The notes under the pieces were generated by a model, which saw nothing but the letters and a program-made list of their open reading frames with translations, was not told where the DNA came from and did no database searches. Of a DNA stretch of 60,440 bases, positions 1 through 60,440 are shown in pieces (within the stretch, counting starts at the first letter, position 1; each line of letters starts with the position of its first letter). Made by a program: the position numbers and the translations under genes. The stretch comes from Candidatus Zhuqueibacterota bacterium (GTDB lineage: Bacteria > Zhuqueibacterota > Zhuqueibacteria > Oceanimicrobiales > Oceanimicrobiaceae): the NCBI GenBank assembly GCA_029262055.1, contig JAJDAD010000066.1, positions 1 through 60,440 of the forward strand. The letters are read 5' to 3'.

Positions 1-2091
1 ATCATGATCGATATTTTGACGCGCGGAATGCGAATTGCGACGATAGGATCGAGGGGGGACTGTTCATTTTTTAATTGCAATTTTACGGGGCCCTATCTTA
101 GCGTGAATCGGCGCAGCACGATGCCGTCCGAGCTGAGCGAAGGTGGCTTTCACACGAGCCCGACCCAAAACATGCGAAACATGAACGCGCAATGGAAACG
201 CCTTGAGGCTTACTCCATGTTCTGGACCTTTTTGAAGTTTCACGACCTCGAGAGACCGCCAGTGGGCATCGTCACGGGCTTTATCAATGACCTGGAGGGT
301 CAGAAACTGCTAAACGGAGCAACGGTTCGAATAGACGGTCAGGAATACACGACCGACACTTTTGAGTCGTTATTCAATCAATACAGCACAAACCCCGAGC
401 AATTACGCAACGGTTTTTATTTTTTGGAAGATCTACCAAATGATACTCTGGAGATGATTGTCGAGGCTGAAGATTTCATCTCTGACACACTGCACGTTTT
501 CATCGAGGATACTTTTTTCACGTTCGTGGATGTCGACTTGATCTCGTCGTTGCCCCCGGTTGTGCGGTCAACCACGCCGGTTCAGAACGCTGACAGGATT
601 CCCCCCTGGGAGCCCATCGTCATCAACTTCAGTCGAAGAATGGACGCGGCTTCAATTGACTCCGCAATTGTGATCGCTCCCCCTGCAAATCTCAGCACAG
701 CGTGGCAGGATGCAAACCGCATTCTTATCATCCAAACCGATACGCTGGTGGCCAGCACTGATTATACCGTAACGCTCCGGGGCACGGCAGCCGATCTGTT
801 CGAGCACCCGTTTGACGGCGACGGCGACGGTGTTGGCGGCGACGATTTTATTCTCAGTTTTCGTACTCAGCCGGAAGACGTCGATGCGCCAAGAATTGCG
901 TCAATTTATCCGCCTTCCAGCAGTACCGGCATTGAGAATCCGCCGGTGATTAATTTCGGGTTTGACGAAAACCTAGCCACGGACTCAATCGATCCTGATA
1001 TGATCGTCTTGGAGAGATTGAGCGACGGACAGTCGGTCCCAGGCACGCAAAGACACTATGTGGTCGGTGGCCGCAGCTTGCTGTCTTTCTTCCCAGGCGA
1101 AGTGCTCGATTTGGAGACGACTTATCAAGTCCGGTTGCTTCCCGGGCTACAGGACAGTTTCGGCAATACGTTGGAAATCGAAAAAGGGTTCCGATTTACA
1201 ACCGATGAACTGACGTTCGTGGTAAGGTCAATCGATGCGTTTGAGTCGGGCGTCACCAGCAACTGGTGGGCGCCGCAACAGAGTGGCACGACCAGCGGCA
1301 TTATCACTGAGCAGACCAACCGGTTCGCGAGTACTGCGGTCGCAAATTTGGCGCTACTGGGTAACCGGTCAATGCAATTAGACTATGGTTGGGACCCGGA
1401 CGCAGGATCGTGGTTGATCCGTGAATTCCTTGGAGGAGGGCCGCCAAGAAGCGTGACCTTTGATGATTCCTACATTCTGCAAATGTATATTTTCGGCGAT
1501 GGCAGCGGCAACCAGATTCGAATTGCGCTGGACGATCGCGTCCCAACCGCCTCAGCCAGCAATCACGAGGTCAGCATCTGGTACACCGTCGACTGGGTGG
1601 GCTGGCGGCCTGTTACTTGGGATTTGGGCAGAGACCCGGTCGGAACTTGGCTTGGGGACGGACAATTGAACGGAACCCTGAGAATCGACAGCATTCAGCT
1701 AACCCACATTCCGGGCCAGGCCGAGCAAGGGACACTTTATTTCGACGACCTGCGTCTGCTGAAAGCCAACCCAACCAGTGTCTCAACCCCAACCGGTGAG
1801 GTCGTTCCGCAGGCGTTTGCCTTACTGCAGAATTACCCGAACCCATTCAATCCCGAAACCACCATCGTTTACCGGGTTGCGCGGCAGGCGCAGCAGGTCA
1901 GGCTGGTCATTTACGATATCTTGGGGCGCCAGGTTTCGGTCCTGGTGAATGAGATCAAGCAGCCGGGTGAGTTCACTGCCAGGTGGGATGGCACGGACCG
2001 GTTCGGAAAGCCGGTAGCCAGCGGAACTTACATTTATCGATTGGAGAGCGTAGAATTTGTGGCGAGTCGCAAAATGTTGTTGCTGCGTTAA
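1..2091 (+). CDS. Secreted multidomain protein with C-terminal FlgD-like sorting domain (5' end missing)
   Basis: The reading frame is open to the left edge of the window, so the first ATG at 4 is probably not the true start and the gene begins upstream. The first about 75 residues include SELSEGGFHT followed by an aromatic-rich helix, which resembles the end of an amidase_3-type N-acetylmuramoyl-L-alanine amidase domain; this is tentative. A carboxypeptidase-regulatory-like fold follows (about 85-180, GIVTGFINDLEG). Then come two Ig-like Big_5-type domains (about 185-405) with repeated 'P..v.F' patterns, and a jelly-roll-like region (about 410-600). The last 85 residues are a FlgD Ig-like/type IX-like secretion tail with NYPNPFNPET, YDILGRQV and SGTYIYRL motifs, typical of FCB-group secreted proteins. 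It is likely exported and surface attached or released. The sorting domain is certain; the enzymatic identity is not. Confidence 0.8.
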   Translation: MMIDILTRGMRIATIGSRGDCSFFNCNFTGPYLSVNRRSTMPSELSEGGFHTSPTQNMRNMNAQWKRLEAYSMFWTFLKFHDLERPPVGIVTGFINDLEGQKLLNGATVRIDGQEYTTDTFESLFNQYSTNPEQLRNGFYFLEDLPNDTLEMIVEAEDFISDTLHVFIEDTFFTFVDVDLISSLPPVVRSTTPVQNADRIPPWEPIVINFSRRMDAASIDSAIVIAPPANLSTAWQDANRILIIQTDTLVASTDYTVTLRGTAADLFEHPFDGDGDGVGGDDFILSFRTQPEDVDAPRIASIYPPSSSTGIENPPVINFGFDENLATDSIDPDMIVLERLSDGQSVPGTQRHYVVGGRSLLSFFPGEVLDLETTYQVRLLPGLQDSFGNTLEIEKGFRFTTDELTFVVRSIDAFESGVTSNWWAPQQSGTTSGIITEQTNRFASTAVANLALLGNRSMQLDYGWDPDAGSWLIREFLGGGPPRSVTFDDSYILQMYIFGDGSGNQIRIALDDRVPTASASNHEVSIWYTVDWVGWRPVTWDLGRDPVGTWLGDGQLNGTLRIDSIQLTHIPGQAEQGTLYFDDLRLLKANPTSVSTPTGEVVPQAFALLQNYPNPFNPETTIVYRVARQAQQVRLVIYDILGRQVSVLVNEIKQPGEFTARWDGTDRFGKPVASGTYIYRLESVEFVASRKMLLLR

Positions 2092-3012
2092 CCATGTAAG
2101 AATTAGCCTATTGGCTATCGGGAGATTCAAGCACGCAAGCGGTAATGTAATAATGAAGCAATCAAATCGTAGGATGCTGGTTCCTATGTAAAAATAACCT
2201 CTGATTCGAGAAAGGTGTTGCCTTGATTGCCGCGGTGTGAGCGTAGCGGTGAATCTGCCATTCCTCCTTTGGGTCCTGCCATTCTCCAATGTCCTTGCCA
2301 TCAACCTTACGATTCTGTCGATTAGTCGTAGCGCCGCCAGCGGCAGTCCAGAACGTCCTTGCCCAGACCGCATTCCCCCATGCCTGTTTTTCGCAGCTGT
2401 TTCAATGCCTTGCGGGTAAAATAGTCACTGTCCTCCAGAGGATTTTCGTGTGAACGTAAATGAAGGTAGATAGTGTCCGGCGTGTTAGGTTTCTGTCTGA
2501 AAGTTTTGTCTATTTATGCCGGTCAGTTCATTGTTGTTGCGGATAGTTATAGTGCGTTAAACAACCGTCACAACTCTTGCGTCTCCGCGCTCAGGTTATC
2601 ATTATTCGTCATAACCTGACCTGTCAATGAGATTCGGAAAGGCCTCTTGTGATGGCCTAAGAAAGCAAGCAGATATTCTCCCCTCGAACGTGAGTGATTC
2701 AGACTAAGACTCAGAACGACTACTTCAGCATCGGTACTTCGGTTTACGACCTCTCTTCTCGATTTTTCCGTTTTCGCCAAGAACGTCCATCAGGTTCTTT
2801 TGACTATTGAGAGCTTTGCAAACATTGCCTGGAGATTGTGCATAGCTTTAATCCTTATTTTCAATTGCCTGAAATAGGGCAAGACCTTCTTATGCTATGC
2901 CCAAGTTCTTTTTTCTTATTAAATGCGGACAGTTTTATTTTATTTATTTGGCAGGTGCCGATAACGATAGTAACACGTTCACGGCTGAAAAATAAGATTA
3001 GAAGCATTTCCT
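2092..3012. other. Intergenic region upstream of the gas vesicle cluster
   Basis: About 0.9 kb with no convincing gene. On the minus strand around 2225-2470 a stretch of roughly 75 codons reads like protein (it contains YLHLRSHENP and KALKQLRKTG) but it has no good start and no family I recognise, so it may be an old coding remnant. The right half is AT-richer and probably carries the regulatory sequence for gvpA. Confidence 0.4.
2948..2976 (+). promoter_or_regulatory. Weak candidate promoter upstream of gvpA
   Basis: TTGGCA at 2948-2953 matches a -35 hexamer at 5 of 6 positions. A 17-base spacer separates it from TAACAC (2971-2976), a poor -10 box. The spacing is ideal but the -10 is weak, so this is only a candidate. 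It would give a leader of about 150 bases before gvpA. Confidence 0.25.
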
Positions 3013-3051
3013 TGAAAGGAGGTCGTGAATCGTATGGTCGAATCGAAGTGA
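3013..3051 (+). other. Duplicate strong Shine-Dalgarno with a tiny leader ORF
   Basis: TGAAAGGAGGT at 3013-3023 is identical to the sequence in front of gvpA, which lies exactly 100 bases downstream (3113-3123). It is followed by a very short reading frame: GTG at 3025 or ATG at 3034, stop TGA at 3049-3051. The ATG lies 11 bases from the core AGGAGG, a workable distance. This could be a leader peptide, a decoy ribosome site, or the remains of a duplicated gvpA start. Confidence 0.35.
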
Positions 3052-3130
3052 GTTAGTTGCTTCGAAAGCAATCGTCTTTGCTCTAAGTTGTGGGCTGAGG
3101 CGATGAAAATAATGAAAGGAGGTGAAACAC

Positions 3131-3349
3131 ATGGCCGTAGAAAAAACCAACGCTTCTTCCAGCCTGGTTGAAGTTATTGACAGGATTCTTGACAAAGGTA
3201 TCGTCATCGATGCCTGGGCAAGAGTATCCCTGGTGGGTATTGAGCTTCTCGCGATTGAAGCTCGTGTCGTCGTCGCTTCGGTTGAGACATACTTGAAGTA
3301 TGCGGAAGCCATCGGCTTGACCGCCAACGCTGCAACCCCGACTGCATAG
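3131..3349 (+). CDS. gvpA: Gas vesicle structural protein GvpA
   Basis: A 72-residue protein matching the main gas vesicle shell subunit. It has the conserved amphipathic core in order: [19 protein letters not shown] (helix 1 and first strand), [11 protein letters not shown] (second strand), then [20 protein letters not shown] (second helix). The alanine-rich C-terminal tail is short, as in canonical GvpA. ATG at 3131 is chosen over an upstream in-frame GTG (3122) because AAAGGAGG at 3115-3122 sits 8 bases before this ATG and overlaps the GTG. GvpA polymerises into the ribbed, gas-permeable protein wall. It is separated from the rest of the cluster by about 840 bases containing a transposase remnant, so it may be transcribed largely on its own, as expected for a highly expressed shell protein. 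Confidence 0.96.
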
Positions 3350-3615
3350 TCTTGGGTCACAACTAAGTTTGGAAGCCTTTGCCATGATATCCTTGAACAA
3401 TGGACGGTTCTGCCAAGTCCCGGTGCAAAGCATATCCTGCCACAGGGTTCCGACTTTTTAACTGGGGGAACAATTTGCTTGAACCATAACGGAAGTTGTT
3501 TGGATGGGTTTTTATTGTGGATTATGCACACCTTGACCTATGCTTGAGACTCTTTTCCTGGGACCGGTTCAGAAAAATCAACGCAGCGCTCAGACTGCAT
3601 AAAGCGCTACATTCG

Positions 3616-3681
3616 TTCTACTTCTACTTCTACTTCTACTTCTACTTCTACCTCTACCTCTACCTCTACCTCTACCTCCAC
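3616..3681 (+). repeat. Hexanucleotide tandem repeat (TTCTAC)6(CTCTAC)4CTCCAC
   Basis: Six perfect TTCTAC units (3616-3651), four CTCTAC units (3652-3675) and one CTCCAC (3676-3681) form an 11-unit, 66-base pyrimidine-rich microsatellite on this strand, downstream of gvpA. The clean switch between two unit types suggests expansion by replication slippage. A frame running through it would encode a (Phe/Leu-Tyr)n stretch, but I see no gene there. Confidence 0.95.
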
Positions 3682-3713
3682 ACATCACCGTTAGCTAAAC
3701 GCATGATGCCAAA

Positions 3714-4160
3714 ATGGCCAGAGAATTGAATCTGCCAGTGGGCAGTTTTGTTGGTATCGACCGTGGCTACAATGATCTCTGCCTGTTTAAGCCTTTTACC
3801 GAAAATAACATAAGATTTGTAACCAGAAAAAAACCAAACGTCAAATCAATCCCAAGGTGTGGAAACAGAAACTGGCGTTCTCTTTGACGAAATCATTGAA
3901 TTCACAGGTTACAACTCAATACGAAAATATCTAAATCAACACCGTCTGATTCACTACCATATGAACCAGTAGGAATGCTGTCGTGACCCAAATCTGGAGT
4001 ACCGTTATCGCTCATCTGCTAACCAGTTTCTGCAATTTCCCAATTCAAACGATAGTCAGACTCAGCCTAATAGATCTCTTCGAGAGAAGACCGCTCACTG
4101 ATCTAATCGAGTTCAACATATTTAAGCCGCCTCGAACTGCACGGGGCTATCAATTGCCAT
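3714..4160 (+). pseudogene. Degenerate IS4-family transposase remnant
   Basis: Frame 3 from ATG 3714 reads ARELNLPVGSFVGIDRGYND then RFVTRKKPN, which matches the DDE-region second Asp block of IS4-family transposases (GS..v.DRGYnD....F..lt...i.FVTR.K). After a frameshift near the A-rich stretch at about 3827-3833, frame 1 continues with VLFDEIIEFTGYNS and RLIHYH, again typical of the family, and ends in a stop (TAG) at about 3970. Beyond that, IDLFERRPLTDLIE in another frame resembles the transposase C terminus (slfdktPl..l). The N-terminal half and the catalytic Glu region are missing, and I found no terminal inverted repeats. It is a dead fragment lying between gvpA and the rest of the gvp cluster. 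Confidence 0.75.
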
Positions 4161-4188
4161 TCTTAACCGGACACTAATGGTGTAAGTT

Positions 4189-4824
4189 ATGGAAGTAGTG
4201 GAAAGCATGCAAAAGTTGACGCAAGAGATTATCGCTTCTTATGATGCCAGAATAGCCAGCATTGAGGAAATTGTCGCGACGACGTATGAGACCCTGGGCG
4301 ACTTCAGGAAACGACGTATGGAAATGAAGGAAAGGCTGAGAGAGACTTTAGCAAGTGAAAAATCCTTACGCAGAAAAGACTTTGATCACATGGTGGAAAG
4401 GTTTGTGGAGGTCCAGAGTAAGAAGGAAAACGACGTGCGAAACTCTATAAGGAGTTATGTTCGCGACCAAAAGACTTTGGTTAAGGAACTGGGAGAAATG
4501 ACGACGCTTCGCGATAACAGCAATGGCAATGGCCACACCTTCGATCTAAAGACACTCCGCCAACGCATTTCCGAAATCAAAACCAGACAGCAGAAACAGG
4601 AAGATGCCATAAGCAGGCTCTTAAGGGACTACCTCAAAGAGGAGGAGAGAATATCCGATAAGTTCAGTCAACTTATTTCGAACTGTGACTCCCTGAGAAT
4701 TAAAGACATTCAGGAAACGATGGAAAGCCTGTGCTGCACTGTCGTTTCTGCCCCACATAGCTTTGAAAGAAGATCACCAGACCGATTAAACAATAAAGAG
4801 GAGAACCAGGTATGTCAAATCTAG
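4189..4824 (+). CDS. Coiled-coil protein of the gas vesicle cluster
   Basis: A 211-residue, highly charged and almost entirely helical protein with no signal peptide and no recognised domain. Residues about 1-115 (IASYDARIASIEEIVATTYE onward) and 120-180 (LRQRISEIKTRQQKQED) are rich in Lys, Glu and Arg with heptad-like hydrophobics, indicating long coiled coils. It overlaps the start of the next coiled-coil gene by 13 bases and is co-directional with all gvp genes. Its place next to gvpA and its helical composition suggest an accessory wall-binding role like GvpC, but no clear GvpC repeat is present; this is inference. No good ribosome site precedes ATG 4189. ATG 4207 (seventh codon) is an alternative start. 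Confidence 0.75.
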   Translation: MEVVESMQKLTQEIIASYDARIASIEEIVATTYETLGDFRKRRMEMKERLRETLASEKSLRRKDFDHMVERFVEVQSKKENDVRNSIRSYVRDQKTLVKELGEMTTLRDNSNGNGHTFDLKTLRQRISEIKTRQQKQEDAISRLLRDYLKEEERISDKFSQLISNCDSLRIKDIQETMESLCCTVVSAPHSFERRSPDRLNNKEENQVCQI

Positions 4825-5864
4825 ATGAAATGAAAGACCTATGCGAGAACATTGCAGACTCCTTCACTACGCGCGTCAATCTTGTTGAAGACCTGACCAA
4901 AGATACAGTAGAAATGTTGCAGGGCTTCAACAAGGAACACCAGGAAATGGGCAAAGAACTGCGGGATTCTCTTGCCAGGGAAACATCTGAAAGGCTGGCT
5001 AAAAGCAAGGAACTCCGTTCTTCTCTCGCAAAGGAAGTAGCCGAACGAAGAGATTCAGTGACGGCAATGTTGTTTGAGATGCACCGGTCACATGAAGAAA
5101 TGGGCAATCAGTTGAAGTCCTTCCTCGCAGATGAAACCACCAAACTGAAGGCTATGGGCAAAGAGCTGCGCTCTTTTCTCGCAGATGAAACAGCCGAACG
5201 CAAGGATTCGGTGGCGGCAATGTTGTCTGGGATGCACCAGTCGCATGAAGAAATGAGCAAACAGTTGAAATCCTTCCTTGCAAATGAAACCGCCAAACTA
5301 AAGGCCATGGGCAATGAGCTACGTTCTTCTCTTGCAAACGACACTTCCGAACGCAAGGAATCGGTGGCGGCAATGTTGTCAGAGATGCACAAGTCACATG
5401 AAGAAATGAGCAAACACTTGCAGTCCTTTCTCGCAGATGAGACGTCCAAACGAAAGGCCATGGGCAAAGAGTTGAAGAAAGAGTTGCATGAATATCATGT
5501 TGAGTTGGGTTCCTCTGTGGCTAAAATGATAGCTGAGTTACATGAGACGCATAGAAATTTGGCAGAAGTCTGGCGCAAGCTAACAGAGACGATGGCCCGG
5601 CGCAGAGGACAGCAAAGCCAGAAGATGAGCAGAACAGCACAAAAAAAAAGTAAGCTCACAGCATCAAATGACGTGAAAACAAAAATAATCTCGGCGTTAG
5701 GCCACAATGGCAGTGGTTTGAAAATGACGGACCTTGGCAAAGCACTCGGTCAGAGTTGGCAGTCGCTTGGTCCACCGACAAAGGAATTGCTGGCGGAAAA
5801 CAAGATTAAGAAAGTCGAGAATCTGTACTACCTGTCTAATCAATTGACTTTCACAGAAGGATAG
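4812..5864 (+). CDS. Repeat-containing coiled-coil protein, GvpC-like candidate
   Basis: A 350-residue cytoplasmic protein starting at ATG 4812 after a good GAGGAGA site. Residues about 46-198 consist of three tandem 51-residue repeats (153-base DNA period, units starting at 4947, 5100 and 5253) plus a partial fourth at 5406. Each unit contains two 18-residue sub-blocks of type 'MGKELRSFLADETAERK' and a 15-residue block 'SVAAMLSEMHKSHEE'. A basic linker (about 255-285) leads to a C-terminal segment (about 290-345) that looks like a small winged-helix domain. Repeated amphipathic helices on a gas vesicle operon recall GvpC, the outer reinforcing protein, whose cyanobacterial repeats are 33 residues, so this would be a divergent analogue. 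The function is inferred from context and architecture only. Confidence 0.8.
   Translation: MSNLDEMKDLCENIADSFTTRVNLVEDLTKDTVEMLQGFNKEHQEMGKELRDSLARETSERLAKSKELRSSLAKEVAERRDSVTAMLFEMHRSHEEMGNQLKSFLADETTKLKAMGKELRSFLADETAERKDSVAAMLSGMHQSHEEMSKQLKSFLANETAKLKAMGNELRSSLANDTSERKESVAAMLSEMHKSHEEMSKHLQSFLADETSKRKAMGKELKKELHEYHVELGSSVAKMIAELHETHRNLAEVWRKLTETMARRRGQQSQKMSRTAQKKSKLTASNDVKTKIISALGHNGSGLKMTDLGKALGQSWQSLGPPTKELLAENKIKKVENLYYLSNQLTFTEG
4947..5477 (+). repeat. 153-base tandem coding repeat (three full units, one partial)
   Basis: Units begin at ATG 4947, 5100 and 5253 with identical 153-base spacing, and a partial unit runs from 5406. Units two and three are the most alike at DNA level (for example CGCAAGGA.TCGGTGGCGGC in both), showing recent duplication. 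The first unit is more diverged. Confidence 0.9.
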
Positions 5865-5870
5865 CGCATA

Positions 5871-6272
5871 ATGGCCACGCAATTCTCAAAAGCCGGTACA
5901 GCCTCGTCCCCTGCTCAAAAACGAGGCGCAAAAAAAGCAAAGGTACAAGAAGGCACGCTTGTCATAGACTGCGCCTTTTGCCGTGGCCGTGGCACGGATC
6001 CGTTTGCTCTGCTATCGCCCAAAGCATTGTGCCAGGTCTGCGGTGGCAGCGGCAAAACTGAAGTTCAAGAGCCTCATGCCGCCTGTGCTTTTTGCCAGGG
6101 CACAGGCGTGCATCCGAGGAACCGGCTTAGCTGCCCGGCTTGTCAAGGAAAAGGCAACATACATTACCATGCAACAAATAAGAGGTGTCCGGGATGCATG
6201 GGGACCGGCACCACGGTTGAAAGTAAACTGGTTTGCTTGATTTGCCAAGGCACCGGATTAGCAAGACAATGA
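5871..6272 (+). CDS. DnaJ-type zinc-finger protein with six CxxCxGxG motifs
   Basis: A 133-residue protein made almost entirely of a DnaJ/Hsp40 cysteine-rich domain. The motifs start at C34 (CAFCRGRG), C54 (CQVCGGSG), C72 (CAFCQGTG), C88 (CPACQGKG), C106 (CPGCMGTG) and C122 (CLICQGTG). DnaJ itself has four such motifs binding two zinc ions, so six would allow a third zinc site. There is no J domain and no substrate-binding C-terminal domain. The gene starts 6 bases after the repeat protein and lies in the gvp operon, where a J domain appears fused to a GvpF/L protein about 2 kb downstream. A chaperone or scaffold role in keeping the very hydrophobic GvpA soluble is inferred. The zinc-finger assignment is firm. 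Confidence 0.88.
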   Translation: MATQFSKAGTASSPAQKRGAKKAKVQEGTLVIDCAFCRGRGTDPFALLSPKALCQVCGGSGKTEVQEPHAACAFCQGTGVHPRNRLSCPACQGKGNIHYHATNKRCPGCMGTGTTVESKLVCLICQGTGLARQ

Positions 6273-6344
6273 CAGTGAAACTAAAATGACAACAAAAGTG
6301 TTGTACTGTCATTTGCGCTCACAAAAGCAACTATGTGAGACCAG

Positions 6345-6668
6345 ATGTCACGCGAATCAGAGATGAACAAGCTGGCTGAGGAAATCGCAAACACGCAAGA
6401 CAAAAGAACCCGGGACCTGGCACGTCTAATAGACGAAACTGCGCGGGAGAGACAGCGAGCCCAGGAAATGTTCGATGACTTCTACAAGCAGCACCTGCAA
6501 ATGAAGTCAGAGCAAGAAGCAGAGCTCAGGCGTCAAACCATGGAACGCAAGAACGAGGTGTCCGAAATGCGCGCAGGTTTTAGAACTGAGCTTCATGCCG
6601 TGAGTCTTGAATGGAAAAAGTTGTCGCAGCGGATGCGTGGGCTCAGACAGAAGAACAAACGAAAATAG
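6345..6668 (+). CDS. Small coiled-coil protein of the gas vesicle cluster
   Basis: A 107-residue charged, all-helical protein (about one third Arg, Lys or Glu) without a signal peptide. Its C-terminal half (ERKNEVSEMRAGFRTELH then EWKKLSQRM) resembles the ERKD-S-AAML-EMH blocks and the final WRKLTE segment of the repeat protein at 4812-5864, suggesting the two share ancestry. It sits between the zinc-finger gene and gvpN. ATG 6345 is used; ATG 6363 is a possible alternative and neither has a strong ribosome site. A wall-accessory or assembly role is inferred from context. Confidence 0.72.
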   Translation: MSRESEMNKLAEEIANTQDKRTRDLARLIDETARERQRAQEMFDDFYKQHLQMKSEQEAELRRQTMERKNEVSEMRAGFRTELHAVSLEWKKLSQRMRGLRQKNKRK

Positions 6669-6773
6669 GTCTACTTCGGTAGAGTAAAATCTTGCGGCCT
6701 GCCGGACGGGACTAATCCACCGCAGTAGCAATAGATAACAAAGGATTGTTAACATCAATATCAAGGAGGCTCC

Positions 6774-7745
6774 ATGCTAGACCAGGATCATTTAGTCGTA
6801 CTGAAACCCACGGCTCAAAAGAATTTTGTTGAGTCACCTCATATCAAGTCTCTGACCACGCGAGGCTTGGCTTATTTGGAATCCGGGTTTCCCCTTCATT
6901 TCCGCGGGCCGGCCGGATCCGGTAAAACCACGCTGGCTCTGCACATTGCGAGTGTGTTGGGGCGTCCGGTCATGCTTCTTCATGGCGACGACGAGTTTGG
7001 ATCTTCGGATCTGGTAGGGGGGCAGTACGGATATCGTTCTCGAAAAGTGGTGGACAACTTTATCCATTCCGTCCTGAAAACCGAGGAAGACCATGTGCGA
7101 AGATGGGTGGATAATCGTCTCACAGTTGCCTGCAAATATGGCTTTACGCTCGTCTATGATGAATTCAGCCGGTCCAGGCCGGAGGCAAACAATATTCTTT
7201 TGTCCGTTCTCGAAGAAAGAATACTAACGCTGCCGCCAGTCCGAGACGGTGAGGATTACCTGTTCGTGCATGAAGATTTTAAAGCCATTTTTACCAGTAA
7301 TCCGGAAGAATACGCCGGCGTCCACAAGACGCAAGACGCCTTGCAAGATCGCATGATAAGCATCGATTTGGATTATATGGACAAAGAGACGGAGGTCGCA
7401 ATCACCCAGGCGAAGTCCGGTATCTCCAAATCTGGTGCAGGAAAAATTACAGAAATTGTACGAGACTTTCGGGAGCAGTCGGAAGCGCACACCCAACCAA
7501 CATTACGAGCCAGCATTATGATCGCCAAAGCCTGTAACCAGCAGAAGGCCAGGATTTCGTGCGACAACCCGGTCTTCAGGCAAACCTGTTTAGATGTCCT
7601 GGCGCCTGGCCGGATCAAGAATGGCGAAATTGCTCTAAAGCAAGAAAGGCACGCGCTCATCGATGAATTGATTGGCAAGTACTGCAATGGTAAAATGCCT
7701 GTCAGTGCGAAGTCAAGGGGACCACTACCAAAGGTAGTAGTTTGA
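6774..7745 (+). CDS. gvpN: Gas vesicle protein GvpN, MoxR-type AAA ATPase
   Basis: 323 residues, the usual GvpN length. A Walker A motif GPAGSGKTTL lies at about residue 45, a Walker B-like segment LVYDEFSRSRPE at about 125, and a sensor-1 stretch AIFTSNPEEYAG at about 170, all hallmarks of the GvpN/MoxR family. GvpN is needed for normal vesicle growth, probably as an ATP-driven chaperone or remodelling factor acting on the wall proteins. The ATG is preceded by AAGGAGG at 6763-6769, a strong ribosome site. It is followed 29 bases later by a small unknown gene. Confidence 0.95.
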   Translation: MLDQDHLVVLKPTAQKNFVESPHIKSLTTRGLAYLESGFPLHFRGPAGSGKTTLALHIASVLGRPVMLLHGDDEFGSSDLVGGQYGYRSRKVVDNFIHSVLKTEEDHVRRWVDNRLTVACKYGFTLVYDEFSRSRPEANNILLSVLEERILTLPPVRDGEDYLFVHEDFKAIFTSNPEEYAGVHKTQDALQDRMISIDLDYMDKETEVAITQAKSGISKSGAGKITEIVRDFREQSEAHTQPTLRASIMIAKACNQQKARISCDNPVFRQTCLDVLAPGRIKNGEIALKQERHALIDELIGKYCNGKMPVSAKSRGPLPKVVV

Positions 7746-7774
7746 TTTGAATTAATCCCGAGGAGCTCATCCAA

Positions 7775-8062
7775 ATGCCGAAGACATTCAGAGATATCAA
7801 AACCATTCGCAGTGTCAGGGTGAAGTGTGGCCCAATTAAAGACGCCTCCAGATTCCTGGAGCTACATGGTCTGGCGAAAGAAAAACAGCGCCTGGAAAAA
7901 GAAGGAGAAATTTGGCAGGTCAAGGTCAACCAGGCTAAGAAACGAGTCCGGGAAATAGAAGTCCAAATGCGCGCCATCGAGAAGACAGATGGAATTACCA
8001 AAATCAAACAAGAAACGTTTGGACCTTCGTCGAAATGGAAAGAAATGGATATCAGCTATTAA
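7775..8062 (+). CDS. Small uncharacterised gas vesicle cluster protein
   Basis: A 95-residue basic protein. The first about 35 residues (FRDIKTIRSVRVKCGPIKDA) look like a short beta-strand region and residues 36-75 form a Lys/Glu-rich helix (EKQRLEKEGEIWQVKVNQAKK) that may be a coiled coil. There is no signal peptide and no family I recognise with confidence. It has an AGGAG site about 10 bases ahead of ATG 7775 and lies between gvpN and a gvpF/L gene in a tight operon, so it is very likely expressed with them. Confidence 0.75.
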   Translation: MPKTFRDIKTIRSVRVKCGPIKDASRFLELHGLAKEKQRLEKEGEIWQVKVNQAKKRVREIEVQMRAIEKTDGITKIKQETFGPSSKWKEMDISY

Positions 8063-8077
8063 TCTCCCGGAGCGAAA

Positions 8078-9088
8078 ATGAGCATTTACATCTATGGCAT
8101 TATCGAGACTAATCAGGCTGAACATTTCGGACCTATTGGAATCGGTGGGCGTGGCGATGCGGTTACCACCCTGCATTTCAAAGACATCGCAGCAGTGGTC
8201 AGCAACCACCCGGTCGTTGAATTTGACCGGTTTGCAGAAAATGAACTAAAGGAGCTTGTGGCTGCTCATCAATTGGTAAATGAAACCGTGATGAAAAGCT
8301 TTGGCGTGGCGCCGCTGAGCTTCGGTAATATCGCGGAGAGTGAGGAAGAGGTCATAAGAATGTTGCAGCATGCTTACATACAATGCAAAACCATGCTCAA
8401 CAAAGTAAAGGAAAAAGTTGAATTGGTTGTGCAGGCCTTTCGCAACAAACAAGATTGGATACAAGAAATTGCCAATACAAACGAACAGATTATCAAACTG
8501 AAGAATGCTCTTGACTCCGGTTCTGAGGCTGACAATCTAATGGCAAGGATTGAAATTGGCAAAGGCATCCATCAAGCCATTTCCTCTAAGGAAAGAGCCT
8601 TTTGCGATGATGTTCTTTCTATACTGAGAAACGGCAGCTGCCACTTTGCTGCCGGCAAATTGCACGGTGAAGACATGATCTTCAACGGCTCCTTTCTGGT
8701 GGACCCCCAAAGCGAATCCGCATTTGATCAAAAGGTTGATCGATTGGGCCATAGATATGAAGGACAGCTTACTTTTAGATATATCGGCCCCCTGCCGCCT
8801 TACAGCTTTGCCAACCTGAAACTCACGTCAAGTGATTTTGAGCTAATTGATGCCGCCAGAAGAATTCTGGTACTTCCCGATAAAGCAACAGTGAGCGAAA
8901 TCAAATCCGCATATCGAACTTTGGCCTGCCAGTACCATCCGGACAAGAGTCATGACAACCCTGAAGCGGAAGAAAAATTCAGACTGGTGACAGAAGCACA
9001 CCAGGTGCTGGAGACCTTTTGTCAAAACTACAAATTCTCTTTCAGCGAAGAAGTTGTAAGGGATACGGTTCTGATCGATGAGGCTTAG
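8078..9088 (+). CDS. GvpF/GvpL-family protein fused to a C-terminal J domain
   Basis: 336 residues. Residues 1 to about 258 are a GvpF/L domain. It opens with SIYIYGIIE, has the AAVVSNHPV segment, a central helical part with MARIEIGKGI, and the closing YIGPLPPYSFANL block typical of the family. Residues about 265-330 are a DnaJ J domain: helix 2 'SEIKSAYRTLACQYHPDKS' carries the diagnostic HPD tripeptide and is followed by helix 3 'EEKFRLVTEAHQVL'. GvpF/L proteins bind GvpA and seed assembly. A J domain normally stimulates Hsp70 ATPase. The fusion would therefore couple vesicle nucleation to Hsp70. A normal GvpF/L ends near residue 260, so the J domain is an addition. The next gene starts 3 bases later. 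Confidence 0.9.
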   Translation: MSIYIYGIIETNQAEHFGPIGIGGRGDAVTTLHFKDIAAVVSNHPVVEFDRFAENELKELVAAHQLVNETVMKSFGVAPLSFGNIAESEEEVIRMLQHAYIQCKTMLNKVKEKVELVVQAFRNKQDWIQEIANTNEQIIKLKNALDSGSEADNLMARIEIGKGIHQAISSKERAFCDDVLSILRNGSCHFAAGKLHGEDMIFNGSFLVDPQSESAFDQKVDRLGHRYEGQLTFRYIGPLPPYSFANLKLTSSDFELIDAARRILVLPDKATVSEIKSAYRTLACQYHPDKSHDNPEAEEKFRLVTEAHQVLETFCQNYKFSFSEEVVRDTVLIDEA

Positions 9089-9091
9089 GAA

Positions 9092-9862
9092 ATGAGAAAG
9101 ACGGGTAAGTACATTTACTGTGTTACTGATGCGGGCAACAAGCCGGACTTCACTTCCGGGAGTATCGGCAAGACGCCTTCGCAAGTGTTTGGTATTCACT
9201 ATAACTCTATTGCGGCAGTGGTCAGCGACTCTCCCGTCGTGAGTTATTCCCTGAAAAGCGAAAATTACCTGGCACACCAGCGCGTGGTTGAGGAGGCGAT
9301 GGCAAAGAATCTAACTGCGCTGCCCGTACGTTTTTGCACCATCGCCAGAGATGAGGCCAGCGTGCGGACAATCTTGGAAAAAAGATATGATGAGTTTCAC
9401 GAAAACTTGAGCGCCATGAAGGGAAAACTGGAATTGGGTCTGAAAGTGTTTTGGAATGATGAAGTCGCATACCCCGAAATCCTTCGTGAGAATGACAACA
9501 TCAAAAAGATGAGGGATCGAATCGTTTCGCAGCCACAGGAAAATACTTATTTCGAAAGAATTGAAATCGGGAAATTGGTGGAAATTGCCCTCCAGGAAAA
9601 GCGGCAGCGGGAAGAAGAAGAAATCTTGAGCATGTTCCATCATCTTTACCTCGACCACCGGACTAACAGGATTATCGGTGACAGGATGATCGTTAACGTT
9701 GCTTTTTTGGTAGATGAGAAACAGGAAAAGTTGGTTGATGAGGCGGTAGAGAAGCTGGCAAAAGCAAATGATGGACGGTTAAAACTTAGTTACGTTGGCC
9801 CGATTGCTCCCTACAATTTCATCGAAGTGACCATCGATGTGACAGAGTTGGGGCTCAATTAA
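9092..9862 (+). CDS. Gas vesicle protein GvpF/GvpL
   Basis: 256 residues, standard for GvpF/L. It begins KYIYCVTDAG, contains IAAVVSDSPVVSY, then LPVRFCTIARD and FERIEIGKLVE, and ends YVGPIAPYNFIEVTI, all family landmarks. No extra domain. It is the second of three paralogues in the operon, lying 3 bases after the J-domain fusion and 17 bases before gvpG. GvpF/L members bind GvpA monomers and help initiate or chaperone wall assembly. I do not split F from L because the sequence alone does not decide it. Confidence 0.93.
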   Translation: MRKTGKYIYCVTDAGNKPDFTSGSIGKTPSQVFGIHYNSIAAVVSDSPVVSYSLKSENYLAHQRVVEEAMAKNLTALPVRFCTIARDEASVRTILEKRYDEFHENLSAMKGKLELGLKVFWNDEVAYPEILRENDNIKKMRDRIVSQPQENTYFERIEIGKLVEIALQEKRQREEEEILSMFHHLYLDHRTNRIIGDRMIVNVAFLVDEKQEKLVDEAVEKLAKANDGRLKLSYVGPIAPYNFIEVTIDVTELGLN

Positions 9863-9879
9863 TCTCTGAGATAAGACGT

Positions 9880-10125
9880 ATGGCTTTCCTGCTTGATGAT
9901 ATAATAGCTTTGCCCTTCTCTGGTGTGTGGGAGATTGTCAAAGAGCTGCACAAATATGTGGACAGAGAGCTGAATGACAAAGAAACCTGGCAAAGAAAGC
10001 TGTTGGAGCTACAACTGAAATATGAGCTGAACGAAATCGATGAAGATGAATATAAGGTGCGGGAAGAAGAAATAGTAGAAAAAATCACCGCCATACAGGA
10101 AAGCGAGGGAGAAACGGTAGAGTAA
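9880..10125 (+). CDS. gvpG: Gas vesicle protein GvpG
   Basis: An 81-residue, strongly acidic helical protein, the size of GvpG. The first 25 residues (AFLLDDIIALPFSGVWEIVK) match the GvpG N-terminal signature, and the remaining charged helix (ERQ/KWQRKLLELQLKYELNE type) contains 'EIDEDEYKVREEEI', the usual GvpG C-terminal block. GvpG interacts with GvpF/L and GvpA during nucleation. It sits between two gvpF/L genes, the normal arrangement in bacterial clusters. Confidence 0.9.
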   Translation: MAFLLDDIIALPFSGVWEIVKELHKYVDRELNDKETWQRKLLELQLKYELNEIDEDEYKVREEEIVEKITAIQESEGETVE

Positions 10126-10178
10126 GATCAGTCAATGATTCCTGGCCATAAAAGAAATCATTCAACTAGGCAGATTCC

Positions 10179-11012
10179 ATGACACGTAATTCTGGCAACA
10201 ACAATAGGGGCATTTACCTTTATTGCGTTACAGAAGCGACAAACTCACTCCCTCCACTCCGAGGCATAGATGACAACTTTACGACTTTTCAAATAAAAAC
10301 TAAGCCACTCGCCGCATTGGTAAGCGAAGTGCCGTTAGATGCCTTTACCGGCCGGACTTTCCGCACTAAATTGCGTGACTTGTCCTGGGCAGAATCAAAA
10401 TTAAGAGCTCACGAAGCATGTGTGCGAGCGGCAAAAGACAGCGGCTCGGTCCTGCCTATGCGGTTTGCTACCATTTTCTCATCGGAAACCGAACTAAAAG
10501 AATGGCTTGAACAAACTGAGAATCGTTTGACCACGCTGCTACAGTATTTTCAACACAAAGAAGAGTGGGGCGTGCAAATCATTTGTCACAAAAAGGAATA
10601 TCTGTCACAGATTCGCCATGTGCAAAACCCGGAAATTAAAGCAATCGATGCGCAGCTCGTTAACCAGACTCCGGGACAGGCCTTCTTCTTGACCAAGAAA
10701 AAAGAACAAAAACTCGATGCCCTGCGGGAGTCGATTTTGACCGAGGCCTGTCAAGAACTGAATTCACAATTGGACCGAATCGCAATAAAAAAAGTCGACC
10801 TGGATGTATCCAGATCCGGTGAATCGCAAGATGAGCAACAGCTTGTTCTCAATACTTCTTTGCTGATTGAAGAGACTTCGGTTGGTCGTCTTCAGGATAT
10901 GGTGGGTTCTTTCAACGAAGCACCAGCAGTCAGAGGTTTGAGGGCAAGATATACAGGGCCCTGGTCACCATATAATTTTGTAAGCGCGTTGCAGCCGTCC
11001 GATGTACTGTGA
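10179..11012 (+). CDS. Gas vesicle protein GvpF/GvpL (third paralogue)
   Basis: 277 residues. GIYLYCVTEA at the N terminus, LAALVSEVPLDAF, VLPMRFATIFSSE and the closing RYTGPWSPYNFVSAL mark the GvpF/L family. The middle is more diverged than in the two upstream paralogues and lacks their IEIGK motif, having FFLTKKKEQKLDAL instead. Its 3' end overlaps the following gvpA-family gene by 11 bases, implying translational coupling. Three F/L proteins in one operon suggests specialised subunits of the assembly complex. Confidence 0.92.
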   Translation: MTRNSGNNNRGIYLYCVTEATNSLPPLRGIDDNFTTFQIKTKPLAALVSEVPLDAFTGRTFRTKLRDLSWAESKLRAHEACVRAAKDSGSVLPMRFATIFSSETELKEWLEQTENRLTTLLQYFQHKEEWGVQIICHKKEYLSQIRHVQNPEIKAIDAQLVNQTPGQAFFLTKKKEQKLDALRESILTEACQELNSQLDRIAIKKVDLDVSRSGESQDEQQLVLNTSLLIEETSVGRLQDMVGSFNEAPAVRGLRARYTGPWSPYNFVSALQPSDVL

Positions 11013-11235
11013 GCAACAACATGTATCTTTGGGCGATATCCTCGATCGACTGTTGAACAAAGGCGTCGTCATCTCAGGGGAGCTGGTCATTTCGGTGGCT
11101 GATATCGATTTGCTGTTTTTAGATTTACGTCTCTTGATAACCTCGGTTGAGACGGCAATACAAATGAACTGTCCGACGGTTCGTGAAATGACAGGAAGCC
11201 ATCCTTTCATGGGGGAAAAAAGCAAGGAGCCTTAG
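11002..11235 (+). CDS. GvpA-family minor gas vesicle protein (GvpJ/M/S type)
   Basis: 77 residues. The core SLGDILDRLLNKGVVISGEL, VISVADIDLLFLDLRLLITSVETA is the GvpA fold, but the second strand carries Asp (VADIDLL) where the shell protein has VGIELL. This is the pattern of the minor J/M/S proteins, which nucleate vesicles or form the tips. ATG 11002 lies inside the end of the preceding gvpF/L gene; the upstream gene supplies ribosomes by coupling. The C-terminal tail (about 55-77) is short and not conserved. The next gene starts 1 base after its stop. Confidence 0.88.
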   Translation: MYCEQQHVSLGDILDRLLNKGVVISGELVISVADIDLLFLDLRLLITSVETAIQMNCPTVREMTGSHPFMGEKSKEP

Positions 11236-11236
11236 T

Positions 11237-11533
11237 GTGCAAGAACAAATTACACATGGAATTCAGGCAACAAACCTGGCGGACATTTTGGAGCGTGTGC
11301 TCGACAAAGGGATTGTCATCGCCGGCGACATTAAGATCCAATTGGCGGATGTAGAACTCCTGAATATCAAAATTAGACTTCTGGTTGCGTCCGTAGACAA
11401 GGCCAAAGAAATGGGCATTAATTGGTGGGAGAATGACCCCTATCTGTCAACCAGGGCCAATAAACTGGAGGAAGAAAACGCAGAGCTGAGGGGGCAGTTG
11501 GAAAGATGTGCTGCAACAGCAACGGACTCATAA
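11237..11533 (+). CDS. GvpA-family minor gas vesicle protein with coiled-coil tail (GvpJ/M/S type)
   Basis: 98 residues starting at GTG 11237 with AAGGAGC 7 bases ahead. Residues 12-62 hold the GvpA core (LADILERVLDKGIVIAGDI, IQLADVELLNIKIRLLVASV). LADVELL again marks the minor J/M/S class rather than the shell protein. Residues 63-98 add a WWENDPYLS linker and a short Glu/Leu coiled coil (NKLEEENAELRGQLE), an extension typical of S/J-type proteins. It probably acts in vesicle nucleation with the preceding gene. Confidence 0.88.
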   Translation: MQEQITHGIQATNLADILERVLDKGIVIAGDIKIQLADVELLNIKIRLLVASVDKAKEMGINWWENDPYLSTRANKLEEENAELRGQLERCAATATDS

Positions 11534-11549
11534 AAGACAGGAGAGCACC

Positions 11550-12074
11550 ATGACTGGAAAAGACAAAAAGAATGAGAAAGAGCCTCAGATAAATATCGAC
11601 CTCGGTCTGGGAGGATTGTTCCAAGGCATTGGCAGTATCGTTGATTTGGTTTCCGAAATGGCGGAGAAAGGACAGTCGACCGTTGAAAAAACACAAGAAT
11701 TTTCCGGCGAAGGCGCCTTAAAGGATTTGAAGGGTGTCTATGGCTTTTCAGTAAAAATGGGCGCCGGCGGGAATCCCGAAGTGCAACCCTTTGGCAATGT
11801 CAAAACCAGTCCCAGCGGTCCGGTCGTGGATGAGATGCGTGAGCCCATGACCGATGTCTTCGATGAAAAGACAACGATCCAGGTCATTGTAGAAATGCCG
11901 GGTGTGCAGAAAAAAGATGTCACAGTAGATTTGCAGGACGATGTACTTACTGTCAGTGCAAAAAATGCCAAGAGGAAGTATCAAAAAGAGATTGTACTTC
12001 CATCCAAAATAAAACCTGATTCTTTGTCTTACTCATTCAAGAACGCGATTCTTGAAATCAAACTCGATAAGTAA
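11550..12074 (+). CDS. Hsp20/GvpH-like small heat-shock protein
   Basis: 174 residues from ATG 11550, chosen because AGGAGA lies 7 bases ahead; the frame is open further upstream but that overlaps the previous gene without a site. The N-terminal NIDLGLGGLFQGIGSIVDLV resembles archaeal and bacterial GvpH. Residues about 95-174 are a compact alpha-crystallin domain (DVFDEKTTIQVIVEMPGVQKK and DDVLTVSA), ending IL-E-IKLDK. GvpH-type proteins act as chaperones or regulators in gas vesicle synthesis. It follows the minor gvpA-type genes by 16 bases and precedes the CDC48 gene. Confidence 0.88.
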   Translation: MTGKDKKNEKEPQINIDLGLGGLFQGIGSIVDLVSEMAEKGQSTVEKTQEFSGEGALKDLKGVYGFSVKMGAGGNPEVQPFGNVKTSPSGPVVDEMREPMTDVFDEKTTIQVIVEMPGVQKKDVTVDLQDDVLTVSAKNAKRKYQKEIVLPSKIKPDSLSYSFKNAILEIKLDK

Positions 12075-12153
12075 CGTGTAGCCGGTCGGGTCTGGATTAA
12101 TCGGATTACTTTCCATGACAAGATCGGCATCTACGTTCCGATAGGAAATAGAT

Positions 12154-14289
12154 GTGAATAAGAATCCTGTTAAATCGTTGCGCGTATCTGAATCACTCCC
12201 TAAGGATGTGGGACGCGGTATTGCCCGAATCGATCCTGATGACATCAAAGCAATTGGTGCCGAAGTCGGCGACATTGTTGAGATTACGGGCAAGAGAACG
12301 ACGGTGGCAAAGTTAATGCCCACCTATGTAGACAACCGCAGCAAACGTCTCGTCCAAATGGATGGTCTTTTGCGCGAAAATGCAAAAGTCGGCCTGGATG
12401 AACGAGTAAAACTCCGTAAGATTGCCTTCCAGCCGGCAACTAAGATCATATTGGACCCTGAAACGCTTCTCGCCAAAGGACAGAGGGAAAGGGACAGCAG
12501 GTATATCGGCCATTTGATTGAAGGCCTGCCGCTGGTTAGAGAGGATCGGATTCGTGCCAATCTCATCGGTTCCCGCTCCCAGGATTTCACGGTTGTTGAT
12601 ACCTTGCCCAAGGGCGTCGTCATTGTCCAGCACGACACTATCATCCAAATAAAGACCGGTGAGGGTGAACGCAAGGCCAGTACTAAGATTTCCTACGAAG
12701 ATGTTGGTGGACTGCATAAGGAGATCCAACGAATTCGGGAAATGATTGAGTTACCGCTTAAATATCCCCAAATCTTCGATCGACTCGGTATCGACCCACC
12801 AAAAGGTGTGTTGCTCATGGGCCCTCCCGGTACCGGCAAGACTTTGATAGCGCGAGCCGTCGCCAACGAGACCGAGTCCTCATTTTTCGCCGTCAATGGT
12901 CCGGAGGTCATTCATAAATTTTATGGTGAGAGCGAGGCCAAACTGCGTGGAATTTTCGAGCAGGCCAGCAATCAAGCACCCAGCATTATTTTTCTCGATG
13001 AAATTGATTGCATTTCTCCAAAACGGGAGGCCGTGGTCGGAGATGTGGAGAAGCGGGTCGTCGCACAACTTTTGGCTTTGATGGATGGTCTGTCTGAACG
13101 CGGGCAAGTCATCGTCATCGGTGCGACAAATATTCCCAATGCCATCGATCCAGCACTGCGTCGTCCGGGACGTTTTGATCGCGAAATTACCATTGGCACG
13201 CCTGACAAGAAGGGGCGGCTGGAGGTTTTGGAAATTCACACGCGAGGCATGCCCCTGGCAGAGGATGTGGATTTAACTCGACTGGCGGAAATTACGCATG
13301 GATTTGTAGGGGCCGATCTGGCAGCCTTGTGCCGCGAGGCCGCCATGCAAGCTTTGCGTACGTTATTTCCAAAAATTGAGTTCGAAATGGAAACCATACC
13401 CTATGAGACCCTGCTGGAACTGGAAGTAACCATGCATCATTTCCAGGAAGCCTTCAAGGAAGTGGAGCCTTCTGCCACGCGAGAGGTCTTTACTGAGATT
13501 CCAAACGTGAGGTGGTGTCAGGTTGGTGGTTTAGAAGAAATTAAGCAGCAGTTGATCGAAGTCATTGGATGGCCTCTAAAGTATAAAGAACTGTTCGAGT
13601 TTTCAAGAACCATCCCTCCCAAAGGCATTCTGATGTACGGCCCTCCAGGAACCGGCAAGACTCTGCTGGCAAAAGCAGCAGCTACTGAAAGCGAGACAAA
13701 CTTCATTTCCATCAAAGGCCCGGAACTGCTGTCAAAATGGGTCGGCGAGAGCGAGAAGGGCGTTCGGGAACTATTCAAAAAAGCACGACAGGCCTCTCCA
13801 TGCATCCTGTTCTTTGACGAAATAGATGCCATCGCGCCGGTAAGGGGAAGCGGCGGCTCAGACTCTCACGTAAGTGAACGGGTGATAAGCCAGTTACTAA
13901 CGGAAATGGATGGTATCGAAGGGTTACAGGATGTCGTGGTGTTGGCGGCGACCAACCGCCTGGACATCATTGATCCTGCTGTCCGGCGACCAGGCAGATT
14001 TGATTATCTGATTGAACTACCCTACCCGGAATTGGAAACACGCGTAAGAATCTTCGAAGTTCATCTTGAGCAGAAGCCTTTGGCCAGGAACGTAAACATC
14101 AAGGAATTGGCCGAGAAAACGGAAGGCCTGGTCGGCGCTGACATCGAGGCTATCTGCCGAATGGCTTCTATGCTAGCCATTCGTAAAGCAGTGGAATCCG
14201 GGGCAGATGAAACATTTGATCCGAAGAAGTTTAAAATTGACAAACAGTGTTTCAAAGAAGCTTTAGAATATGCGAGTCAAAGGGCTTAG
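12154..14289 (+). CDS. CDC48/VCP-type double AAA+ ATPase
   Basis: 711 residues starting at GTG 12154; the nearby ATG at 12152 runs straight into TGA. Residues 1 to about 175 are the CDC48 N domain (double-psi barrel, [14 protein letters not shown]). D1 has Walker [18 protein letters not shown] at about 223 and Walker [12 protein letters not shown]2 has [17 protein letters not shown] at about 496 and [10 protein letters not shown]. Both rings keep the second-region-of-homology Arg residues (RRPGRFD). CDC48 hexamers unfold or extract proteins. Such genes occur in some gvp clusters and in archaea. Here it may disassemble misassembled vesicle protein or complexes. It overlaps the following Hsp20 gene by 20 bases, tying it to the operon. 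Confidence 0.95.
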
Positions 14290-14776
14290 AGACATAAAAA
14301 CAGCCGGATACCTACGAAAACAGCCCGACAGAGGTGATTTTAGAAGCCAAAGTTCTTTAGAAGCTGCGCAGAAATCCGGATTCACATCGCGAGTTCAGAC
14401 AAACGAGCCCAAAACCTGGGTCTTTTGTCCGAAACCCAAGTTCACCAGATATCAAAAGACGCTTTTGGTTAACCGGGTTCGCGATCCCAATACCGAGGTG
14501 TTTGAGGAAGCCAAATCTGTCATTGTTATCGCCGAACTGCCTGGTGTCCAGAGAGAAGAAGATATTCTACTTCACGTTGAGGGGGATGTTTTTATTCTTG
14601 AAGCGACGAGCACGGTCGCTGCTGGCAATAAGAAGTTTCTAAAGGAAGTTCTTATTCCCTTTCAAATTGACCCGGATAAATTGCACCCTTCACTCAATAA
14701 CGGCATCATGGAAATTGTTTTGTATCCTCTGGTGCGCAGCGATGTCTGCGAAAAAGGCCTGGGTCCCAAAAAATAA
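14270..14776 (+). CDS. Second Hsp20/GvpH-like protein
   Basis: 168 residues. The first about 75 residues are basic and apparently disordered. Residues about 78-155 form an alpha-crystallin-like domain ([46 protein letters not shown]). It is related to the Hsp20 protein encoded just before the CDC48 gene (both have the 'E-PGVQ' turn), so the ATPase gene is bracketed by two small heat-shock genes. The start overlaps the end of the ATPase gene by 20 bases. A later start is possible because the N-terminal region is not conserved. Confidence 0.82.
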
Positions 14777-14974
14777 GACACATAACCTGGATAATTCATG
14801 AATCTGTGTATTGAGCACAAGTATAGCAATACTGTCATTCAGGAGGAATCCTTTTTTGAACAGGTCCCATTGTCTTCGTCGGTTACGGATTTGACCCAAA
14901 AAGATCCCTCCAGAAGCCAAGAAGGTGATTCGTGAATAGTGCAGGACAAATAAAATAGCAGGCGGAGGTAAGAT

Positions 14975-15370
14975 ATGAAGAAAATCAAAGTGCTGGTGGT
15001 AGATGATAATCCTGACATTCTTGACCTTTTCAATAAGGCATTGAACCCCATTGACTATAAGGTGGCCTTGGCACAAAGTGGAGATGAAGCCCTGCATGTC
15101 TTTGAATCGGAAAACCCTGACATTGTTATGTTAGACATCAAAATGCCGAACCTGGACGGAATAGAGACTTTACGACGAATCAAATATTTGGATGAAAAAA
15201 ATCAAAGTGCGGTGATCATGCTGACGGGCTACGGCGAAATCGGCACGGCTCGCGAGGCGATGGCGCTTGGCGCTTACGATTATGTCACCAAACCGGTCGA
15301 TCTGAACTTTATCGATGCTCTCCTCAAAGAGGCTACCAAACAAAAGGTTCGGCCTCCATGCGTCAATTAG
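14975..15370 (+). CDS. Stand-alone CheY-like response regulator receiver
   Basis: 131 residues, only a receiver domain. The acidic pocket D10-D11, phosphoacceptor D54 (VMLDIKMP), T84 (MLTGYG) and K106 (VTKPVD) are all present. There is no DNA-binding output domain and no adjacent histidine kinase. ATG 14975 follows GGCGGAGG. It ends 13 bases into the next gene. Its place in the gas vesicle operon, just before gvpK, suggests a phosphorylation-dependent switch on vesicle production or on its neighbour. That role is inferred. Confidence 0.92.
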   Translation: MKKIKVLVVDDNPDILDLFNKALNPIDYKVALAQSGDEALHVFESENPDIVMLDIKMPNLDGIETLRRIKYLDEKNQSAVIMLTGYGEIGTAREAMALGAYDYVTKPVDLNFIDALLKEATKQKVRPPCVN

Positions 15371-15981
15371 TGTACGTGCCTATCATTCATACGGAAGCGG
15401 ATTTGGGTTCCATGGCGCAGTCTTTTAAGAAGGAATTCAAAAAGAGGTATTCGGACCACCATTATGAATGCCATGTTGATGCTATTGCAACCATGTGGCA
15501 AGGGATCTCTGAAAAGATCATAAAGCCAAATACAGATTGGCAAAAAGTAAGATTGTACCAGGATGGCTTGCCCGTATGTGGTCGTGAAAAAGAAATAGTA
15601 TCTGATTTGGCTCGGAATGGCAGTGTCAATCATGAGTTACTTGTAGACTTGATATCGAGGGGTGCTCATCTTGAAGGGACAGAAGATCGAGCCCTTCTGT
15701 TAAAAGAGTATGACTACTTAAACAGGATTTTCAAAGCAAAGAATCAGGCTGAAAAGAATCGAACCGTTAAGGAATACCAGAAGGTCAGCGACTGGCTATT
15801 GCAGGAACGAGATCGATTCATGGCACAGAGAATCGCTCACACTTTGAAAAGAGACGAAACCGGAATCCTGTTCGTGGGCATGATGCACAAAGTGGACAAA
15901 TACTTGCCCAAAAGCATCGCAGTCAGTTCTGTGATCCATCGTTTGCCATTCAATGAATTCCCGACATTCGTTAGGACATGA
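15358..15981 (+). CDS. Uncharacterised protein of the gas vesicle cluster
   Basis: 207 residues, soluble, no signal peptide. The N terminus (VYVPIIHTEADLGSMA) and the C-terminal block (ERDRFMAQRIAHTLKRDETG then ILFVGMMHKVDKYLP) look conserved. The latter resembles the 'RD..MA..I.....vlvvvGa.H' pattern of TraB/PrgY-type proteins, though the overall match is too weak for an assignment. It overlaps the CheY-like gene by 13 bases, so the two are probably translated together and may act as a pair. gvpK follows within about 10 bases. Confidence 0.8.
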   Translation: MRQLVYVPIIHTEADLGSMAQSFKKEFKKRYSDHHYECHVDAIATMWQGISEKIIKPNTDWQKVRLYQDGLPVCGREKEIVSDLARNGSVNHELLVDLISRGAHLEGTEDRALLLKEYDYLNRIFKAKNQAEKNRTVKEYQKVSDWLLQERDRFMAQRIAHTLKRDETGILFVGMMHKVDKYLPKSIAVSSVIHRLPFNEFPTFVRT

Positions 15982-15988
15982 CCATAAA

Positions 15989-16333
15989 ATGATAAGATGC
16001 GAAGGAATGCCACGCCATGAGGAAGCAGATTTAGAGGGCGATGAGCTCAACTCCTTGCTTGCAGCTTCAGCTCCGAAGATTAACCTGGACCCCGAAAAGG
16101 TTGAACAGGGTTTGGGAAAAATCGTTCTCACTCTGATCGAGCTACTTAGGAAATTGCTTGAGAAGCAGGCGCTTCGTCGCGTCGAAAACGACAGTCTCTC
16201 ACCTGAGGAGGTGGAAAGATTGGGAATTGCCTTGATGCGTTTGGAGAACAAAATGGATGAGCTTAAGGGACACTTTGGTATTGAGGATGAAGAACTGAAC
16301 ATTGATCTCGGTCCCTTGGGTAGACTGATCTAA
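15989..16333 (+). CDS. gvpK: Gas vesicle protein GvpK
   Basis: 114 residues from ATG 15989; an earlier in-frame ATG at 15953 lies inside the preceding gene. The conserved GvpK region starts at INLDPEKVEQGLGKIVLTLI, continues LLRKLLEKQALRRVE and ends EEVERLGIALMRLENKMDEL. The acidic tail (GIEDEELNIDLGPLG) is also family-like. GvpK is an accessory protein needed for full vesicle growth and often closes gvp clusters, as here. The next gene is convergent, so the cluster ends here. Confidence 0.93.
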   Translation: MIRCEGMPRHEEADLEGDELNSLLAASAPKINLDPEKVEQGLGKIVLTLIELLRKLLEKQALRRVENDSLSPEEVERLGIALMRLENKMDELKGHFGIEDEELNIDLGPLGRLI

Positions 16334-16348
16334 CTTCTAAGTAACAAT

Positions 16349-17266
16349 TCAGAGGCCATCCCGCTCCCGGGAACCAACCCAACCACATCGACGACCGCCG
16401 CGTGAGCGCCCGTCCATGTGATTGAGCCTGTCTTGAGACACTTGGTTCTTCAAGTCTACTGGTTTATTGGTTAGAAAGTCCCGGTAGGCTTCCAGATCGT
16501 CTACGCTGATCAGGTCGACTCCCAATCGAAGCAACTCATCCCAGACGGCTTTCCGGCGCGAGCGGTCGCTCGTTGGTAGATTCCAGAACCGCACCTTGTA
16601 ACCCGCTGCATGGGCATCAGTGGTTATTCGTGTAAGCTTCTCGCGGTCTTCCCGGGGCATTGCCCCTTTCCCGCGCCAGACAAAATGGTCCTCCCAGTCA
16701 TCGCTTAGCAGAGTTATGAAGTTTGCCGGGTTTTTGCTATTCAAATCCTGCAGGCGACCATCGTAAGTGGCATACCGGGTAGCTTGCTCCAGCATCAACT
16801 GCCGCGGGCGGTTTCCCGAGATGATAACGGACACAGCTCGTTTTTCGATGTGGGCGCCGGTATAGGTCGTCAAGATATCCGAGTACTTGACCAATTGTCT
16901 GCGAAGGGCGCGATAGGTAGAGTCCGGCGAAGATTTGATGTCGATCAGGAGAAGAAGCTCTTTGTCGGAATAGACCCAGCCGTTATGATCCTTGACGTAG
17001 GAACGTAGGGGCATCAAATAGAGCGATTGCAGGGTCAGGGTTTCATCCAGATCCTCTTCATCATGACCCACCAACAGGGCTTCGCCAACCAGGTGAATGT
17101 CAACCTCGATGCTGATGAAATGGTTGTCGATTGCCTTCCACAACGGCCTGTCATGCTGATAGTCGTTGTGTGAGTGGCCGGATGGGACTACTGCGCTCGA
17201 TTCAGCAGCTTGCGGCGTCTGAACGGAAGCGAGAGTGAAGAGAATTGTTATGATTCCAAATCGCAT
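16349..17266 (-). CDS. PI-PLC/GDPD-like secreted phosphodiesterase
   Basis: 305 residues with an N-terminal signal peptide (MRFGIITILFTLASVQTPQA, cleavage near A21). HSHNDY at 31-36 followed by E54-x-D56 (ISIEVDIHL) and GHD (about 68) are the metal/catalytic motifs of the PI-PLC-like TIM-barrel group that includes fungal Aim6-like proteins. RFWNLPTS and GVDLISVDDLE near the C terminus complete the barrel. It probably cleaves a phosphodiester such as a glycerophosphodiester outside the cytoplasm. The last about 35 residues are Arg/Gly-rich and may be a readthrough-like extension. It converges on gvpK with a 15-base gap. Confidence 0.85.
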   Translation of the reverse strand: MRFGIITILFTLASVQTPQAAESSAVVPSGHSHNDYQHDRPLWKAIDNHFISIEVDIHLVGEALLVGHDEEDLDETLTLQSLYLMPLRSYVKDHNGWVYSDKELLLLIDIKSSPDSTYRALRRQLVKYSDILTTYTGAHIEKRAVSVIISGNRPRQLMLEQATRYATYDGRLQDLNSKNPANFITLLSDDWEDHFVWRGKGAMPREDREKLTRITTDAHAAGYKVRFWNLPTSDRSRRKAVWDELLRLGVDLISVDDLEAYRDFLTNKPVDLKNQVSQDRLNHMDGRSRGGRRCGWVGSRERDGL

Positions 17267-17406
17267 AAACTCCCCAAGGGTTCGCGGACAGAAGGTAAAG
17301 CCAAAAAGAACGCGCTGGCGCGTTGGTGCGGCGACTTGGCGCGGAGCTTTGCCAACAATTCAGATTATCCCCGAATTAGAGCCCACCTCCGGCTTCATAA
17401 GCTTAG

Positions 17407-17684
17407 CTAACTCACATATCTCACTTCACAAATAAACTTAATTGGCTAAGTTTACAGAAGTTAAGCAAACTCCATCTCCCGGGAGGGGACAGCTTCAAAC
17501 GCGTAGAGAGTTTGAAGCAGGGGTGGGTGCGTGACCAGCGGCAGGGCAGACGTACCCACCCCGGTTCAAAACGCTGAATGCGATTTGAACCTGCCCCTCC
17601 GCGCGCGTTGCGCGTTTGGAGGGGATTTAGATGCCAAAAACAGTTTCCTCAGAAGACGGAAACCAAGTGAGAAATGTCAGTTAT
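17407..17684. mobile_element. MITE-like structured repeat element, copy 1
   Basis: The left end 17407-17426 and right end 17665-17684 are terminal inverted repeats matching at about 17 of 20 positions (core AAGTGAGA.ATGT.AGTTA on the right). The 278 bases between them encode nothing but fold into several hairpins. These are TTCAAAC..GTTTGAA at about 17492-17518, a GGGGTGGGT/ACCCACCCC stem, GTTCAAA../..TTTGAAC, CCCCTCC..GGAGGGG around a GCGCG palindrome, and GTTTCC..GGAAAC near the end. A second copy lies at 43891-44110. Small size, inverted ends and multiple copies fit a miniature inverted-repeat transposable element. Confidence 0.8.
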
Positions 17685-18034
17685 CTAACTGCTCGAGTAG
17701 ATCCAACGCCAAGTCCTTGTGGCTGTTAATAGCGCTCCGATTGGTCTCGATTGGGATTAGGATTCGAGACAAAGTGTCACTGCTGCATCTTTGCGTTGAT
17801 GCGCCGGGTTACACAAAATAGAACACCGCAAGATCCAATTCCGACATGATGGAGTGAAGATTGTTCCGCAAGCTAACCTCCGTCTGTCAAACGTACAGTA
17901 ATTACTCCTGAAAGGCAACCGCAGAGATGGGAAGCCGGGTTGAAGGGAGGCCGGTGGCAGACCTGTGAGGGGGTATGTTTCTGGGCAACATCGCGGGAGA
18001 TCTTTGGTATATTTTGTTGAAATGTAAAGAAAGA
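17685..18034. other. Intergenic region with a possible decayed intron fragment
   Basis: No gene recognised. About 17911-17970 (GGCAACCGCAGAG ... GGGAGGCCGGTGGCAG) weakly resembles the group II intron domain I fragment seen better at 25211, 28681, 46322 and 59921. The match is low and may be chance. Confidence 0.3.
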
Positions 18035-18095
18035 TTGACAAAAAGGAGTATATACTTTACTTTGTGCAAAATAAAGTAGACACAATGACAAGGAG
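18035..18095 (+). promoter_or_regulatory. Promoter and candidate XRE operator for the membrane protein/regulator pair
   Basis: Consensus TTGACA at 18035-18040, a 17-base spacer and TACTTT at 18058-18063 form a good promoter. The dyad ACTTT..AAAGT (TTTACTTTGTGCAAAATAAAGTA, about 18056-18078) overlaps the -10 box, the expected position for an autorepressor operator of the XRE protein encoded downstream. AAGGAG at 18090-18095 is the ribosome site for ATG 18104. Confidence 0.6.
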
Positions 18096-18103
18096 AATAA
18101 ACT

Positions 18104-18523
18104 ATGAAGGAATTGCTGTTCGAATCGGACTGCTGCTCTCCGCGCAGTAAAAAAAACAGTATTCGACTACTGGGTTGGGTATTCGTGTGGACCGCGACTA
18201 TGGTGGTTGCCGACAAAGCCGAGTTATACGGATGGCATTCTTCCGACTTCATATCGATTGCTGCAATCGTGCTCAACGCCGCCATAGGCATTGGCATGAT
18301 TGTGACGTTTATGCGATACCTGAAAGACTTGGATGAAATGCAGCGGAAAATTCAACTTGATGCCTTGGCCCTGGCAATGGGAGTTGGAATAGTCGGTAGC
18401 TTCACCTATTCTCTGCTGGTAACAGCCCAATTCATAACTGACGCAGAAATCTCAGACATTATTTTGCTCATGACTTTTACATACGTGGTCGGGCAGATCA
18501 TCGGAAAGGTGCGCTACCGATGA
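18104..18523 (+). CDS. Four-helix membrane protein paired with an XRE regulator
   Basis: 139 residues with four predicted membrane helices (about 22-40 VFVWTATMVVAD, 48-68 ISIAAIVLNAAIGIGMIV, 85-108 LALAMGVGIVGSFTYSLLV, 115-135). The N terminus contains a CC pair (SDCCSPRSKK). The family is not named but small integral membrane proteins co-encoded with short XRE regulators are common. Its stop overlaps the regulator's start by 4 bases (ATGA), so they are translationally coupled. It could be a sensor or sequestering partner for the regulator, or its target. Confidence 0.82.
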   Translation: MKELLFESDCCSPRSKKNSIRLLGWVFVWTATMVVADKAELYGWHSSDFISIAAIVLNAAIGIGMIVTFMRYLKDLDEMQRKIQLDALALAMGVGIVGSFTYSLLVTAQFITDAEISDIILLMTFTYVVGQIIGKVRYR

Positions 18524-18720
18524 AGAATCGTCTCAAGGTACTTCGTGCCGAACGAGACTGGACGCAGGCTGATCTGGCGGCGGCGCTGGCGGTTTCACGG
18601 CAGACAGTCAATGCCATTGAAAAAGGGAAGTTCGACCCCAGTCTGCCGCTTGCATTTAAAGCTGCCCGCCTGTTTGGCTTGTCGATCGAAGAGATCTTTC
18701 AGGATGAGGTTCCGTCTTGA
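18520..18720 (+). CDS. Small XRE-family transcriptional regulator
   Basis: 66 residues, just a Cro/CI-type helix-turn-helix. The pattern NRLKVLRAERDWTQADLAAA, VSRQTVNAIEKGKFDPS and LAFKAARLFGLSIEEIF matches the short YozG/XRE group that usually pairs with a membrane protein, as it does here (4-base overlap). It probably represses its own operon through the dyad near 18056-18078. Confidence 0.93.
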   Translation: MKNRLKVLRAERDWTQADLAAALAVSRQTVNAIEKGKFDPSLPLAFKAARLFGLSIEEIFQDEVPS

Positions 18721-18836
18721 TGTGATGTATGGTACCCGGGGATGGCTAAAAGCGGCCGCACTCTCAGAGGGATTTGCGATCTGTCTTCAGGAGTATTAGC
18801 AAGTGGGCGCAACCCGGGAAAACTTATTTGTCAGGA

Positions 18837-19685
18837 TCACTCAAATAGTTGCCTGTAGAAAATACGATCCACCCATCTCGCGGGCATGTACTTGACAAAC
18901 AGCACGGTCGGTAACCAGTTCTTATTAACGATGAAACTTAGTCTGGTTCTTCTCCGGGTCAGTATTTTGTGAATGAGTTTTGATATTACCGCTGCCGGAA
19001 GCGCCCTGCGTTCGGCATTTTTCATTATTTTGTTGGCACGGCCCATCAATTTCCCATATTCCGTGTCGTAGTATTCTTCATATTTATCGATGTTCTTATC
19101 CCACAGTTTGGACTCGATCGGGCCTGGCTGAATGGAAACGACGTCAATGTCATACATCATCAACTCTCGTCTGTAGATCTCCGCGAGACTTTCCATTGCG
19201 TGCTTTGAAATGCAATAGGCGCCATTAAAAGGTGTGTTGAATACACCGGAAATGCTGCTTATCATGATTATTTTTCCACCGCTTATATTATTCTCTTTAT
19301 CTCCTTTGAGAAGCGGCAGGAAAACATTTGTCACATTTCTTACAGCAAATAAATTCACCTCCATCTGACAACGAAATTTTTCGTCATCCATGAGTTCTAT
19401 GGGACCGCCGAGTGCGAGGCCGGCATTGTTTACGAGTCCACTGAGTTTGTTGCCGGACAGTGTTTCTGTGACAATTTCAAAGGAAGTTCTGACCTGATCG
19501 GTCCTGGTTACATCGAACTCCAGACAGGTAAAGTTCTTAGGAAATTGCGCAGACACGCGGACGGCATCACTGCTTTTCTTGACACTTCCAAAGACGTGAT
19601 ACCCTCTGTCAATCAGGTAGCGCGCTGCATCATTGCCAATTCCTGTTGATACTCCTGTAATGAGAACGTATTCTTGCTGCGACAT
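18837..19685 (-). CDS. Short-chain dehydrogenase/reductase (SDR)
   Basis: 282 residues. Cofactor motif TGVSTGIG at 10-17, NNAG at 86-89, catalytic Ser in MISSISG at about 144, and Y157-x3-K161 (YCISK). PGPIES after the active site is also typical of classical SDRs. C-terminal residues 225-282 (ILTRRRTRLSFIVNKNWLP) resemble the tail of retinol-dehydrogenase-like SDRs acting on hydrophobic substrates. It is the last gene of a minus-strand operon and starts 2 bases after the unknown gene upstream. The substrate is unknown; the neighbouring molybdopterin enzyme suggests a joint redox pathway. Confidence 0.92.
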   Translation of the reverse strand: MSQQEYVLITGVSTGIGNDAARYLIDRGYHVFGSVKKSSDAVRVSAQFPKNFTCLEFDVTRTDQVRTSFEIVTETLSGNKLSGLVNNAGLALGGPIELMDDEKFRCQMEVNLFAVRNVTNVFLPLLKGDKENNISGGKIIMISSISGVFNTPFNGAYCISKHAMESLAEIYRRELMMYDIDVVSIQPGPIESKLWDKNIDKYEEYYDTEYGKLMGRANKIMKNAERRALPAAVISKLIHKILTRRRTRLSFIVNKNWLPTVLFVKYMPARWVDRIFYRQLFE

Positions 19686-19687
19686 GA

Positions 19688-20395
19688 TTACAATGTTCTC
19701 TTGATGTGCCCAATGTAGGATGACTCCAATTCCTGGATAAGCGACTTGTAAGCCGGTGAATCGAGCATCCTGGATATCTCAAGCTCCGTGTCAGATTCGA
19801 ATAATACCAGGCCATCCATCAGGTTGGGTACTTGTTTGGGTGGATCGGAGTTTTGCTGACTAAACAGTTGCGCGACCATGGCTCCTGCATATTTCACCCT
19901 CACCTTGTCTCCCAGTAGATCATTGAACTTTGAGAAGAGAGAGTCACCAGTTTTAGACGATTTGAAATGATGTACCGCATAACATAAACCATCGTTCACG
20001 CTGCTGGCATCGTTTAGAATTCGCTGTTGGGTAAAGCCAAAGGAGAAGTCCTTCACAGCCATGATCCGAAGAATACTCACGATCTTGAAGTAAGTCGTCT
20101 GCAACAAGGCCTTGAAACTTTGACCGCCAGGATATCGAACAATTAAAATGAGATCTCTTGCTACATTCTTTTCATCAAGAACGGTTTTGGTTATCTTAGC
20201 TTTGAAGAAGGCTCTGCCACCAACTTTTGCAAGACTTTTGGCGGCCATGAAATTATAAAGATGATAAAGCCATTCTACTTTTGTGGAAAACCAGTTTATG
20301 GCATATAGTGGTTCGTTCAAATCTACATTTGCAGCATTAGCTTTGATCAGGACTTTGCTGGATGTAGAAATACTGCACGTTATGTCGTTCGTCAT
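19688..20395 (-). CDS. Uncharacterised protein between molybdenum oxidoreductase and SDR
   Basis: 235 residues, no signal peptide or membrane segment evident. The only notable stretches are the predicted amphipathic LYHLYNFMAAKSLAKVGGRA (about 45-65) and a C-terminal YKSLIQELESSYIGHI. I recognise no family. It is tightly packed: 2 bases after the molybdopterin enzyme and 2 bases before the SDR, so it is almost certainly a functional partner of one of them. Confidence 0.8.
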   Translation of the reverse strand: MTNDITCSISTSSKVLIKANAANVDLNEPLYAINWFSTKVEWLYHLYNFMAAKSLAKVGGRAFFKAKITKTVLDEKNVARDLILIVRYPGGQSFKALLQTTYFKIVSILRIMAVKDFSFGFTQQRILNDASSVNDGLCYAVHHFKSSKTGDSLFSKFNDLLGDKVRVKYAGAMVAQLFSQQNSDPPKQVPNLMDGLVLFESDTELEISRMLDSPAYKSLIQELESSYIGHIKRTL

Positions 20396-20397
20396 AT

Positions 20398-22581
20398 TTA
20401 TTCCGCCTTTGGGGTTGCTGTTGTAGAAGATTTAATGCTTACAACCTGGCCGGAGAAAGCCGCATTGCCCGTTACCGGGTCCAGGCGATTGTGGTCGGTT
20501 ATGTCATTCACGGAAACACCTGCATTTCCCGGTTTGGTGGCGACATCGAGTCGCGTGCCCTCCTTTTTGTGGCCGAATCCGTGCGGAATACTCACCACGC
20601 CGGGCATGATTTTGTTTGTAATCTCGACCGGGATATCGATGCTCCCGGTTTGCGAGCTGACGGTGACGCGCTGGTCATCGACGAACTGCAGTCTTTCTGC
20701 ATTGTCCGGATGAATCATGGCAGTGCATCTGTTCTTACCCTTCATAAGTGCTGCCGTATTGTGCATCCACGAATTGTTGTTTCGAAGATGCCGGCGGCCT
20801 ATCAGAAGAAACTGGTCCCGATCAAGAGATTGATAGGGATGTTCACTGAGCTCCGTCTTTACCTTGTCCAGGCCATTCAGAAAAACATCATCTGCGATAT
20901 TGATCTTGCCATCAGCCGTTAACAGTACTTCCGGTATCCTAGGCTTCAGCGGTCCCAGGCTTATTCCGTGCGTAGAGTCGATGACTTTCTTCAGACTCAG
21001 GCCGGAAAACCACCTTTTGGGATGGCTTAGTTTGCCATAGGGTCCGGTCAGAAGACCTAGGTTGAGCAACTGTCTCGGTGTAAGCCATTGATAGAGTTTA
21101 GAAGGCTGCTTTCGTGAAATGCTGGCAAAGCGCTTGATCAATTCCCTGGCTATTTGCCAGTCGTACATCTGACCCTTTTCAGGTTGAAATAAGGGCTCCG
21201 AGAATTTGACATTATCACTGACTGCGAGCAAGTTGAAGATAAGGTCATAATGCTCGATTTCCAGGTGCGACGGCGGCGGCAGGATGATATCCGCGTGTCT
21301 GGTTGTCTCGTTCATGAAGATATCGACGGCAACCATGAAATCCAGTTTTGGCAATGCCTGCTCCAGTCGCTTGCCATTCGGCGAAGATAGAACCGGGTTG
21401 CCGGCATTGGTAATAAGCGCTCTGATCTGGCCTTTTCCCGGGGTCAGCATTTCTTCGGCCATGGCAGATACCGGCAGCTCTCCATCAAACTCCGGTAGTC
21501 CTCTGACCCGGCTCTGCCAGCGCTTATGTGCTTTATGAAACTTCTTTTTTCGCTTTATGTCAAAGGCCGGCGTCGTAAACATAGCGCCACCGGGCTTGTC
21601 GAAATGGCCTGTCAGGATATTGATCACAGCGGACAGCCAGTGACATAATCCGCCATGCTCTTGTGTCGACATGCCCATACGTCCGTAGAGAACGGCCTTA
21701 TCGGCCAAAGCATATTCTTTGGTAATGCGCCGCAGAACGTCTTCTGGAACCCCGGTGATTTTTGCCACACGTTCCGGAATAAATTCTATAGCAAGGTCTT
21801 TGAGTTTGTCCAGTCCGGTAATGTGATTCCCAAGGTTTCCAAGTGCAGTCCAGTTTTCCTTCTGGATCAGGTGCAGTATCCCCAACAGGAAGTACACATC
21901 CGTATTTGGCTTGACAAAATGATGCTCATCTACGACTCTGCTTGTTTCGTTCTCCCGGGGGTCAAACTGTATGACTTTGCCACCTCTTTTCCGGATATCC
22001 ATCAATCGCCCGTGGACCCCGGGGGCACTCATCAAGCTACCATTCGATGCCAGCGGGTTGGCTCCGAAAATGACCATGTATTCCGTTCGGTCGATGTCAG
22101 GGATGGGAATATTGAGTGAGTGCCCAAACATGTAATATGCCATGAAGTGATGCGGCAGTTGGTCCATGCTGGTAGGAGAGAAAGAGTTCCGCGACCCCAG
22201 CATGCGTTTCATTTCGCCCGCCAGCATCATCATGCCGAAATTGTGTACCGTCGGATTTCCCAGATACAACCCAACGGCATTATCGCCATACTCTCTTCTC
22301 ACCTGGTTGATTCTGTTGCCCACAATGTCGAAAGCGGCTTGCCAGTCAATCTCTTCCCATTCGCCATCCCCCTTTTTTCTCAGGGGTCTTTTTAGCCGGT
22401 TGGGATCACTATGTAGTTCATGGATAAGTGCCCCCTTGGGACAGATGCTGCCTTTGCTCAGGGGATCGTTTTGATCTCCCTTGACCGATTGCACGGTTTG
22501 CCCGTCATGCACGATCTCCAGACCACACATGGCTTCGCAGAGGTTGCAAACCCGGTAGTGTTTTTGCAATTTCATAGACAT
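20398..22581 (-). CDS. Molybdopterin-dependent oxidoreductase
   Basis: 727 residues. The N-terminal 4Fe-4S site is C12-x2-C15-x3-C19 ... C47 (CNLCEAMCG ... ICPKG), followed by the bis-molybdopterin-guanine-dinucleotide binding core (YLGNPTVHNFG, VIFGANPLASN, FDPRENETS) and the C-terminal dinucleotide domain (LIGRRHLRNNNSWMHN, IPHGFGHK). No twin-arginine signal is present, so the enzyme is probably cytoplasmic. The length fits the formate-dehydrogenase/assimilatory-reductase-like group. The residue that would ligate Mo cannot be fixed by eye (around PTSMDQ). Its substrate is unknown. It lies in an operon with two small membrane proteins upstream and an unknown gene and an SDR downstream. Confidence 0.92.
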   Translation of the reverse strand: MSMKLQKHYRVCNLCEAMCGLEIVHDGQTVQSVKGDQNDPLSKGSICPKGALIHELHSDPNRLKRPLRKKGDGEWEEIDWQAAFDIVGNRINQVRREYGDNAVGLYLGNPTVHNFGMMMLAGEMKRMLGSRNSFSPTSMDQLPHHFMAYYMFGHSLNIPIPDIDRTEYMVIFGANPLASNGSLMSAPGVHGRLMDIRKRGGKVIQFDPRENETSRVVDEHHFVKPNTDVYFLLGILHLIQKENWTALGNLGNHITGLDKLKDLAIEFIPERVAKITGVPEDVLRRITKEYALADKAVLYGRMGMSTQEHGGLCHWLSAVINILTGHFDKPGGAMFTTPAFDIKRKKKFHKAHKRWQSRVRGLPEFDGELPVSAMAEEMLTPGKGQIRALITNAGNPVLSSPNGKRLEQALPKLDFMVAVDIFMNETTRHADIILPPPSHLEIEHYDLIFNLLAVSDNVKFSEPLFQPEKGQMYDWQIARELIKRFASISRKQPSKLYQWLTPRQLLNLGLLTGPYGKLSHPKRWFSGLSLKKVIDSTHGISLGPLKPRIPEVLLTADGKINIADDVFLNGLDKVKTELSEHPYQSLDRDQFLLIGRRHLRNNNSWMHNTAALMKGKNRCTAMIHPDNAERLQFVDDQRVTVSSQTGSIDIPVEITNKIMPGVVSIPHGFGHKKEGTRLDVATKPGNAGVSVNDITDHNRLDPVTGNAAFSGQVVSIKSSTTATPKAE

Positions 22582-22589
22582 GGCGTTGG

Positions 22590-22952
22590 TTACAGTGAAA
22601 GATATTTGGTCAGTAATAGACTAAGACATAAGCCCAAAGAGATATAGCACATGGGTGTACCCGAACCGGTGCGAGGACAGATCACTTTGCCGGATAATTC
22701 CGTCACGGTTCCTACCAAAGCAATCAAAGCGGGGACAGCCACAAGTCCAAAGTACGCTTGATTGCTCACCGGAGTATTGAGATAGTGAGCGACACCTGCT
22801 GCCAGGAAGAATGCAAAAACGATATAGCAGGCAGGCATGCCAAGTATTTTTGGGCAAATGTCCTTCTTCTTCCAGTCCTTTCTGGAGAGATTGCCAGAGC
22901 CGGTAATGGCAAATGCCAGTATGACGACGGTTACCCAATACATGAGAGTCAT
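22590..22952 (-). CDS. Four-helix membrane protein with duplicated CP..GxPxCY motif
   Basis: 120 residues, four predicted membrane helices. Two copies of a cysteine-pair motif, CPKILGMPACY (about 33-43) and CPRTGSGTPMCY (about 92-103), each sit just before a membrane helix (IVFAFFLAAG; ISLGLCLSLLL). The two halves look like an internal duplication. A related gene at 23183-23566 has the same design. The paired cysteines suggest metal binding or thiol redox at the membrane surface; this is inference. It starts 8 bases before the molybdopterin enzyme. Confidence 0.85.
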   Translation of the reverse strand: MTLMYWVTVVILAFAITGSGNLSRKDWKKKDICPKILGMPACYIVFAFFLAAGVAHYLNTPVSNQAYFGLVAVPALIALVGTVTELSGKVICPRTGSGTPMCYISLGLCLSLLLTKYLSL

Positions 22953-23182
22953 AATGATTTAATCACTTGTTGTTGCTATGATGAATGACAATCCTCACTT
23001 CAGCATTTGTGACCGTGCAGACCCGGATCCTGAGTTTGGCGAAGTAGTAGCGATTCCTTCTCTCGCCTAAACCCTCGTTGCTTCCTTAAATCTCCCGAAT
23101 CCCTCTGCGTCATTTACGTCTCTGTGTGAGACAAGGGTTTGACATTTCCTCATTAACGCAGAAGTATAATGAATCATACGTT

Positions 23183-23566
23183 CTATTTAGAGCCTTTGTC
23201 AAGCACACGATAGAGCACAAAAACCAGTACGCTCACTGCCAAAGACAAATAGCATAAGGGAAATCCTGAATCGCTCGTCGGGCAGCTATCTCCCTTGATG
23301 ATTTCCAGCAGAGTGCCCAGGACAGCAATCAAAAAGACGACTAGCCATCCCGCCAGAAACATCTTGTTGCTGTTTCTTTTGCAGAGCCCGGTTTGGCTGA
23401 CAATCATTGCCAAATATCCGGCGGCCACCACAAAGCAAATTGGCAATCCCTTAAGATCGGGGCAGGGAGCTGTCCCGGTAATGGTGGTGTAAGACACAGA
23501 GAGAGCGCCATACAGCCCGATGGCTAGCAGAAGCCAAAGGGCTGCACGGCTGAATTGTATAATCAT
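23183..23566 (-). CDS. Four-helix membrane protein with duplicated CP..GxPxC motif (paralogue)
   Basis: 127 residues, four predicted membrane helices. It carries CPDLKGLPICF (about 35-45) and CPTSDSGFPLCY (about 94-105) in the same positions as the paralogue at 22590-22952, including the following LSLAVSVLVF helix. The stop of the FG-GAP gene and the ATG of this one share one base (TAATG), so translation is coupled. A gap of about 230 bases with no gene separates it from its paralogue. Confidence 0.85.
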   Translation of the reverse strand: MIIQFSRAALWLLLAIGLYGALSVSYTTITGTAPCPDLKGLPICFVVAAGYLAMIVSQTGLCKRNSNKMFLAGWLVVFLIAVLGTLLEIIKGDSCPTSDSGFPLCYLSLAVSVLVFVLYRVLDKGSK

Positions 23567-25161
23567 TAGAATTGGACCGTCGTATTGTTGAAACTGCCTT
23601 GACGCGACTCCTGAGTGCCGTCAAGATAGGTCACACTGACGTCCGTTGCCTCGCCATTGCCGAGACCAAAAATCTGAACGTGTGATTGGTCTGAACACAG
23701 GCCCTCGCCGGAAACATGATCCCGGAAAAGAACCTTCCCGCCGACTAGTGTGACGGCAATCTTAGCGCCTATCGATTTGATGTTATCCGGCAACTTGACC
23801 TTCAAATAGCCTGCGTCGCCGCCTTTGTTCATGAATACTTTGGATGCACCGGAGATATTTATATGTACCAGGTCAGGGTAGCCGTCATTATTGAAGTCAG
23901 CCGTTATTGGCGATAGTCCAAAACTGTGGTTGACAACACCGCTCTCCTTACCGGTTTCAGCAAATTCGCCGGTGTTTGTCTGTATCAGAAGACGTCCGGG
24001 AAGTCTCAGGAAGAACAGCTTATATGCCGGCAAGCCAATGTAGTTTTCCGAAACCACCAAATCATCGAGGCCGTCCAGGTTGAAGTCTTCGAAGATCGCT
24101 CCCCAGGAGAACTCATAATCCGCCACTTTGACTTCCTCCGCCACGTCCTCAAACGTAAAGCCGCCTTTGTTTTGGAACATAATCCACTTGCGGTTGAACT
24201 CCTGGTCATCGCGCAGATCGCCCCTGACGAGCAAATCCGGGGGACTGCTACCTATGTTAGAAAAGAAGAAATCCACCAGGCCGTCATCTTGATAGTCTGT
24301 GACGGCAATACCCATGGGATAGCTGTACTGTTCTGAATTCGGGTTGGGCATGTTTTCGAACTTCAGGTCACCGAGGTTCTTCCAGGTGCGGATTTGTCCT
24401 GTGTCGTGCGCGACTACCAAATCTTCGAGATAGTCTCCGTCCATGTCTACAAACACGCCCATAAAGGTATTGTGTTTGTAAGTCATGCCGGACGATTCGG
24501 TAATGTCGGTGAAAGTATTGTCGCCATTATTGAGCAGCAACAGACTGCTACCGCCATAGCCCTCTTTGTTAAAGATATTCTGGCCTTCCACCAATTCTTT
24601 TCTGATATACCCGGCCATAAACATGTCGAAATTACCGTCACGGTTGAGGTCAGCAATCCCGACGGACAGGGGGGATGTGTCTGCCGGAATGGGGAGATCC
24701 AGTTTCCGGGCAGTGAAGCGACTGCCATCGTTCAGGTAAAGCCAGACACCATTGGTACGCGAGACAATCAGATCTGAATAGCCGTTGTTGTCGGTATCAA
24801 CAACGGACGCACCAAAGGTCGCATCCGCCAATTCAGGTTTCTCAATAATACCGGCGTCGAGCAGTTGAAACGCACCGTCACGATACTCGAAGATGACGTC
24901 TTCCTGTCCCGGTCCGCCGCCGAGAAAAAGCTCTTCGGCGCCGTCACCGTTGACGTCGATGACTGCGCTTGCGGCAAACGGCAGAGACTCGGAGTCTTTA
25001 AGCTCCTGTTCCCAACCCAGAACGATCTCGGAAAATTCCGGCACCGTAATCCCCTCTGTAGAAACGTCGTAGTCTATCCGCTTGTCCAGGGTGAAGCGGG
25101 TGATCACCATCGTCAGAATAACAACGACAAGAATGACCGGTACAAATAGTAGTTTTTTCAT
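23566..25161 (-). CDS. FG-GAP/VCBS repeat protein (CRTAC1/ASPIC-UnbV type)
   Basis: 531 residues. An N-terminal membrane anchor or signal (LLFVPVILVVVILTMVIT) is followed by about seven FG-GAP/VCBS blades with calcium-loop Asp motifs (DVNGDGAEELF, DTDNNGYSDLIV, DLNRDGNFDMF, DMDGDYLEDLVV, DYQDDGLVDFFF, DFNLDGLDDLVV, DFNNDGYPDLV), a beta-propeller. The C terminus has the ASPIC-like VTYLDGTQESRQ end. It is probably periplasmic or surface located. It is the first gene of the operon leading to the molybdopterin enzyme. Confidence 0.9.
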   Translation of the reverse strand: MKKLLFVPVILVVVILTMVITRFTLDKRIDYDVSTEGITVPEFSEIVLGWEQELKDSESLPFAASAVIDVNGDGAEELFLGGGPGQEDVIFEYRDGAFQLLDAGIIEKPELADATFGASVVDTDNNGYSDLIVSRTNGVWLYLNDGSRFTARKLDLPIPADTSPLSVGIADLNRDGNFDMFMAGYIRKELVEGQNIFNKEGYGGSSLLLLNNGDNTFTDITESSGMTYKHNTFMGVFVDMDGDYLEDLVVAHDTGQIRTWKNLGDLKFENMPNPNSEQYSYPMGIAVTDYQDDGLVDFFFSNIGSSPPDLLVRGDLRDDQEFNRKWIMFQNKGGFTFEDVAEEVKVADYEFSWGAIFEDFNLDGLDDLVVSENYIGLPAYKLFFLRLPGRLLIQTNTGEFAETGKESGVVNHSFGLSPITADFNNDGYPDLVHINISGASKVFMNKGGDAGYLKVKLPDNIKSIGAKIAVTLVGGKVLFRDHVSGEGLCSDQSHVQIFGLGNGEATDVSVTYLDGTQESRQGSFNNTTVQF

Positions 25162-25204
25162 AACCTTCCTCTCGAGTTAGATTTGCCTGTTTGAAGTCTT
25201 GATG

Positions 25205-25290
25205 TTATTGCAGGGCAACTGCAGAGTCAGGAGGCTTCCCGGGAGGGAAGTTCGTAGCAAAGCAGTCAGCCATGACCGGGAGAGAATCCT
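25205..25290 (+). other. Group II intron domain I fragment
   Basis: GGCAACTGCAGAGTC ... GGGAAGTTCGTAGCAAAGCAGTCAGCC is a decayed version of the domain I segment found in better form at 46322 and 59921. No other intron part is nearby. The fragment lies upstream of the FG-GAP operon. Confidence 0.55.
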
Positions 25291-25399
25291 CTGCTCCCCG
25301 GATCATGTGCCTGAATTTGAACATATTGTTTTAGATGTTGATCGGAAACCAGGAAGGCATGTGTATACAAGCAATTGTGAACTGTGTCAAGAACAGCCT

Positions 25400-25771
25400 T
25401 AGGGTGCCTGGCTGTTACGCCCAACAATACCGAGCTGGTCCTTCCGGTTTACGACGACCTCGCTCCAAATTTCGTAACGTACCGACGCTGATGCCAAGTA
25501 ATTTCTAATATCGTGAACTTGCTCTGGGACCAACCCGTCTTTTTCGGATTGCTTAGACCGAAATTGGTTCAAATCTAAACTCCCTGGCTGGCTAACTTCC
25601 TCCTCGAAGAATGGCCCTACTTTGCCTGGATGCTTTCCACGAGTTGGTTGAACAGATCCATGTTCACCTTGATTCGCTCTCCCATTCCGCTTTCCAGGAG
25701 TCGGCTGGTTCTTCACCGAAGAGCATTTTTCCGTCCGGTGAGAGTCTCGCCTTGAGTTCAGTTAACGCCAT
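25400..25771 (-). pseudogene. Frameshifted XRE/HigA-type antitoxin gene
   Basis: Starting at ATG 25771 the minus strand reads MALTELKARLSPDGKM, then MDLFNQLVESIQA in the second frame, PAREFRFEPI in the third, KKTGWSQSKF in the second, LLGISVGTLRNLERGRRKPE in the third, and VLLGVTARHPKAVL in the second. Joined, this is the standard NadS/HigA pattern (MD..LF..L..SI..A..i..G...P.R.F.....I..IR.KTGLSQ..FA.LLGIS..TL.NWE.GRR.P.GPAR.LL.V....P). At least five frame changes or stops show that the gene is dead. No matching toxin gene could be recognised upstream. Confidence 0.75.
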
Positions 25772-26055
25772 GTTACGCCAATGACACGCAAAAAGCAACC
25801 GGAAAGTCCTCATCCTCCCCAGGCAAGACACCGTCCGCAGCCTGCTCGTCTTTTGCAGACAGCAAATGCCAAGGTCATGTTCGTGACCTCCATTCGAGAA
25901 TGATGTGGTCTACGTGCGTCGTTTTCCACCGCAAAATAAAGTCCTCCTGCAGATCAAGAAATTCTTGAAAATCAATTCACGTGTATGCTGGATCGACCAT
26001 TCATCCTCATAATACTCAAGAAAGGCAGTTTGCGAATAGTCAGCCTAGCTCTGGT
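25772..26055. other. Intergenic region upstream of the broken antitoxin
   Basis: About 280 bases where the cognate toxin of a toxin-antitoxin pair might be expected. I see no intact or clearly decayed toxin frame. Confidence 0.3.
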
Positions 26056-26697
26056 TCAATAGGCTACGAGTTCGCTCAAGAAAGCGACGTGCCTCACGTT
26101 AGCATTTTTTTCAAACAGACTCATGGCCTCCTTCATTTTACGCTGAGAACAGGAGAGGACTAAACTGTTCGGTGAGTCTGCAATGGCAAGAATCTTGACA
26201 TGCCCCAGCCGCTCACAATTGCTACGGATTTCCCTTGTGGTAGTCCCATTTCTAAAATGGATGAAGACCAGTTCTCTCTTTCTGCTTTTCACGTAACAAA
26301 TGCCATAAGCGGGTGGTGTATCTTTTGTAGCTGCTTGTGCGGCTGTTTCCCAACTGACCACCCGTACCTTCACGACCTCCGGTAGAGCTTCAATAACATC
26401 AATGGTCTTTTCGCTCCATCCTTTCGCCAATTCAGCTTTTACAATCACATCGGTGAAGGAGCTTTCGACAATATCATACCCGGCCTGTTTCGCCAATATT
26501 ACTGCCTGGGAAGCTGTTACAGACTCATCAAATGTTACTGACAATTTATCATTCACAAGGCGATGCATAAAAGATTCGTCTTCCGTCATTTCAGGGGAAT
26601 TCTCAACAGGGGAGTCCGGGGATAACAGAAGAGCAATTGCAGCAGATAAGCCGAGAGCCACAATACTCACAACAAGCGATCTTGCGGATTTGTTCAT
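26056..26697 (-). CDS. Uncharacterised secreted or membrane-anchored protein
   Basis: 213 residues with an N-terminal signal/anchor (SLVVSIVALGLSAAIALLL, about 7-25). The rest is soluble. Residues about 55-120 (VTASQAVILAKQAGYDIVES ... VIEALPEVVKVRVV) have a beta-alpha-beta feel like a small ferredoxin-like or protease-propeptide fold, and residues about 140-200 (LVFIHFRNGTTTREIRSNCE) may repeat it. No family is recognised. A GGGAGAG site precedes ATG 26697. Confidence 0.75.
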   Translation of the reverse strand: MNKSARSLVVSIVALGLSAAIALLLSPDSPVENSPEMTEDESFMHRLVNDKLSVTFDESVTASQAVILAKQAGYDIVESSFTDVIVKAELAKGWSEKTIDVIEALPEVVKVRVVSWETAAQAATKDTPPAYGICYVKSRKRELVFIHFRNGTTTREIRSNCERLGHVKILAIADSPNSLVLSCSQRKMKEAMSLFEKNANVRHVAFLSELVAY

Positions 26698-26862
26698 TTG
26701 CTCTCCCTGCCAGATGCAAAAGCTAACGACATGCCACGGAATTCTATGAGTTTCTCGCGAGCGTTCTCAGGTCGTCTGCGACTTCATCTTCTCCTGCTTC
26801 CGGCGTCGCACCGTCAAGTAATCCGGAGCACATTTTACAACGTGCTCGGTCGGCATTACATG

Positions 26863-27951
26863 TCATTCACTCCTACGGATCATCATTTGAGAGACTGTCT
26901 CTCCGACTTTCTTCTGATTTTGGTAGTCAATGCCAAGGAATCCCGCCGCAGTCTTTGCTATTTGATTCAGATAGTATTGACCTTGTTTCCTGACCTCCCC
27001 TAAGGACTTCGTATCAGGCCCAATCACGGTAAACCATATCTGATCGGAGCCCGCTACGCTGGTGCCGTGACCTGTCCATTCTCCCTTTGTGCCCCTGCCG
27101 TGGTCTGTAGTGATAAGAAGCGTGGTTTTGTTCTTGTACACTTCGTCAGCCTGTATCCAGTTCCAAAGTTGCGCGATGAATGAGTCCGTGCGATGCGCCG
27201 CATCCAAATAGGAATCGTACTTGCCGTCATGGGCGAAATCGTCTGTTTCGCCATAGGCTATGTACAAGAATCTGGGATGGTGCTTCTTGAGGTATTCCAG
27301 CGCATAGTGATGGGTGAAAGCATCCAGGCGCACGGTGCTCCACGGACTCGGGATTTTGTCCTGCAACTCGTTTAGGAATATCTCTCTGGCACTCAGGTCC
27401 TGTCCCTGTGCAGAGCGGAATCCGGCATTCACCCAAATGCCGCTCCGCTTCTCATTTATAATGTAGGGGAATACGTCCCAAGATGCGAAAGCTGCTACCT
27501 TTCCTTTGAGGTGTTCAACCTGATTAACAAACTCCAGGACGGTCTGGTTGGGGTTGGCGACTTTGTCATTGCTGTCGATGCTGTCATCACGATAGCCGGT
27601 CAGCAGTTCACTATACCCGGGATATGAAAACCAATAGTGATTCGTCACATTCACGTTGCAACCCAGGAGCCTGTTGCCGTATAACTGACCTTCCCCGGCA
27701 ATCACATTCCAGAAGAACGGCAGCAACATCTTTCTGCGAGTGAGCGGCTCTGCGACCCAGAAACGGCTCGTCAAGGCACCGGGGTTCTCCACGTACAAGC
27801 TGTCAGTGATTAAGATGGAATCCGCACCAAAGAACAATTCTTGCCATCGTAGCCCATCGAGTGTGATCAGAAGCACATTGTCGGTCTTTCGGTTATCCGC
27901 CAATGCGATGAGGGGCAGGATCAAGAACAGAAATACAAAAGTTTTTTTCAT
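26863..27951 (-). CDS. Secreted alkaline-phosphatase-superfamily phosphodiesterase/sulfatase-like enzyme
   Basis: 362 residues from ATG 27951, chosen because MKKTFVFLFLILPLIALA is a clear signal peptide; the frame is open 31 codons further up without one. LLITLDGLRWQELFFGAD gives the first metal-ligand Asp. Later come YGETDDFAHDGKYDSY and LLITTDHGRGTKGEWTGHG, the Asp/His ligand clusters of the superfamily. The pattern is closest to nucleotide-pyrophosphatase/phosphopentomutase-like members. It likely hydrolyses a phosphate or sulfate ester outside the cytoplasm; the substrate is not clear. Confidence 0.88.
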   Translation of the reverse strand: MKKTFVFLFLILPLIALADNRKTDNVLLITLDGLRWQELFFGADSILITDSLYVENPGALTSRFWVAEPLTRRKMLLPFFWNVIAGEGQLYGNRLLGCNVNVTNHYWFSYPGYSELLTGYRDDSIDSNDKVANPNQTVLEFVNQVEHLKGKVAAFASWDVFPYIINEKRSGIWVNAGFRSAQGQDLSAREIFLNELQDKIPSPWSTVRLDAFTHHYALEYLKKHHPRFLYIAYGETDDFAHDGKYDSYLDAAHRTDSFIAQLWNWIQADEVYKNKTTLLITTDHGRGTKGEWTGHGTSVAGSDQIWFTVIGPDTKSLGEVRKQGQYYLNQIAKTAAGFLGIDYQNQKKVGETVSQMMIRRSE

Positions 27952-28196
27952 CCAACATCCTCCATAGCAGTCAAGCGGATTTAGTAGCTTGTCATTCAAG
28001 CGGTGTTTTGTAGGACGGTCAAACCCCACCATCGGCAGAATCATTCACCCAGGCCGCCGGCGGTTGCGGTGACGCCATTGTCGCTGACCTCCCCCTCCGC
28101 AAAGCCAGGTTCAAGCTCACGACTGCTTTTGCAACGCCTACACTTTCTTTGCCTCCGGGTTACTACATGCATCGGTGTCACAACCTGAGCGAGATT

Positions 28197-28619
28197 CTAC
28201 CCGCCCCATTTCAATAAAGCAGTGCTTAGCAAAGCCGCAACAAAAAGGCCTCCTGCTGCCGGCATAAAAGCCCCTCCAATAGAGAAACCCGCAAGGAAGC
28301 TAAAGACTAGCATGGCGCCTGCCATCCCCCACAACAACCCCTGTTTGTGCTGCCAGGCTGCTCTGGCTCCGGTGATGCCAATCATGATTGGAAGAGAGAG
28401 TGGCCATAAAACAAAGGCGAACAGTCCAATCCAGCCTTCGCGTCGAAGCAAGCTGGTTGTAGAATGCTCCTCCTGTCTGAGCATCGTACCGTCAGCTGAC
28501 AACCTGTGTGTATACTTTTGGGTTTCGGTTGGCATGAGTACTATATACAGGCTGATGCCGAGCGTCCAAATCGCCGCAGCAATCCCGATGAATGTAACCA
28601 GCGGACGAATTGCATGCAT
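28197..28619 (-). CDS. Small integral membrane protein
   Basis: 140 residues from ATG 28619, preceded by AGGAG about 10 bases upstream; the upstream extension of 22 codons lacks a site. Four predicted membrane segments (about 5-27 LVTFIGIAAAIWTLGISLYIV, 55-75 LFAFVLWPLSLPIMIGI, 88-110 LLWGMAGAMLVFSFLAGFSI, 115-135). The loop after helix 1 (TQKYTHRLSADGTM) is probably exported. No family is recognised. Confidence 0.75.
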   Translation of the reverse strand: MHAIRPLVTFIGIAAAIWTLGISLYIVLMPTETQKYTHRLSADGTMLRQEEHSTTSLLRREGWIGLFAFVLWPLSLPIMIGITGARAAWQHKQGLLWGMAGAMLVFSFLAGFSIGGAFMPAAGGLFVAALLSTALLKWGG

Positions 28620-29059
28620 ACACAATATCTCCTGTAGATGAATCTCGGTACGTTTAAACGTACTGAGATTGTTCGTGAAAGGCAACTGCAGAGCCGCGGG
28701 GCATTGTGTGAAGGAAGCCTTCTAGCAAAGCAGTGAACCAGAGCCTGCCCTGAGCGCAGTCGAAGGGAACTGAAGCGTTCCCCGCTTGCGCGAGGCCGGG
28801 CTCCCAAGACCCGGTCTGTAGCCGCACCAACGACTCCGCTTTGTCAAAGTACTACCGTCTGTTGCCTGAGCTGGACGAGTGCAGTTTATTGATTTGCCCA
28901 GAGCTTGGCAAAGACAAGTGTCAATCCAGTGCCAGGATGCGAGCCCATGGATCAGAGGACTTCTCTTTATTATCTCTATTTAGCCAAATTATTCCAGCCA
29001 AAATGGTATGCCGGGTCCAGCCCCGATCTTCACTTCTACGGCATCGGGAGGCAAGGTTT
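28620..29059. other. Intergenic region with group II intron fragment
   Basis: 28678-28745 (GGCAACTGCAGAGCC ... AAGGAAGCCTTCTAGCAAAGCAGTGAACC) is a group II intron domain I fragment matching those at 25211, 46322 and 59921. It is followed by CCTGCCCTGAGCGCAGTCGAAGG, a separate widespread short repeat-like stretch. The rest holds nothing I recognise. Confidence 0.5.
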
Positions 29060-29884
29060 TTAGAAAACCACGGTTTGCATGGGTTCGGTGAAGATGGTAG
29101 CATCCGGGTATGCCGAGATGATCTTCTTTGATATTTCCTCTTCTTCTGCCGGCGGAATATGAACGGCAAAGATTTTGCCGGGCTGAATGTATTCGTTGAC
29201 GATTTTATTGAAGGGTTTGTGTGTCAAAAACCAGTACGGTACAAACGCGAAATCAACCCCTGCATTGGGCAGCTTACACGACTCGAAGTTTTCCACTGCC
29301 CCGTCTGCGTCCCCGATGTGTAGGATGGTGAACTTACCAACCTTGATAATGAAACCTGAATTTTCGAGGGTGGTTGGTTTTCTGGAACCGTGCCTCATGC
29401 CCAAAACTTTCAAATGAATCCCATCCACTTCCAACTCACTGAAAAGCTTCCAACCTGGTGTAATTGTCTTAATTTGCTCTTTTATTTGTTCATAAGCTTC
29501 ATAATTAGCGCTAATCAGCCCGGTGACCTGTTCGGCGCCTATGAATTTACTGACCCGGTTATTGAACAGGTGCCGGCCTATCGTCACTGCGTCAAAATGG
29601 TCTGCGTGCAGATGGGTCGCCAGTAGCAAATTAACTTGCTGGAATGGCTTGAAACCGCCCACCATCTTTTCCAACTGGTTTGCGGCTGTGGGTGCATAGT
29701 AAGGATTACCGCGATAGTGGTGCGCGTCAATCAGTACCTTCTTGCCGGCATGTTGGATGAGAACGCCCGCATTGGCGATGTATGTAATCTCAATCTTACC
29801 GGAGTCACCCGCAAAGCCGTTTGCACTAATCAACAAGAAAACGAACGCAATAGTCAATGATAACCGTATGAGTTTAGAACGCAA
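29060..29884 (-). CDS. Secreted MBL-fold metallo-hydrolase
   Basis: 274 residues. A signal peptide (LSLTIAFVFLLISANGFA) precedes a metallo-beta-lactamase fold. Strand motif VLIDAHHYRG, then the zinc-binding H91-L-H93-A-D95-H96 (THLHADHFDA), a second ligand region MRHGSRK (about 163) and ILHIGDADG (about 193), and AVHIPPAEEEE near the end. It lies in the UlaG/RomA-like branch where substrates are diverse; I cannot name one. Exported location is unusual enough to suggest a periplasmic role. Confidence 0.88.
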   Translation of the reverse strand: MRSKLIRLSLTIAFVFLLISANGFAGDSGKIEITYIANAGVLIQHAGKKVLIDAHHYRGNPYYAPTAANQLEKMVGGFKPFQQVNLLLATHLHADHFDAVTIGRHLFNNRVSKFIGAEQVTGLISANYEAYEQIKEQIKTITPGWKLFSELEVDGIHLKVLGMRHGSRKPTTLENSGFIIKVGKFTILHIGDADGAVENFESCKLPNAGVDFAFVPYWFLTHKPFNKIVNEYIQPGKIFAVHIPPAEEEEISKKIISAYPDATIFTEPMQTVVF

Positions 29885-29988
29885 GTTTGGTCTCCTTCAA
29901 TAGTGTTGAGTGGTAGAAAATCGGGATATGATCATGTGATGGCTCGGTAGCGTTTAACTCAGCTTTCTGCTGCTGAGTTTCCCCCAAA

Positions 29989-30024
29989 AAAGAAAGGCTG
30001 CCTCTAGCAGGGGCAGCCTTCAAA
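29989..30024 (-). terminator. Rho-independent terminator of the prolyl oligopeptidase gene
   Basis: On the minus strand, downstream of the oligopeptidase stop, GAAGGCTGCCCCTGC ... GCAGCCTTTC forms a strong GC-rich hairpin followed by TTTCTTTTTT. The stem pairs AAGGCTGCC with GGCAGCCTT. This is a textbook intrinsic terminator. Confidence 0.85.
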
Positions 30025-30050
30025 TCGGTGAAGATCTATTTCAAACTATT

Positions 30051-32243
30051 TCAAAGCTTACTGAAGCCGCTCTCGTCAGCCCTACCCAACACGCGTGTCA
30101 AAAATGCGAGGGCTTCTCCCCAAGACTCCGCGCTCTGTTCCGGTGTTGTGCCGTAGTTATGCCCGGCGCCCCACATAACGTTGAGCAATGCAGGCGAGTC
30201 ACACCCTTGCGCTGCCTGTAGCGCGGCTATGAATTTGTATCCGTGCATTGGGATGGCGGTCTCGTCCCGCTCTCCAACCATCACCATTGTGGGTGGATAG
30301 CACGTGCCGGTTTTCAAGTTATGATAGGGTGAAAATGAATACAGCGCTTTGAATTCGTCCGGCTTTGCCGGGTCGCCATACTCCGGCGTCAAATATTTGC
30401 CGCTCGGAGATTCGACGAATCGAATCAGATCCAGGGAGGGGATGTCTATAATGCCGGCGCCAAATAAATCCGGTCTTTGCACCAGCGCAGCGCCTGCCAT
30501 GACACCGCTTGCGCTGCCACCGTTTGCCACTATTCTATCCTTGGAAGTGTAGTCATTTTCGACCAGCCATTCAGCGGCCGAGATGAAATCATCAATCCCG
30601 TTTTGTTTGTTTACCTTAATTCCTGCCTGGTGCCACGCCTCGCCATACTCGCCGCCGCCACGGATTCCGGGTAGCGCATAGATACCGCCCTTTTCCATCC
30701 AGGCCAGAATGCGTGGTTGAAACCAGGGGAAGGCCGACCAGCTCCACGCCCCGTAACCGTACATGAACAGCGGCGCTTTGCCGTGGGTTTTCACCCCCTT
30801 CTTTTTTGAAATAAACATTGGTACCCTGGTGCCGTCCTTGCTTTGGAAGAAGACTTGTTCGGTCTCAAACTCCTCAGGGTTGAATGCAAGCTTGGGACGG
30901 TAATGAATTCTGCTTTCGCCGCTTTTCATGTCTAACCGGTAAACAGTGTTGGGGTCGTAAAGGCTGTTGAAAGAGTAGAAGAACTCGTTGCCGTCGACTT
31001 GCGGACCAGCAATACCTCCCGGTGAACCAATATCGGGGAGCTCTATTCTGTTGCGAAATCGCCCTTGAATATCAAATACTTTTAGCAGCGGCTTGGCATC
31101 CTCAACATACCTGGCAATCATCCGGTCGCCGACGACTTTACTGCTTTGCAGGGTCGCCTCAGCGGCCGGAAGAAGCTCACGCCAGTTTTTCGGAGCAGGG
31201 TTATCGATGTCGACGGCGATGATACGACGACTGGGAGCATTCAAATCGGTTTGAAACCAGAATGTCGACTCTTTATTCCCGATAAATGTGTAGGCCGCGT
31301 TGGCTTCGCTGATCAATTCAACGAATTCGTTGCGCGAATTCGAGAGATCTTTGTAGAAAACAAGATTACTGACGCTGCCGCCATCAGCAATGATCAGAAT
31401 GAGGTAGCGGCCATCCAGTGTCACGCGGGTTGCATATAGCCAGGTCGGCTTATCCTCGCGTTGAAAAACCAATTCATCGTCTGCTTGCCTATGATTGAGC
31501 CTGTGGTACTTGATGCGCGCGTTTTCAACTTTTGCCTTCAAACCTGATTCTGCATCCGGCTTGTCATACTGGTTGTAAAAAAAACCTGCGTTATCCCTGC
31601 TCCATTGCACCCCACCACTCCATCTATGCATCCCAATCAGCGTCTCAGGCAAATCCCGCATACTATCCACATCATATATTTTCAACTGTCGCCAAGACGA
31701 CTGTTTGTCCTGAATCGTGTAGGCAACGAATTTGCCATTAGGACTTGCTGTCCAGGCACGCAATTTCAAGTCGTCGTTATCAAAGTGCTTCTCCGGGTCG
31801 ATCAAAATCGTAGGTTCGGGAGCGTCGGACGCTTGCATGTAAAGCAAAGCGTTTCTCGTACCTGCCGGCGTGATGGTGAAGAACAATCGGCCATTTTCCC
31901 TCACAGGCCGGCTGTATCGATCATAACTTCTGATTTCCAAAATGCGAGACTTGAAATGCTCAAAATCATCAGCCTGGCGCGCAAACTTCGTAGTTACCTC
32001 GTCTTGAGCTTTCATCCAGGCACGGGTCTCATCGGAGTCTATGTCTTCCATCCAGCGGTACGGGTCCTTTACCGCTACGCTATGATAATCATCGACCTGG
32101 GCCATCCGCCGCGCCTCTGGGTAGATAATTCTATCTTTGTTTACCTTCTCGTTTCTGGATGCTGTAAGATTGGTCACAACAAACGCGATCAGTGCAAATA
32201 GGGTTAGGAGCAGGAAAGGCAAGAGCTTCTTACTTGATTTCAT
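30051..32243 (-). CDS. Prolyl oligopeptidase (S9A)
   Basis: 730 residues. A signal/anchor (LLPFLLLTLFALIAFVV, about 7-25) suggests export. A propeller domain (about 60-450, starting YPEARRMAQVDDYHS and KDPYRWMEDIDS) is followed by an alpha/beta hydrolase domain with nucleophile Ser in GGSASG (about 577), Asp in GERDETAIP (about 660) and His in GAGHNYG (about 695). The family cleaves after proline in short peptides. A strong terminator follows the stop. Confidence 0.95.
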   Translation of the reverse strand: MKSSKKLLPFLLLTLFALIAFVVTNLTASRNEKVNKDRIIYPEARRMAQVDDYHSVAVKDPYRWMEDIDSDETRAWMKAQDEVTTKFARQADDFEHFKSRILEIRSYDRYSRPVRENGRLFFTITPAGTRNALLYMQASDAPEPTILIDPEKHFDNDDLKLRAWTASPNGKFVAYTIQDKQSSWRQLKIYDVDSMRDLPETLIGMHRWSGGVQWSRDNAGFFYNQYDKPDAESGLKAKVENARIKYHRLNHRQADDELVFQREDKPTWLYATRVTLDGRYLILIIADGGSVSNLVFYKDLSNSRNEFVELISEANAAYTFIGNKESTFWFQTDLNAPSRRIIAVDIDNPAPKNWRELLPAAEATLQSSKVVGDRMIARYVEDAKPLLKVFDIQGRFRNRIELPDIGSPGGIAGPQVDGNEFFYSFNSLYDPNTVYRLDMKSGESRIHYRPKLAFNPEEFETEQVFFQSKDGTRVPMFISKKKGVKTHGKAPLFMYGYGAWSWSAFPWFQPRILAWMEKGGIYALPGIRGGGEYGEAWHQAGIKVNKQNGIDDFISAAEWLVENDYTSKDRIVANGGSASGVMAGAALVQRPDLFGAGIIDIPSLDLIRFVESPSGKYLTPEYGDPAKPDEFKALYSFSPYHNLKTGTCYPPTMVMVGERDETAIPMHGYKFIAALQAAQGCDSPALLNVMWGAGHNYGTTPEQSAESWGEALAFLTRVLGRADESGFSKL

Positions 32244-32358
32244 CTGAGTCTCCGTGTAGGGGTTATGAACGGCTGGAATTCACCTGGCAAAAATATAGCG
32301 GTGCTGACTGTCACAATGCCAATTGCCGTGACCGGTTCAAAGAAAGAAACAGTTCAAA

Positions 32359-32856
32359 TTATTTGTTATCCAACGGATGTACATTAACTCTATACAGAAG
32401 CCAACGATCGTTTCTATAAATCCAAATTTCAGCAAGTGCCGCTTTTGATTTGGAGCGATCACCTTTTGGGCCCAAATATGTTTCAGTCACAATTCTGCGA
32501 GTATGGGCGTAATCACTCAAAATATTTATTTCGAGATTTTGTTGTTCTCTATCGGAAACACGCCATCCATCGTCAAACCATTCTCTAACGCCTTCTACCC
32601 ACTTTGTCCTATCGTTGATAATAGAACTGCCAATTGTCCACCTACTGAAATCATCTGCAAGGAAACTTCCGTATGCATCTGCTCCCTTTCCTTCTGGTGA
32701 AGTTGTTTCCGATAATTTATTCATGGTTTCTAATAGATCTCTTTGCTTCGTTGTGGATGAACCTCCATATCCTACTGATACTAAACAAAATAAGATTAAA
32801 GTTTTGCTGATAGGTCTTATTATGTAGTTCATATTCTTCACACCAATTTTTATCAT
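32359..32856 (-). CDS. Secreted NTF2/SnoaL-like protein
   Basis: 165 residues. The first 32 residues contain a signal peptide (ISKTLILFCLVSVGYGG); ATG 32832 (ninth codon) is an alternative start. The remainder has the NTF2-like pattern used by SnoaL/DUF4440-type proteins (DFSRWTIGSSIINDRTKWVE, RRIVTETYLG, AEIWIYRNDRWLLYRVNVHP). Such proteins are binding or small catalytic folds, so function is undetermined. The C-terminal about 60 residues are duplicated as a fragment at 44108-44290. Confidence 0.82.
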   Translation of the reverse strand: MIKIGVKNMNYIIRPISKTLILFCLVSVGYGGSSTTKQRDLLETMNKLSETTSPEGKGADAYGSFLADDFSRWTIGSSIINDRTKWVEGVREWFDDGWRVSDREQQNLEINILSDYAHTRRIVTETYLGPKGDRSKSKAALAEIWIYRNDRWLLYRVNVHPLDNK

Positions 32857-33027
32857 TAATGCAGCCTCCCATTGTGGTATTATGAAAACAATTCGATTGT
32901 TATCTTGTGATACACGCTACAACGATTGGGTAAATGTAAGAAACGGCAGCTAGAGAGGAAATCCCACGAAAGGGGGGATTATGCCCCATGAATATGGGAG
33001 GTTAACAGAAATTGGAGGTATGAAAAG

Positions 33028-33657
33028 TCAGATTTCGCCGCGCAGAGACTTGCTTATCAATTCGCCTTTGGAGTGAATGTGCAGCTTCTTGTAGATATTC
33101 TTGATGTGGGAGCGGATCGTTTCGACCGACACGTGCATTTTGTCGGCTACCATCTTGTAGCTCAGACCATCGACCAGCCAGCTTGCGACTTCGCGCTCTT
33201 TTGGTGAAAGCGTCGAGTCTCTTGGCTGCGCCTTCTTGACGTGGAAGTACTGGATGACTTTTGATGCGATTTGCGGTGACATGGGTGCGCCTCCCTTTGA
33301 AAGCGTAGTCAAGGCATCCTTCAATTCCGCAAAGGAGGTGTTTTTCAAGAGATAACCGGACGCGCCGGCACAGAGCGCATCGAAAATCCGGTGCGAATCG
33401 GCGTAGATGGTCAGCATGACGATATCTATCTTAGGGAACTTGTTTTTGATTAGCCGAATGCCGCTGATTCCGGACATACCCGGCAAACCGATATCCATCA
33501 ATACGATGTCTGGCGTGGATTCTTCCGCCAGCTCAGGCAAGAGCTTTTCAACAGAATCGACTGCAGTCGGGCACGTGAAATCGCTTTGCGAATTCAGAAA
33601 TTCCTGGATGCTCTCGCGAACGTCGGCGTCATCTTCGACCATGAAAATACTTAGCAT
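33028..33657 (-). CDS. NarL/LuxR-family response regulator
   Basis: 209 residues. A receiver domain with an acidic pocket (VEDDAD), phosphoacceptor Asp in VLMDIGLPG (about 57), Thr in MLTIYAD and Lys in GYLLKNTS is followed by a LuxR-type helix-turn-helix (TLSPKEREVASWLVDGLSYK, MHVSVETIRSHIKNIYKKL). It is encoded 4 bases after the propeller sensor kinase, so they form a two-component pair. Confidence 0.95.
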   Translation of the reverse strand: MLSIFMVEDDADVRESIQEFLNSQSDFTCPTAVDSVEKLLPELAEESTPDIVLMDIGLPGMSGISGIRLIKNKFPKIDIVMLTIYADSHRIFDALCAGASGYLLKNTSFAELKDALTTLSKGGAPMSPQIASKVIQYFHVKKAQPRDSTLSPKEREVASWLVDGLSYKMVADKMHVSVETIRSHIKNIYKKLHIHSKGELISKSLRGEI

Positions 33658-33661
33658 TTTG

Positions 33662-36544
33662 TTAGATTGATTTTGAGGTTAGAATTACTTCCGTCCCGGG
33701 CTGATAAGAAATCTCGATGCTGCCGGCAATTCTTCTGGCGCGCATTTCCATGTTTTTGATACCCGAGCCATTGCCGCCCTCGGTTTGGGTGGCGCCCTGG
33801 CCATTGTCCTTAATGCTGATTCGCAAGTGATTGCTGTTATTCCGCAGGTTGATTTTGACCTCGGAAGCTCCGGCATGCTTAACCACATTATGCAGCGCCT
33901 CTTTGACGATCAGGTATATGTTTTGTCTCAAATCTACGGAGATAACTTTCTTTTCATCCAAACCATCGATCTCGAATTCGTATTCGATGCCGTGCGGCGT
34001 TAGGCTCTGATAGCAAAGCTCTTTCATGCGACCCAGGAGTTCGCCAACGGTATCGTTGCGCGCATCTATCGACCAGATGATGTCGCTGAAGGTTTGCGTT
34101 ACCTCGCGACTCAAAGCACCGATTTTCGTTGCCTGCCTTTTGATTCTACCTGAGTCGTTTGTCGTTTGGATGATTTCGGAGCCGAGCGCGATATGAGTCA
34201 GCGTTGCGCCAATATCGTCATGGAGGTCGCTCGCGATGCGCGTTCTGAGTTTTTCGACCTCCAGAATTCGGGCCATACGGATCCGGTAAATCAGCCATCC
34301 GAGCGCCAGAATTGCGAGCACGAGAATGCCTCGAAACCAGATCGTTCGCCAGAAAGGCGGCCCGATTGCAAACGCCAGTTTTTCCGGCTCGCTCCATACG
34401 CCGAATTCATTCATCGCCTTGACTTCAAACTCGTAATCATCCGGACTCAAATCAGTGTATTGCACGGCGCGCTCTTTGCCGACCACCCAAGCTCTATCGA
34501 CCCCACTCAGTTTGTGCTGATAAATCACCTTTTCAGGCGCCGGGAGGTTGATACCGACAAAGCTCATGCGAAAGAAATTCTCGTCGTGGGAAAACGCTTT
34601 TCGTTGTGGGAAAGGCCAACGCGCAAGCTGGTCGTCAAAAACACCGATGCCGGTCAGATGTACTCTCGGTGGGATTCGATTTGTTCTGATTTGATCGGGA
34701 CTGTAGCAGGTGACGCCGGCACTGGTTCCAAACCAGAGCCGACCGTTCAGGTCTTTCATGATGCCGCGAGTGCCACTATCATTGATGAGTCCGTCATCGG
34801 AATTGAAATGGCGAACCGTGATATTTTCATCATCGAGATCGATAATGTTCACTCCATGGGCAGTATTCAGGTAGATTCGGCCATCATCATCTTCCGCGAT
34901 TGCATAGACAATGTTGCTGGCAAGGCCGTCTTCGCTATCAATATTTTGGAAGCTCCCGTCACGATAAATGCTGAGTCCGCCGCCCCAGGTACCGAATAAT
35001 AGACTGCCATCTTCTCGATTGTAAATGGAAATGACCGAGTTGCTGACCAGCCCGCTTTCTTCGTCTAACGGTTCCAGAAAGCGGCCCTCTTTGTAACGGC
35101 TGACGCCAAAACCACTAACTGCGAAATAAAACGTTCCGTCCTTGTCCTCCAGGATCGCCGACACAATGTCACCCGCCAGGCCGTTTCGCGAGGTTAGTGT
35201 TTTATGGAATTTCTCATTCTTGAAAATCGTCAATCCGCCGGACCAGGTTCCGACGTAAAGCGTGCCATCTTCACCGACCAGAGTGCACAGCACCCGGTTC
35301 GTCTGCAGGCCATTTCGGAGATCGAGTTGCTTGATTATCGCCCCATTCCGGTAGACCGAAACGCCACCATTTGTTCCAAAATAAATCGTGCCATTCTCGG
35401 CAGCGGAAATGGACGATATCCTGTTGCTCTTCAGGCCGTTCAGTTCGTTCAAGAGATCAACCTGTCTGCCGTTCCCGTGAATAGCCACGCCGTTCTCACG
35501 GCTCCCGAAGTACATTGTGCTATCGGGCGCCTGGTAAATAGCCAGGATAACATTGCCGGCCAGCCCGGTACCGGCATCGAGACTGAAAACGGATCTAGGC
35601 TTGTGCAGGCTTATGCCGCCGTCATCCGTACCAAAATAGAGGATGCCTTGATGGTCTTCAAAGATACATCGCACCAAGTCGTGTGGCAGGCCGTTCTCCT
35701 TCCGGATCGGCTTCGTCAAACGTTTGTCTTCATACTGAAATACGCCGTCATCCGTTGCCAGGTAAATGTCTCCGCCTCGATTCTGATGGATATCGTAAAT
35801 ATCAAAATTATCAGTTCCACCACGCAGTATCTCGGTCAAGAGGCCGTTTTTGAAGACACTCAAGCCGCCCCAGGTCCCAAAATACAAGGTACCGTCGGCT
35901 GCCGCAGAGATATTCCAGACGTGGTCATTCACGAGGCCGTTCGCTTTGTTTAGTGTTCGGATGAACTTGTCATTTTTATAAAGGCTGATGCCGCCACCCC
36001 AGGTAGCAAAATAGAAGGTGCCGTCCTCCGTTTCATGAATATCCATGACAATATCATGTGCGAGGCCGTCGCCGGAGCGAATTGTCTTTGTCAATTGCCG
36101 GTCTTCCAAGATATAGATACCACCACCCCATGTGCCGAGGTAGATTTCACCGGCTTCGCTTCTGTGGATAGCCAGGATGCTCCGGTTCACCAGACCATTT
36201 TCTTCGGTGATGCTCTGCACCACGCTGTCGCCTTTGATTATGGCCACGCCGCCACTGGTCGCCAGATAGATGTTACCTGTCTCATCTTCGATTATTTGTC
36301 TGACGGATGAGCCCGGCAAGCCATGCTGGGTCTGGAAGTTGCGCCAATTCACGCCGTCCCATCTGCTTACGCCGCCGGATGTACCAATCCAAAGGTATCC
36401 GGCACTGTCTTCGAAAATGCAGAGGATACTCGAATGCACCAACCCATCTTTGACCCCCAGAGTCTTGTAGATGTTGATCTGGGCGCCGGCAATGCTAGCG
36501 GTTAATGTGACAAGTATTGCGAAAAGGTGGCTGAGGTACTTCAT
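33662..36544 (-). CDS. Two-component propeller sensor histidine kinase
   Basis: 960 residues. A signal peptide (HLFAILVTLTASIAGA) leads to about 14 Reg_prop repeats (each with a 'DG..YFGT.GG..' element, residues about 25-630) forming two periplasmic seven-bladed propellers, then a Y_Y_Y domain (about 660-735), a membrane helix (TIWFRGILVLAILALGWLIY, about 740), a HisKA_3 dimerisation helix with LHDDIGATLTH (phospho-His) and a HATPase domain (NVVKHAGASEVKI, DNGQG, GSGIKNMEMRAR). This is the hybrid two-component sensor design common in FCB bacteria, but the output regulator is separate here (33028-33657). The ligand is often a glycan in relatives; unknown here. Confidence 0.95.
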   Translation of the reverse strand: MKYLSHLFAILVTLTASIAGAQINIYKTLGVKDGLVHSSILCIFEDSAGYLWIGTSGGVSRWDGVNWRNFQTQHGLPGSSVRQIIEDETGNIYLATSGGVAIIKGDSVVQSITEENGLVNRSILAIHRSEAGEIYLGTWGGGIYILEDRQLTKTIRSGDGLAHDIVMDIHETEDGTFYFATWGGGISLYKNDKFIRTLNKANGLVNDHVWNISAAADGTLYFGTWGGLSVFKNGLLTEILRGGTDNFDIYDIHQNRGGDIYLATDDGVFQYEDKRLTKPIRKENGLPHDLVRCIFEDHQGILYFGTDDGGISLHKPRSVFSLDAGTGLAGNVILAIYQAPDSTMYFGSRENGVAIHGNGRQVDLLNELNGLKSNRISSISAAENGTIYFGTNGGVSVYRNGAIIKQLDLRNGLQTNRVLCTLVGEDGTLYVGTWSGGLTIFKNEKFHKTLTSRNGLAGDIVSAILEDKDGTFYFAVSGFGVSRYKEGRFLEPLDEESGLVSNSVISIYNREDGSLLFGTWGGGLSIYRDGSFQNIDSEDGLASNIVYAIAEDDDGRIYLNTAHGVNIIDLDDENITVRHFNSDDGLINDSGTRGIMKDLNGRLWFGTSAGVTCYSPDQIRTNRIPPRVHLTGIGVFDDQLARWPFPQRKAFSHDENFFRMSFVGINLPAPEKVIYQHKLSGVDRAWVVGKERAVQYTDLSPDDYEFEVKAMNEFGVWSEPEKLAFAIGPPFWRTIWFRGILVLAILALGWLIYRIRMARILEVEKLRTRIASDLHDDIGATLTHIALGSEIIQTTNDSGRIKRQATKIGALSREVTQTFSDIIWSIDARNDTVGELLGRMKELCYQSLTPHGIEYEFEIDGLDEKKVISVDLRQNIYLIVKEALHNVVKHAGASEVKINLRNNSNHLRISIKDNGQGATQTEGGNGSGIKNMEMRARRIAGSIEISYQPGTEVILTSKSI

Positions 36545-36572
36545 TATATTGAAGAATGGCAGATCTTCTCTA

Positions 36573-37181
36573 TTAGCAGAATTGTTGTTTTTTACGTTTA
36601 TAATGGGCAGCAGCCTTCATTCTATTACCGCAGGTTTTCATACTGCACCAGCGGCGTCTTTGATTCTTGCTGGTATCGTAATAATAAAGAACACAGGGAG
36701 GATTTTCACACTTCTTGATGAGAGAGAAATCAGCATTTACAAGAAGATCTGCTGCCGATTTTGCAATAGGCGTGAGTAGATGAACAGGCTGTTTAAACAA
36801 CAAATGCGATTTCAGTTTATATTTGCCATTTTCGCAATGTATGTGCGCATATTCGTTTCGCCTGCGGAGGATTCGATTGATTTCTTCAATCCTGTTTTTG
36901 CTAACTTCCTCCCCTTGTACCATCTGTTCCACAATTCGCCGCAAAACCGTACGGAATTTTAGTGCCTGCTCTAACGCGGAAGCACTAGCAGCAGGGCTAT
37001 GCCACTTATCTGCGATTTCCTTCTTCGCCTGAGCATCGACAAGCTCAGCTTCAAGAAGCCACTCAGCCAAATCCGAAAAAGTGCCGAAGAGGTCGACACT
37101 TTTGTCTTTTTCTACTATTTGCGTATTTAGGAAATCCAGACAAGTGTGATTGCCAACAAATAGAAATTTGGAATAATTCAT
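36573..37181 (-). CDS. CGNR zinc-finger/ABATE-domain regulator
   Basis: 202 residues. The N-terminal ABATE domain starts FVGNHTCLDFLNTQI and the C-terminal zinc finger has C-x4-C (CENPPC), then WCSMKTCGNRMKAAAHYKRKK, the diagnostic CGNR signature. Members are putative stress-related transcriptional regulators. It is monocistronic, with its start in a 700-base intergenic region. Confidence 0.93.
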   Translation of the reverse strand: MNYSKFLFVGNHTCLDFLNTQIVEKDKSVDLFGTFSDLAEWLLEAELVDAQAKKEIADKWHSPAASASALEQALKFRTVLRRIVEQMVQGEEVSKNRIEEINRILRRRNEYAHIHCENGKYKLKSHLLFKQPVHLLTPIAKSAADLLVNADFSLIKKCENPPCVLYYYDTSKNQRRRWCSMKTCGNRMKAAAHYKRKKQQFC

Positions 37182-37895
37182 TCGAATCTCAAAACATATT
37201 CTTTTGTATAGAAGCTAGAAGCTAACCATTTCGGCATAAGAAGTCAAGAAACATGTCCTAACCAATAAAGTATGCTGAACGGGTTATAATTGATTGCTAA
37301 ATCATGACCGTCAACATTATCGTGTGGGCTGACTGAAAATTGCGCGAGTGATCTGGCAAGAATGTGCATAGGCGACGGTGGTGGCGCGTTCTTCCTTTTC
37401 ATTCTTAGAAGTGATGGTCATGAGGCACGGATAGTATTGGCCCTGTGCAGGTGACGCCACTTGTCACTTACTGCACTAATTGCTCCATCACTTCTTTCCT
37501 GTCCTGAGAGAGGCTGGAGGGCGGAGCAGCCTGGCGCAAGAATGCATGGCGGAGAGCTTCGATTTGCAGATTCCGATTTCGTCAACACAACGTTGGTACG
37601 ACTGAGAAGTAAGAGAAAAGTAAGAGAATCGGCCATGGGGAGGAATGAAAACCTTGCGACCTTTAGGGGAAGAGCTTATCTTGTATTGGGCAATCCCGTC
37701 CCGCCATATGTCAGCCGTGCGCTGAAGAAATACCGCAGCAGGATAGTGTCTTTTCCGGAAATCTTTTCAGAAGGTGTGGGGGTTTTATATAAATACCGGC
37801 CGCGCGCGCGAGGCGGAATGCACGTCCGGGTCGTTGTAGGATTCTGCCTGTTTGCCCTTCCTACCACATAAAAATGACCAAACAGAGAGGAAACC
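37182..37895. other. Intergenic region between divergent CGNR and acyl-CoA oxidase genes
   Basis: About 710 bases with no gene I can support. A plus-strand frame at 37461-37871 (136 codons) and its minus-strand shadow look non-coding in composition. TTTTATATAAATA at about 37784-37796, ahead of the oxidase gene, is the best promoter-like AT tract. Confidence 0.4.
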
Positions 37896-40238
37896 ATGTC
37901 CACCGAAAAAAGCGCTTCTGAGAAGGACTCGACTGCGAATCAATCTGCCGGAATATCGGTTGGGACCGGACTGCTGCCGTTACTCCCCATGCTCTACATT
38001 GCCTGGGCTGACGGTATTTTGACACCGAGTGAGTTGGCCACCATCCAGGAAAAACTACAGGCGCAACCCTGGTTGTTGCCGGAAGAAAAGAAGCAACTGC
38101 GAGGTTGGCTCGATCCGGCAAGCCCCCCGAGCACTACTGAGCTCATGGCCTGGCTGAAGATCATCAGGCGCGCCGGCCGTCAGGTCGGCACGGAATCACG
38201 GCAATCGCTGGCAGAACTGGGCCTGCAAATCGCACGCTTAGGCTCCGACGACAGGTCACAGCGCTGCACGACGGATCAGGCTTGCACGGCCCTGGCGGAG
38301 GTGGAAGAAGCTCTGGGTGTTTCGGGAAAAGAGGCAACGGCTGAGCTACTTGGCCTGGAATATGCGGAGAAGGAGCCGCAGGAGACTTCATTTGAGGTCG
38401 ACCGGATGCAACTTCTGTTGGACGGCGAATTCCGCGAAATTCGCGAGAAAGTCAAGCGGCTTCTGTCAGATCCTGTTTTCAAATATCAATACGGCCTGCC
38501 CAAGGAGGAGTATCGGGAATTGGTGCTCGAGTGGTGCCGGGCGCTGGCGCAACAGGGGCTGGGCTCCCTTTCTTACCCCAAAGCGCAGGACGGCGCGGAC
38601 AACCTTGGGGAGTTCATCGCCGCGTTTGAGACCATTGCGTTCCACGACCTGAGCCTGTCGATAAAATTTGGTGTGCAATACGGGCTTTTTGGCGGGAGTA
38701 TCCTGAATCTTGGCACCGCCTCTCACCACGAAAGCTATCTGCGGCAGGTCGGGACTCTGGAGCTGCCCGGCTGTTTTGCCATGACCGAGCTGGGGCACGG
38801 CTCTAACGTGCGGGACATCGAAACCGTCGCACGGTATGATAAAGAAACTCAGGAGTTCGTTGTTCACACGCCGGCGGAGTCGGCACGCAAGGACTACATT
38901 GGCAATGCCGCGACGCACGGTCTGCTGGCAACGGTTTTCGCGCAACTGGAAATCGATGCGGAGCGCTACGGCGTTCACGCTTTCCTGGTGCCCATTCGGG
39001 ATTCGTCCGGTGCGGCACTGCCCGGCGTTAGGATTGCAGACTGTGGTGAAAAGATGGGATTGAATGGTGTCGACAACGGCCGGCTTTGGTTCGATAATGT
39101 CCGCATTCCGCGTGATAACTTGTTGAATAGATTCGCGAACGTAAGTCCGGAAGGCAACTACACAAGCCCGATTGCCAGCCCGTCGCAGCGCTTCTTCACC
39201 ATGCTCGGGACCCTGGTTGGCGGGCGCGTGAGCATCGCCGCGTCCGCACTTAGCGCATCGAAATCTGCTCTGACGATCGCTATCAGCTATGCCGCGCATC
39301 GCCGGCAGTTTGGACCGGTGGATCAACCCGAGACCATTCTCCTCGATTACCCGTCGCACTGTCGCCGGCTGCTGCCGCTCCTGGCGAATGCCTACGCCCT
39401 GGACTTTGCCCAGAAACACCTGTCGGACCTTTACACCAACAGAACGGCCGACAATGCCCGTCAAGTTGAGGTTTTTGCGGCTGGTCTGAAAGCTGTGAGC
39501 AGTTGGAATGCCACCGCAACCATCCAGGCCTGCCGTGAGGCATGTGGCGGCAAGGGTTATTTGGCCGAGAACCGCTTTGCTGCGCTGAAAGCGGATTCCG
39601 ACATTTTTGCTACGTTTGAAGGTGACAACACCGTCCTGTTGCAGCTCGTCGCCAAAGGCCTGCTGACCGACTTGAAACAGGAGTTCAACGAAATGAAGTT
39701 CCTGGGCTTGCTGAAGTTTATGTCACAGAGTGCGACCACCGCCATTTCCGAGCTGAATCCCGTCATAACGAGAAAAACGGATCAGGAGCATTTGCGCGAT
39801 CCGGAGTTTCACACAGCGGCTTTCCGCTACCGCGAACACCGACTGTTGCTTACGGCGGCGCGCCGAATCAAGCGCCGGATCTCCGAAGGCATGGACTCGT
39901 ACGCAGCCTTTATCGACTGCCAGGAACATCTGATAAAACTCGCCCTGGCACACGTGGAACGGGTGGTTCTCGAACAGTTTAACAGCGGGCTGGCCGAGGT
40001 TACGGACGCCAATCTGAGTACGGTTCTCGTCCGGCTCCGCGATCTTTACGCTCTCGCGCGCATCGAAGCGGACAAAGGCTGGTTTCTCGAAAACGGCTAC
40101 ATGGAAGGCGGGAAGTCGAAAGCCATCCGGGGCCAGGTGGACTTATTGTGCTCGGAGCTGCGCTGTGACGCCGTCGCCCTGGTTGCATCCTTCGGCATTC
40201 GGGAGCAGTTACTCGGCGCGCCCATCGCACGGGCTTGA
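37896..40238 (+). CDS. Acyl-CoA oxidase/dehydrogenase with N-terminal TerB-like domain
   Basis: 780 residues. Residues about 25-110 (LLPLLPMLYIAWADGILTPS, then EKKQLRGWLDP) resemble a TerB-like helical domain. The rest is an acyl-CoA oxidase-type fold: N-terminal helices (KYQYGLPKEEYRELVLEWC), FAMTELGHGSNV (FAD-binding), DKMGLNG-like GEKMGLNGVDNGRLWFDNVR, then CREACGGKGYLAENR and FEGDNTVLLQL. The closing about 150 residues form the extra ACOX helical domain. Oxidases or dehydrogenases of this length act in fatty-acid beta-oxidation. A GAGAGG site precedes ATG 37896. Confidence 0.92.
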   Translation: MSTEKSASEKDSTANQSAGISVGTGLLPLLPMLYIAWADGILTPSELATIQEKLQAQPWLLPEEKKQLRGWLDPASPPSTTELMAWLKIIRRAGRQVGTESRQSLAELGLQIARLGSDDRSQRCTTDQACTALAEVEEALGVSGKEATAELLGLEYAEKEPQETSFEVDRMQLLLDGEFREIREKVKRLLSDPVFKYQYGLPKEEYRELVLEWCRALAQQGLGSLSYPKAQDGADNLGEFIAAFETIAFHDLSLSIKFGVQYGLFGGSILNLGTASHHESYLRQVGTLELPGCFAMTELGHGSNVRDIETVARYDKETQEFVVHTPAESARKDYIGNAATHGLLATVFAQLEIDAERYGVHAFLVPIRDSSGAALPGVRIADCGEKMGLNGVDNGRLWFDNVRIPRDNLLNRFANVSPEGNYTSPIASPSQRFFTMLGTLVGGRVSIAASALSASKSALTIAISYAAHRRQFGPVDQPETILLDYPSHCRRLLPLLANAYALDFAQKHLSDLYTNRTADNARQVEVFAAGLKAVSSWNATATIQACREACGGKGYLAENRFAALKADSDIFATFEGDNTVLLQLVAKGLLTDLKQEFNEMKFLGLLKFMSQSATTAISELNPVITRKTDQEHLRDPEFHTAAFRYREHRLLLTAARRIKRRISEGMDSYAAFIDCQEHLIKLALAHVERVVLEQFNSGLAEVTDANLSTVLVRLRDLYALARIEADKGWFLENGYMEGGKSKAIRGQVDLLCSELRCDAVALVASFGIREQLLGAPIARA

Positions 40239-40483
40239 CTCTGCGCCTGATCTCGTTCGAAGCCAACGGCTGTTGCACAGGTCGTGCGAGCACTCGTAGT
40301 TCAGATGGAGGTTCTCATGCATTCGCAGGAGTGGCATTGGACGGCAAGCGCGCAATCGTGCCGTGTAGATTAGATTCGTTAAGCATATCTGCCTTTTGAC
40401 CATCGCGCTTCGGCACAGTCAATGAAATGGCACAATTGAGCTTTTTCCTTGCAAAGACCTGGGCGAATCGGTAAAATCCCTAC

Positions 40484-41596
40484 ATGACCTCTTTTATCAC
40501 TATCGTTAGCATCTTAGGTGGGGCGCAAGGCTTGTTTCTGGCTTCGTCCCTGCTTGCCCTGAAACGGCATCGTCTGCGAGCTAACAAGTTTCTGGCCTAT
40601 GTTATCATCATCCTGGCCGTCACGTTGATCATCGCTTTTCTGCACTTTTCCCGGCTCGTGTTATACGTGCCGCATCTATACAACATCACCCCGCTTTTTA
40701 CGCTTCTGTACGGTCCGCTATTATTTTTCTATGTACGAGACCTTCTCAGACCGGCACGGGGCGGAACCAGATGGGACTTGCTGCACTTCCTGCCTTTCAT
40801 CTCAGCCATTTGGCTGCAGTGGCCGTTTCTGAACATGGGCGGCGAAAGAAAAGCCAGATATATGATGAATGTTTTTGAAGATCGTTATCTGCCGACGCTT
40901 AACACTTTGTCCGTGGCCCGAATATCGCACCTGGCCATTTACCTCTTTCTTTGCTTTGCCATCGCGTTTGCGGCCGGCAAAACCCGGGACAGAAGCGCAA
41001 ACGGTGCTTACCAACCCCGGCTTTTCTGGATTCAGAGTTTGTTGTCAGGTTCCTTTGTGATATGGGGCCTCTACACATTCTTGTACTTTTACAACCAGCA
41101 GTGGTTGAACATGACGGTACCAATCGTAATCACGGTTGCACTGTACGGAATTGGCTTTTTCGCGCTAAGATTCCCCGAGTTGTTCCGGGAGGTGCATGTA
41201 CAGCGCTTGCGGCCGAAATACGAAGCCTCCAGGCTAGCAGACGAGGACAAAGAGTTGCATGGTACCAGACTTACGCAACTCTTCACTGAAGAAAAGCTCT
41301 ACACCCAGCCTGACTTAAAACTCCAGACGCTGGCCGAACGTCTGAAAATCTCTCCGCAAGAGCTGTCGCAAATCATCAACGAAAAGTTCGATCAGAATTT
41401 CTCTGAGTTCGTCAACAGCTTCCGTATCGAAGAAGCCAAAGCCCTGCTCGTTGATGCCAACCACAAACACCTGACCATCGTGGCAATCGCAAACGACGTC
41501 GGATTCAACTCGAAGTCGGCTTTCAACTCAGCGTTTAAGAAGTTCACGGGACAAACGCCCTCGGAATACATGAAGTCACACACCACGCCTGCGTAG
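40484..41596 (+). CDS. Membrane-bound AraC-family regulator
   Basis: 370 residues. About seven membrane segments in residues 1-235 (for example LGGAQGLFLASSLLAL, FLAYVIIILAVTLIIAF, LFTLLYGPLLFFYV) are followed by a C-terminal AraC helix-turn-helix (DLKLQTLAERLKISPQELSQ, VAIANDVGFNSKSAFNSAFK, KKFTGQTPSEY). This design is frequent in FCB bacteria and is thought to sense a signal at the membrane. The gene precedes the dihaem cytochrome but the 170-base gap makes a shared transcript uncertain. Confidence 0.93.
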   Translation: MTSFITIVSILGGAQGLFLASSLLALKRHRLRANKFLAYVIIILAVTLIIAFLHFSRLVLYVPHLYNITPLFTLLYGPLLFFYVRDLLRPARGGTRWDLLHFLPFISAIWLQWPFLNMGGERKARYMMNVFEDRYLPTLNTLSVARISHLAIYLFLCFAIAFAAGKTRDRSANGAYQPRLFWIQSLLSGSFVIWGLYTFLYFYNQQWLNMTVPIVITVALYGIGFFALRFPELFREVHVQRLRPKYEASRLADEDKELHGTRLTQLFTEEKLYTQPDLKLQTLAERLKISPQELSQIINEKFDQNFSEFVNSFRIEEAKALLVDANHKHLTIVAIANDVGFNSKSAFNSAFKKFTGQTPSEYMKSHTTPA

Positions 41597-41765
41597 TCCA
41601 AAGCGTTCGGAAATATATTTTGAAACACCCCCAACGCATCTATTCTGAATCATAATTAGTAACTTCTCTCATCGCCGCAAGGACACTTCCATTGTTGGTC
41701 CTCGCAACCAAGGTTGAAGTAGTCTTGCGGTTCAACCTGTCCCAACCATCACATAGGAGTTCGTT

Positions 41766-42533
41766 ATGATTCAAAGAGTTTTTGCACTACTTAGCGCGGG
41801 TCTGTTATTAACACTGTTTCTTTCATCCGCATCGCATGCCCAGGAGAGGTGGACCTGGCCGGAGAAACCTAAAAACCTCCAGGTATTGCCCAAGGACTGG
41901 CCAGGCTCGCGTTTGAGTGCACCCATGCGCGGATTTACGAGAGTGCTGGGTGTACGCTGCTCTCATTGTCACGTCGGCCAGGAAGGTCAGCCTTTGAACA
42001 CCTACGACTTTGCCTCGGACGACAATCCGAACAAAGAGCGCGCCCGCGAAATGATGAGAATGCTTGGCAGCATCAACGAGCATCTGGGCAAACTTGAGCC
42101 GAGTGGCGACAAACGCGTCAATATGTGGTGCCACACTTGTCATAACGGCAAGGCAAGACCGATGACGCTTGGCGAAGAGCTGAGCGAAGTCTACAGGCAA
42201 GATGGCGTCACCTCAGCACTTGCCAAATACAAGGAACTGAAAGAAAATTACTACGGCATGGGCTCGTATCGCTTCGATGACCAAGCCTTGAACGCCTTTG
42301 GCTATGAGATTATAGAGGATGATATGGCAGCAGCTGTACCGGTTTTCAAATTGAATACTGAGGAGTTTCCCGAATCATGGAACGCGTGGGACAGCCTGGC
42401 GGAAGTGTATATGAAAACAGGTCAAACCCAACTCGCAATAGCAGGCTACGGCAAATCGCTCGAACTTAACCCCAAAAACACGAATGCAGTAGACATGCTC
42501 GAAAAACTGAAAGCAGAACACAGTGGTCAGTAA
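41766..42533 (+). CDS. Dihaem c-type cytochrome with TPR tail
   Basis: 255 residues. The signal peptide (LLSAGLLLTLFLSSASHA) is followed by C65-SHC-H69 and C122-HTC-H126 haem-binding sites with the VNMWCHTCHNG context of photosynthetic-reaction-centre-type cytochromes. Residues about 185-250 (AAVPVFKLNTEEFPESWNAW, AIAGYGKSLELNPKNTNA) are TPR helices. Such PRC-like cytochromes occur in many non-phototrophs, so photosynthesis is not implied. It is probably periplasmic. Confidence 0.92.
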   Translation: MIQRVFALLSAGLLLTLFLSSASHAQERWTWPEKPKNLQVLPKDWPGSRLSAPMRGFTRVLGVRCSHCHVGQEGQPLNTYDFASDDNPNKERAREMMRMLGSINEHLGKLEPSGDKRVNMWCHTCHNGKARPMTLGEELSEVYRQDGVTSALAKYKELKENYYGMGSYRFDDQALNAFGYEIIEDDMAAAVPVFKLNTEEFPESWNAWDSLAEVYMKTGQTQLAIAGYGKSLELNPKNTNAVDMLEKLKAEHSGQ

Positions 42534-42852
42534 AGCTGTCTTGAAAGGCCAGCTATCCTGGCTTAGTCATAAATTGTCATCTTGGGAGGATGCTTTTAGG
42601 TAGAATCCGTGCGTGTTTGTTCCGCGGGGGATTAGTCAGAAGTGGTGACGGTTATCTGTCAAATCCCCCGCGAGCGCTGCGGGTGGCCTGTTCGAGTCGT
42701 CGTGTCCTTCAGGTCGTGTGAAAAGTTCGTGCGCATGTAGTGCAGGCTAGAATCCAGGTGCCACACAATGTCTCTGCCTGGGGTGCTTTTTGTCCCGGCT
42801 ACCCGTCGCAAGCGAATCCCGTGGGCATTAGCAGCAAAGGCCCGCGGCGGGC
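42534..42852. other. Intergenic region with a perfect inverted repeat
   Basis: CGCGGGGGATT at 42623-42633 and AATCCCCCGCG at 42662-42672 form an 11-base perfect stem with a 28-base loop. It could end transcription of the cytochrome gene or be part of another palindromic element; it has no T-run. Nothing else is recognised. Confidence 0.55.
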
Positions 42853-43770
42853 TCAGTTCTCCCAAACATGGTATTTGGTAAACATCCCTTCGATGGTGTG
42901 CTCATCTTCACTACTTCGATAAGGTCCAGGATAGCCCTTGGATTTTGCGGTGGCCATGACACGCCCTTGATTATTCAATAATACATCCGGTGCAGTCTTG
43001 ATAAGAGTATCGGCATACGCGTCTTCAGGGCTGATAATCGTCCAGCCTTTCTCACGAAGCAACTCCACGAGATCTTTGATAAACATGGCGGTGACATCGT
43101 TGTCATGGAGGAGCAGGGTATGCTTGACAGGACGCGGGAGAAACTGTTTGGCAACCCCATCATAAAACGTGATTGCATTCCACATATGCTCCAAATAGAG
43201 ATCCCTTAGCTTGTCCATATTCACACGCCAGCCTTTTCTCAAACCTTTCTGGACGAGGTGGTTGATATAAAAATCCCAGGTATCAACCGTCACATACCCG
43301 TTGATATAGCCGTGCTGTGTCAAAAATGCTCGGAGGTGGTCTCGTTTCTTGCGGGTGTTTCCTTCGTGAAGCAACGGAAAGCGATACCACTTGGTAAAAT
43401 TGGGAAGGTTGCTGATCACCCGCTCCGCTTTGAGAATATCTTGCGTATACTGGGGCGCATCGACGTTGTCAAAATCCCAGTGATGATAGGAGTGATTGGC
43501 GATGAGATGCCCCGCCTCCACATACAACTGTACTTGTTGAAGCCCGCGTTGGGAATCAGCCCACTTGCCTCTCACAAAAAACACGACCTGACTTACGTTC
43601 GCCTCGTTTAGGTGGCGGATGAGCAATTGGCTGCGCTCCATACCTTGATACAGTTCACTGTGTGGCCAGGGAGCATCATCAATCGTCAGGGCAATCTGTT
43701 GCGCCCAGCCACTGTTTGTCAAAAAGACAACGACTGCTGCACTGATTGTCAACATCGCGATACTCTTCAT
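42853..43770 (-). CDS. Secreted polysaccharide deacetylase (NodB-like)
   Basis: 305 residues. A signal peptide (LTISAAVVVFLTNSGWA) precedes a NodB homology domain with motif 1 TIDDAPWP (D31-D32), motif 2 NHSYHHWD, and motif 3 around WYRFPLLHEG. The family deacetylates N-acetyl sugars in chitin, peptidoglycan or surface glycans. Later blocks (LLLHDNDVTA, EKGWTIISPEDAYA) are also family-typical. Substrate unknown. Confidence 0.92.
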   Translation of the reverse strand: MKSIAMLTISAAVVVFLTNSGWAQQIALTIDDAPWPHSELYQGMERSQLLIRHLNEANVSQVVFFVRGKWADSQRGLQQVQLYVEAGHLIANHSYHHWDFDNVDAPQYTQDILKAERVISNLPNFTKWYRFPLLHEGNTRKKRDHLRAFLTQHGYINGYVTVDTWDFYINHLVQKGLRKGWRVNMDKLRDLYLEHMWNAITFYDGVAKQFLPRPVKHTLLLHDNDVTAMFIKDLVELLREKGWTIISPEDAYADTLIKTAPDVLLNNQGRVMATAKSKGYPGPYRSSEDEHTIEGMFTKYHVWEN

Positions 43771-43890
43771 ATTTGATGCCCCTCATTCATATGTTCTTAA
43801 TCCTGCGATTCAAAAGAAGAACGTCTAATGGTGAATATCCACAAGGTCTGACGTTGAAAAACTTCCGGTTGCGGATACATACATAAGTCA

Positions 43891-44110
43891 AAGTTAAGCA
43901 AATCTCCTCTCCCGGGAGGGGACAGATTCAAACTCGTAGAGAGTTTGAATCAGGGGTGGGTGCGTGACCAGCGGCAGACGTACCCACCCCGGTTCAAAAC
44001 GCTGAACGCGATTTTGAACCTGCCCCTCCGCGCGCGCTGCGCGTTGGAGGGGATTGCAAATGGAAACCAGATGCCTCAGAAGGAGGAAACCAAGTGAGAA
44101 ATGTGAGTTA
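43891..44110. mobile_element. MITE-like structured repeat element, copy 2
   Basis: From AAGTTAAGCAAA at 43891 the sequence matches copy 1 (17458-17684) nearly base for base through all hairpins, ending at the right inverted repeat GTGAGAAATGTGAGTTAT (44093-44110). The left 50 bases of copy 1, including its left inverted repeat, are absent here. The right end lies exactly at the stop codon of a truncated NTF2-like fragment. Confidence 0.82.
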
Positions 44111-44290
44111 TTCATTATCCATCGGGTGTGCATTAACTCTATGCAAAAGCCAAATATTGTTTCTAGTAACCCAGGTTTCAGCCAGAGCAGCTTTAGAAAT
44201 TGAACTCTTTCCTTTAGGCCCTACATAAGTTTCAGTTACAATTCTTCTTGTAAAACCAAAATCATCAATAACGTTAAGGCTAAATCGCAA
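44108..44290 (-). pseudogene. C-terminal fragment of an NTF2-like gene
   Basis: Sixty codons reading FTRRIVTETYVGPKG and NNIWLLHRVNAHPMDN, about 60% identical by eye to the C terminus of the protein at 32359-32856 (RRIVTETYLGPKG, NDRWLLYRVNVHPLDN). No start codon region or N-terminal half is present. It is the remnant of a duplicate gene. Confidence 0.8.
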
Positions 44291-44412
44291 GCGCTAAATT
44301 ACCATTCGACTTTGAAAGAGCACCAAATGTCATCTTTGGGCATAAATTTCGAAAGGCGAGCTTGTCGAGTTGAGGCATAAGATAGGGTGCCGACCTTCAT
44401 TCAATATATTAT

Positions 44413-44440
44413 AGAGGTGATTCATATATGAGTCACCTCT
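44413..44440 (-). terminator. Hairpin overlapping the stop of the beta-lactamase-family gene
   Basis: AGAGGTGA ... TCACCTCT enclosing the palindrome TCATATATGA makes a near-perfect 28-base hairpin whose right arm contains the stop codon of the minus-strand gene. The following minus-strand sequence is AT-rich (ATAATATATTG) but lacks a T-run, so termination is likely but not certain. Confidence 0.5.
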
Positions 44441-46038
44441 TTCGGGACAGTTTGATAAACGAAGGGAGAGCAAAGCCCTCCCCTATCGCCGTTCCACTGC
44501 CTACTAAATTCCCGTTAACATACCTCAGTTTTAGGGAGATAGTATGCTCCCCCTTGCCAGCATCTGGAGTAGGAATCGTTGAATTAATCGTTCCTGTCAA
44601 TATTCGGTAAAAGAATTTGATGTGGTTCACAACAGTATCCGGCTGATCGACGAAATTTAAATCCATAACTTGGGCCACTGGCTGGTTTCCAATCTTTGCT
44701 GTAACGCTGGCATCGTCAGCAAAGGTCATTGTTATCGGGATTTTTCCTTGATAGGTCTTAATCTCTCCTTGCCATTCCCCTTCTAGTTTCGGTTCTACTT
44801 TAAACGGAACTCGGAGATTCTCGACAGCCCCCATAGGTTCAATGAAGTTCATAATATTTTTCATATATCCAGGTATCAGCATGTCAACTATCTGAATGGC
44901 AGTCATCATTGTGATTCCACCGGTCATATTTGAGATGCATGCCACTGCAATTTTCTGTTCTGGGAGAAGTAGCAGCATGGAATTAGCACCCCCGATTCTT
45001 CCATCAGATATGAGGGAAAGGTTTTGACCGTCATTGACGATGCCCCAACCCAGATTGTACCGATGATAGTTTGGCAAATCTGGATTGTCTGCCTTATGGG
45101 TAAAATCAAGAGTTTCATTTGTCAAGATTGATTTTTGATCCTTAAGAGGCGTTTTCAGATGGAAAAGCCCATAGCGGATCAAATCATGAGCGCTGGAGAA
45201 AAGACCACCACCACCTCTTGGGTAGAAATCATAGTCAACTTCAAAGGTCTTGTTTTTTGAAGTGTATTTTCGGGCAATCGTTTTTTTCATTTCGGCTTCA
45301 ATGTGTACCTTGGTCCTTCATGCCAAGTGGAAGAAGAACCTCCTTTTCCATGAAGTTTTCAAAGGTTTGACCAGTTACCACTGGTATCATTTGTTCGGGG
45401 AATGCAAAAGCAAGATTGGAGTATAAGAACATTTCCCCGGGTGGGGAGATGGAGAAACCGTATCGGTTAATTAACTCTGACACAGGCAATGGTGGATTCG
45501 GATCATCATCCTTGTGTTCTTTCCACAAATGAGGAATTCCGGCCGTCATGCTTAGTACGTGATAAACCTTGATTTGTGAAGCTATGCCCAAATAATCTCT
45601 CAACATTACTGGGCCAAGATATTTTTCCACAGGGTCATTGAGCTTGACTAGACCCTTTTCTACCAAGAGCATCAATCCTGTTGCGGTGATCGATTTTGAA
45701 AGAGAACCCAATGCATAAATGGTGTGTGGAGTGGCTTTAAGCATATCCTCCCTATTAGCCCAGCCAAAGGCTTCTTCCCAAAGGATCCTTCCTTCTTTGG
45801 CCACAGAGACTGCCATTGAGGGTATTTCCTCATCACTGACCATATTGATAATTTTCTTGCGGATTTCGACAAATCTTTTATCTCCAGGGTTTTTGGCCTG
45901 ATTCCAGGGAACATTATGTTTTTCAGAACATTCGCAAGGCATCGCCGCGGATAAATGATTTGAGAAAGATACGATAACCAGAAATGCCGCTGAAACAACC
46001 CGCACCATGGATACTTTTTTGCTGTTTATTCTCTGCAT
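44433..46038 (-). pseudogene. Frameshifted serine beta-lactamase-family hydrolase
   Basis: The first part (45298-46038) has a signal peptide (VRVVSAAFLVIVSFSNHLSA), the S-x-x-K nucleophile motif GSLSKSIT, and a Tyr motif LYSNLAFA; it stops after GMKDQGTH. The second part (44433-45290) continues the same fold (DFYPRGGGGLFSSAHDLIRY, GWGIVNDGQ) in a frame shifted by one base. Reading across the T at the junction joins GTH to EAEMKKTIARKY, so a single-base change splits one about 530-residue class C/penicillin-binding-protein-like gene. A sequencing error is possible; otherwise it is a recent pseudogene. Confidence 0.85.
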
Positions 46039-46228
46039 TTTGTGCTCCTTAGCATATGAAAAGTCTCGGGATGCTCACAGGTGTTTAGGTGCTTCCTCTG
46101 CTCATGAGATACCATAACGTCTTGGCTCACTTGCAAAGCCGCTACTCAGAAATAGATACAAGGCTTCATAATCTAAATCTCCACATAACTTGATTTGAAA
46201 CCTGGCGGTTTTGTCAAGAGCCGCCAAT

Positions 46229-46660
46229 TGGTACGCCCGGCATGGGCATGAACTAACGGGGTGTAAGTCCCTTATAGGCGAACTCCTGTATCTATTCTAA
46301 GTACAACGACTATTAGCGAAAGGTAACTGCAAAGCCGCGAGGCTTTGCGGGAAGGAAGCCTGCAGCAAAACAGTGAGCCAAAGCCGGCGTTGAGCCGGGC
46401 GTAAATGATGCGGTGGTGCTGCGTCAGTTCAAGTTCCCCAGTCAAGCCTTATCCGGGGAGGTTTGCTCAAGTGCGATGCAGACCGTTTGGTGAACATCCG
46501 TCGGACTCCCGGCAAACCAAGTCCAATCCGCGTAGTCTGCGATCAACTGAGCGGAGCTAAGAACAGGATAACAACCAAATGGTCTCGCATAGCGACTTCT
46601 GGAGCAATCCGGTCGTTGATTAGGCAGAAGTCAGCAATGGTATTGACTCCAGGAGGCGTT
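46229..46660 (+). mobile_element. Group II intron remnant (5' part)
   Basis: TACGCCCGGCATGGGCATGAACTA at 46232 onward and GGTGTAAGTCCC match the start of the intron at 59809-60440. The domain I block GGTAACTGCAAAGCCGCGAGG ... GAAGCCTGCAGCAAAACAGTGAGCC (46322-46380) follows, then GCGTAAATGATGCGGT and a diverged copy ending GGCAGAAGTCAGCA (46623-46636). Reverse transcriptase and domains V/VI are absent. It is a decayed, non-functional fragment. Confidence 0.75.
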
Positions 46661-46711
46661 CGAATTTTTGTAATGCCAGAGGCTCCGCATCGATGACTAT
46701 GGACTTTTAGT

Positions 46712-47839
46712 TCACTTGTTTATTTCCTTTGTCGAGTTGAGCTTTTCGCTGCTTGATGTTAACGGCAGGTTTATGAGAATTTTCACGCCATTGTCGGACG
46801 AGATATTGAGCCTATAATCATCGCCATAATATAAGGAAAGCCTTTCCTTAATCCCCGAAAGTCCAAATCCTTCTTTATCTCTGTTTGGGATAAATCCCTT
46901 GCCATTATCCCTAATCTCGATTTGACAGTAACTATTTTGGCGCGTACAGTTGACTTGAATCATACCTCCGGTTTTTGAGGGTGCAATCGCATACTTAATG
47001 CTGTTTTCAACAAGAGGTTGAATGATCAAGCCCGGTGCCCAAAAACCAGCAAGGGATTCCTCCATTTTTATGTGGTACTTGAGACGCTTTCCAAGCCTGA
47101 CCTTTTCAATCTCCAAATATTGGCGAACCACATCCAGCTCATCAGTCAATTTCATCAATTCGTGATTGCCGGTTTCCAAAGTGTAGCGAAAAAGGTGTGA
47201 CAGCTTTTGCACCATTTCCTCAGCTTTCATCGGATCCACCGGAATAAGGCTCACAATTGAGTTCAACGTGTTGAAGAGAAAATGCGGATTCACTTTGGTA
47301 CGCAATGCTTCAAGCTCCGCTTTTGATTTCAATTGTAACAAACGCTGTTCATTGACCTCTTTCTCGGCTAATTTGGCTACGGCTTCTTGTAACTTTTCCC
47401 TCAACACAAAATAACTATATCCTATAGCGCCAAAAAACAAAGCGAGAAATGTCGTCCAAATAAAGAAAGTTTTCGCGTCTGCCAGGGCTATACTGAAATC
47501 AAAGAGTAAATTGTTGATTCCCCAGCCGAGGAGGAGGCCACACCAACCACCGATTGAGAAAATTCCAGTCAGAGCAGCTAATTTCTTCCAATTGTTTTTG
47601 ATTCTCTCTGGTTGTAGTCCCTTACTGAAGAGATAAATAAATCCACCAATGCATTGAGAAAAAACGAAAGAATGCCCAAATCGGGCTAACAAGAGCGTTA
47701 TTGGCGTGGTAAAGAAAAACAGAGTAATTACTACTGAGATTAAAGAGTTCAACACCCAAAGGGCGAGGAGCTCTCTCAAGTCGAGGGCGTTTCGGAGGTC
47801 GTTTTGCAATGATTCAAATTTGATTTTCATTTTTGTCAT
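46712..47839 (-). CDS. LytS/YehU-type sensor histidine kinase
   Basis: 375 residues with four predicted membrane helices (about 28-155) and a His_kinase domain: LRTKVNPHFLFNTLNSI with the phospho-His, NSIKYA (N box), DNGKGF and GFGLSGIKERL (G boxes). This class normally pairs with a LytTR regulator, which is not adjacent. It overlaps the M28 peptidase gene upstream by 4 bases, so it belongs to the end of that operon. Confidence 0.92.
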   Translation of the reverse strand: MTKMKIKFESLQNDLRNALDLRELLALWVLNSLISVVITLFFFTTPITLLLARFGHSFVFSQCIGGFIYLFSKGLQPERIKNNWKKLAALTGIFSIGGWCGLLLGWGINNLLFDFSIALADAKTFFIWTTFLALFFGAIGYSYFVLREKLQEAVAKLAEKEVNEQRLLQLKSKAELEALRTKVNPHFLFNTLNSIVSLIPVDPMKAEEMVQKLSHLFRYTLETGNHELMKLTDELDVVRQYLEIEKVRLGKRLKYHIKMEESLAGFWAPGLIIQPLVENSIKYAIAPSKTGGMIQVNCTRQNSYCQIEIRDNGKGFIPNRDKEGFGLSGIKERLSLYYGDDYRLNISSDNGVKILINLPLTSSSEKLNSTKEINK

Positions 47840-49395
47840 AATGAGAGGACAGTTAATCTATGTTCCATATTTGCTATCCGTAGGACCAGATGGTGAATGA
47901 GCTCTCCGATTCTTATCATCTTGGTAAAGTTTATTTTGTTCGCATCATCCGTCGGTTTATGATAATCTTGCTGCATATAGTCATAAAAGAAAACACTCGG
48001 TATACCGTTTTCCAAATAATGAAAATGGTCACTCCGGTAGTTATGTCCACTACTCAAGCTATAGTCCAGGTTGAAATCGACTGTTTTAGAATTGACTTCT
48101 TCAATGATATCAAAAAGTTCCTGGCCCAAATAGTCCGACCCGATAGAGTGAATGGAGTCAATGCTGCCTCGTCCAACCATATCAAGATTAATGTTAACGA
48201 CAATATCGCTAATGTCGTCAAAATTATTGGTAAAATGCAATGCGCCCAACAATCCTTTTTCTTCAGCAGCGTGAAAGATAACCAGAATGGACCTCCGGTT
48301 CTTTTTACTTGTTGCCAGAACTCTCGCCGCCTCCAATAATACAGTCGTTCCGGATGCATTATCATCAGCGCCGTTATAAATCAGCTCTCCTCTCATGCCA
48401 AGATGATCATAATGTGCTCCTAATGAAACAAACTCCTTTTTTAAGTTTGGATCATGCCCTTCAATGATTCCGATGACATTGGTTGCTTTCTTATTCTCTC
48501 GTATCACCTTCAAATCATACTCAACTTTATGCTCTAATTCAAAAGAAGGCAATTTTTTATGCGATTTTGACAAGCTCATTAATTGGTCATAGTTGTATTC
48601 TTCGTTTTCAAAGACTTTTCTTGCGGATTCTTTGTTTAGAATAAAGGCCGGAATGCTTTTGACCTTGCTAAGCGTATCACCCCGGTTCTCCGTATATGCA
48701 AAAGCAGGGGATTGGGAAGTCCACTTCAGTAGATTCCAGGTATTGAGTACCTTTTGATTGGGAATAAATAAAACCCCGACAGCCCCTTTGGATTTTGCTA
48801 TAGAAATTTGTCTTAATAGCTCTGCATAATGATTCCGTATGCTACCCTGAAAGAAATCGTCCCGGTCAATCGACTCTTCGAGTAATATTAAAACCGTTTT
48901 GCCCGTTACATCCAAATCCGCATAATCATCATGACCACCTTCATTTGCTCTACCATATCCAACAAAAACAGTATTTGAGACGCTTGAAGTATGAACTGAA
49001 TCTGAATACTCACCAGGAATATTCAGAAAGTCGTTAACAAAAGTAAACGTTGTTTCCTTATTGCCGTACGGCTCTAACAAGCTCATCCGGGAGTCGATTC
49101 CATAATAGGTCAATTCAAGATTGAAGTATTGAAAAAAAGTTTCATTCTCCCCATACGGCTTAACTCCGTATTTTTGCAGTTCCTTCGCGATAAAGAGAGA
49201 AGCTAGTTTTTCTCCTCTGGTTGTGGCTTCCCTGCCCTCCAATTCATCTGAAGCCAAAAACTCCAAGTTGGACTTTAAATGATTAAGACTCAAAAGCTGG
49301 TCTGCTGAAAGTGCCCTTAACTTATTTGATGTAGTGCAGCTCATAAAAATCACTGCAGTTACTGAACATGCTAAACGAAATAAGTCATTTTTCAT
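47836..49395 (-). CDS. M28-family metallopeptidase lipoprotein with PA domain
   Basis: 519 residues. An N-terminal signal with a possible lipobox (AVIFMSC) suggests a lipoprotein. A PA-type insert spans about 130-270. The catalytic part has LGAHYDHLG, GADDNASGTT (Zn Asp), HAAEEKGLLG (Glu pair), NLDMVGRG and a late GHNYRSDHFHY His. Aminopeptidases of this family release N-terminal residues. It is followed by the LytS kinase with a 4-base overlap and preceded by the outer-membrane protein gene by 16 bases. Confidence 0.93.
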   Translation of the reverse strand: MKNDLFRLACSVTAVIFMSCTTSNKLRALSADQLLSLNHLKSNLEFLASDELEGREATTRGEKLASLFIAKELQKYGVKPYGENETFFQYFNLELTYYGIDSRMSLLEPYGNKETTFTFVNDFLNIPGEYSDSVHTSSVSNTVFVGYGRANEGGHDDYADLDVTGKTVLILLEESIDRDDFFQGSIRNHYAELLRQISIAKSKGAVGVLFIPNQKVLNTWNLLKWTSQSPAFAYTENRGDTLSKVKSIPAFILNKESARKVFENEEYNYDQLMSLSKSHKKLPSFELEHKVEYDLKVIRENKKATNVIGIIEGHDPNLKKEFVSLGAHYDHLGMRGELIYNGADDNASGTTVLLEAARVLATSKKNRRSILVIFHAAEEKGLLGALHFTNNFDDISDIVVNINLDMVGRGSIDSIHSIGSDYLGQELFDIIEEVNSKTVDFNLDYSLSSGHNYRSDHFHYLENGIPSVFFYDYMQQDYHKPTDDANKINFTKMIRIGELIHHLVLRIANMEHRLTVLSL

Positions 49396-49411
49396 TTCTT
49401 TCTCTTCAAGA

Positions 49412-50695
49412 TTAGAATGATAATTTTACCCCTAGTTCTAAAGATGTCTTGGTAAACAACATACCAAACTCCGAATTCTCCTGCCCTTCGAAGTAAGATG
49501 AACGAAGCCAACCGTTTAAATGCGAATTAAAAGAATAGCTGAATGTTGGTATTAATATTCCGCTTCGATCGACCAGGTTTCCGAGAAGAATGAGCTCCAG
49601 CCCAAATTTTCGCTTGGGTAGATAGGCGCGGAAGAAACCATAATGCCGCATGGCGCCATCGGGGCTGAGCGTGTTGAGCGCATTGTAAAACTCAGGGAAA
49701 GAAGCCTCATTGGGTGGAAGCTCTCTAATCTGTTTTTGATGGAATAACGTGAATCGCCGCCATTGAGACCAATTGTCAGAAGTAAGCCCAGCGCGATCGT
49801 AGAAATACTCCGCCATCAAGTTCAGACCGGAATCGAAAGTATACTGCATTCCCAGCAAGAGCTCGTAGAAAAGCCGTTTACTGGATTGATACTTGACTGT
49901 GAAAAGAGAATCACCCAAAAAGATTTCATGATCGGCTCTGTCCAATGCCCGATGATAAAGTTCATTGCTGCCAACCTGGGCAATGAACTCTGAGTGCAAT
50001 GCAAGATGGTCGCCATAGACATAAGCGGTATTGAATCCAAACTTGACCTTCTCTTTTTCTTTCCAGTGGCCAATTAAGGAGACATCTACATCTTTGATAA
50101 AAGAATAAAATTTCACAGCCAACTCATCAGATGCCAACCTGATTCGTCCTTCCGATTTTAGCTCGTTTGCGTAGACCAAGGTTAGAGAATGATTACCCCA
50201 ATAGGTGTCGAGTGCCACTATGGGGCGACCCTGAAAGCGATTCAAGCGATCAGAAGGGTCGCCGGCATCTTTGGCCGGTTCAACGACACCGGTTGGGTTG
50301 AAGGCAAAGCCAGTGCCCCATTTTAGTATTTTACGGCCAACAGTTACTTGCACATGGTCTCCCAAAGGATGGCCAAAATAAAGCTCTCTCAAGGTGTATT
50401 CATAATTGGCGTCTTCAAGTTCAGAAAAAAGAGCGTTGGCTTTAATGTCGAGAGTAAAAGCGCGCCAGTTCAAAAATAAATCTGCACTTGAAAGGCTATT
50501 GTAGCGTGGTTGCGGCACGAGCTCATTGTCAACATTTAAAGGTGTTGAATTCAATTGTTGATATTGAGTTTCATGGATAGCACTGAAGCGATATCTGAGC
50601 TTTCCATGATCCTTGAATGTTCCTTGTGACCACGCCAAAGAGAGAAATAGGAATTGCCCGAAAACGACAGAAATCAAAAAGGATTTGGCTTTCAT
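49412..50695 (-). CDS. Predicted outer-membrane beta-barrel protein
   Basis: 427 residues. A signal peptide (ISVVFGQFLFLSLAWS) is followed by alternating short hydrophobic and aromatic strands ending in the terminal F (LGVKLSF), the usual outer-membrane insertion signal. Strands such as RYRFSAIHETQY, VTVGRKILKWGTGFAFNPTG and LTLVYANELKSEGRI suggest a DUF1302/porin-like barrel. It overlaps the LolA-like gene by 4 bases, implying partnership with it. Confidence 0.8.
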   Translation of the reverse strand: MKAKSFLISVVFGQFLFLSLAWSQGTFKDHGKLRYRFSAIHETQYQQLNSTPLNVDNELVPQPRYNSLSSADLFLNWRAFTLDIKANALFSELEDANYEYTLRELYFGHPLGDHVQVTVGRKILKWGTGFAFNPTGVVEPAKDAGDPSDRLNRFQGRPIVALDTYWGNHSLTLVYANELKSEGRIRLASDELAVKFYSFIKDVDVSLIGHWKEKEKVKFGFNTAYVYGDHLALHSEFIAQVGSNELYHRALDRADHEIFLGDSLFTVKYQSSKRLFYELLLGMQYTFDSGLNLMAEYFYDRAGLTSDNWSQWRRFTLFHQKQIRELPPNEASFPEFYNALNTLSPDGAMRHYGFFRAYLPKRKFGLELILLGNLVDRSGILIPTFSYSFNSHLNGWLRSSYFEGQENSEFGMLFTKTSLELGVKLSF

Positions 50696-51420
50696 TTCAA
50701 CTGGGTCAAATAATTCTTGTTGAAGTATTTTTCTTGTAACGTTTGGGGTTCATATTCGAGAAATTCCATAATCGTGTGGCTATTATTGCGCAAACGGTCA
50801 TGTAGCGTCATTTGCGTTAAGGTAAGACGGTTGTGAATCATTTTAAATTCATCGTAGGTGACGGATTTATAATGTTTCCCGGAGGCAAGGTATAATTCTG
50901 CTTTGACCGGAAGCGATTCTATCTTCGTCACCCAATATTCCACACGTTGATAAGTTGTTTTATCATTAGATGCCGTTAACTCCAGCCTAAAGCATTCCCG
51001 GCCGCCAACGGTTTCTTCGCTCACGCTTGTCGCATTGTAATTTTCTGAAAAGGTGATATCCGCCACGTCACCGTTGGAAGCCTCGCCCAATAGACGCTGT
51101 AGCGGCGATATGCGTATAGGACGACGGGTGTTTGGGGCAAAAATCCACATGTTGTCTTCCAACATCAGCAAATATTGCCCTTTCTGGTCCGGATCGAGAA
51201 ATCGCACCAAGCTTTTTTTATCGCCTTTCACCATCACTTCAAGATTTCTTGCATTTTTTTGTTTATCATTTTTGAAGCTTGTGATCCGTAATCGCACAAC
51301 AAAAGAGGGCCATGCATTACGATACTGATCAGAGATTCGCAGGATTTGTGACCCCTTATCTTCTGCAAAGAGCATTGTGCTAACCAAAAACAATGTGCTT
51401 AATAAAAATATCTTTTTCAT
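50692..51420 (-). CDS. Outer-membrane lipoprotein-sorting LolA/LolB-like protein
   Basis: 242 residues from ATG 51420, where MKKIFLLSTLFLVSTMLFA is a clean signal peptide and GTGAGG lies just upstream. The fold matches LolA-like carriers (KGDKKSLVRFLDPDQKGQYL, DNMWIFAPNTRRPIRISP, VEYWVTKIESLPVKAELY). Such proteins shuttle lipoproteins or lipids across the periplasm. Paired here with an ABC/FtsX transporter and a barrel, it likely carries a substrate from the inner to the outer membrane. Confidence 0.88.
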   Translation of the reverse strand: MKKIFLLSTLFLVSTMLFAEDKGSQILRISDQYRNAWPSFVVRLRITSFKNDKQKNARNLEVMVKGDKKSLVRFLDPDQKGQYLLMLEDNMWIFAPNTRRPIRISPLQRLLGEASNGDVADITFSENYNATSVSEETVGGRECFRLELTASNDKTTYQRVEYWVTKIESLPVKAELYLASGKHYKSVTYDEFKMIHNRLTLTQMTLHDRLRNNSHTIMEFLEYEPQTLQEKYFNKNYLTQLK

Positions 51421-51572
51421 GTTTACCTCACTTGTTTTAAGTTTGATTCTGTTGATTAAGTCCGGCAAAACCTCCTGGAGGTTATTTTATCGTCGCAAAT
51501 CAGCAGCGGCGATTATTGCCGTCCGCCGGCTTTGCCTTGTTATGTGTTTATCTCTTTTTTGGTTTAGTGCTA

Positions 51573-52406
51573 CTAACGATATTGCCCAAACAGCATTGTT
51601 GAACATATTATGTTCATTTCAAGTGCCTCGTTCTCTTCTTCCTGTTTTCTGATGTAGTCAACGAAAAGATTCCTTTTATCCGGGTGTATCTCGATTAACT
51701 CTTGGCATCGCTTCTTGAGATTCCTGTACATGTATTCATTTGATTCTTTCATTTCATCTTTGTTGATAATAATTTCATCAATTAGTCTCATCCCGGCATC
51801 AGAGATTTGCTTAAGAAGCACTGACTTTTTTTCCATGAAAGGGTGTGAATATGCTCCTCCGTCATCGCTATATCCATCATCAATAATTATTAGCCCGCCC
51901 TCTTTTAGGCATTTTGAAAGTTTAGTTAGTGTTGAATAATAATCACCTAGAACGGGACCAATAGCACCAAGAATGATGATATCATAATCTCTTAGATCAG
52001 AAATTCTGACTCTTATATCATCACATTCAAAACAGCAATACTCTTCAATATTGAATTCTTTTGCTTTGTTATTGGCTTCATCGATAAATTCTTCAACTGC
52101 ATCTATTCCATGACAATGACAGTCAAACTCTTTTGCTAATTTTATTAAAACTGCCCCTTTCCCACATCCTAAATCGAGAACTTTAAGATCTGCATGGTCA
52201 GTCGTGTGCTTTTTCACTAATTTGAGTACGACTTCAGGGGATGCACCAAGCTCCCATAGATCCTGCAAAATGTAAGGCAAATATGGAAACAAATTACTAT
52301 CTGTTCCATCCATGGCCATTACAACGCTTTCTTCAACTGAGCTTATCAATTTGCACTCCTGGTTCTTGCACATAACAACAGAGTCACTAAATATGCCCCA
52401 ACGCAT
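51573..52406 (-). CDS. Class I SAM-dependent methyltransferase
   Basis: 277 residues. The Rossmann motif I VLDLGCGKGAVLIKL (about 75) and an acidic motif II (CHGIDAVEEF) mark SAM binding; motif IV is YDIIILGAIGPV. The N-terminal 50 residues and the C-terminal helical region (KKRCQELIEIHPDKRNLFVD) are not recognised. It overlaps the permease gene by 20 bases, yet a role in transport is not obvious, so it may modify the exported molecule. Base composition is AT-richer than neighbours. Confidence 0.9.
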   Translation of the reverse strand: MRWGIFSDSVVMCKNQECKLISSVEESVVMAMDGTDSNLFPYLPYILQDLWELGASPEVVLKLVKKHTTDHADLKVLDLGCGKGAVLIKLAKEFDCHCHGIDAVEEFIDEANNKAKEFNIEEYCCFECDDIRVRISDLRDYDIIILGAIGPVLGDYYSTLTKLSKCLKEGGLIIIDDGYSDDGGAYSHPFMEKKSVLLKQISDAGMRLIDEIIINKDEMKESNEYMYRNLKKRCQELIEIHPDKRNLFVDYIRKQEEENEALEMNIICSTMLFGQYR

Positions 52407-53616
52407 CCACGATTCTCTTGCGTGAAGCCTTGAAAGCTGGAATTAACGTCGAAAGCACCGCCGTCAGAAGCATAAAGATGAATGTACCAAGGTAAATCTT
52501 CCCTACATAATGCACATTCAGGGGAAATCCAGTGGTCGACCCGGGCGGTGGTGGCATCATAATTCCGGATTGATTGATGACAAAAGATAGAACCAAACTC
52601 AGCAATAACCCTGTTGCGCTCGCCAGAAGTCCGATGACCAATCCTTCCATCAAAAAATTTGCCAGGACTCTTTTTTCGGAAGTGCCAATGGCCATCAACG
52701 TACCAATTTCTTTCGTACGCTCAAAGATGGACATCATCATTGTATTGGAAGTAGCAAGTAAAACGACGATAAATATCAGGATGCCCAGAAATGTAAAGAT
52801 AGCGTTGTAGAGCTTAACGACTGCACGGTAAAATGTTGCTAACTCATGCCACTTTTTGATTGCAAAGCCGCTGAGATGTTCAGAGAGTTGTGCTGCAACT
52901 TTGTCAGTTGAATCGGTTTCATTTAGCACAACAATAATATTGGAGACACGCTCCGAATTGAGAAGTGTCTGAGCAGTAGAAAGCTTAACGCTCAAGAAAC
53001 GAACATCCATTTCGGGAACACCCGTTGAAAAGATGCCCACAACTTTCACATCCATCGCATTCAAAATACCAGTGGTCGTTGTCGTCATTACAGTCAGGTA
53101 GTCCCCGATCTCTGCTTTTAGAGATTTTGCCACACCTTTTGCGAGAATCACTTCGTCCTCATTTTGTGCAAAAACATCTTCACCCAGGTGATGCCCCGTC
53201 TCCATCTTCATACTAAAACCTGTGAGTTTCTGCTCCTTTTCCGGATTTACGGCCCGTCCCATAAAGGCAACTGACTTATCCCCGTTGGAAATCAAGCCCA
53301 TAAAAGAAATCCGCGACATGGCAAAACGCACCTCGTCCAATTTACCGATAACTCTAATGAGGCTGTCTGGCCTTGAAATGCCATATTGTAAAGGCATGTC
53401 CTCTTCTTTCTCTAAAGACTCGGGTTGAAATACCTGTAAATGACCGTACCGGCCGCGGATTGAAGTTTCGCTAAGACCCCAGAAGGAATACTTGATGAAG
53501 CCACCGGCAAGGATCAAAGCGATGCAGCCAAAAACCATTATCATGGATGTGATGAGTGTTCGCCGCATATTGCGGGTGACATTCTTGAAGGCTAACTTCA
53601 AAAACTTTGTTTTCAT
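52387..53616 (-). CDS. FtsX/LolC-like ABC transporter permease
   Basis: 409 residues. One N-terminal membrane helix (SMIMVFGCIALILAGGFI), a large periplasmic MacB_PCD-type domain (about 45-270), and three C-terminal helices (IFTFLGILIFIVVLLATSN, LVIGLLASATGLLLSLVLSF, LGTFIFMLLTAVLSTL) form the FtsX/MacB/LolCE design. It follows the ATPase gene and overlaps the methyltransferase. Confidence 0.93.
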   Translation of the reverse strand: MKTKFLKLAFKNVTRNMRRTLITSMIMVFGCIALILAGGFIKYSFWGLSETSIRGRYGHLQVFQPESLEKEEDMPLQYGISRPDSLIRVIGKLDEVRFAMSRISFMGLISNGDKSVAFMGRAVNPEKEQKLTGFSMKMETGHHLGEDVFAQNEDEVILAKGVAKSLKAEIGDYLTVMTTTTTGILNAMDVKVVGIFSTGVPEMDVRFLSVKLSTAQTLLNSERVSNIIVVLNETDSTDKVAAQLSEHLSGFAIKKWHELATFYRAVVKLYNAIFTFLGILIFIVVLLATSNTMMMSIFERTKEIGTLMAIGTSEKRVLANFLMEGLVIGLLASATGLLLSLVLSFVINQSGIMMPPPPGSTTGFPLNVHYVGKIYLGTFIFMLLTAVLSTLIPAFKASRKRIVDALGHI

Positions 53617-53672
53617 AATAAGTCCCGATTAGTCACCATTCGTAAACTGCACATTGCGAAAGATGATACACG

Positions 53673-54347
53673 TTAATTGGAGATCCTTCCATCTCGAATG
53701 TTTACAACACGTTTAGCGATCTTGACTATTTGTGGATCGTGAGTCGAAAAAATGAATGAGACGTTCTCTTCCCGGTTTAGTTTTTCCATCAACTGCAAAA
53801 TATCCTGCGCAGTTTGTGTGTCGAGATTAGCTGAAGGCTCATCTGCCAGGACGATCTTAGGTTGATGCACCAAAGCTCTGGCAATGGCTACACGCTGACG
53901 TTGGCCACCAGAAAGCTCACGAGGTTTGTGCGCACGCAAAGATAATAGTCCGACTTCATCAAGCATCTCTTCTACCCGCTTCTTGCGCTGCTGGGCAGAC
54001 ACTGTTGTCAATAATAAAGGATATTCCACATTCTCAAAAGCGTTGAGAACAGGTATAAGATTAAAGGACTGAAAGATGAAGCCAATTCTTGCCTGCCGAA
54101 GACGATGTAGTTTTGACGAGCCGTTATAACTTATAATATTCTCTTCGAAACGAATCGTGCCGGAGGTGGGCTTGTCAATCAAGCCGATAAGATTGAGAAG
54201 GGTGGTCTTACCACTCCCGGAAGGACCGGAGATAGCGACAAATTCGCCTTCTGCGATGCTTAGATTGACATCTCTGAGTGCAGGAATCAGAACCTCTCCC
54301 AGCGAATAAGTTTTGCAAATATTTTCAAATTCGAGTCTTTTTTTCAT
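53673..54347 (-). CDS. LolD/MacB-type ABC transporter ATPase
   Basis: 224 residues. Walker A GPSGSGKTTLLNLIG (about 40), Q-loop FQSFNLIP, signature LSGGQRQRVAIARALVHQP, Walker B IVLADEPSANLD and H-loop FSTHDPQI are all intact. The class energises FtsX-like permeases for substrate extraction from the inner membrane. It lies 13 bases after the TPR gene. Confidence 0.95.
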   Translation of the reverse strand: MKKRLEFENICKTYSLGEVLIPALRDVNLSIAEGEFVAISGPSGSGKTTLLNLIGLIDKPTSGTIRFEENIISYNGSSKLHRLRQARIGFIFQSFNLIPVLNAFENVEYPLLLTTVSAQQRKKRVEEMLDEVGLLSLRAHKPRELSGGQRQRVAIARALVHQPKIVLADEPSANLDTQTAQDILQLMEKLNREENVSFIFSTHDPQIVKIAKRVVNIRDGRISN

Positions 54348-54360
54348 GCTTAAATCCAGA

Positions 54361-55011
54361 TTAGTTTGAATTTTTGTAAGAAGTTACTTTTGCAGTGGCT
54401 TTTTCCGCCCAACTGGATTCCGGGGCAACTTGTTTGGCGAGTTCAAAATTCTTGATAGCTTCTTGCTCGTTTTTATCTTTTTCTAAGGCCAACCCGAAAT
54501 TATAATAGACCATCGACTGTTCTGTCAGTGGCCAGTGCTGAAATTTCTTACTGCGAACAATGTAGATGAAATCCTTCAGGCTATATTGTAGGCGATGGAA
54601 CATTGCCGGTAAATGCATGCTATTCGTAGCACGAACCACGCGCACCATTAAATCATCAGGCGTCATATCAACAGCTTTATCCAATTTGTCTACCCCCGTT
54701 TCCACGTGACTCATTTGGTTCTGGGGTGAAAGGGCATCACGACCTTTCAGGGTATAAACACTACCCAAATAAGCCAGGGCCAAACTATTCTCCTTGTCTA
54801 ATTCAAGAGCTTGAGTCAGCAGTTTTGCGCTTTTCCCCACGGCCTTTTTGTCGCCAGCTACGCCCTGGTCATGATATACTATTGCAAGATTGACCAATAC
54901 CTCAACATTCTGAGGGTCGGCGTTCAATTTCTCTTGCAATGATTGAGAATTATCTTGAGCAAAGGCACCCGTAAAAGCTAACAATAGACAAGTGAATACC
55001 AATTGTTTCAT
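54361..55011 (-). CDS. Periplasmic TPR protein
   Basis: 216 residues with a signal peptide (LVFTCLLLAFTGAFA) and two to three TPR-like repeats (VEVLVNLAIVYHDQGVAG, SLALAYLGSVYTLKGRDA, SMVYYNFGLALEKDKNEQEA). It is the first gene of the array leading to the ABC transporter and starts after an about 220-base upstream gap. A scaffold or adapter role is inferred. Confidence 0.88.
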   Translation of the reverse strand: MKQLVFTCLLLAFTGAFAQDNSQSLQEKLNADPQNVEVLVNLAIVYHDQGVAGDKKAVGKSAKLLTQALELDKENSLALAYLGSVYTLKGRDALSPQNQMSHVETGVDKLDKAVDMTPDDLMVRVVRATNSMHLPAMFHRLQYSLKDFIYIVRSKKFQHWPLTEQSMVYYNFGLALEKDKNEQEAIKNFELAKQVAPESSWAEKATAKVTSYKNSN

Positions 55012-55397
55012 AGCAGCCTCCTAAACGTTAGTATGTGATCTTATTGTTTCTCACGACTAAATATACGGGGAGTTGCTCGAAAGAAAAGAGCTAGCCGACG
55101 GACGGTTGAATTAGAAGGATGGGTGTTATTCTTAGCGGATGGGTAGTACGCGATTAAAACTCAAATGCTTACAAAGTCATCTATCCATATAAAGTGCTAG
55201 ATAGTTGTAAAGATGATTTCTTCGAGTTTGAGATCAGCAACTGGCATGAGATACGAACCGGATAGCAACCACAAACTCGGCACAGCGGCCGGGGAGGTAA
55301 CTTGCTGGCTCAAGTTGGGCAGAAAGTCTTCCGTGCCTTGCCGAAGGGTCAGCAGAGGCCATGGTAGCTGAACGCTCGGTTTAATTGCCGGGACATG

Positions 55398-55460
55398 CCC
55401 CGTTGGACAAAAAATAACAATTCAACGGAACAGGCTCTGTGGGAACCTATCCCACGGCGT
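55398..55460. repeat. 63-base palindromic mini-insertion in the intron remnant
   Basis: Against the intact copy (GACATGGTGAAGG near 60347), the remnant has 63 extra bases starting CCCCGTTGGA and ending TCCCACGGCGT. They are flanked by ATG at 55395-55397 and 55461-55463. The ends are roughly inverted, and the interior carries CTGTGGGAACCTATCCCACGG, a hairpin. Confidence 0.65.
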
Positions 55461-55488
55461 ATGGTGAGGGGCCGAACATCGTGGTCAA

Positions 55489-55515
55489 CCCCGTGGGATA
55501 ATTTATCCAACGGGG
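55489..55515. repeat. 27-base palindromic mini-insertion in the intron remnant
   Basis: The intact copy reads GCGGTCAAGGAGG. The remnant has CCCCGTGGGATAA...TTATCCAACGGGG inserted, a nearly perfect palindrome, flanked by duplicated TCAA at 55485-55488 and 55516-55519. It has the same CCCCGT/ACGGGG termini as the 63-base insertion. Confidence 0.75.
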
Positions 55516-55750
55516 TCAAGGAGGAGCACGGTCACGTTCGTCTTGCGACACTCATACCCGACCGGGCTCAGTCGTGAGCGGCGCGTACAACCGCCAGCCT
55601 TGGAAATGTGAAAGAACCTTTTTCGCATTAGAAGTAGATTCATCCTGCGATGAAACGCCAGTGTGGACCGCGCATGCCCGGTATTGTGGGAAGGGCGGGA
55701 GCGATACCCGCCCTTGCCCGATTATGCGGCCCCTCTGAACGCGAAAAAGG

Positions 55751-56851
55751 TCACTTTATTATGACACTTTCAAAAATACTCTCATCTAGCTCAACCCCGA
55801 ATCCTGGGCCGTCCGGCACTTTTACGCAACCGTCCTTTATATTTATTTCGTGATTCAGAATATTTGCTTTCAAAAGAGAAAGTTCTGTGAATTCACTTGC
55901 TAGCGGATGGATCTTCATAGAAGATGCTAAGTGCAATTTTGCAATTAAGGAAAATCCTGGTTCAATTTCAGTTCCAACGATACAGGGAAGGCCGACAGAC
56001 TCTGAAACAGCTTCGATCTTCTTAGCTAACGCCAGACCACATGACTTTGCAATCTTTATATTGATAATGTCGGCAGCCCCATATTCTGCAATTTTTATAA
56101 CATCCTGGGGAGTCCAAATACTTTCATCTGCCATTAAGGGAATCCCTATGGAATTACGAATATGAGCCATTCCTTTTAGGTCCCAACTCGGGATAGGTTG
56201 TTCTAACAATTGCAGGTTGCAGCCCTCAACCTCTCTCATCGCTTTTATAGTTCCAATTGTGGTCCAAGCGGCGTTTGGATCTAATCGCAATCCTATTTCA
56301 TCGCCAACTGCTTCTCGAACAGTTTTGATTCTCTCTATATCCAGACCCACATCATTGGACCCTTTAATCTTGATTACTTTTATTCCGAGTTGTACAACGT
56401 CTAATGCCTGTTCTGCCATAGCTGCAGGTGTGTCAATGCCAATCTCTGATGCAATGGCAATCTCTTCCCGAAAGCAGCCACCTAAAAGATTATAAACCGG
56501 GGTGTTAAGGGTTTTGCCTACCAAATCGTGCAAAGCAAGGTCTATTCCTTCTTTTACACAAGTGACCTTTGCCAGGTTAGCATCAATGATCGCCATAATT
56601 CGATTTACACTAAAAATATTCTGGCCAATGATTTTCGGGGCAATGTACTTCTCTATCGTGGAACTAACTGATTCCCATGTTTCACCGTAGAATTCACGCT
56701 CCCATGCACACGCTTCACCGTAACCAATCGTATTATCTTCCGAATGAATTTTCACCAAGACTGCATTTGAAGTAGTAAAACCTGTATATGCATCCGCGAA
56801 ATTTCTGATCGGAACAGCAAATGGAATTGCTTCTACTTTTCTAATCCGCAT
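55751..56851 (-). CDS. Enolase-superfamily enzyme (mandelate racemase/muconate cycloisomerase type)
   Basis: 366 residues. N-terminal capping domain (KVEAIPFAVPIRNF) then a TIM barrel with catalytic Lys pair VIKIKGS (about 163), metal ligands in LDPNAAW (Asp), LEQPIP (Glu) and MADESIW (Asp), and a second Lys in IINIKIAKSCG (about 263). The K-x-K and single-Lys pattern fits muconate lactonising enzymes and dipeptide epimerases; I cannot choose between them. It stands alone, ending 26 bases beyond the intron remnant's 3' end. Confidence 0.92.
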   Translation of the reverse strand: MRIRKVEAIPFAVPIRNFADAYTGFTTSNAVLVKIHSEDNTIGYGEACAWEREFYGETWESVSSTIEKYIAPKIIGQNIFSVNRIMAIIDANLAKVTCVKEGIDLALHDLVGKTLNTPVYNLLGGCFREEIAIASEIGIDTPAAMAEQALDVVQLGIKVIKIKGSNDVGLDIERIKTVREAVGDEIGLRLDPNAAWTTIGTIKAMREVEGCNLQLLEQPIPSWDLKGMAHIRNSIGIPLMADESIWTPQDVIKIAEYGAADIINIKIAKSCGLALAKKIEAVSESVGLPCIVGTEIEPGFSLIAKLHLASSMKIHPLASEFTELSLLKANILNHEINIKDGCVKVPDGPGFGVELDESIFESVIIK

Positions 56852-57088
56852 ATGAATCCATCTTATTTAGCCGTATGACGCCAGTGCTCAGCGGTTTGAA
56901 ACATGGGAAGACAAAGAAAAGCTAAGTGATTCCACACACCGCAAAACTCATAAAAGAAGCGGCTGTTTCAAATCCGACTGCAGCACTTTGTTATTCATTA
57001 CCTATCAACGATATTGTAATGTTTCACAAGCACAATAGTGTTCATTGATGAAGCGATTCCAGTGAATCAAAACAAAACACTATGTTAT

Positions 57089-57559
57089 TCACTCCTTCAC
57101 TAAAGACCAATGAGCATGGACAACTCGCCAATCATCATTGATAAAATTGTACACTGATGTAGCCTTCCATGGTGGCCCTGGCTGTCCGTCAGCAGTAGAC
57201 CCATGGTAACGTAGTGTAAGAATCGCAACTCCACCGAAAACCTGAACCTTGGGATCAACTATCTCGTAGTTATGCGCTGGGATTTTCCCATCAAGAGAGT
57301 CAAGATGCTTTTTGATCTCTTCAAGCCCGTCAAGTCTTGTGTGTGCAGCTATATCGTCAAAGTACGTAGCGTCGTCAGCGAAGTTGACAGCAAAACCGAG
57401 AGGATCTCCAGCAGACCAACGATCCAGCGCCTGGCGTTCCTTGGCAAGAATAGCTTGTTCGACATTCTCCAGTGTTAAAGTATCCCGTTCCATCTTACAC
57501 GATGTGAAGATCAATAAAAAGGAGACGAGTAGGATGACGTTTCTCATGATTTCGCTCAT
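57089..57559 (-). CDS. SnoaL/DUF4440-type lipoprotein
   Basis: 156 residues. A lipobox-like LIFTSC (about 15-20) suggests a lipoprotein; ATG 57547 (fifth codon) is an alternative start. The NTF2-like body has ERQALDRWSAGDPLGFAVNF, ADDATYFDD and VYNFINDDWRVVHAHWS, the usual DUF4440/SnoaL features. Function unknown. It is one of three NTF2-like genes in the window. Confidence 0.85.
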   Translation of the reverse strand: MSEIMRNVILLVSFLLIFTSCKMERDTLTLENVEQAILAKERQALDRWSAGDPLGFAVNFADDATYFDDIAAHTRLDGLEEIKKHLDSLDGKIPAHNYEIVDPKVQVFGGVAILTLRYHGSTADGQPGPPWKATSVYNFINDDWRVVHAHWSLVKE

Positions 57560-57687
57560 TATATTTAGAGTACGGTATGCTTTACATAATTCTCGGTAAC
57601 GACGGCATCAATTTATACACGAATAACGATCTGTGTAAATTGCGCCTTTGGGGGTGTCAATTTGACACTCTGGTTATGAGACTAATT

Positions 57688-58128
57688 TTACTGCTCGTTT
57701 TGTATACTTTGCCATAATACTTTTGTCACCATCCACTTATTATCATATTTCGCAAGTAAGAGATAGTCTATGCCCCAATAGGCGGTTAATTTAACACAAG
57801 CTATTTTATCCTGTGCATCAAGAATTTCTACTTTTTTGATGGCATCCGGTGGGGCAGCATAATCACTATTATTCTTGACATCTAACGCAAAGTCTATTGC
57901 GCCATTAAATGTCATCGCATGACCCTTATAACTTTGACTATCCTTCTCATAGCTATACCCGAATTTTGATAAGTCGGGATTTATGCTTCGTGATATCCGG
58001 AGTGTGTCGCCCTCATAGAATCCTCCGACATAATCAAGTACTGCACTCTCGATTTGTGCATTATCCTGGGCGGTTACCTCTAAACAAAAGCAGCATGCAA
58101 GTAGAGGAATAAGAATAAATTCTTTCAT
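57688..58128 (-). CDS. Putative lumazine-binding-type NTF2-like secreted protein
   Basis: 146 residues. The signal peptide (LIPLLACCFCLEVTA) is followed by an NTF2-like fold of the putative lumazine-binding group: AVLDYVGGFYEGDTLRI, RSINPDLSKFGY, and AKYDNKWMVTKVLWQ. The biochemical role is unknown despite the family name. A GGAGAT site lies ahead of ATG 58128. Confidence 0.85.
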   Translation of the reverse strand: MKEFILIPLLACCFCLEVTAQDNAQIESAVLDYVGGFYEGDTLRISRSINPDLSKFGYSYEKDSQSYKGHAMTFNGAIDFALDVKNNSDYAAPPDAIKKVEILDAQDKIACVKLTAYWGIDYLLLAKYDNKWMVTKVLWQSIQNEQ

Positions 58129-58296
58129 TTGATCTCCTTAGGTTATGTGATTCTATCTCTCAGGCTTCCATTGTGTATCTATATCGTTTATCAAATATAC
58201 CAAAATTCCGATATTCTTCCAACATTCGTATGCAACAGTCTCGGAAATGATTAGGCAGAGCAACACTGCCCTCACGCCTTTGGGCAATAGTGGTGT

Positions 58297-59634
58297 TCAG
58301 CGCCCGACAGCTTTTGCCAAAAAGGCAAGAACTCTCGGCCAGGCGTCGGCCTGGGCGAGAGCATTTTGCTCCGGCGTGCCTCCCGTTTCGAAACGTCCGC
58401 CTCCTACCCTTGTTGAACCGGGCGGCAAGTAGGCTTTTCCAATCAAATGACCGGCGAGAGGATATGCGAGGAGTTGATCCTCAGAGTGTCCTCCAAACGA
58501 CGCCCTGCGCTCCATAATTGCTTGCGCCATCACTAGGGATGGCCAGAGCTGATCTTCGCCACCCGCCACCAGGAGGAGAGGTCCCGCTATGCGTTCGACT
58601 GGAATCACTGTGCTCACGGGTGCCTGCCGGAGTCGATAGAGGTAGTTCGCGGTCCAACGGATGGGTTCTCCCGCAGCGGGCCGGTAGTCAGGGTCGGCAC
58701 CCTCGGAAACGGCCGCAACCGGGTCACCTCGCAGCGTCCACGAAGAGAGGCCCGGTTGACTGCAAATACACGACCACACCACCGAGCTCGGCGCGTAAGC
58801 GACCACTGCTTGTACCTCCGGGACGTGGCTAGCGACCATCAATGCGGCCTCCGCTCCCTTCGAGGTTCCAAAGAGCGCAATCCGATCCGGCCAAACCCCA
58901 AGCTGGGTGCCCAACCATTCGATCGCCCGTCCGACATAATCAAGAGGGATCTCGGCAAGTTCCGAAGGGAGGCCATCTACACGGAAATAGGCCAAGCTGA
59001 GCGCAAAGAAACCGTTCGTCGCGAGCAACGCGGCCACCTGATCGGGGAAACCACCTTCCGACCCACCAAGCACTACGACGCCGGGAGCACCTGATCGTGA
59101 GGGGCTGAACAGACGACCTCTTAAGGCGCTGTCCGATACAGTGGTAACTTGCACTTTTGGGCCAAGAAAGAACCTTTCGACAATGAGTGAGTCGAGGCGG
59201 GCGCCGCCGGCCTCTTCGAGCAGGATGGTGATAGCGAGATTCCGGAGCCCGGACGTTTGGAATCTAAGCCGCCCTGTGCTATCGCCCACCGCGTGCATTC
59301 GGTTGAAAAGACCGCCTGTCTCGACGCCCTCGTAGCTCCCAGACAGGGATGGGTCACGGCCCGTATCGATTGTCCCGTCTGTGTCCGTCCGAAACTCTGC
59401 CCGAGCCGCCCAAAGCTGATCAGCAGCGTCAATTACCGACGTACGGAGCGTGACGACCGTGCCAACAGGTAAGCCATGGCCCCGCACTGAGATGGGTCGA
59501 TCAACTGGGGACTCGGACGGATATTCGAGCCTTTGCGCTGCGGACTGAGAGCAAGTGAGGCACACCGCGACCAACAGCACAGCATTCGATTGCCAACGCT
59601 GAGTTCTCATCCCATGTCTCTGAATAGTTCTCAT
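58297..59634 (-). CDS. BAAT-type alpha/beta hydrolase (acyl-CoA thioesterase-like)
   Basis: 445 residues. A signal peptide lies within the first 34 residues (AVLLVAVCLTCSQSAA); ATG 59610 is an alternative start. Residues about 40-150 are a thioester hydrolase/BAAT N-terminal domain. The hydrolase part has GGSEGGFPD, the nucleophile elbow FGTSKG (GxSxG, about 265), Asp in AGGEDQLWP and His in LAGHLIG, as in the BAAT C-terminal family. Exported versions are unlikely to be acyl-CoA thioesterases in the strict sense. The gene is clearly GC-richer than its neighbours, which suggests transfer from another source. Confidence 0.9.
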   Translation of the reverse strand: MRTIQRHGMRTQRWQSNAVLLVAVCLTCSQSAAQRLEYPSESPVDRPISVRGHGLPVGTVVTLRTSVIDAADQLWAARAEFRTDTDGTIDTGRDPSLSGSYEGVETGGLFNRMHAVGDSTGRLRFQTSGLRNLAITILLEEAGGARLDSLIVERFFLGPKVQVTTVSDSALRGRLFSPSRSGAPGVVVLGGSEGGFPDQVAALLATNGFFALSLAYFRVDGLPSELAEIPLDYVGRAIEWLGTQLGVWPDRIALFGTSKGAEAALMVASHVPEVQAVVAYAPSSVVWSCICSQPGLSSWTLRGDPVAAVSEGADPDYRPAAGEPIRWTANYLYRLRQAPVSTVIPVERIAGPLLLVAGGEDQLWPSLVMAQAIMERRASFGGHSEDQLLAYPLAGHLIGKAYLPPGSTRVGGGRFETGGTPEQNALAQADAWPRVLAFLAKAVGR

Positions 59635-59808
59635 AACTAAGCTCCGGATTTAGTTCATCATAAAGACACTCCGAAGCTACAGAAGGTTGCCCGAACTGCA
59701 TGACGCGCGTTTCACACGGCGCAGGAGAAGTTTAGATGAAACAAAATGACAACACAAAAGCTGAGAAAGGCACAGAACCCGCTTCAGAGCAGCAAGGCCC
59801 TGCGCTCG

Positions 59809-60440
59809 GTGTGCAAACGGATGTGTACGCCCGGCATGGGCATGAACTACTGGGGTGTAAGTCCCCTATATGTGAACTCCTGTATTTGTCTTCTAAAGTA
59901 CAGCAACTATTAGCGAAGGGCAACTGCAAAGCCGCGAGGCTTTGTGGGAAGGAAGCCTGTAGCAAATCAGTGAGCCGACGAACAGAAACATCATATAAGG
60001 CCGAGTCCGCGGGTAAGTTGGCACATGATAACAAAGCCCGAGGTTCAGCGGAGGAGCCTGCCCCGGCCTTGAGCCGGGGGTAAATGATGCGGTTGTGCTG
60101 CGAAAGTTCATGTCCTTATCCGGGGAGGTCTGTTTAATCATGCGATGTTCGAGTTAGTGGCAAGACCCGGGTGGGCCCCCGGGAGAGCAAGCCCAGGCAT
60201 GTCAGTGCGCTATCAACTGACATGAGATACGAACCGGATAGCAGCCACAAGCTCGGCATAGCGGCCGGCGAGGTAACTCGCTGGCTCAAGTTAGGCAGAA
60301 GTCAGCAGAGGCCATAGTAGCCGAACGCTCGGTTTAATTGCCGAGACATGGTGAAGGGCCGAACATTGCGGTCAAGGAGGAGCATTGTCACGCTCGTCTT
60401 GCGGCACTTATGCCCGACCGGGCTCAGTCGTGAGCGGCGC
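59809..60440 (+). mobile_element. Group II intron, 5' part, continuing past the window
   Basis: The intron begins near GTGTGC (59809) or GTGTACGCCC (59823) with CGGCATGGGCATGAAC, then GGTGTAAGTCCCC, the domain I block GGCAACTGCAAAGCCGCGAGG ... GAAGCCTGTAGCAAATCAGTGAGCC (59921-59974), GGGGGTAAATGATGCGGT, and continues through CATGAGATACGAACCGGATAGC to GTGAGCGGCGC at the window edge. Reverse transcriptase and domains V/VI would lie beyond the end. A small frame (ATG 59736) runs into the intron start and is probably the interrupted 5' exon or a by-product. The exact 5' splice site was not resolved. Confidence 0.75.

Follow-up and report, generated by a model that had tools for sequence, protein, structure and literature searches.

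What is a set of molecular chaperones doing inside a gas vesicle gene cluster? How the aggregation-prone shell protein is kept soluble and inserted into a gas-tight wall is posed as an open question in the part of a review at hand (PMC10903477). The locus described here lies within a stretch of 60,440 nucleotides (the window) from a Candidatus Zhuqueibacterota bacterium. Between positions 3131 and 16333, the list of open reading frames and searches with Pfam and NCBIfam profiles identify 19 genes, all on the same strand:

3131..3349, +: gvpA, major shell protein (NF006874, 138.7 bits, above cut-off)
4189..4824, +: coiled-coil protein 1 of family 'CC', at the place of GvpC (39% identity to a G004 copy over 181 aa)
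4812..5864, +: coiled-coil protein 2, GvpC-like by position (tandem repeat, 3.1 copies of 153 bp, or 51 aa)
5871..6272, +: stand-alone DnaJ-type zinc-finger protein (PF00684, 37.9 bits; with six CxxCxGxG motifs and without a J domain)
6345..6668, +: orf107, small coiled-coil protein (DUF3622, 23.7 bits, barely above the cut-off of 22.2)
6774..7745, +: gvpN, AAA+ ATPase (TIGR02640, 357.6 bits)
7775..8062, +: orf95, coiled coil, directly after gvpN (by alignment)
8078..9088, +: GvpF/L with a C-terminal J domain, F/L-J (PF06386, 186 bits; PF00226, 62.2 bits)
9092..9862, +: gvpF/L 2 (PF06386, 231 bits)
9880..10125, +: gvpG (PF05120, 58 bits)
10179..11012, +: gvpF/L 3, L-like (PF06386, 168 bits; NF045778 GvpL, 106 bits, below the cut-off of 200)
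11002..11235, +: gvpA-family J/M/S type 1 (PF00741, 56.6 bits)
11237..11533, +: gvpA-family J/M/S type 2 (PF00741, 62.6 bits)
11553..12074, +: first Hsp20, a GvpH-like small heat-shock protein (NF041800, 146.5 bits; cut-off 140)
12154..14289, +: CDC48/VAT-type two-ring AAA ATPase with N domain (TIGR01243, 957.7 bits; cut-off 802.65)
14270..14776, +: second Hsp20-family protein, weakly scoring (NF041800, 65.4 against a cut-off of 140; PF00011, 16.8 against 20.8)
14975..15370, +: single-domain response-regulator receiver (PF00072, 103.6 bits)
15358..15981, +: orf207, gvp-associated, with weak TraB/PrgY/gumN similarity (PF01963, 22.0 bits, below the cut-off of 26.8)
15953..16333, +: gvpK (PF05121, 114.4 bits)

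GvpA, N, F/L, G, K and J-type genes occur here together, which makes this a gas vesicle (gvp) gene cluster, and every gene that a first-pass annotation of the sequence had named was confirmed. Our reading, to which we give a probability of roughly 0.55, is that the cluster belongs to a widespread bacterial type and is equipped with a chaperone set dedicated to its client, acting in the manner proposed below.

From 4189 to 16333 the genes are separated by gaps of -29 to +198 bp, and 839 bp lie between gvpA and the rest of the run. GvpA is 95% identical over 63 aa to the copy in G004, the sole other gvp-bearing genome found in the phylum, which belongs to the same family and another genus. Several genes were additions to the first-pass list: the two GvpC-position coiled-coil proteins, orf107, orf95, the receiver protein and orf207. 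Coiled-coil protein 1 matches no Pfam or NCBIfam family above cut-off; coiled-coil protein 2 scores 16.5 bits with gvpC_cyan_rpt, below the cut-off of 18.8; and nothing in G004 matches orf107 at E 1e-3. The position of orf95 may be that of Serratia gvpV. It could not be assigned to a named family, the window member having no NCBIfam match and other members only scattered, weak ones. Nor did orf207 gain clear support as a protease, TraB being matched at E 0.01 by 2 of 19 members and no PDB relative appearing at E 0.1. A scan for a sigma-54 promoter upstream of gvpA returned no site of at least 9/11 in 100 upstream regions or in 2000 control windows; because the pattern was strict, this is weak evidence. 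Scans of the sequence gave 28 sigma-70 promoter-like sites (16.7 in shuffles) and 13 terminator-like sites (17.3 in shuffles).

In class A Hsp40s (DnaJ), the J domain, zinc finger and client-binding C-terminal domains form one chain. Here, the J domain and the zinc finger are on separate proteins. The zinc finger is related by sequence to the DnaJ Cys-rich domain (1exk, E 1.5e-10), and its nearest PDB folds, both weak matches, are BSD2 (6ekb, E 0.044), a Rubisco assembly chaperone, and the same DnaJ domain (1exk, 0.13). All three share a DnaJ-type zinc finger, but the window protein has six CxxCxGxG motifs whereas BSD2 and DnaJ have four. None of 58 such proteins has a J domain, 57 of them have six CxxC, 46 have exactly six CxxCxGxG, and the 12 motif cysteines are invariant across 40 aligned sequences.

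The J domain resides instead on a GvpF/L protein, with PF06386 spanning residues 3–246 and PF00226, HPD included, residues 263–312, which makes this a candidate class C type J-domain protein. The predicted structure (pLDDT 92.7) matches GvpF (6l5d) and J domains, among them one bound to DnaK (5nro, E 0.0074). In all 59 F/L-J genes compared, the J domain is C-terminal to the F/L domain, and 58 of the 59 keep HPD. The genome encodes one full-length DnaK (902.6 bits), on a different contig, and three other PF00012 matches, all partial. The zinc-finger and J parts might have been re-purposed as pure binding or scaffold domains that work independently of DnaK. The detachment of the zinc finger from J, its six motifs rather than four, and the one J domain of 59 that has lost HPD lean that way, but near-universal retention of HPD and the match to a DnaK-bound J domain speak against it, and we consider such re-purposing unlikely.

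The first Hsp20 has an alpha-crystallin domain above the curated cut-off. Both Hsp20 families match each other, in window and G004 copies, at 37–40% over 86–87 aa, and the second occupies the same place in G004, where it is 62% identical.

The remaining chaperone candidate, the ATPase, passes the curated cut-off for CDC48/VAT with an N domain (CDC48_N, 84.2 bits) and two AAA rings, each with Walker A and an aromatic pore loop; its nearest solved structure is VAT (5g4f). It thus has the N domain, rings and pore loops of archaeal VAT and eukaryotic p97-Cdc48, and differs from them in being linked to gvp, in lacking an HbYX tail, and in coming from a genome in which no 20S-type gene was seen. At least two Walker A motifs are present in 80 of 81 related CDC48s. 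CDC48/VAT proteins are segregases or unfoldases, and some carry a C-terminal HbYX for docking to the 20S proteasome; among the 81 CDC48s that reach 640 aa, that of the window included, 0 have an HbYX-like tail. Proteasome families are matched only once in the genome, by a protein that we read as HslV and that lies next to HslU.

These features also suit a role in disassembly and recycling, in which collapsed or surplus vesicles would be taken down, CDC48 extracting GvpA from the ribs and Hsp20 and DnaK refolding it to build new walls. The segregase or unfoldase activity of CDC48/VAT counts in favor of this, and the missing tail and 20S-type gene fit re-use over degradation by 20S. Genetic results point both ways. 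In Serratia, vesicles are still present after deletion of gvpH or gvpZ, whereas in E. coli deleting either gene lowers or abolishes ultrasound signal and opacity, which points to formation (portions of PMC10344784). Deletion of gvpC, gvpW or gvpY in E. coli causes the same loss (PMC10344784, likewise), so the effect is not specific to chaperones. We regard recycling as the principal role as doubtful. The proposal in the first-pass annotation that dedicated chaperones handle assembly and disassembly of the wall stands as regards their association with gvp; nothing seen here separates assembly from disassembly. Its description of a nearly complete Hsp40–sHsp–unfoldase set is likewise right about the parts, but CDC48 is not known as a regular member of Hsp40–Hsp70 sets.

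How constant is this combination? We surveyed 139 gvp loci, annotated with HMMs built in this analysis; one set of 80 loci comprises the best 80 of at least 302 relatives. The coiled-coil HMMs (CC, o107, o95) could pick up unrelated coiled coils as well, and the main counts are independent of them. Two duplicate rows (L187 and L202, of L043 and L050) were dropped, and contig ends cut some regions. Of 56 genomes that match GvpK, 52 are represented by the regions retrieved; three more (G099, G104, G102) are covered by other loci, and one (G682) falls below cut-off. In the layouts, a CDC48 was scored where the match exceeded 450 profile positions; of the 85 so scored, 4 are shorter than 640 aa. 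In G004 all five chaperone genes are present and keep their relative order, so their absence from close relatives, which would have told against a module, is not what we see there; and since the genes recur together in other genomes, chance association is unlikely.

Across the wider survey, the set is looser. All four of Hsp20, CDC48, F/L-J and zinc finger are found in 24 of the 139 loci, and in 3 of the 25 complete clusters within GvpK-selected regions, where Hsp20 and CDC48 are each present in 23, F/L-J in 18 and the zinc finger in 7. A second Hsp20-family gene occurs in 9 of the 139. An obligate five-gene module does not survive these counts. Nor does a fixed order, which the layouts rule out: CDC48 lies directly upstream of F/L-J in 45 of 85 cases, and downstream of it in the window. 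The zinc finger is found without F/L-J in 22 loci and F/L-J without the zinc finger in 35; neither requires the other, and the case for an obligate split-Hsp40 pair is therefore weak. What is conserved is a core of Hsp20 followed by CDC48, which comes directly after Hsp20 (30) or Hsp20-ArsA (33) in 63 of 85 cases. F/L-J is common and often follows immediately; the zinc finger is optional and the second Hsp20 rare. Among 72 complete clusters, 10 lack a CDC48 with more than 450 matched positions (L073 and L212 have fragments, and the genome of L060 carries CDC48 elsewhere). The chaperone-bearing gvp cluster is a widespread bacterial type.

Within the phylum of the window's genome, GvpK is present in 2 of 82 genomes and CDC48 above the curated cut-off in 2 of 99 relatives, and they are the same two genomes. 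When CDC48, counted at that cut-off, was compared with GvpK in two 345-genome phylum samples, GvpK was found in 23 of 25 CDC48 genomes of the first sample and CDC48 in 23 of 28 GvpK genomes; the figures for the second were 19 of 25 and 19 of 27 (Fisher 7e-29 and 4e-20, p-values that ignore relatedness). CDC48 genomes without a GvpK match number 2 of 25 and 6 of 25, respectively. For five of the GvpK genomes in the first sample, the 6–18 kb retrieved around CDC48 showed nothing resembling gvpA, F/L, N, G or K. The divergence of CDC48 and of F/L-J tracks that of gvpN: over 54 loci, distance correlations are 0.92 for N–CDC48, 0.81 for N–F/L-J and 0.91 for CDC48–F/L-J, values that 0 of 2000 permutations reached. 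Context, co-occurrence and co-inheritance all uphold the association of the chaperone genes with gvp.

In a CDC48 tree—a quick one, with no mixture model, omitting L228 and L255 (below a 600-residue filter), and with L204 and some unlinked rows as long branches—81 of 82 gvp-labelled rows and 13 'unlinked' rows lie on one side of a branch with SH-aLRT 99; on the other side are five plasmid-borne CDC48s from haloarchaea and alphaproteobacteria. The 13 group among the gvp-linked proteins, and at least two (L274, L282) adjoin Hsp20 or ArsA; 'unlinked' means, for the most part, that about 1.5 kb on each side was checked (4 kb for five plasmid loci). The CDC48 of Nostoc, one of the four shorter than 640 aa, is judged to lack the N domain because its match starts at profile position 177.

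Could these genes serve general stress protection and be carried along with gvp, guarding against shell-protein overload or heat, with no specific part in the wall? The patchiness of gvp clusters in the phylum, their location on plasmids in some cases, and the Hsp20–CDC48 pair that adjoins away from gvp on Halobacterium pNRC200 would all accommodate this. Genes of that kind would not be expected to show J joined identically to F/L in 59 of 59, nor the distance correlations above, nor the presence of CDC48 in genomes with gvp when its own neighborhood shows no gvp gene, and we think the explanation improbable.

Parts of the set have been met before. GvpF binds GvpA, and GvpH keeps GvpM from aggregating (PMC9501494; PMC6107691, both in part); for GvpA2, the chaperones proposed are GvpF and possibly GvpG (PMC11445434, in the part at hand). 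Operons with ArsA and hsp20 were reported, and a chaperone role proposed, in a paper (PMC2963123, in part) in which CDC48 has 0 occurrences; ArsA is absent from the window, unlike those operons, and present in G004. The Cdc48d that appears in PMC6107691 is, in the portion at hand, a column contaminant, and the available portions of PMC4046663 and PMC2405808 contain no description of DnaJ in a gvp cluster. Halobacterium GvpH, a gvp accessory protein, is Hsp20-family by the HMM built here, like the window Hsp20, but in the two haloarchaeal gvp clusters examined CDC48, the J domain and the zinc finger are all absent. The Methylosinus pMSC49b and Methylocella plasmid clusters share with that of the window a CDC48-family ATPase and gvpH/Hsp20 next to their gvp genes, but no F/L-J or zinc finger was found in them. 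The Serratia gvp order is that of a 'type II' arrangement (as in L051): receiver-type regulator, Hsp20, CDC48, F/L, F/L. From this match, GvpZ is probably a CDC48 homologue, an identity given by gene position, and GvpH an Hsp20. The cluster in the window differs from that of Serratia in being one merged gene run, with F/L-J, zinc finger and second Hsp20.

Returning to a client-dedicated chaperone set, we envisage it working as follows. F/L-type proteins would bind monomers of the GvpA family, by analogy with GvpF in model organisms, and the J-bearing copy would recruit the host's own DnaK to the F/L–GvpA complex. The zinc-finger protein and Hsp20 may hold further hydrophobic chains of GvpA or J type. 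In this scheme the J domain and zinc finger would work from separate proteins. CDC48 would pull apart shell protein that has misassembled or aggregated, so that it can be used again instead of being destroyed. A bolder version, possible rather than probable in our judgment, is that of a split machine devoted to one client—J on GvpF/L, the zinc finger in trans, housekeeping DnaK borrowed, and a dedicated bacterial CDC48 with no protease partner remodeling the wall protein—with walls that are actively edited and recycled instead of only assembling themselves.

The presence of gvp-adjacent chaperones in many bacterial groups suggests that a very sticky shell protein needs chaperones of its own. 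The set supplies concrete factors for the question of shell-protein solubility and insertion, and an anonymous gene, gvpZ, gains a probable identity. It could explain why gvpH and gvpZ deletions take effect in a foreign host and not at home, and its parts might raise vesicle yield in engineered hosts. If we are right, this would be a bacterial CDC48 with an identifiable class of client.

The gas vesicle cluster reads along the + strand from 3131 to 16333 and contains 19 genes by ORF calling. By Pfam and NCBIfam these include gvpA, gvpN, three gvpF/L genes, gvpG, two gvpA-family genes of the J/M/S types, and gvpK. The chaperone-type genes are a six-motif DnaJ-type zinc finger, a GvpF/L protein with a C-terminal J domain (F/L-J), a CDC48 unfoldase (N domain plus two AAA rings), and two proteins of Hsp20 type, one clear and the other a weak relative of the family. 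The existence of a gvp cluster with embedded chaperone genes is confirmed, and the gene list and coordinates of the first-pass annotation were correct; what it missed were two coiled-coil proteins at the site typical of GvpC, orf107, orf95, a receiver-domain protein and orf207. An 839-bp gap separates gvpA from the remainder; from 4189 to the cluster end, genes overlap or lie no more than 198 bp apart. Features in and around the cluster are:

4–2091: just upstream of the cluster, a large secreted-type protein whose C-terminal tail resembles, by eye, a sorting signal
3131–16333, + strand: gvp cluster
3616–3675: hexamer TTCTAC, ten copies, within the 839-bp gap
4812–5864: orf350, the second coiled-coil protein, with a 153-bp (51-aa) repeat in 3.1 copies at 5005–5471, at the usual gvpC site
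7775–8062: orf95, a very divergent coiled-coil family
15358–15981: orf207, a gvp-linked family
59928–60359 and 46331–46435: group II intron D1–D4 Rfam matches (117, 59 and 34 bits)

The hexamer array could be a variable spacer element, and orf350 is a plausible GvpC analogue, with a GvpC-repeat score under the cut-off. Orf95 relatives occur in 104 of 139 surveyed loci, mostly immediately after gvpN, where Serratia has gvpV; the gvpV mutant, in the part of the literature consulted, forms small bicones only. The orf207 family, present at 27 loci of the first survey set, carries conserved QDGLPVCG-like, RDxxIAxRI-like and GxxH motifs, faintly resembles TraB/PrgY/gumN, and is a frequent neighbor of CDC48 or the regulator.

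GvpK is found in two of 82 genomes of the phylum, that of the window and G004, from another genus of the same family. G004 matches 18 of the 19 genes in identical relative order, all five chaperone genes among them, which answers the earlier suggestion that these be sought in close gvp relatives; orf107 has no match there at E 1e-3. Identity falls from 95% (gvpA) and 84% (CDC48) through 75% (first Hsp20), 66% (F/L-J) and 62% (second Hsp20) to 45% (zinc finger). Additional genes in G004 are an ArsA-like ATPase that separates Hsp20 from CDC48, a gvpO-like gene, and second copies of gvpN and of the zinc-finger gene (the names ArsA and gvpO come from our reading of the locus); both gvpN and both DnaJ-type zinc-finger genes lie in one cluster (L003, 11404–15842). 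In profile searches, this pair of genomes has CDC48 above the curated cut-off, the remaining 97 relatives searched giving no such match, and so unfoldase and gas vesicle genes come together within this phylum sample.

For the wider survey, a GvpN alignment gave 80 loci from genome contigs; being the best 80 of 302 relatives, these lean towards the window's cluster type. GvpK served to pick genomes for a less biased set from two phylum samples, each with 345 genomes (matches in 28 genomes per sample, 28 and 27 over cut-off; 52 regions fetched). Adding the window, G004 and seven plasmid loci and removing two duplicates brought the total to 139 loci, which were annotated with profiles made for this analysis. 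Two arrangements dominate. Type I runs gvpA, coiled coils, (zinc finger), gvpN, orf95, Hsp20, (ArsA), CDC48, F/L-J, further F/L, G, O, K; type II runs receiver-bearing regulator, Hsp20, CDC48, F/L (F/L), receiver, gvpA, (zinc finger), gvpN, orf95, F/L, G, (ArsA), J-type, K. The window has rearranged type I genes, with Hsp20-CDC48-Hsp20 close to the 3' end.

Chaperone types in the 72 complete clusters
Set (n): Hsp20, CDC48, F/L-J, zinc finger, all four
GvpN, from the best 80 of 302 relatives (38): 34, 34, 21, 14, 9
GvpK (25): 23, 23, 18, 7, 3
Window, G004 and plasmids (9): 6, 5, 3, 2, 2

By these counts Hsp20-CDC48 is a near-constant core, F/L-J is frequent, and the zinc finger is optional. The single five-part module first proposed is not well supported: all four types occur together in a minority of complete clusters, and a second Hsp20-family gene in 9 of 139 loci. 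CDC48 is absent from 10 of the 72, including the two haloarchaeal clusters, Octadecabacter and Spartinivicinus. For the 85 CDC48 genes, Hsp20 lies directly upstream in 30 and Hsp20-ArsA in 33 (gaps <400 bp); downstream comes F/L-J directly in 45 and another F/L in 20. In one Desulfomonilaceae cluster (L073), the CDC48 that lies between Hsp20 and F/L appears split in two, through a break in the gene or an assembly error. All 59 F/L-J genes, from 59 loci, have the F/L domain first and the J domain second, and 58 keep HPD; at L206 an additional J fragment, beginning at the contig edge, adjoins F/L genes. The 58 zinc-finger genes (46 loci) have exactly six CxxCxGxG motifs in 46 cases and six CxxC in 57; none has a J domain.

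CDC48 exceeds the cut-off in 25 of 345 genomes in each sample. GvpK accompanies it in 23 of 25 in the first (23 of 28 GvpK genomes) and 19 of 25 in the second (19 of 27); Fisher's test gives 7e-29 and 4e-20, kinship uncorrected. Among the six second-sample exceptions, gvpF/L adjoins CDC48 in two (G557, G640); in the other four, and in G336 and G342 of the first sample, the flanks read contained no gvp gene. Five first-sample GvpK genomes (G184, G230, G242, G393, G443) show no gvpA, F/L, N, G or K in the 6–18 kb fetched around CDC48; the G443 contig is just 6.3 kb, and G230 has ArsA ~2.5 kb away. In a quick tree, these five and G342 group with a gvp-linked CDC48 (L079; SH-aLRT 100) inside the gvp-associated part, which suggests that CDC48 left the cluster but was kept. 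A branch (SH-aLRT 99) parts 81 of 82 gvp-labelled and 13 unlinked rows from five plasmid-borne haloarchaeal or alphaproteobacterial CDC48s; since unlinked rows fall inside the gvp part, gvp linkage defines no clean clade. Identity-distance correlations over 54 loci are 0.92 (gvpN-CDC48), 0.81 (gvpN-F/L-J) and 0.91 (CDC48-F/L-J), values that none of 2000 permutations reached. The Hsp20-CDC48 pairing exists outside gas vesicle clusters too: on Halobacterium pNRC200 (L285, 3558–6208), Hsp20 is immediately upstream of CDC48, far from gvp genes.

The portions of published work consulted report that GvpH affects GvpM aggregation and GvpF binds GvpA (PMC9501494, PMC6107691), that gvp operons carry ArsA with hsp20 (PMC2963123), that hsp20 lies close to gvp genes in an actinobacterium from a serpentinizing system (PMC7325909), and that GvpF, and possibly GvpG, are proposed chaperones (PMC11445434). 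In that literature we found neither a J-domain GvpF/L nor a six-motif zinc finger nor CDC48 described as a gvp component, and the function of Serratia GvpZ is described as unknown. A Desulfomonile locus (L051) matches the Serratia order—regulator, Hsp20, CDC48, F/L, F/L—and so, judged by gene position, GvpZ is probably CDC48. According to PMC10344784, Serratia keeps its vesicles when gvpH or gvpZ is deleted, but in E. coli ultrasound signal and opacity are then lowered or lost, and deletion of gvpC, gvpW or gvpY there has the same effect. These deletions are the nearest existing test; they fit a conditional role, yet are not specific.

The F/L-J model (pLDDT 92.7, pTM 0.82) recovers the GvpF fold (6l5d, TM 0.82 on target) and the J fold (best E 0.001; E 0.0074 for 5nro, a J domain bound to DnaK). 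Structural neighbors of the zinc-finger model (pLDDT 88.9) are all weak, BSD2 first (E 0.044), then the DnaJ Cys-rich domain (0.13); at the level of the sequence profile, the relationship to DnaJ is clear (1.5e-10). The genome encodes one full-length DnaK, on a different contig, and its only proteasome-family match reads as HslV beside HslU; HbYX-like tails occur in none of 81 CDC48s.

Domain content, conservation and linkage of the chaperone set are demonstrated here. Co-occurrence, linkage and conservation give good genomic support to the first-pass proposal of dedicated chaperones, a reading we consider well supported at that level. F/L-J would recruit DnaK to clients of the GvpA family, which Hsp20 and the zinc finger may hold and CDC48 may remodel without 20S-linked degradation. 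The experimental route to testing the chaperone set is clear.

Follow-up and report, generated by a model that had tools for sequence, protein, structure and literature searches.

A rare family of internally duplicated four-helix membrane proteins with conserved cysteine pairs, found in a molybdenum operon and in a conserved three-gene cassette

The window analyzed here is a stretch of 60,440 nucleotides from a Candidatus Zhuqueibacterota genome. On its reverse strand, two small neighboring genes encode membrane proteins with paired cysteines next to a gene for a molybdopterin oxidoreductase, which raises the question of what these proteins do and whether the enzyme is their usual partner. The initial annotation read them as twin paralogs of an internally duplicated redox or metal-handling family that might connect the enzyme with the membrane.

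Two small genes with paired cysteine motifs

Gene A (positions 22590..22952, reverse strand) encodes a protein of 120 amino acids and belongs to what we call the molybdenum-operon type; gene B (23183..23566, reverse strand) encodes a protein of 127 amino acids and belongs to the cassette type. Both are four-helix membrane proteins with two cysteine pairs, as judged for A from its open reading frame and a structural model and for B from its open reading frame and comparison with the family. Direct reading of the sequence confirmed the annotated four cysteine pairs, with two copies per protein of the motif CP-x(3,5)-G-x-P-x-C-(Y/F). In A these are CPKILGMPACY (residues 33-43, 22824..22856) and CPRTGSGTPMCY (residues 92-103, 22644..22679), and in B they are CPDLKGLPICF (residues 35-45, 23432..23464) and CPTSDSGFPLCY (residues 95-106, 23249..23284), all on the reverse strand.

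Searches with A and B of Pfam, NCBIfam, PHROGs, PADLOC and the PDB sequences retrieved no relative, and a profile search of the PDB for the family gave no match. Viral contigs, searched with the family profile, and plasmids, searched with A as the query, contained no relatives, which gives no hint that the genes come from a phage or a plasmid. A sigma-70-like promoter match between B and A (TTGACA-18-TATGAT, 11 of 12 consensus positions, 23173..23202, reverse strand) suggests that A may start its own transcript, separate from that of B, although promoter-like sites show no excess across the whole region (9 found vs 7.8 expected by chance). Elsewhere in the window (8078-11012), three consecutive genes with the starts IYGIIE, YIYCVTD and YLYCVTE resemble, by eye, gas-vesicle GvpL/GvpF genes.

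A rare family that keeps its cysteines

Profile and genome searches gathered a family of 27 sequences, including A and B, that spans five phyla (KSB1/Calditrichota, Vibrio, Rhodothermota, Bdellovibrionota and Bacteroidota). Its distribution is rare and patchy. Counting in each case the central genome of the search, members occur in 4 of 82 genomes of the window's phylum, 4 of 395 evenly drawn Bacteroidota genomes, 9 of 396 genomes of one Bacteroidota order and 2 of 58 genomes of another phylum. Of the 27 members, 26 retain all four cysteines, and the prolines that follow both first cysteines are present in every member, as are C33 and C42 of A. The one departure is a solo member (L095:5266-5658) in which the first cysteine pair is intact and the second has been lost entirely, with the flanking prolines still in place. 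According to the initial annotation, unconserved cysteines in members lying mostly away from redox genes would speak against its reading; the cysteines proved to be conserved, while the neighborhoods described below gave a mixed outcome.

A and B are indeed related, but the description of twin paralogs understated the split between them. They share only about 28% identity and fall on opposite sides of a branch with 100/100 support. In this tree A is grouped with Bacteroidota proteins, and B with proteins from KSB1/Calditrichota, Vibrio, Rhodothermota and Bdellovibrionota. A and B are thus distant relatives that were brought together, and not the products of a recent duplication. The closest rows to A are two Bacteroidota copies that also lie in molybdenum operons, suggesting transfer of the operon from one phylum to another. 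For this horizontal origin the tree is the sole evidence, since base composition has no visible GC step around A.

The two halves of the protein are homologous

We compared profiles of the N-terminal and C-terminal halves using hhalign. They aligned with a score of 45.9 (probability 96.7%, E 4e-10) along a stretch that covers the cysteine hairpin together with the helix that follows. As a control, we made 100 column shuffles that kept the hydrophobic/polar classes of the columns; these scored 10.0 on average (sd 2.4, maximum 18.5), and none of the 100 reached 45.9. The alignment of the half-profiles thus bears out the internal duplication that had been proposed, and by this measure the halves are homologous.

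A conserved cassette with FG-GAP/UnbV and DUF6796 genes

Gene B overlaps by one base a gene (23566..25161, reverse strand) for a 531-aa FG-GAP/UnbV_ASPIC propeller protein with an N-terminal hydrophobic anchor, identified as the partner of B from its domains and neighborhood. A gene of this FG-GAP/UnbV type adjoins the small gene or lies one gene away in 20 of the 27 members, B included. For 17 of these 20, the cluster also contains a gene for DUF6796 (PF20599). The three genes form a new conserved cassette, which occurs in four gene orders (DUF-FG-4TM, FG-DUF-4TM, 4TM-FG-DUF and 4TM-DUF-FG) with mostly <100 bases between genes or with overlaps. That the linkage is kept despite the reshuffled order is strong evidence of shared function. 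Both the family and the cassette were previously undescribed and unnamed, and our literature search found no paper on DUF6796 or on the three-gene cassette.

Several loci depart from the standard arrangement. In the window's genome, DUF6796 is on a different contig from B, and in genome G004 the cassette is interrupted by contig ends. A VTT/DedA-type gene sits between the FG-GAP gene and the small gene in L093 and L094 (the domain was scanned in L093). At L097/L129 (G641:C96), the small gene of the cassette is truncated to an 81-aa open frame that ends behind the first TM-Cys-TM module. The window's genome (G000) has 17 stretches that match FG-GAP, and the one at 23566-25161 is the only one of the cassette type.

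Cysteines are few in the propeller partner (0-2), and outside Bacteroidota no pair of them is conserved, which makes it a less than obvious substrate for thiol exchange. We considered disulfide transfer from the small protein to its FG-GAP partner and regard it as unlikely for the same reason. For DUF6796, structure prediction gave a helical bundle, and the fold search was uninformative, its best matches at Z 7-10 being designed helical barrels and folds like that of rhodopsin.

The molybdenum operon of gene A

Gene A is separated by 8 nt from the molybdopterin oxidoreductase gene (20398..22581, reverse strand), whose 727-aa product has an N-terminal Fe4S4 domain and is assigned as the partner of A from domain and neighborhood evidence. 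Two further conserved genes follow on the same strand, completing the order A, molybdopterin oxidoreductase, 235-aa protein, SDR. The third (19688..20395) encodes the 235-aa protein, which is of no known family and is recognized by the conservation of its neighborhood, and the fourth (18837..19685) encodes a short-chain dehydrogenase/reductase (SDR), supported by domain and neighborhood evidence. No export signal is visible in the molybdopterin oxidoreductase by inspection. Among solved structures, its nearest relatives are, at low similarity, thiosulfate reductase and formate dehydrogenases.

The identical four-gene order is found in genome G613 (L089/L099) and is repeated in G1121 (L100) as far as the contig extends. 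In two other loci (L105 and L113), the enzyme is 66-67% identical and the genes for the 235-aa protein and the SDR are present; both contigs end before the position of A. Among the loci examined, the small gene is missing beside enzymes with 57-60% identity (L101-L104) or less, and also beside the relative of the enzyme from the window's own class (L060, G012:C3). In that last locus, a gene for a 153-aa protein, DUF1330-like by eye, takes the place of the 235-aa gene after the enzyme.

The association of the small gene with the molybdopterin enzyme is therefore genuine within a single subclade of the enzyme and missing outside it. It holds for A, whose operon recurs in the two Bacteroidota genomes, and does not hold for B. 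As a rule for the family we reject it, because it applies to 3 of the 27 members, against the 20 that are linked to FG-GAP, and because enzymes about 60% identical or less occur without the small gene.

Redox genes of several kinds recur next to the small gene or the cassette in several independent loci. They include an NDH-2-like flavoprotein (L090), a glutaredoxin-thioredoxin-reductase fusion (L092), a 2Fe-2S flavin reductase (L089) and a desaturase-reductase fusion (L075, and L076 by the similarity of its start). In L027, and in the same way in L026, a Pyr_redox gene and one for an Fe-S membrane protein directly precede the small gene. This pattern across several lineages is suggestive only, being a post hoc observation in which the neighbors differ between lineages, and a count of its enrichment is biased because nearby genes themselves served as queries. 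In several lineages, a TPP enzyme with a Rieske domain was also seen close to either the cassette or the molybdenum operon (L022, L019 and L089); the one in L022 has CDGSH and Fer4_19 domains too. In the window's genome, a relative adjoins the stray DUF6796 gene (L035, G000:C42).

Charge patterns predict opposite orientations

The orientation of a membrane protein can be predicted, though not measured, from its charges by the positive-inside rule. Under three loop definitions, we computed the K+R bias of each protein as the count on the other side minus the count on the cysteine side. The three molybdenum-operon copies have a bias of -4 to -6, whereas the median for the 20 cassette copies is about +3 to +5; two of the latter (L024 and L028) are slightly negative to zero. 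The two groups differ with a Mann-Whitney p of 0.0006, a value that ignores kinship in the tree. Since the three molybdenum-operon copies are close kin, the charge inversion may be a single event.

Read with the positive-inside rule, these biases predict that the cysteine loops of B are outside, where its anchored propeller is expected, and that those of A are cytoplasmic, where the molybdopterin enzyme and the SDR are expected. EmrE/SMR and DUF606 are examples of membrane proteins with inverted topology. Families of this kind are the subject of a mini-review (PMC3962082). Like them, A and B are relatives with opposite predicted orientation that are neighbors in one genome. What differs here is that the predicted orientation goes with the operon of the partner, that the two neighboring copies belong to different branches, and that A and B have no sign of forming an antiparallel pair.

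The predicted fold resembles VKOR and DsbB

An AlphaFold2 model of A, built with 14 sequences, has a mean pLDDT of 93.9 and a pTM of 0.85, and agrees with the four helices that had been annotated (residues 3-29, 41-58, 61-86 and 101-119). In this model each cysteine pair flanks a short hairpin, both pairs are on the same membrane face, and the second cysteine of each pair is at the N-terminus of the next helix. The top match of the model in a Foldseek search of the PDB was the VKOR of Synechococcus (4nv5; TM 0.74, probability 1.00, with a weak E of 0.12), and the second and third ranks were other VKOR entries. Alignment with VIA-align gave Z 11.1 for VKOR (rmsd 2.6 over 114 residues; VKOR entries at Z 10-11) and Z 9.5 for DsbB (2zuq). 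Unrelated four-helix bundles tie with VKOR in Z, so the resemblance is our best lead and not proof of kinship.

Sequence comparison gave no such lead. The family aligned to six VKOR proteins with an hhalign probability of 0.24%, in a test that also fails to link VKOR with DsbB. Profile comparisons with VKOR and DsbB, with the halves in native and in swapped order, gave no signal; this test is insensitive, because VKOR and DsbB do not detect each other in it. Two of the 27 members match the Pfam DsbB family (PF02600), with a best E of 0.0017. We take these matches as background, since unrelated membrane families score equally well or better.

VKOR carries its active-site CxxC where TM4 begins (human Cys132/Cys135), and it has been suggested that VKOR and DsbB are circular permutations of one another (PMC4555120). 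The family resembles VKOR in its predicted four-helix bundle, for which VKOR is the best structural match, and in the location of its two cysteine pairs on one membrane face, the first in the TM1-2 segment and the second at the N-terminal end of TM4. Moreover, C33 and C42 of A are spaced similarly to Cys43 and Cys51 of the VKOR loop between TM1 and TM2. It differs in that its TM4 pair is C-P-x8-C in most members and not CxxC (as seen in A, B and the alignment), that its halves are recognizably homologous, and that it is ~120 aa long with far shorter loops, no thioredoxin domain and no sequence similarity found.

DsbB likewise has four helices with cysteine pairs in the loops between helices 1-2 and 3-4, and the epsilonproteobacterial DsbI joins a DsbB-like membrane domain to a periplasmic beta-propeller (PMC4460558). 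The helix number and the segments holding the pairs are the same in the family, but its first pair is C-P-x7-C, with no CxxC in the first loop. Its FG-GAP partnership echoes the propeller of DsbI, except that the propeller is in all loci a separate gene of the FG-GAP/UnbV type, with no fusion.

Discussion

We prefer, with a probability of roughly 0.38, a reading in which these small proteins act as thiol/disulfide carriers in the membrane, with a shape like that of VKOR and DsbB and an orientation suited to the partner. The four-helix bundle would be built from two equivalent units, each a cysteine hairpin between two TM helices, and would carry electrons by thiol/disulfide exchange with a partner on the cysteine face; a quinone inside the bundle might perhaps also exchange electrons. 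In the B form, the cysteines would point outward, and the protein would work with DUF6796, itself a membrane protein, and with the FG-GAP propeller anchored in the membrane. In the A form, the protein would be inverted, with its cysteines towards the cytoplasmic molybdopterin oxidoreductase and the SDR, and would couple or tether the molybdopterin enzyme to the membrane. The annotated proposal that these proteins link the enzyme to the membrane is thus possible for A, given the missing export signal of the enzyme and the charge pattern of the loops, and cannot be the general role of the family.

We favor a carrier because of the apparently cytoplasmic cysteines of A and the redox neighbors. 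The retention of the cysteines in five phyla, the homologous halves, the VKOR match of the model and the VKOR/DsbB-like cysteine placement also suggest it, as do the cassette, the molybdenum operon and the difference in charge bias. Against it stand the missing CxxC, which is the defining motif of VKOR and DsbB, and the absence of sequence or profile similarity to either protein in comparisons too insensitive to link these two with each other; in addition, the loci of the family share no conserved DsbA-like partner. The family, its duplication, the conserved cysteines, the predicted fold, the cassette, the operon and the difference in charge are established by computation, whereas the thiol chemistry, the quinone contact, the actual orientation and physical contacts with the partners are inferred from sequence, predicted structure and gene neighborhood. 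A redox role is likely, though short of proven.

The chief rival is a scaffold, in which disulfides within each loop lock both hairpins and the protein serves as a non-catalytic partner that anchors or assembles FG-GAP and DUF6796 or, for A, the molybdopterin enzyme. It is favored by the cysteine-poor propeller and by the member that has lost one pair jointly while keeping the other, a loss that fits structural disulfides at least as well as it fits a carrier. The short hairpin flanked by each pair in the model of A is consistent with it, the tight cassette in its many gene orders points to a complex, and the fold comparison gave almost equally high scores to connexin and TARP four-helix proteins, whose disulfides are structural. 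However, stable disulfides would be unusual if the loops of A are cytoplasmic, as their charges predict, yet A keeps all four cysteines. Redox enzymes recur next to the small gene, and near-absolute conservation of the pairs at about 25% identity exceeds what most structural disulfides need. On balance, we consider the scaffold a serious but somewhat doubtful explanation.

It is unlikely that the four cysteines are a metal or cofactor site that binds zinc, iron or copper for metal handling or single-electron passage. Their conservation on one face, the internal repeat and the Fe-S and molybdenum enzymes nearby would fit such a site. But there is no CxxC or CxC knuckle, no histidine or methionine is conserved alongside the cysteines, and the exceptional member retains one pair only. 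Foldseek did match the model of A to copper storage proteins; this match is weak, and their cysteine layout is different.

Less likely still is a thiol:quinone oxidase of the DsbB/VKOR type that forms periplasmic disulfides by oxidizing an unlinked DsbA-like protein, a role which would suit the shared helix count, cysteine placement and fold class and the DsbI-like pairing of membrane domain and propeller (PMC4460558), but which is at odds with the lack of CxxC, with the lack of a conserved DsbA-like gene nearby, with a patchy distribution unlike that of a housekeeping disulfide system and with the apparent inversion of the molybdenum-linked copies.

In a more speculative reading, the family is a living example of a duplicated, ancestor-like state of the VKOR/DsbB superfamily (two TM-Cys pair-TM modules that can still be recognized), with its orientation inverted between the operon of the cytoplasmic molybdopterin enzyme and the external propeller complex. 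We hold this to be improbable. If the fold relation to VKOR and DsbB does reflect homology, the clear internal repeat would bear on the origin of that superfamily, and if our reading of the orientation is right, A and B would be a clean natural test of a change of side with the active residues kept. The recurrence of an unnamed family and an unnamed three-gene cassette in five phyla means that a conserved membrane process has gone unannotated, and DUF6796 and the cassette-type FG-GAP protein gain a functional neighbor.

Follow-up and report, generated by a model that had tools for sequence, protein, structure and literature searches.

How lipids other than lipoproteins, and natural products that resemble lipids, pass through the periplasm to the bacterial surface is a largely unsolved question. 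A cluster of eight minus-strand genes at positions 46712-55011 of the window (the whole 60,440-nucleotide stretch of DNA analysed, from an uncultured KSB1 bacterium) raises the question of whether such a route is encoded there. All eight ORFs are real, and Pfam and NCBIfam models assign among them an ABC ATPase, an FtsX/MacB_PCD permease, a SAM methyltransferase, a LolA_like protein (PF17131), an M28 peptidase, a histidine kinase (PF06580) and a TPR protein. The first-pass annotation read them as one array, possibly for exporting a modified peptide or lipoprotein. All eight genes are present together in one KSB1 genome, but they do not form a single ancient array. Sequence comparison points to an old, conserved core module that consists of a LolD-like ATPase, an FtsX/LolCE-like permease, the LolA_like carrier, an outer-membrane barrel, a LytS-type kinase and a LytTR regulator.

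Neighbourhood comparison shows that the core genes are not scattered in relatives, as would be expected of an accidental array. Gene order is conserved in the KSB1 genomes G024, G080, G017 and G016, and homologues of all six core genes occur in the identical order in Vibrio sp. HDW18 and Plesiomonas shigelloides, including the barrel (22% identity, E 1e-11) and the kinase (30%, E 4e-44). The six genes also diverge together, with identity matrices that correlate at r 0.83-0.97. The Vibrio and Plesiomonas modules have an intact response regulator and carry no TPR, M28 or methyltransferase gene, and the literature searched holds no description of their function. Grouping beyond chance thus holds for the core, but not for the methyltransferase, which occurs in none of the examined relatives' operons, or for the M28 gene, which is common to the nearest relative (G025) only.

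The class I SAM methyltransferase (266 amino acids, 51573..52373, PF13847; all operon features are on the minus strand) is carried by a recently inserted integron cassette, and is not part of the operon core. Alignment to G025 and reconstruction of a circular attC delimit an insert of 885 bp (51491..52375, TTATG...GCGACG) between the permease and LolA_like genes, with target G^ATAAAA. The aligned flanks are 28 bp apart in G025 versus 937 bp in the window, and the cassette is cleanly absent at the same G025 junction. In the circular form, the attC (51491..51545, R'' ACATAAC ... GCGACG) base-pairs with GTTATGT at the start of the cassette, such that R'' and R' are exact reverse complements across the circular junction (7/7). 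The 61-nucleotide circular attC folds into a 7-bp R''/R' stem and an L stem at -28.3 kcal/mol, and none of 1000 composition shuffles is as stable (z -5.4). Because the cassette begins G|TTATG, the true methyltransferase start is the ATG at 52373, 13 bases from the permease stop. The call from 52406 is too long, its extra 11 codons being permease-end and junction sequence in another frame. The reported 20-base overlap of permease and methyltransferase is accordingly a start-codon artefact, whereas the 4-base overlaps of LytS with M28 and of the barrel with LolA are real. Methyltransferase homologues are found in 16 other KSB1 genomes, located elsewhere, and the homologue in G027 is followed by an attC-like site. 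The methyltransferase was therefore rejected as a core part on three grounds: its absence from relatives' operons, the clean G025 junction and the attC hairpin.

An integron integrase most likely placed the cassette in the operon. Entry by another route, for example illegitimate recombination, would be compatible with the fact that the exact two-sided target sequence is not recoverable from the G025 alignment, and with the lack of an attI or array beside the cassette, which sits at a non-attI G^AT site inside the operon. Such a route is nevertheless very unlikely: the cassette start exactly reverse-complements an R'' near the far end of the insert, the attC forms a strong fold once circularised, an integron-type integrase is encoded on contig C60 of the genome (364 bits, above the curated cut-off), a further attC, on contig C53, shares its arm sequence, and a KSB1 homologue also precedes an attC-like site. 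A simple attC scan found no strict attC in the stretches of the C60, C46 and G027 contigs that it covered. Integron cassettes at attG or secondary sites are known (Loot et al. 2024, as cited in PMC12901181). The cassette in the window is like these in pairing a single gene and attC with a non-attI genomic site, and differs in that it sits, sense-oriented, within a conserved operon, and in that the host is an uncultured KSB1 bacterium. The window also offers a natural case of a cassette that landed in an operon away from any integron, relevant to the spread of cassettes in chromosomes.

Two further genes lie outside the six-gene core. The first gene of the operon encodes a secreted TPR protein (54361..55011; Pfam TPR) with orthologues of 30-88% identity in G025, G063, G024, G017 and G016; it is kept in KSB1 modules and was not found in those of Vibrio and Plesiomonas. 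The M28 peptidase (47836..49395; PF04389, E 3e-41) is 65% identical over 374 amino acids to that of G025. Upstream of the TPR gene, ~137 bp are conserved between the window and G025 and resemble a leader, and the two genomes have no peptide in common among the small ORFs (20 codons or more) of this region. The suggested precursor peptide therefore has no convincing candidate among the small ORFs upstream of the operon.

The original reading of the locus was of one functional unit of all eight genes, with the methyltransferase and M28 peptidase as modifiers of the exported molecule. The genes are co-oriented and could be co-transcribed, and the methyltransferase, in a sense-orientation cassette, may be expressed. 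We nonetheless consider this reading extremely improbable, since the methyltransferase came in on a cassette that no other examined copy of the module contains and its homologues sit elsewhere in other genomes, and since M28 accompanies the module in G025 only besides the window; the G025 junction already largely refutes it. A dedicated envelope-spanning ABC-LolA-barrel route with attached sensing is supported, its order being kept across two phyla, although the methyltransferase drops out as a modifying enzyme.

The ATPase (53673..54347; PF00005; 44-90% identity in relatives) and the single permease (52387..53616; PF02687 and PF12704; 34-96% in relatives, which keep the same gene order) have LolD and LolCE as their closest NCBIfam models. 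Both fall below the equivalog cut-offs, with 233.6 versus 307.75 bits for TIGR02211 (LolD) and 108.7 versus 362.45 bits for TIGR02212 (LolCE). A second LolCE permease, on contig C83, scores above the cut-off (366.8 bits), and the set in the operon is therefore not the housekeeping Lol system.

The periplasmic carrier (50692..51420) belongs by Pfam to PF17131 (E 1.7e-47) and not to classical LolA. The TTG start as called is too long, and the start that yields the signal peptide is the ATG at 51420. A predicted model (pLDDT 90) has as its best PDB match NE2245 (3buu; TM 0.84-0.91), and is nearer to NE2245 and DUF1329 proteins than to classical LolA: query-normalised TM is 0.84 to NE2245 versus about 0.3-0.48 to classical LolA and LolB, and TM to the DUF1329 structure 4z48 is 0.75. 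The adjoining gene (49412..50695) encodes a predicted outer-membrane beta-barrel with no Pfam match at E 0.05, DUF1302 included. Its AlphaFold model is porin-like, with OmpF, Occ and AlgE matches at E about 1e-10, but of moderate quality (pLDDT 77, TM about 0.5). Among 82 KSB1 genomes, a LolA_like gene adjoins 15 of 15 full-length barrels, which together with the predicted models supports the proposed pairing of carrier and barrel. A contig scan that used the single LolA protein as query recovered two close relatives only.

Sister modules suggest what the cargo might be. The module in KSB1 G063 adjoins a type I PKS of at least 2071 amino acids, which runs past the sequence stretch examined. 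Ketoacyl synthase and malonyltransferase genes adjoin the module in Rahnella, and P450 and phosphopantetheinyl transferase genes that in Paraburkholderia. In E. coli the module, present in 375 of 5,426 genomes, adjoins an ACP/FabZ/ketoacyl-synthase/aminomethyltransferase cluster. The E. coli and Rahnella modules have ATPase, permease, LolA_like and barrel genes in the same relative order, but lie within a lipid or polyketide synthesis cluster, have one additional small gene separating ATPase from permease, and lack LytS and LytTR. By gene content, these clusters seem to resemble the cyl (granadaene) genes. In Bacteroidota, LolA2 and LolB2 occur in the flexirubin pigment locus (PMC11885536). 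Given these associations, and the absence of a conserved small ORF upstream of the operon, the peptide or lipoprotein cargo first proposed is not supported. The operon in the window contains no lipid-synthesis gene, and neither do the Vibrio and Plesiomonas modules, which match its gene order most closely; barrels of the synthesis-linked proteobacterial modules are more divergent, with no blastp match detectable in Aliiroseovarius and Paraburkholderia.

We infer, with a probability of roughly 50%, that the core is an ATP-driven export route dedicated to carrying an amphiphilic lipid or lipid-like metabolite across the envelope; the class of substrate, the direction of transport and the mechanism are inferred from families, folds and gene linkage. 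Judging from their family, the ATPase and permease would draw the molecule out of the inner membrane's outer leaflet at the expense of ATP. The hydrophobic groove of the LolA_like protein, whose fold is predicted, might then hold an acyl or polyene part and ferry it across the periplasm, and the invariable pairing suggests handover to the predicted barrel, which would take the molecule into or through the outer membrane. The LytS-type kinase and LytTR regulator could set expression, as their conserved linkage implies. More tentatively, this might represent an undescribed class of ABC-powered, LytSR-controlled LolA_like-barrel pathways that bring a lipid of polyketide or fatty-acid origin to the outer membrane of bacteria in distant phyla; no ABC-LolA_like-barrel system was found described in the open-licence papers covered. 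If true, four proteins and a dedicated regulator would make up a compact route, and simple deletions could test it, since Vibrio and Plesiomonas with the module are culturable and some E. coli carry sister modules.

A dedicated Lol variant for a single lipoprotein or a small set of them, destined for the outer membrane or, via the barrel, for the cell surface, would fit the nearest NCBIfam models of ATPase and permease, the LolA superfamily membership of the carrier, the lipoprotein transport of known LolCDE homologues, and an operon-linked M28 peptidase that, in the window as in G025, may carry a lipoprotein signal. We judge it rather unlikely, because scores lie under the Lol cut-offs, the genome has a separate LolCE, no conserved lipoprotein gene accompanies the module in Vibrio, Plesiomonas and most KSB1 relatives, and sister modules lie beside PKS and fatty-acid genes. 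Moreover, Porphyromonas gingivalis LolA3, a fold match to the carrier, binds LolB very weakly (PMC13103446). Still more doubtful is a role in lipid homeostasis or import, whereby carrier and barrel would take back outer-membrane lipids or repair them and LytS would sense the envelope state. The kinase linkage suits a stress response, the carrier resembles a DUF1329 structure, and genes for DUF1329/DUF1302 LolA-like and barrel proteins accompany RND pumps that handle apolar compounds, as in the account of AmeD in PMC6394551; however, the LolCDE/MacB/FtsX family extracts or expels and does not import, and linkage to synthesis clusters favours export.

Export by the core would combine features of several known systems. 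LolCDE-LolA-LolB sorting likewise uses a LolD-like ATPase, a LolCE-like permease and a LolA-superfamily periplasmic carrier, but here the scores are below the cut-offs, there is one permease gene, the carrier belongs to PF17131, a barrel replaces LolB, two-component genes are attached, and the genome encodes its housekeeping LolCE separately. RND/MMPL-DUF1329-DUF1302 systems for apolar compounds, such as AmeD terpene efflux, share the LolA-like carrier and barrel; bacterial sterol transporters are further trans-envelope systems of this type. Unlike these, the engine in the window is an ABC ATPase with an FtsX permease and no RND pump, and the barrel has no DUF1302 match. MacAB-TolC and DevBCA exporters have a similar MacB/DevA-like ATPase and FtsX-fold permease, whereas the eight genes of the operon include, by Pfam, no membrane-fusion protein and no TolC-type channel, and have the LolA_like protein and porin-like barrel instead.

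The sensing attributed to the array is ancestral. In this genome it is broken: intron debris has cut the regulator gene down to a fragment. The membrane histidine kinase of the LytS type (46712..47839; PF06580 and PF02518) is intact and 26-52% identical to kinases at the equivalent position in relatives. The LytTR fragment (46647..46715; tblastn E 1e-5 to the G080 regulator and 3e-5 to that of G024) has a GTG start that overlaps the LytS stop by 4 bases and a stop at codon 3, after which 20 residues are 60-70% identical to regulators of relatives. It is truncated by a degenerate group II intron remnant on the plus strand (46229..46654; RF02001, 34.2 bits at 46331-46435), which is multicopy in the genome, parts being 68-90% identical to other copies, including one at 59825-60307. 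An intact adjacent LytTR regulator is present in G024, G080, G017, G016, Vibrio and Plesiomonas. The best candidate for an intact partner of LytS displaced elsewhere is an orphan regulator on contig C27 of this genome, a lone gene 55% identical to the regulator of G024 and 54% to that of G080, which are 64% identical to each other.

The eight open reading frames (ORFs) at 46712-55011 that the first-pass annotation had read as one envelope-export array are present, all on the minus strand. They encode a TPR protein, a LolD-like ABC ATPase, an FtsX/MacB_PCD permease closest to LolCE, a class I methyltransferase, a LolA_like protein (PF17131), a protein lacking a Pfam match, an M28 peptidase and a PF06580/HATPase sensor kinase. 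Their contig, C77, is the entire window. The source genome (5.7 Mb) is probably metagenome-assembled, as are the nearest named relatives by LolA_like protein, from 'candidate division KSB1' (92% and 59% identity). The Pfam-less protein is predicted, with moderate confidence, to form a porin-like barrel, with OmpF, Occ channels and AlgE as its best PDB matches (E about 1e-10, TM about 0.5). The modelled LolA_like carrier (pLDDT 90) most resembles NE2245 (3buu, TM 0.84-0.91), a DUF1329 protein (4z48, TM 0.75) and Porphyromonas gingivalis LolA3 (9tp6, TM 0.73), whereas classical LolA proteins match it far more poorly.

The order TPR-ATPase-permease-LolA_like-barrel is retained in orthologous KSB1 operons, and in four relatives (G024, G080, G017 and G016) a kinase and a LytTR-type response regulator follow the barrel. 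The G080 contig stops shortly beyond the ATPase and that of a further relative, G025, within M28, which places the TPR position of the former and the kinase/regulator end of the latter outside the visible sequence. On plasmids of Vibrio sp. HDW18 and Plesiomonas, the six-gene stretch running from ATPase to regulator recurs in identical order, each gene homologous to its counterpart. Identities to the Vibrio proteins are 47% for the ATPase, 36% for the permease, 34% for LolA_like, 22% for the barrel (E 1e-11) and 30% for the kinase (E 4e-44), and the Vibrio regulator is about 37% identical to KSB1 regulators. Gene-by-gene pairwise identity matrices correlate at 0.83-0.97 (six or seven taxa), which indicates, at the level of sequence, that the core genes are inherited together as a set. 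A barrel profile search of 82 KSB1 genomes detected 15 full-length barrels, every one directly adjoining a LolA_like gene.

Another module of the source genome lies on C16 (L105, 1673-6848), with the order LolA_like, permease, permease, ATPase, barrel, and C83 holds a separate LolCE exceeding the equivalog cut-off. A sister clade of KSB1 modules (L106, L108, L109, L110 and L043) shows different kinases and regulators (L106 and L108) or a small gene, of the Nitro_FeMo-Co family in L043, between permease and LolA_like.

The methyltransferase gene is a mobile cassette. Homology between window and G025 spans window positions 55148 to 48273 with its sole break at the permease-LolA junction, which is 937 bp in the window versus 28 bp in G025; none of the relatives' operons examined contains the gene. 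Homologues occur in 16 other KSB1 genomes (28-56% identity). The cassette (51491-52375, 885 bp) begins with G|TTATGTG at 52376/52375, and close to its other end ACATAACAAGGC... matches the arm of an attC-type site that the source genome has on C53. When the cassette ends are joined, they form a 61-nt attC whose R''/R' stem pairs at 7 of 7 positions and which also has an L stem (-28.3 kcal/mol), a stability equalled by 0 of 1000 composition shuffles. An integron-type integrase (364 bits, over the curated cut-off) is encoded on C60. The target, G^ATAAAA, is neither an attI nor an attC site; cassette insertion at non-classical attG sites is known (Loot et al. 2024, as cited in PMC12901181). Since the cassette ATG lies at 52373, the 20-base permease/methyltransferase overlap proposed earlier disappears. 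In another relative, G027, an attC-like inverted repeat, read by eye, follows the methyltransferase homologue. The C53 site (L080, about 1723-1782) is intact and lies near a gene that by eye is TIR-domain-like.

The window's sensor kinase is cut off from its regulator. In G024 the LytTR regulator gene overlaps the kinase stop by 4 bases; at the same place the window has a GTG with a 4-base kinase overlap and a stop at codon 3. Beyond this stop, 20 residues are 60-70% identical to relatives' regulators (E about 1e-5), and the remainder of the gene is missing where degenerate group II intron sequence (RF02001) begins; portions of this intron sequence are also present at other places in the source genome. 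A related, better-preserved intron copy lies at the contig end (59825-60359, plus strand; RF02001 117 bits, RF01998 59 bits). A lone LytTR regulator (G000:C27:37925-38665), 54-55% identical to the G024 and G080 module regulators, is a possible stand-in partner for the window kinase.

The ABC pair would perform ATP-driven extraction, the LolA_like protein carriage and the barrel acceptance, under presumed LytS/LytTR regulation. The window operon contains no synthesis gene, and a search upstream of it for the precursor peptide suggested previously found no small conserved ORF. Sister modules adjoin a type I PKS (KS, AT, KR, DH and ACP domains) in KSB1 genome G063, a ketoacyl synthase and malonyltransferase in Rahnella, and P450 and phosphopantetheinyl transferase genes in Paraburkholderia. 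In 375 of 5,426 complete Escherichia coli genomes, an ABC-LolA_like-barrel set (L093, 12807-17647) lies within a ketoacyl-synthase cluster encoding holo-ACP synthase, a FabZ-like protein, ACP, aminomethyltransferase, two ketoacyl synthases and malonyltransferase. We infer that the gene content of this E. coli cluster resembles the cyl operon, which makes the lipid granadaene and whose ABC exporter is CylA/B (PMC6985545). The linkage to synthesis genes is anecdotal, and some of the linked barrels have diverged beyond the reach of blastp. The flexirubin pigment locus of Bacteroidota contains a LolA/LolB pair (PMC11885536), and P. gingivalis LolA3, with a fold similar to that modelled for the window carrier, shows very weak binding to LolB at most (PMC13103446). 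Together with the sister modules' neighbours, these precedents favour, short of proof, a lipid-like cargo over a lipoprotein.

Elsewhere in the window, two neighbouring ORFs (44433-46038, minus strand) are probably a single broken gene, since one matches the N-terminal part and the other the C-terminal part of the same Beta-lactamase-family (PF00144) serine hydrolase.

Follow-up and report, generated by a model that had tools for sequence, protein, structure and literature searches.

Two inserts in a group II intron remnant

The window, meaning the whole stretch of DNA that was analysed (60,440 nucleotides), is the entire contig C77 of a Candidatus Zhuqueibacterota genome (5.74 Mb, 97% complete). 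It harbours a decayed copy of a group II intron, referred to here as the remnant, which is interrupted at two sites by short palindromic inserts (Table 1). The remnant is homologous to intron copies on contigs C94, C107, C13 and C2, and the better preserved copy at the window edge matched the Rfam families RF02001 and RF01998 (59928-60114 and 60262-60359). Several group II intron copies or fragments are thus present in one genome (window positions 46231-46636 and 59825-60440; contigs C94, C107, C2 and C13). When the remnant was used as the query in a plasmid search, no match was obtained.

Table 1. Positions of the intron copies, inserts and duplications in the window, and loci of the recurrent target R
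Feature	Position	Strand	Remarks
Decayed group II intron copy (remnant), host of both inserts	55238..~55760	+	Blocks of 87, 50, 28 and 71 nt with 89-94% identity to 60214-60440
CATG, target duplication of insert 1, left copy	55394..55397	.	Empty site in the other copies: ACATGGTGA
Insert 1, 62 bp	55398..55459	.	Family ends CCCCGTTGGA and TATCCCACGG(C)G; missing from all other copies
Insert 1, first of two probable palindromes (decayed), 33 nt	55398..55430	.	Independent fold; inner junction fits tandem expectation
CAGG, probable tandem-junction spacer	55431..55434	.	Would be the inner copy of the duplicated CATG, with one change
Insert 1, second of two probable palindromes (decayed), 25 nt	55435..55459	.	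Independent fold
TATG, duplication of insert 1 (4 bp), right copy	55460..55463	.	One C-to-T change
TCAA, target duplication of insert 2, left copy	55485..55488	.	
Insert 2, 27-bp palindrome	55489..55515	.	CCCCGTGGGAT-AATTT-ATCCAACGGGG, one conserved mismatch; model R1, E 1.5e-6
TCAA, target duplication of insert 2, right copy	55516..55519	.	
Better preserved intron copy, window edge	59825..60440	+	Both sites empty; runs on into contig C13
Recurrent target R			Loci L065, L069, L086, L090, L091, L188, L213-L218, L262, L266, L295, L315

Palindromic inserts in the remnant had been described in an initial annotation of this DNA, and they were found at the place it gave. Insert 2 is 27 bp long with TCAA on both flanks, as described there. 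Insert 1 is likewise a palindromic insert with a duplication, but the size given earlier (63 bp, with ATG duplicated) had to be revised to 62 bp followed by TATG, since the final T had been counted inside the insert. A third length difference between the remnant and the other copies had been overlooked; it comprises 23 bp (55325-55347) between GGCAGAA and GTCAGCAG, and is weakly palindromic without a clean duplication.

Both inserts are missing, by alignment, from the right-edge copy (continued on contig C13) and from the copies on C94 and C107 of the same genome. Among the collected loci, site 1 was empty in all six other copies found by pattern (L003, L004, L006, L064, L324 and L361). Site 2 was empty in all five further intron copies found in the same way (L003, L006, L064, L324 and L361). 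The pattern used for site 2 additionally matched L001, where the site is filled, as well as five unrelated loci that were excluded, and it missed C107, where site 2 is empty by alignment. The Rfam consensus D1D4-1 also aligns without a palindrome at site 1. According to the initial annotation, other intact copies should contain the palindromes if the right-edge copy carried deletions; all readable other copies proved to be empty.

Structure of the element and length classes

The element consists of 11-bp inverted repeats, CCCCGT(T/G/A)GGAT, around mostly 3-10 bases. In the stem, 97.4% of the cells are paired. In an alignment of 38 sequences, three pairs were changed on both sides; a value as high was reached by one of 500 shuffles, with three cells being few. 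In genome G053, copies with the arms CCACGT..ACGTGG and a duplicated CTTG were observed, in which both arms had changed together. A subfamily with the sequence CCACGTTGGATAGCAAACATCCCACGTGG and CTTG duplicated was present at six loci of this genome (L349-L354, on contigs C45, C103, C110, C111, C233 and C284), all inside one longer repeat. A resemblance of the core GTTGGAT to integron attC sites was considered, with the orientation being inside out. Intrinsic terminators have a symmetric G+C-rich stem followed by a T run and lie beyond gene ends; as for stem and position, the palindrome has a conserved stem mismatch, and copies of it lie within a gene and within introns.

Arm pairs up to 4 kb apart, with one change allowed per arm, gave 157 elements of up to 35 bp, 3 of 36-57 bp, 17 of 58-63 bp, 11 of 64-120 bp and 6 longer ones; these class sizes are not frequencies, as the patterns favour short loops and the long elements derive mainly from three genomes that were searched with single arms. 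Ten of the 11 elements in the 64-120-bp class measure 96-107 bp, and none of the six longer ones has an exact flank match. Further elements of 59-61 bp were found in genomes G001, G002, G029 and G036. The internal parts of the longer elements are mostly unrelated between genomes, and their folds are mostly no better than those of shuffled sequences, the exceptions being insert 1 of the window and a tRNA-bearing element at locus L164. Judging from their shared ends and flanks, the 58-63-bp and 96-107-bp classes probably represent this family in a fuller, non-autonomous form.

The element at L164 (5143-5249, 107 bp) has the sister arms CCCCGTTAGAT..ATCTAACGGGG and encloses a tRNA-Val(CAC) gene. 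It apparently sits in the anticodon loop of another tRNA gene, the outer tRNA having been judged by eye. Other recurrent hairpins with similar flanks, GATTCAAAC..GTTTGAATC and GGTTCAAA..TTTGAACC, were observed in the genome of the window (window positions 17563, 43925 and 43991; L046 at 18015 and L047 at 564), and are perhaps another small palindromic family.

Insert 1 as a probable tandem pair

Insert 1 folds into two separate hairpins and is probably best interpreted as a tandem of two palindromes, both decayed. When its middle is compared with the junction expected for two palindromes separated by a CATG copy, 19 of 26 positions agree, which is the best plus-strand score in the window, a score of 19 being also reached on the minus strand at another position within the same remnant. 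Five of the seven differences from the expected junction are C-to-T or G-to-A changes. The same array architecture was observed elsewhere (L141, L178 and L087/L228): the array in G053 (L087/L228) reads CAAG-element-CAAG-element-CAAG, and arrays spaced by TTCA are present at L141, on a Patescibacteria contig. In a rival parse, insert 1 would be a single element of the 58-63-bp class.

Distribution of the family

A genome search for further copies had been suggested. Pattern, BLAST and covariance searches of the genome of the window did not detect any family copy beyond this locus; one further 17-nt hit was a chance match. As the family is undetectable elsewhere in the genome, this locus most likely dates from an earlier period of activity, as a fossil, or would have arrived with DNA from a relative richer in the family.

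A pattern search of 194 genomes gave matches in 11, of which seven have the family form as judged by reading the listed sequences (G000, G002, G003, G004, G007, G053 and G060). G000 is the genome of the window and belongs to the same family as G002-G004; G002, G003, G004 and G053 are members of candidate division KSB1. A pattern scan of species genomes yielded at least 117 stretches, many of them from Saprospiraceae, other Bacteroidota, Cloacimonadota, Stahlbacteria and KSB1, and a scan of viral contigs gave four loci, which were included in the later locus sets. At a threshold of E 0.01, a covariance model built from 38 copies matched 12 of the 63 genomes in the class, with the highest numbers in G053 (27), G007 (19) and G003 (10); G001, from the same genus as G007, gave 2. 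All 12 genomes that had been picked because they already held a copy were matched (54, 52, 41, 22, 14, 9, 8, 6, 2, 2, 2 and 1 matches), G194, G196 and G198 being among those with high numbers. In all these covariance counts one copy may be scored on both strands.

Target-site duplications

Flanking duplications were analysed in 184 elements of 23-110 bp with at most one change per arm, 30-bp flanks and non-identical flanks. The 142 elements with arms that differ at position 7 (asymmetric) were assigned to the family; the other 42, which are symmetric and include terminator-like hairpins, formed the contrast set. An exact direct 4-bp repeat was present in 53 of the 142 asymmetric elements, compared with 3 of the 42 symmetric elements. 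Exact direct repeats of 3 bp and of 5 bp were each found in two asymmetric elements, and the remaining 85 had no exact direct repeat of 3-5 bp. Control 4-mers shifted outward by 1 to 8 bp gave 0, 1, 0, 0, 2, 1, 1 and 6 exact repeats, the last value probably arising from arrays. When the elements were collapsed to 124 distinct flank contexts, 46 had an exact 4-bp repeat, with 0.5 expected. The outer bases of the duplicated 4-mers were T..A in 33 cases, C..G in 19 and T..G in one, i.e. they were complementary (TNNA or CNNG) in 52 of the 53.

The 53 duplications are not all independent, since 16 of them share one recurrent target, R, with the sequence AACC(T/C)GGA-NNNN-CC(A/G)GAA, and lie at one place within it (Table 1), rows that were selected for identical 4-mers. 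The other 37 represent 36 distinct contexts, all 36 with complementary ends. The 4-mer duplicated in R is mostly CAAG, otherwise TAAA or CAAA (reverse strands counted). In other loci (L181, L180 and others) the R repeat has no palindrome at that place, which suggests that R is a preferred place with repeated independent insertion. A fuller form of R, CCTAACC(T/C)GGA-CAAG-CC(A/G)GAACC, is common to KSB1, Saprospiraceae and Cloacimonadota. When R and copies located within or next to another copy were set aside, the targets were surrounded by stems of about the same length as the controls, and no general preference for hairpin loops as targets was detected there.

An exact direct 4-bp repeat was missing in 89 of the 142 family members. 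Inverted flanking 4-mers (TTCA..TGAA, TTTA..TAAA and CTCG..CGAG) were present in 24 of the 142, and mixed flank forms, e.g. TTCA..TAAA, were common. In one Saprospiraceae genome (UBA2365) the right flank is constant across many copies, and there the palindrome therefore rides within a larger repeat. Comparison of two intron copies of G003 (L324 and L326) with uninterrupted sequence showed that TTCA and the element had been added before TGAA, i.e. as an inverted copy. Our conjecture is that such inverted copies could arise when a gap is repaired by snap-back copying of the hairpin.

Insertions at individual sites

On contig C303 of G053, a 29-bp palindrome flanked on each side by CGAG is located within an open frame of 257 codons that matches Pfam PF01261, a conserved gene. 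Of 62 genomes in the class, 17 gave a match at E 1e-40 (query genome included), and the insert is missing from all 14 aligned homologues, i.e. those that had been given loci. The gain amounts to 33 bp (29 plus 4), so that the reading frame stays open. A site at the 5' end of the intron, GGGCATGAA/CTA, is empty in three copies in the genome of the window; it is filled, with TGAA duplicated, in G003 (L088 and L133) and G004 (L064). At L130, one palindrome is nested in the loop of another, with a separate duplication for each.

Search for a mobilising gene

No autonomous element with the same ends was found among arm pairs of up to 4 kb in the collected loci or among single arms of three genomes, and no gene flanked by the arms was present in these scans, which yielded short elements only. 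Neighbouring genes were also compared, in clusters of 4,553 open frames from the 117 listed loci of the pattern scan and 16 stretches of the genome of the window, and no transposase-like neighbour family was recognised by eye among the clusters listed.

Discussion

The proposal made from this sequence at the outset, of a very small mobile palindrome, is supported by the empty sites, by copies at unrelated sites with 4-bp duplications, by the in-frame gain of 33 bp and by the nested copy at L130. We consider it likely that the palindrome is a minimal non-autonomous element with terminal inverted repeats, moved in trans by a putative enzyme that makes a 4-bp staggered cut and thereby duplicates 4 bp, and that the window was hit at two sites. 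Duplications, empty sites and an in-frame insertion were observed directly, and from this point on the enzyme and the cut are what we infer. The element would have been reduced to little beyond its two ends. An enzyme supplied in trans would cut the target, TNNA or CNNG, with a stagger of 4 bp, the element would be joined at the cut, and gap repair would leave 4 bp duplicated. In the remnant, a strike at CATG would have given a tandem pair, since decayed to 62 bp, and a strike at TCAA would have given the 27-bp insert. Against this explanation, ordinary cut-and-paste acts on both ends simultaneously, for which a duplex of 27 bp is very short. Movement in trans of an inverted-repeat element is the most economical reading, with a hairpin intermediate as a serious rival in view of the shortness of the element and of a closing base pair that depends on the target.

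In that rival, which we regard as rather unlikely, a folded single strand (a DNA or RNA hairpin) would insert across a 4-nt staggered break, with gap filling giving a direct duplication and snap-back copying an inverted one (TTCA..TGAA). It would account for the complementarity of the bases that touch the element in 52 of the 53 direct cases, with the inner two bases free, as if the outer pair joined the stem, but the symmetric target preference of a dimeric enzyme could also yield complementary ends. The inverted flank copies (24 of 142, together with L324 and L326 at an intron position of known empty sequence) and the pair-preserving changes in the arms (three pairs, one of 500 shuffles; CCACGT..ACGTGG in G053) also fit a hairpin, as does the small size of the elements, which would make synapsis of the two ends difficult. 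On the other side, continual correction by snap-back is hard to reconcile with the conserved mismatch at position 7, and no general preference for hairpin-loop targets was seen outside R and copies in or beside copies.

A bolder proposal, tentative and in our judgement doubtful, is that the palindrome of 23-32 bp is itself the complete mobile unit, among the smallest with a fixed 4-bp duplication. It would integrate as a hairpin closed by a pair of target bases, hence the TNNA and CNNG targets; direct and inverted duplications would be two outcomes of repair, and 58-63 and 96-107 bp would be the sizes accepted by the machinery, one of them able to accommodate a tRNA gene (L164).

REP-type palindromes moved by a RAYT (a Y1 tyrosine transposase) resemble the family in size, palindromic form and mismatched stem, and Y1_Tnp genes were detected in 16 of the 19 genomes tested. 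A search for a RAYT-type transposase had also been suggested from the initial annotation. The Y1 transposase genes (RAYT, IS200 type) do not track copy number: copy-rich G053 (27 model matches) has no Y1_Tnp match, with the caveat that this genome is 78% complete, and G000, with 16 Y1_Tnp matches, holds only this locus. The GTAG head (or a CGTC tag) is missing, the conserved ends being CCCC and GGGG, and the accessible portions of PMC3733652 and PMC3116915 do not mention exact 4-bp duplications at REPs. Mobilisation by a RAYT is therefore very unlikely.

We consider it still less probable that there is no mobile family, and that the palindromes arose by local template switching or were selected as intron stems or transcription terminators. 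Intergenic hairpins are common, and the symmetric pattern hits (e.g. in Streptomyces) are terminator-like, with a direct 4-bp repeat in 3 of 42; one and the same asymmetric sequence, however, recurs across many phyla, where its sites are unrelated and carry 4-bp duplications, and it has also entered a coding gene and a copy of itself. Least probable of all is that the remnant is ancestral and that precise deletions removed the palindromes from the other intron copies. Nothing in favour of this reading was found: all other copies of both sites are empty in the same genome and in G003 and G004, the Rfam consensus agrees with them at site 1, and the inserts are flanked by duplications. Deletion in the other intron copies was rejected on the six empty copies of site 1.

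Bacterial MITEs are under 200 bp, with sizes of 105-168 bp given in the accessible text of PMC2229807. As described there, they are non-autonomous, have inverted terminal repeats and a target duplication, and are sometimes inserted in frame in genes. The family described here has the shared terminal inverted repeats (11-bp arms with a conserved mismatch at position 7) and a target-site duplication of fixed length (4 bp). It differs in its bare form of 23-32 bp, which is nearly all ends, in that no parent IS was found in our searches, and in that the TA terminal motif, as given in that text, is missing. Rickettsia palindromic elements are also palindromic and in frame inside protein genes, but those are 105-146 bp long, with the duplication listed as unknown in the same text (PMC2229807). 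REPs and REPINs are likewise palindromes of 20-40 bp, with doublets and intragenic copies, in the accessible portions of PMC3116915 and PMC3733652. Unlike them, as far as those portions describe them, the present family has clear 4-bp duplications, with neither a GTAG or CGTC tag nor a RAYT link. Small dispersed repeats of cyanobacteria were reportedly described by Elhai et al. 2008 as 21-27 nt long and mobile, in which they would resemble our family; the organisms differ.

By analogy, the mitochondrial palindromes may work most like this element. The GC42 clusters of yeast and the RHE hairpin elements of sponges are also tiny palindromes, of unsettled mechanism as presented in the accessible text of PMC4478555 and PMC2800124, and the yeast GC clusters have short flanking direct repeats (AG or ACT) and merge into compound forms (PMC4478555). 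On those descriptions they belong to other organisms and have other sequences, whereas the family here lies on bacterial chromosomes and has 4-bp duplications with complementary ends; with its bacterial contigs and 4-bp repeats, it is not a member of that group.

No published description of this palindrome family was found, within an incomplete coverage of the literature, and the papers containing the end sequences were, among the matches listed, apparently unrelated by title. How the smallest repeated palindromes spread in bacteria and mitochondria is an old question, as filled and empty sites have rarely been observed. In the present family, exact duplications are available at dozens of sites, the target rule is strict, one insertion lies in frame in a coding gene, and copies occur nested and in tandem. 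As genomes with many copies and genomes with none occur within one bacterial family, their comparison offers a way to search for the enzyme, which could then be assayed.
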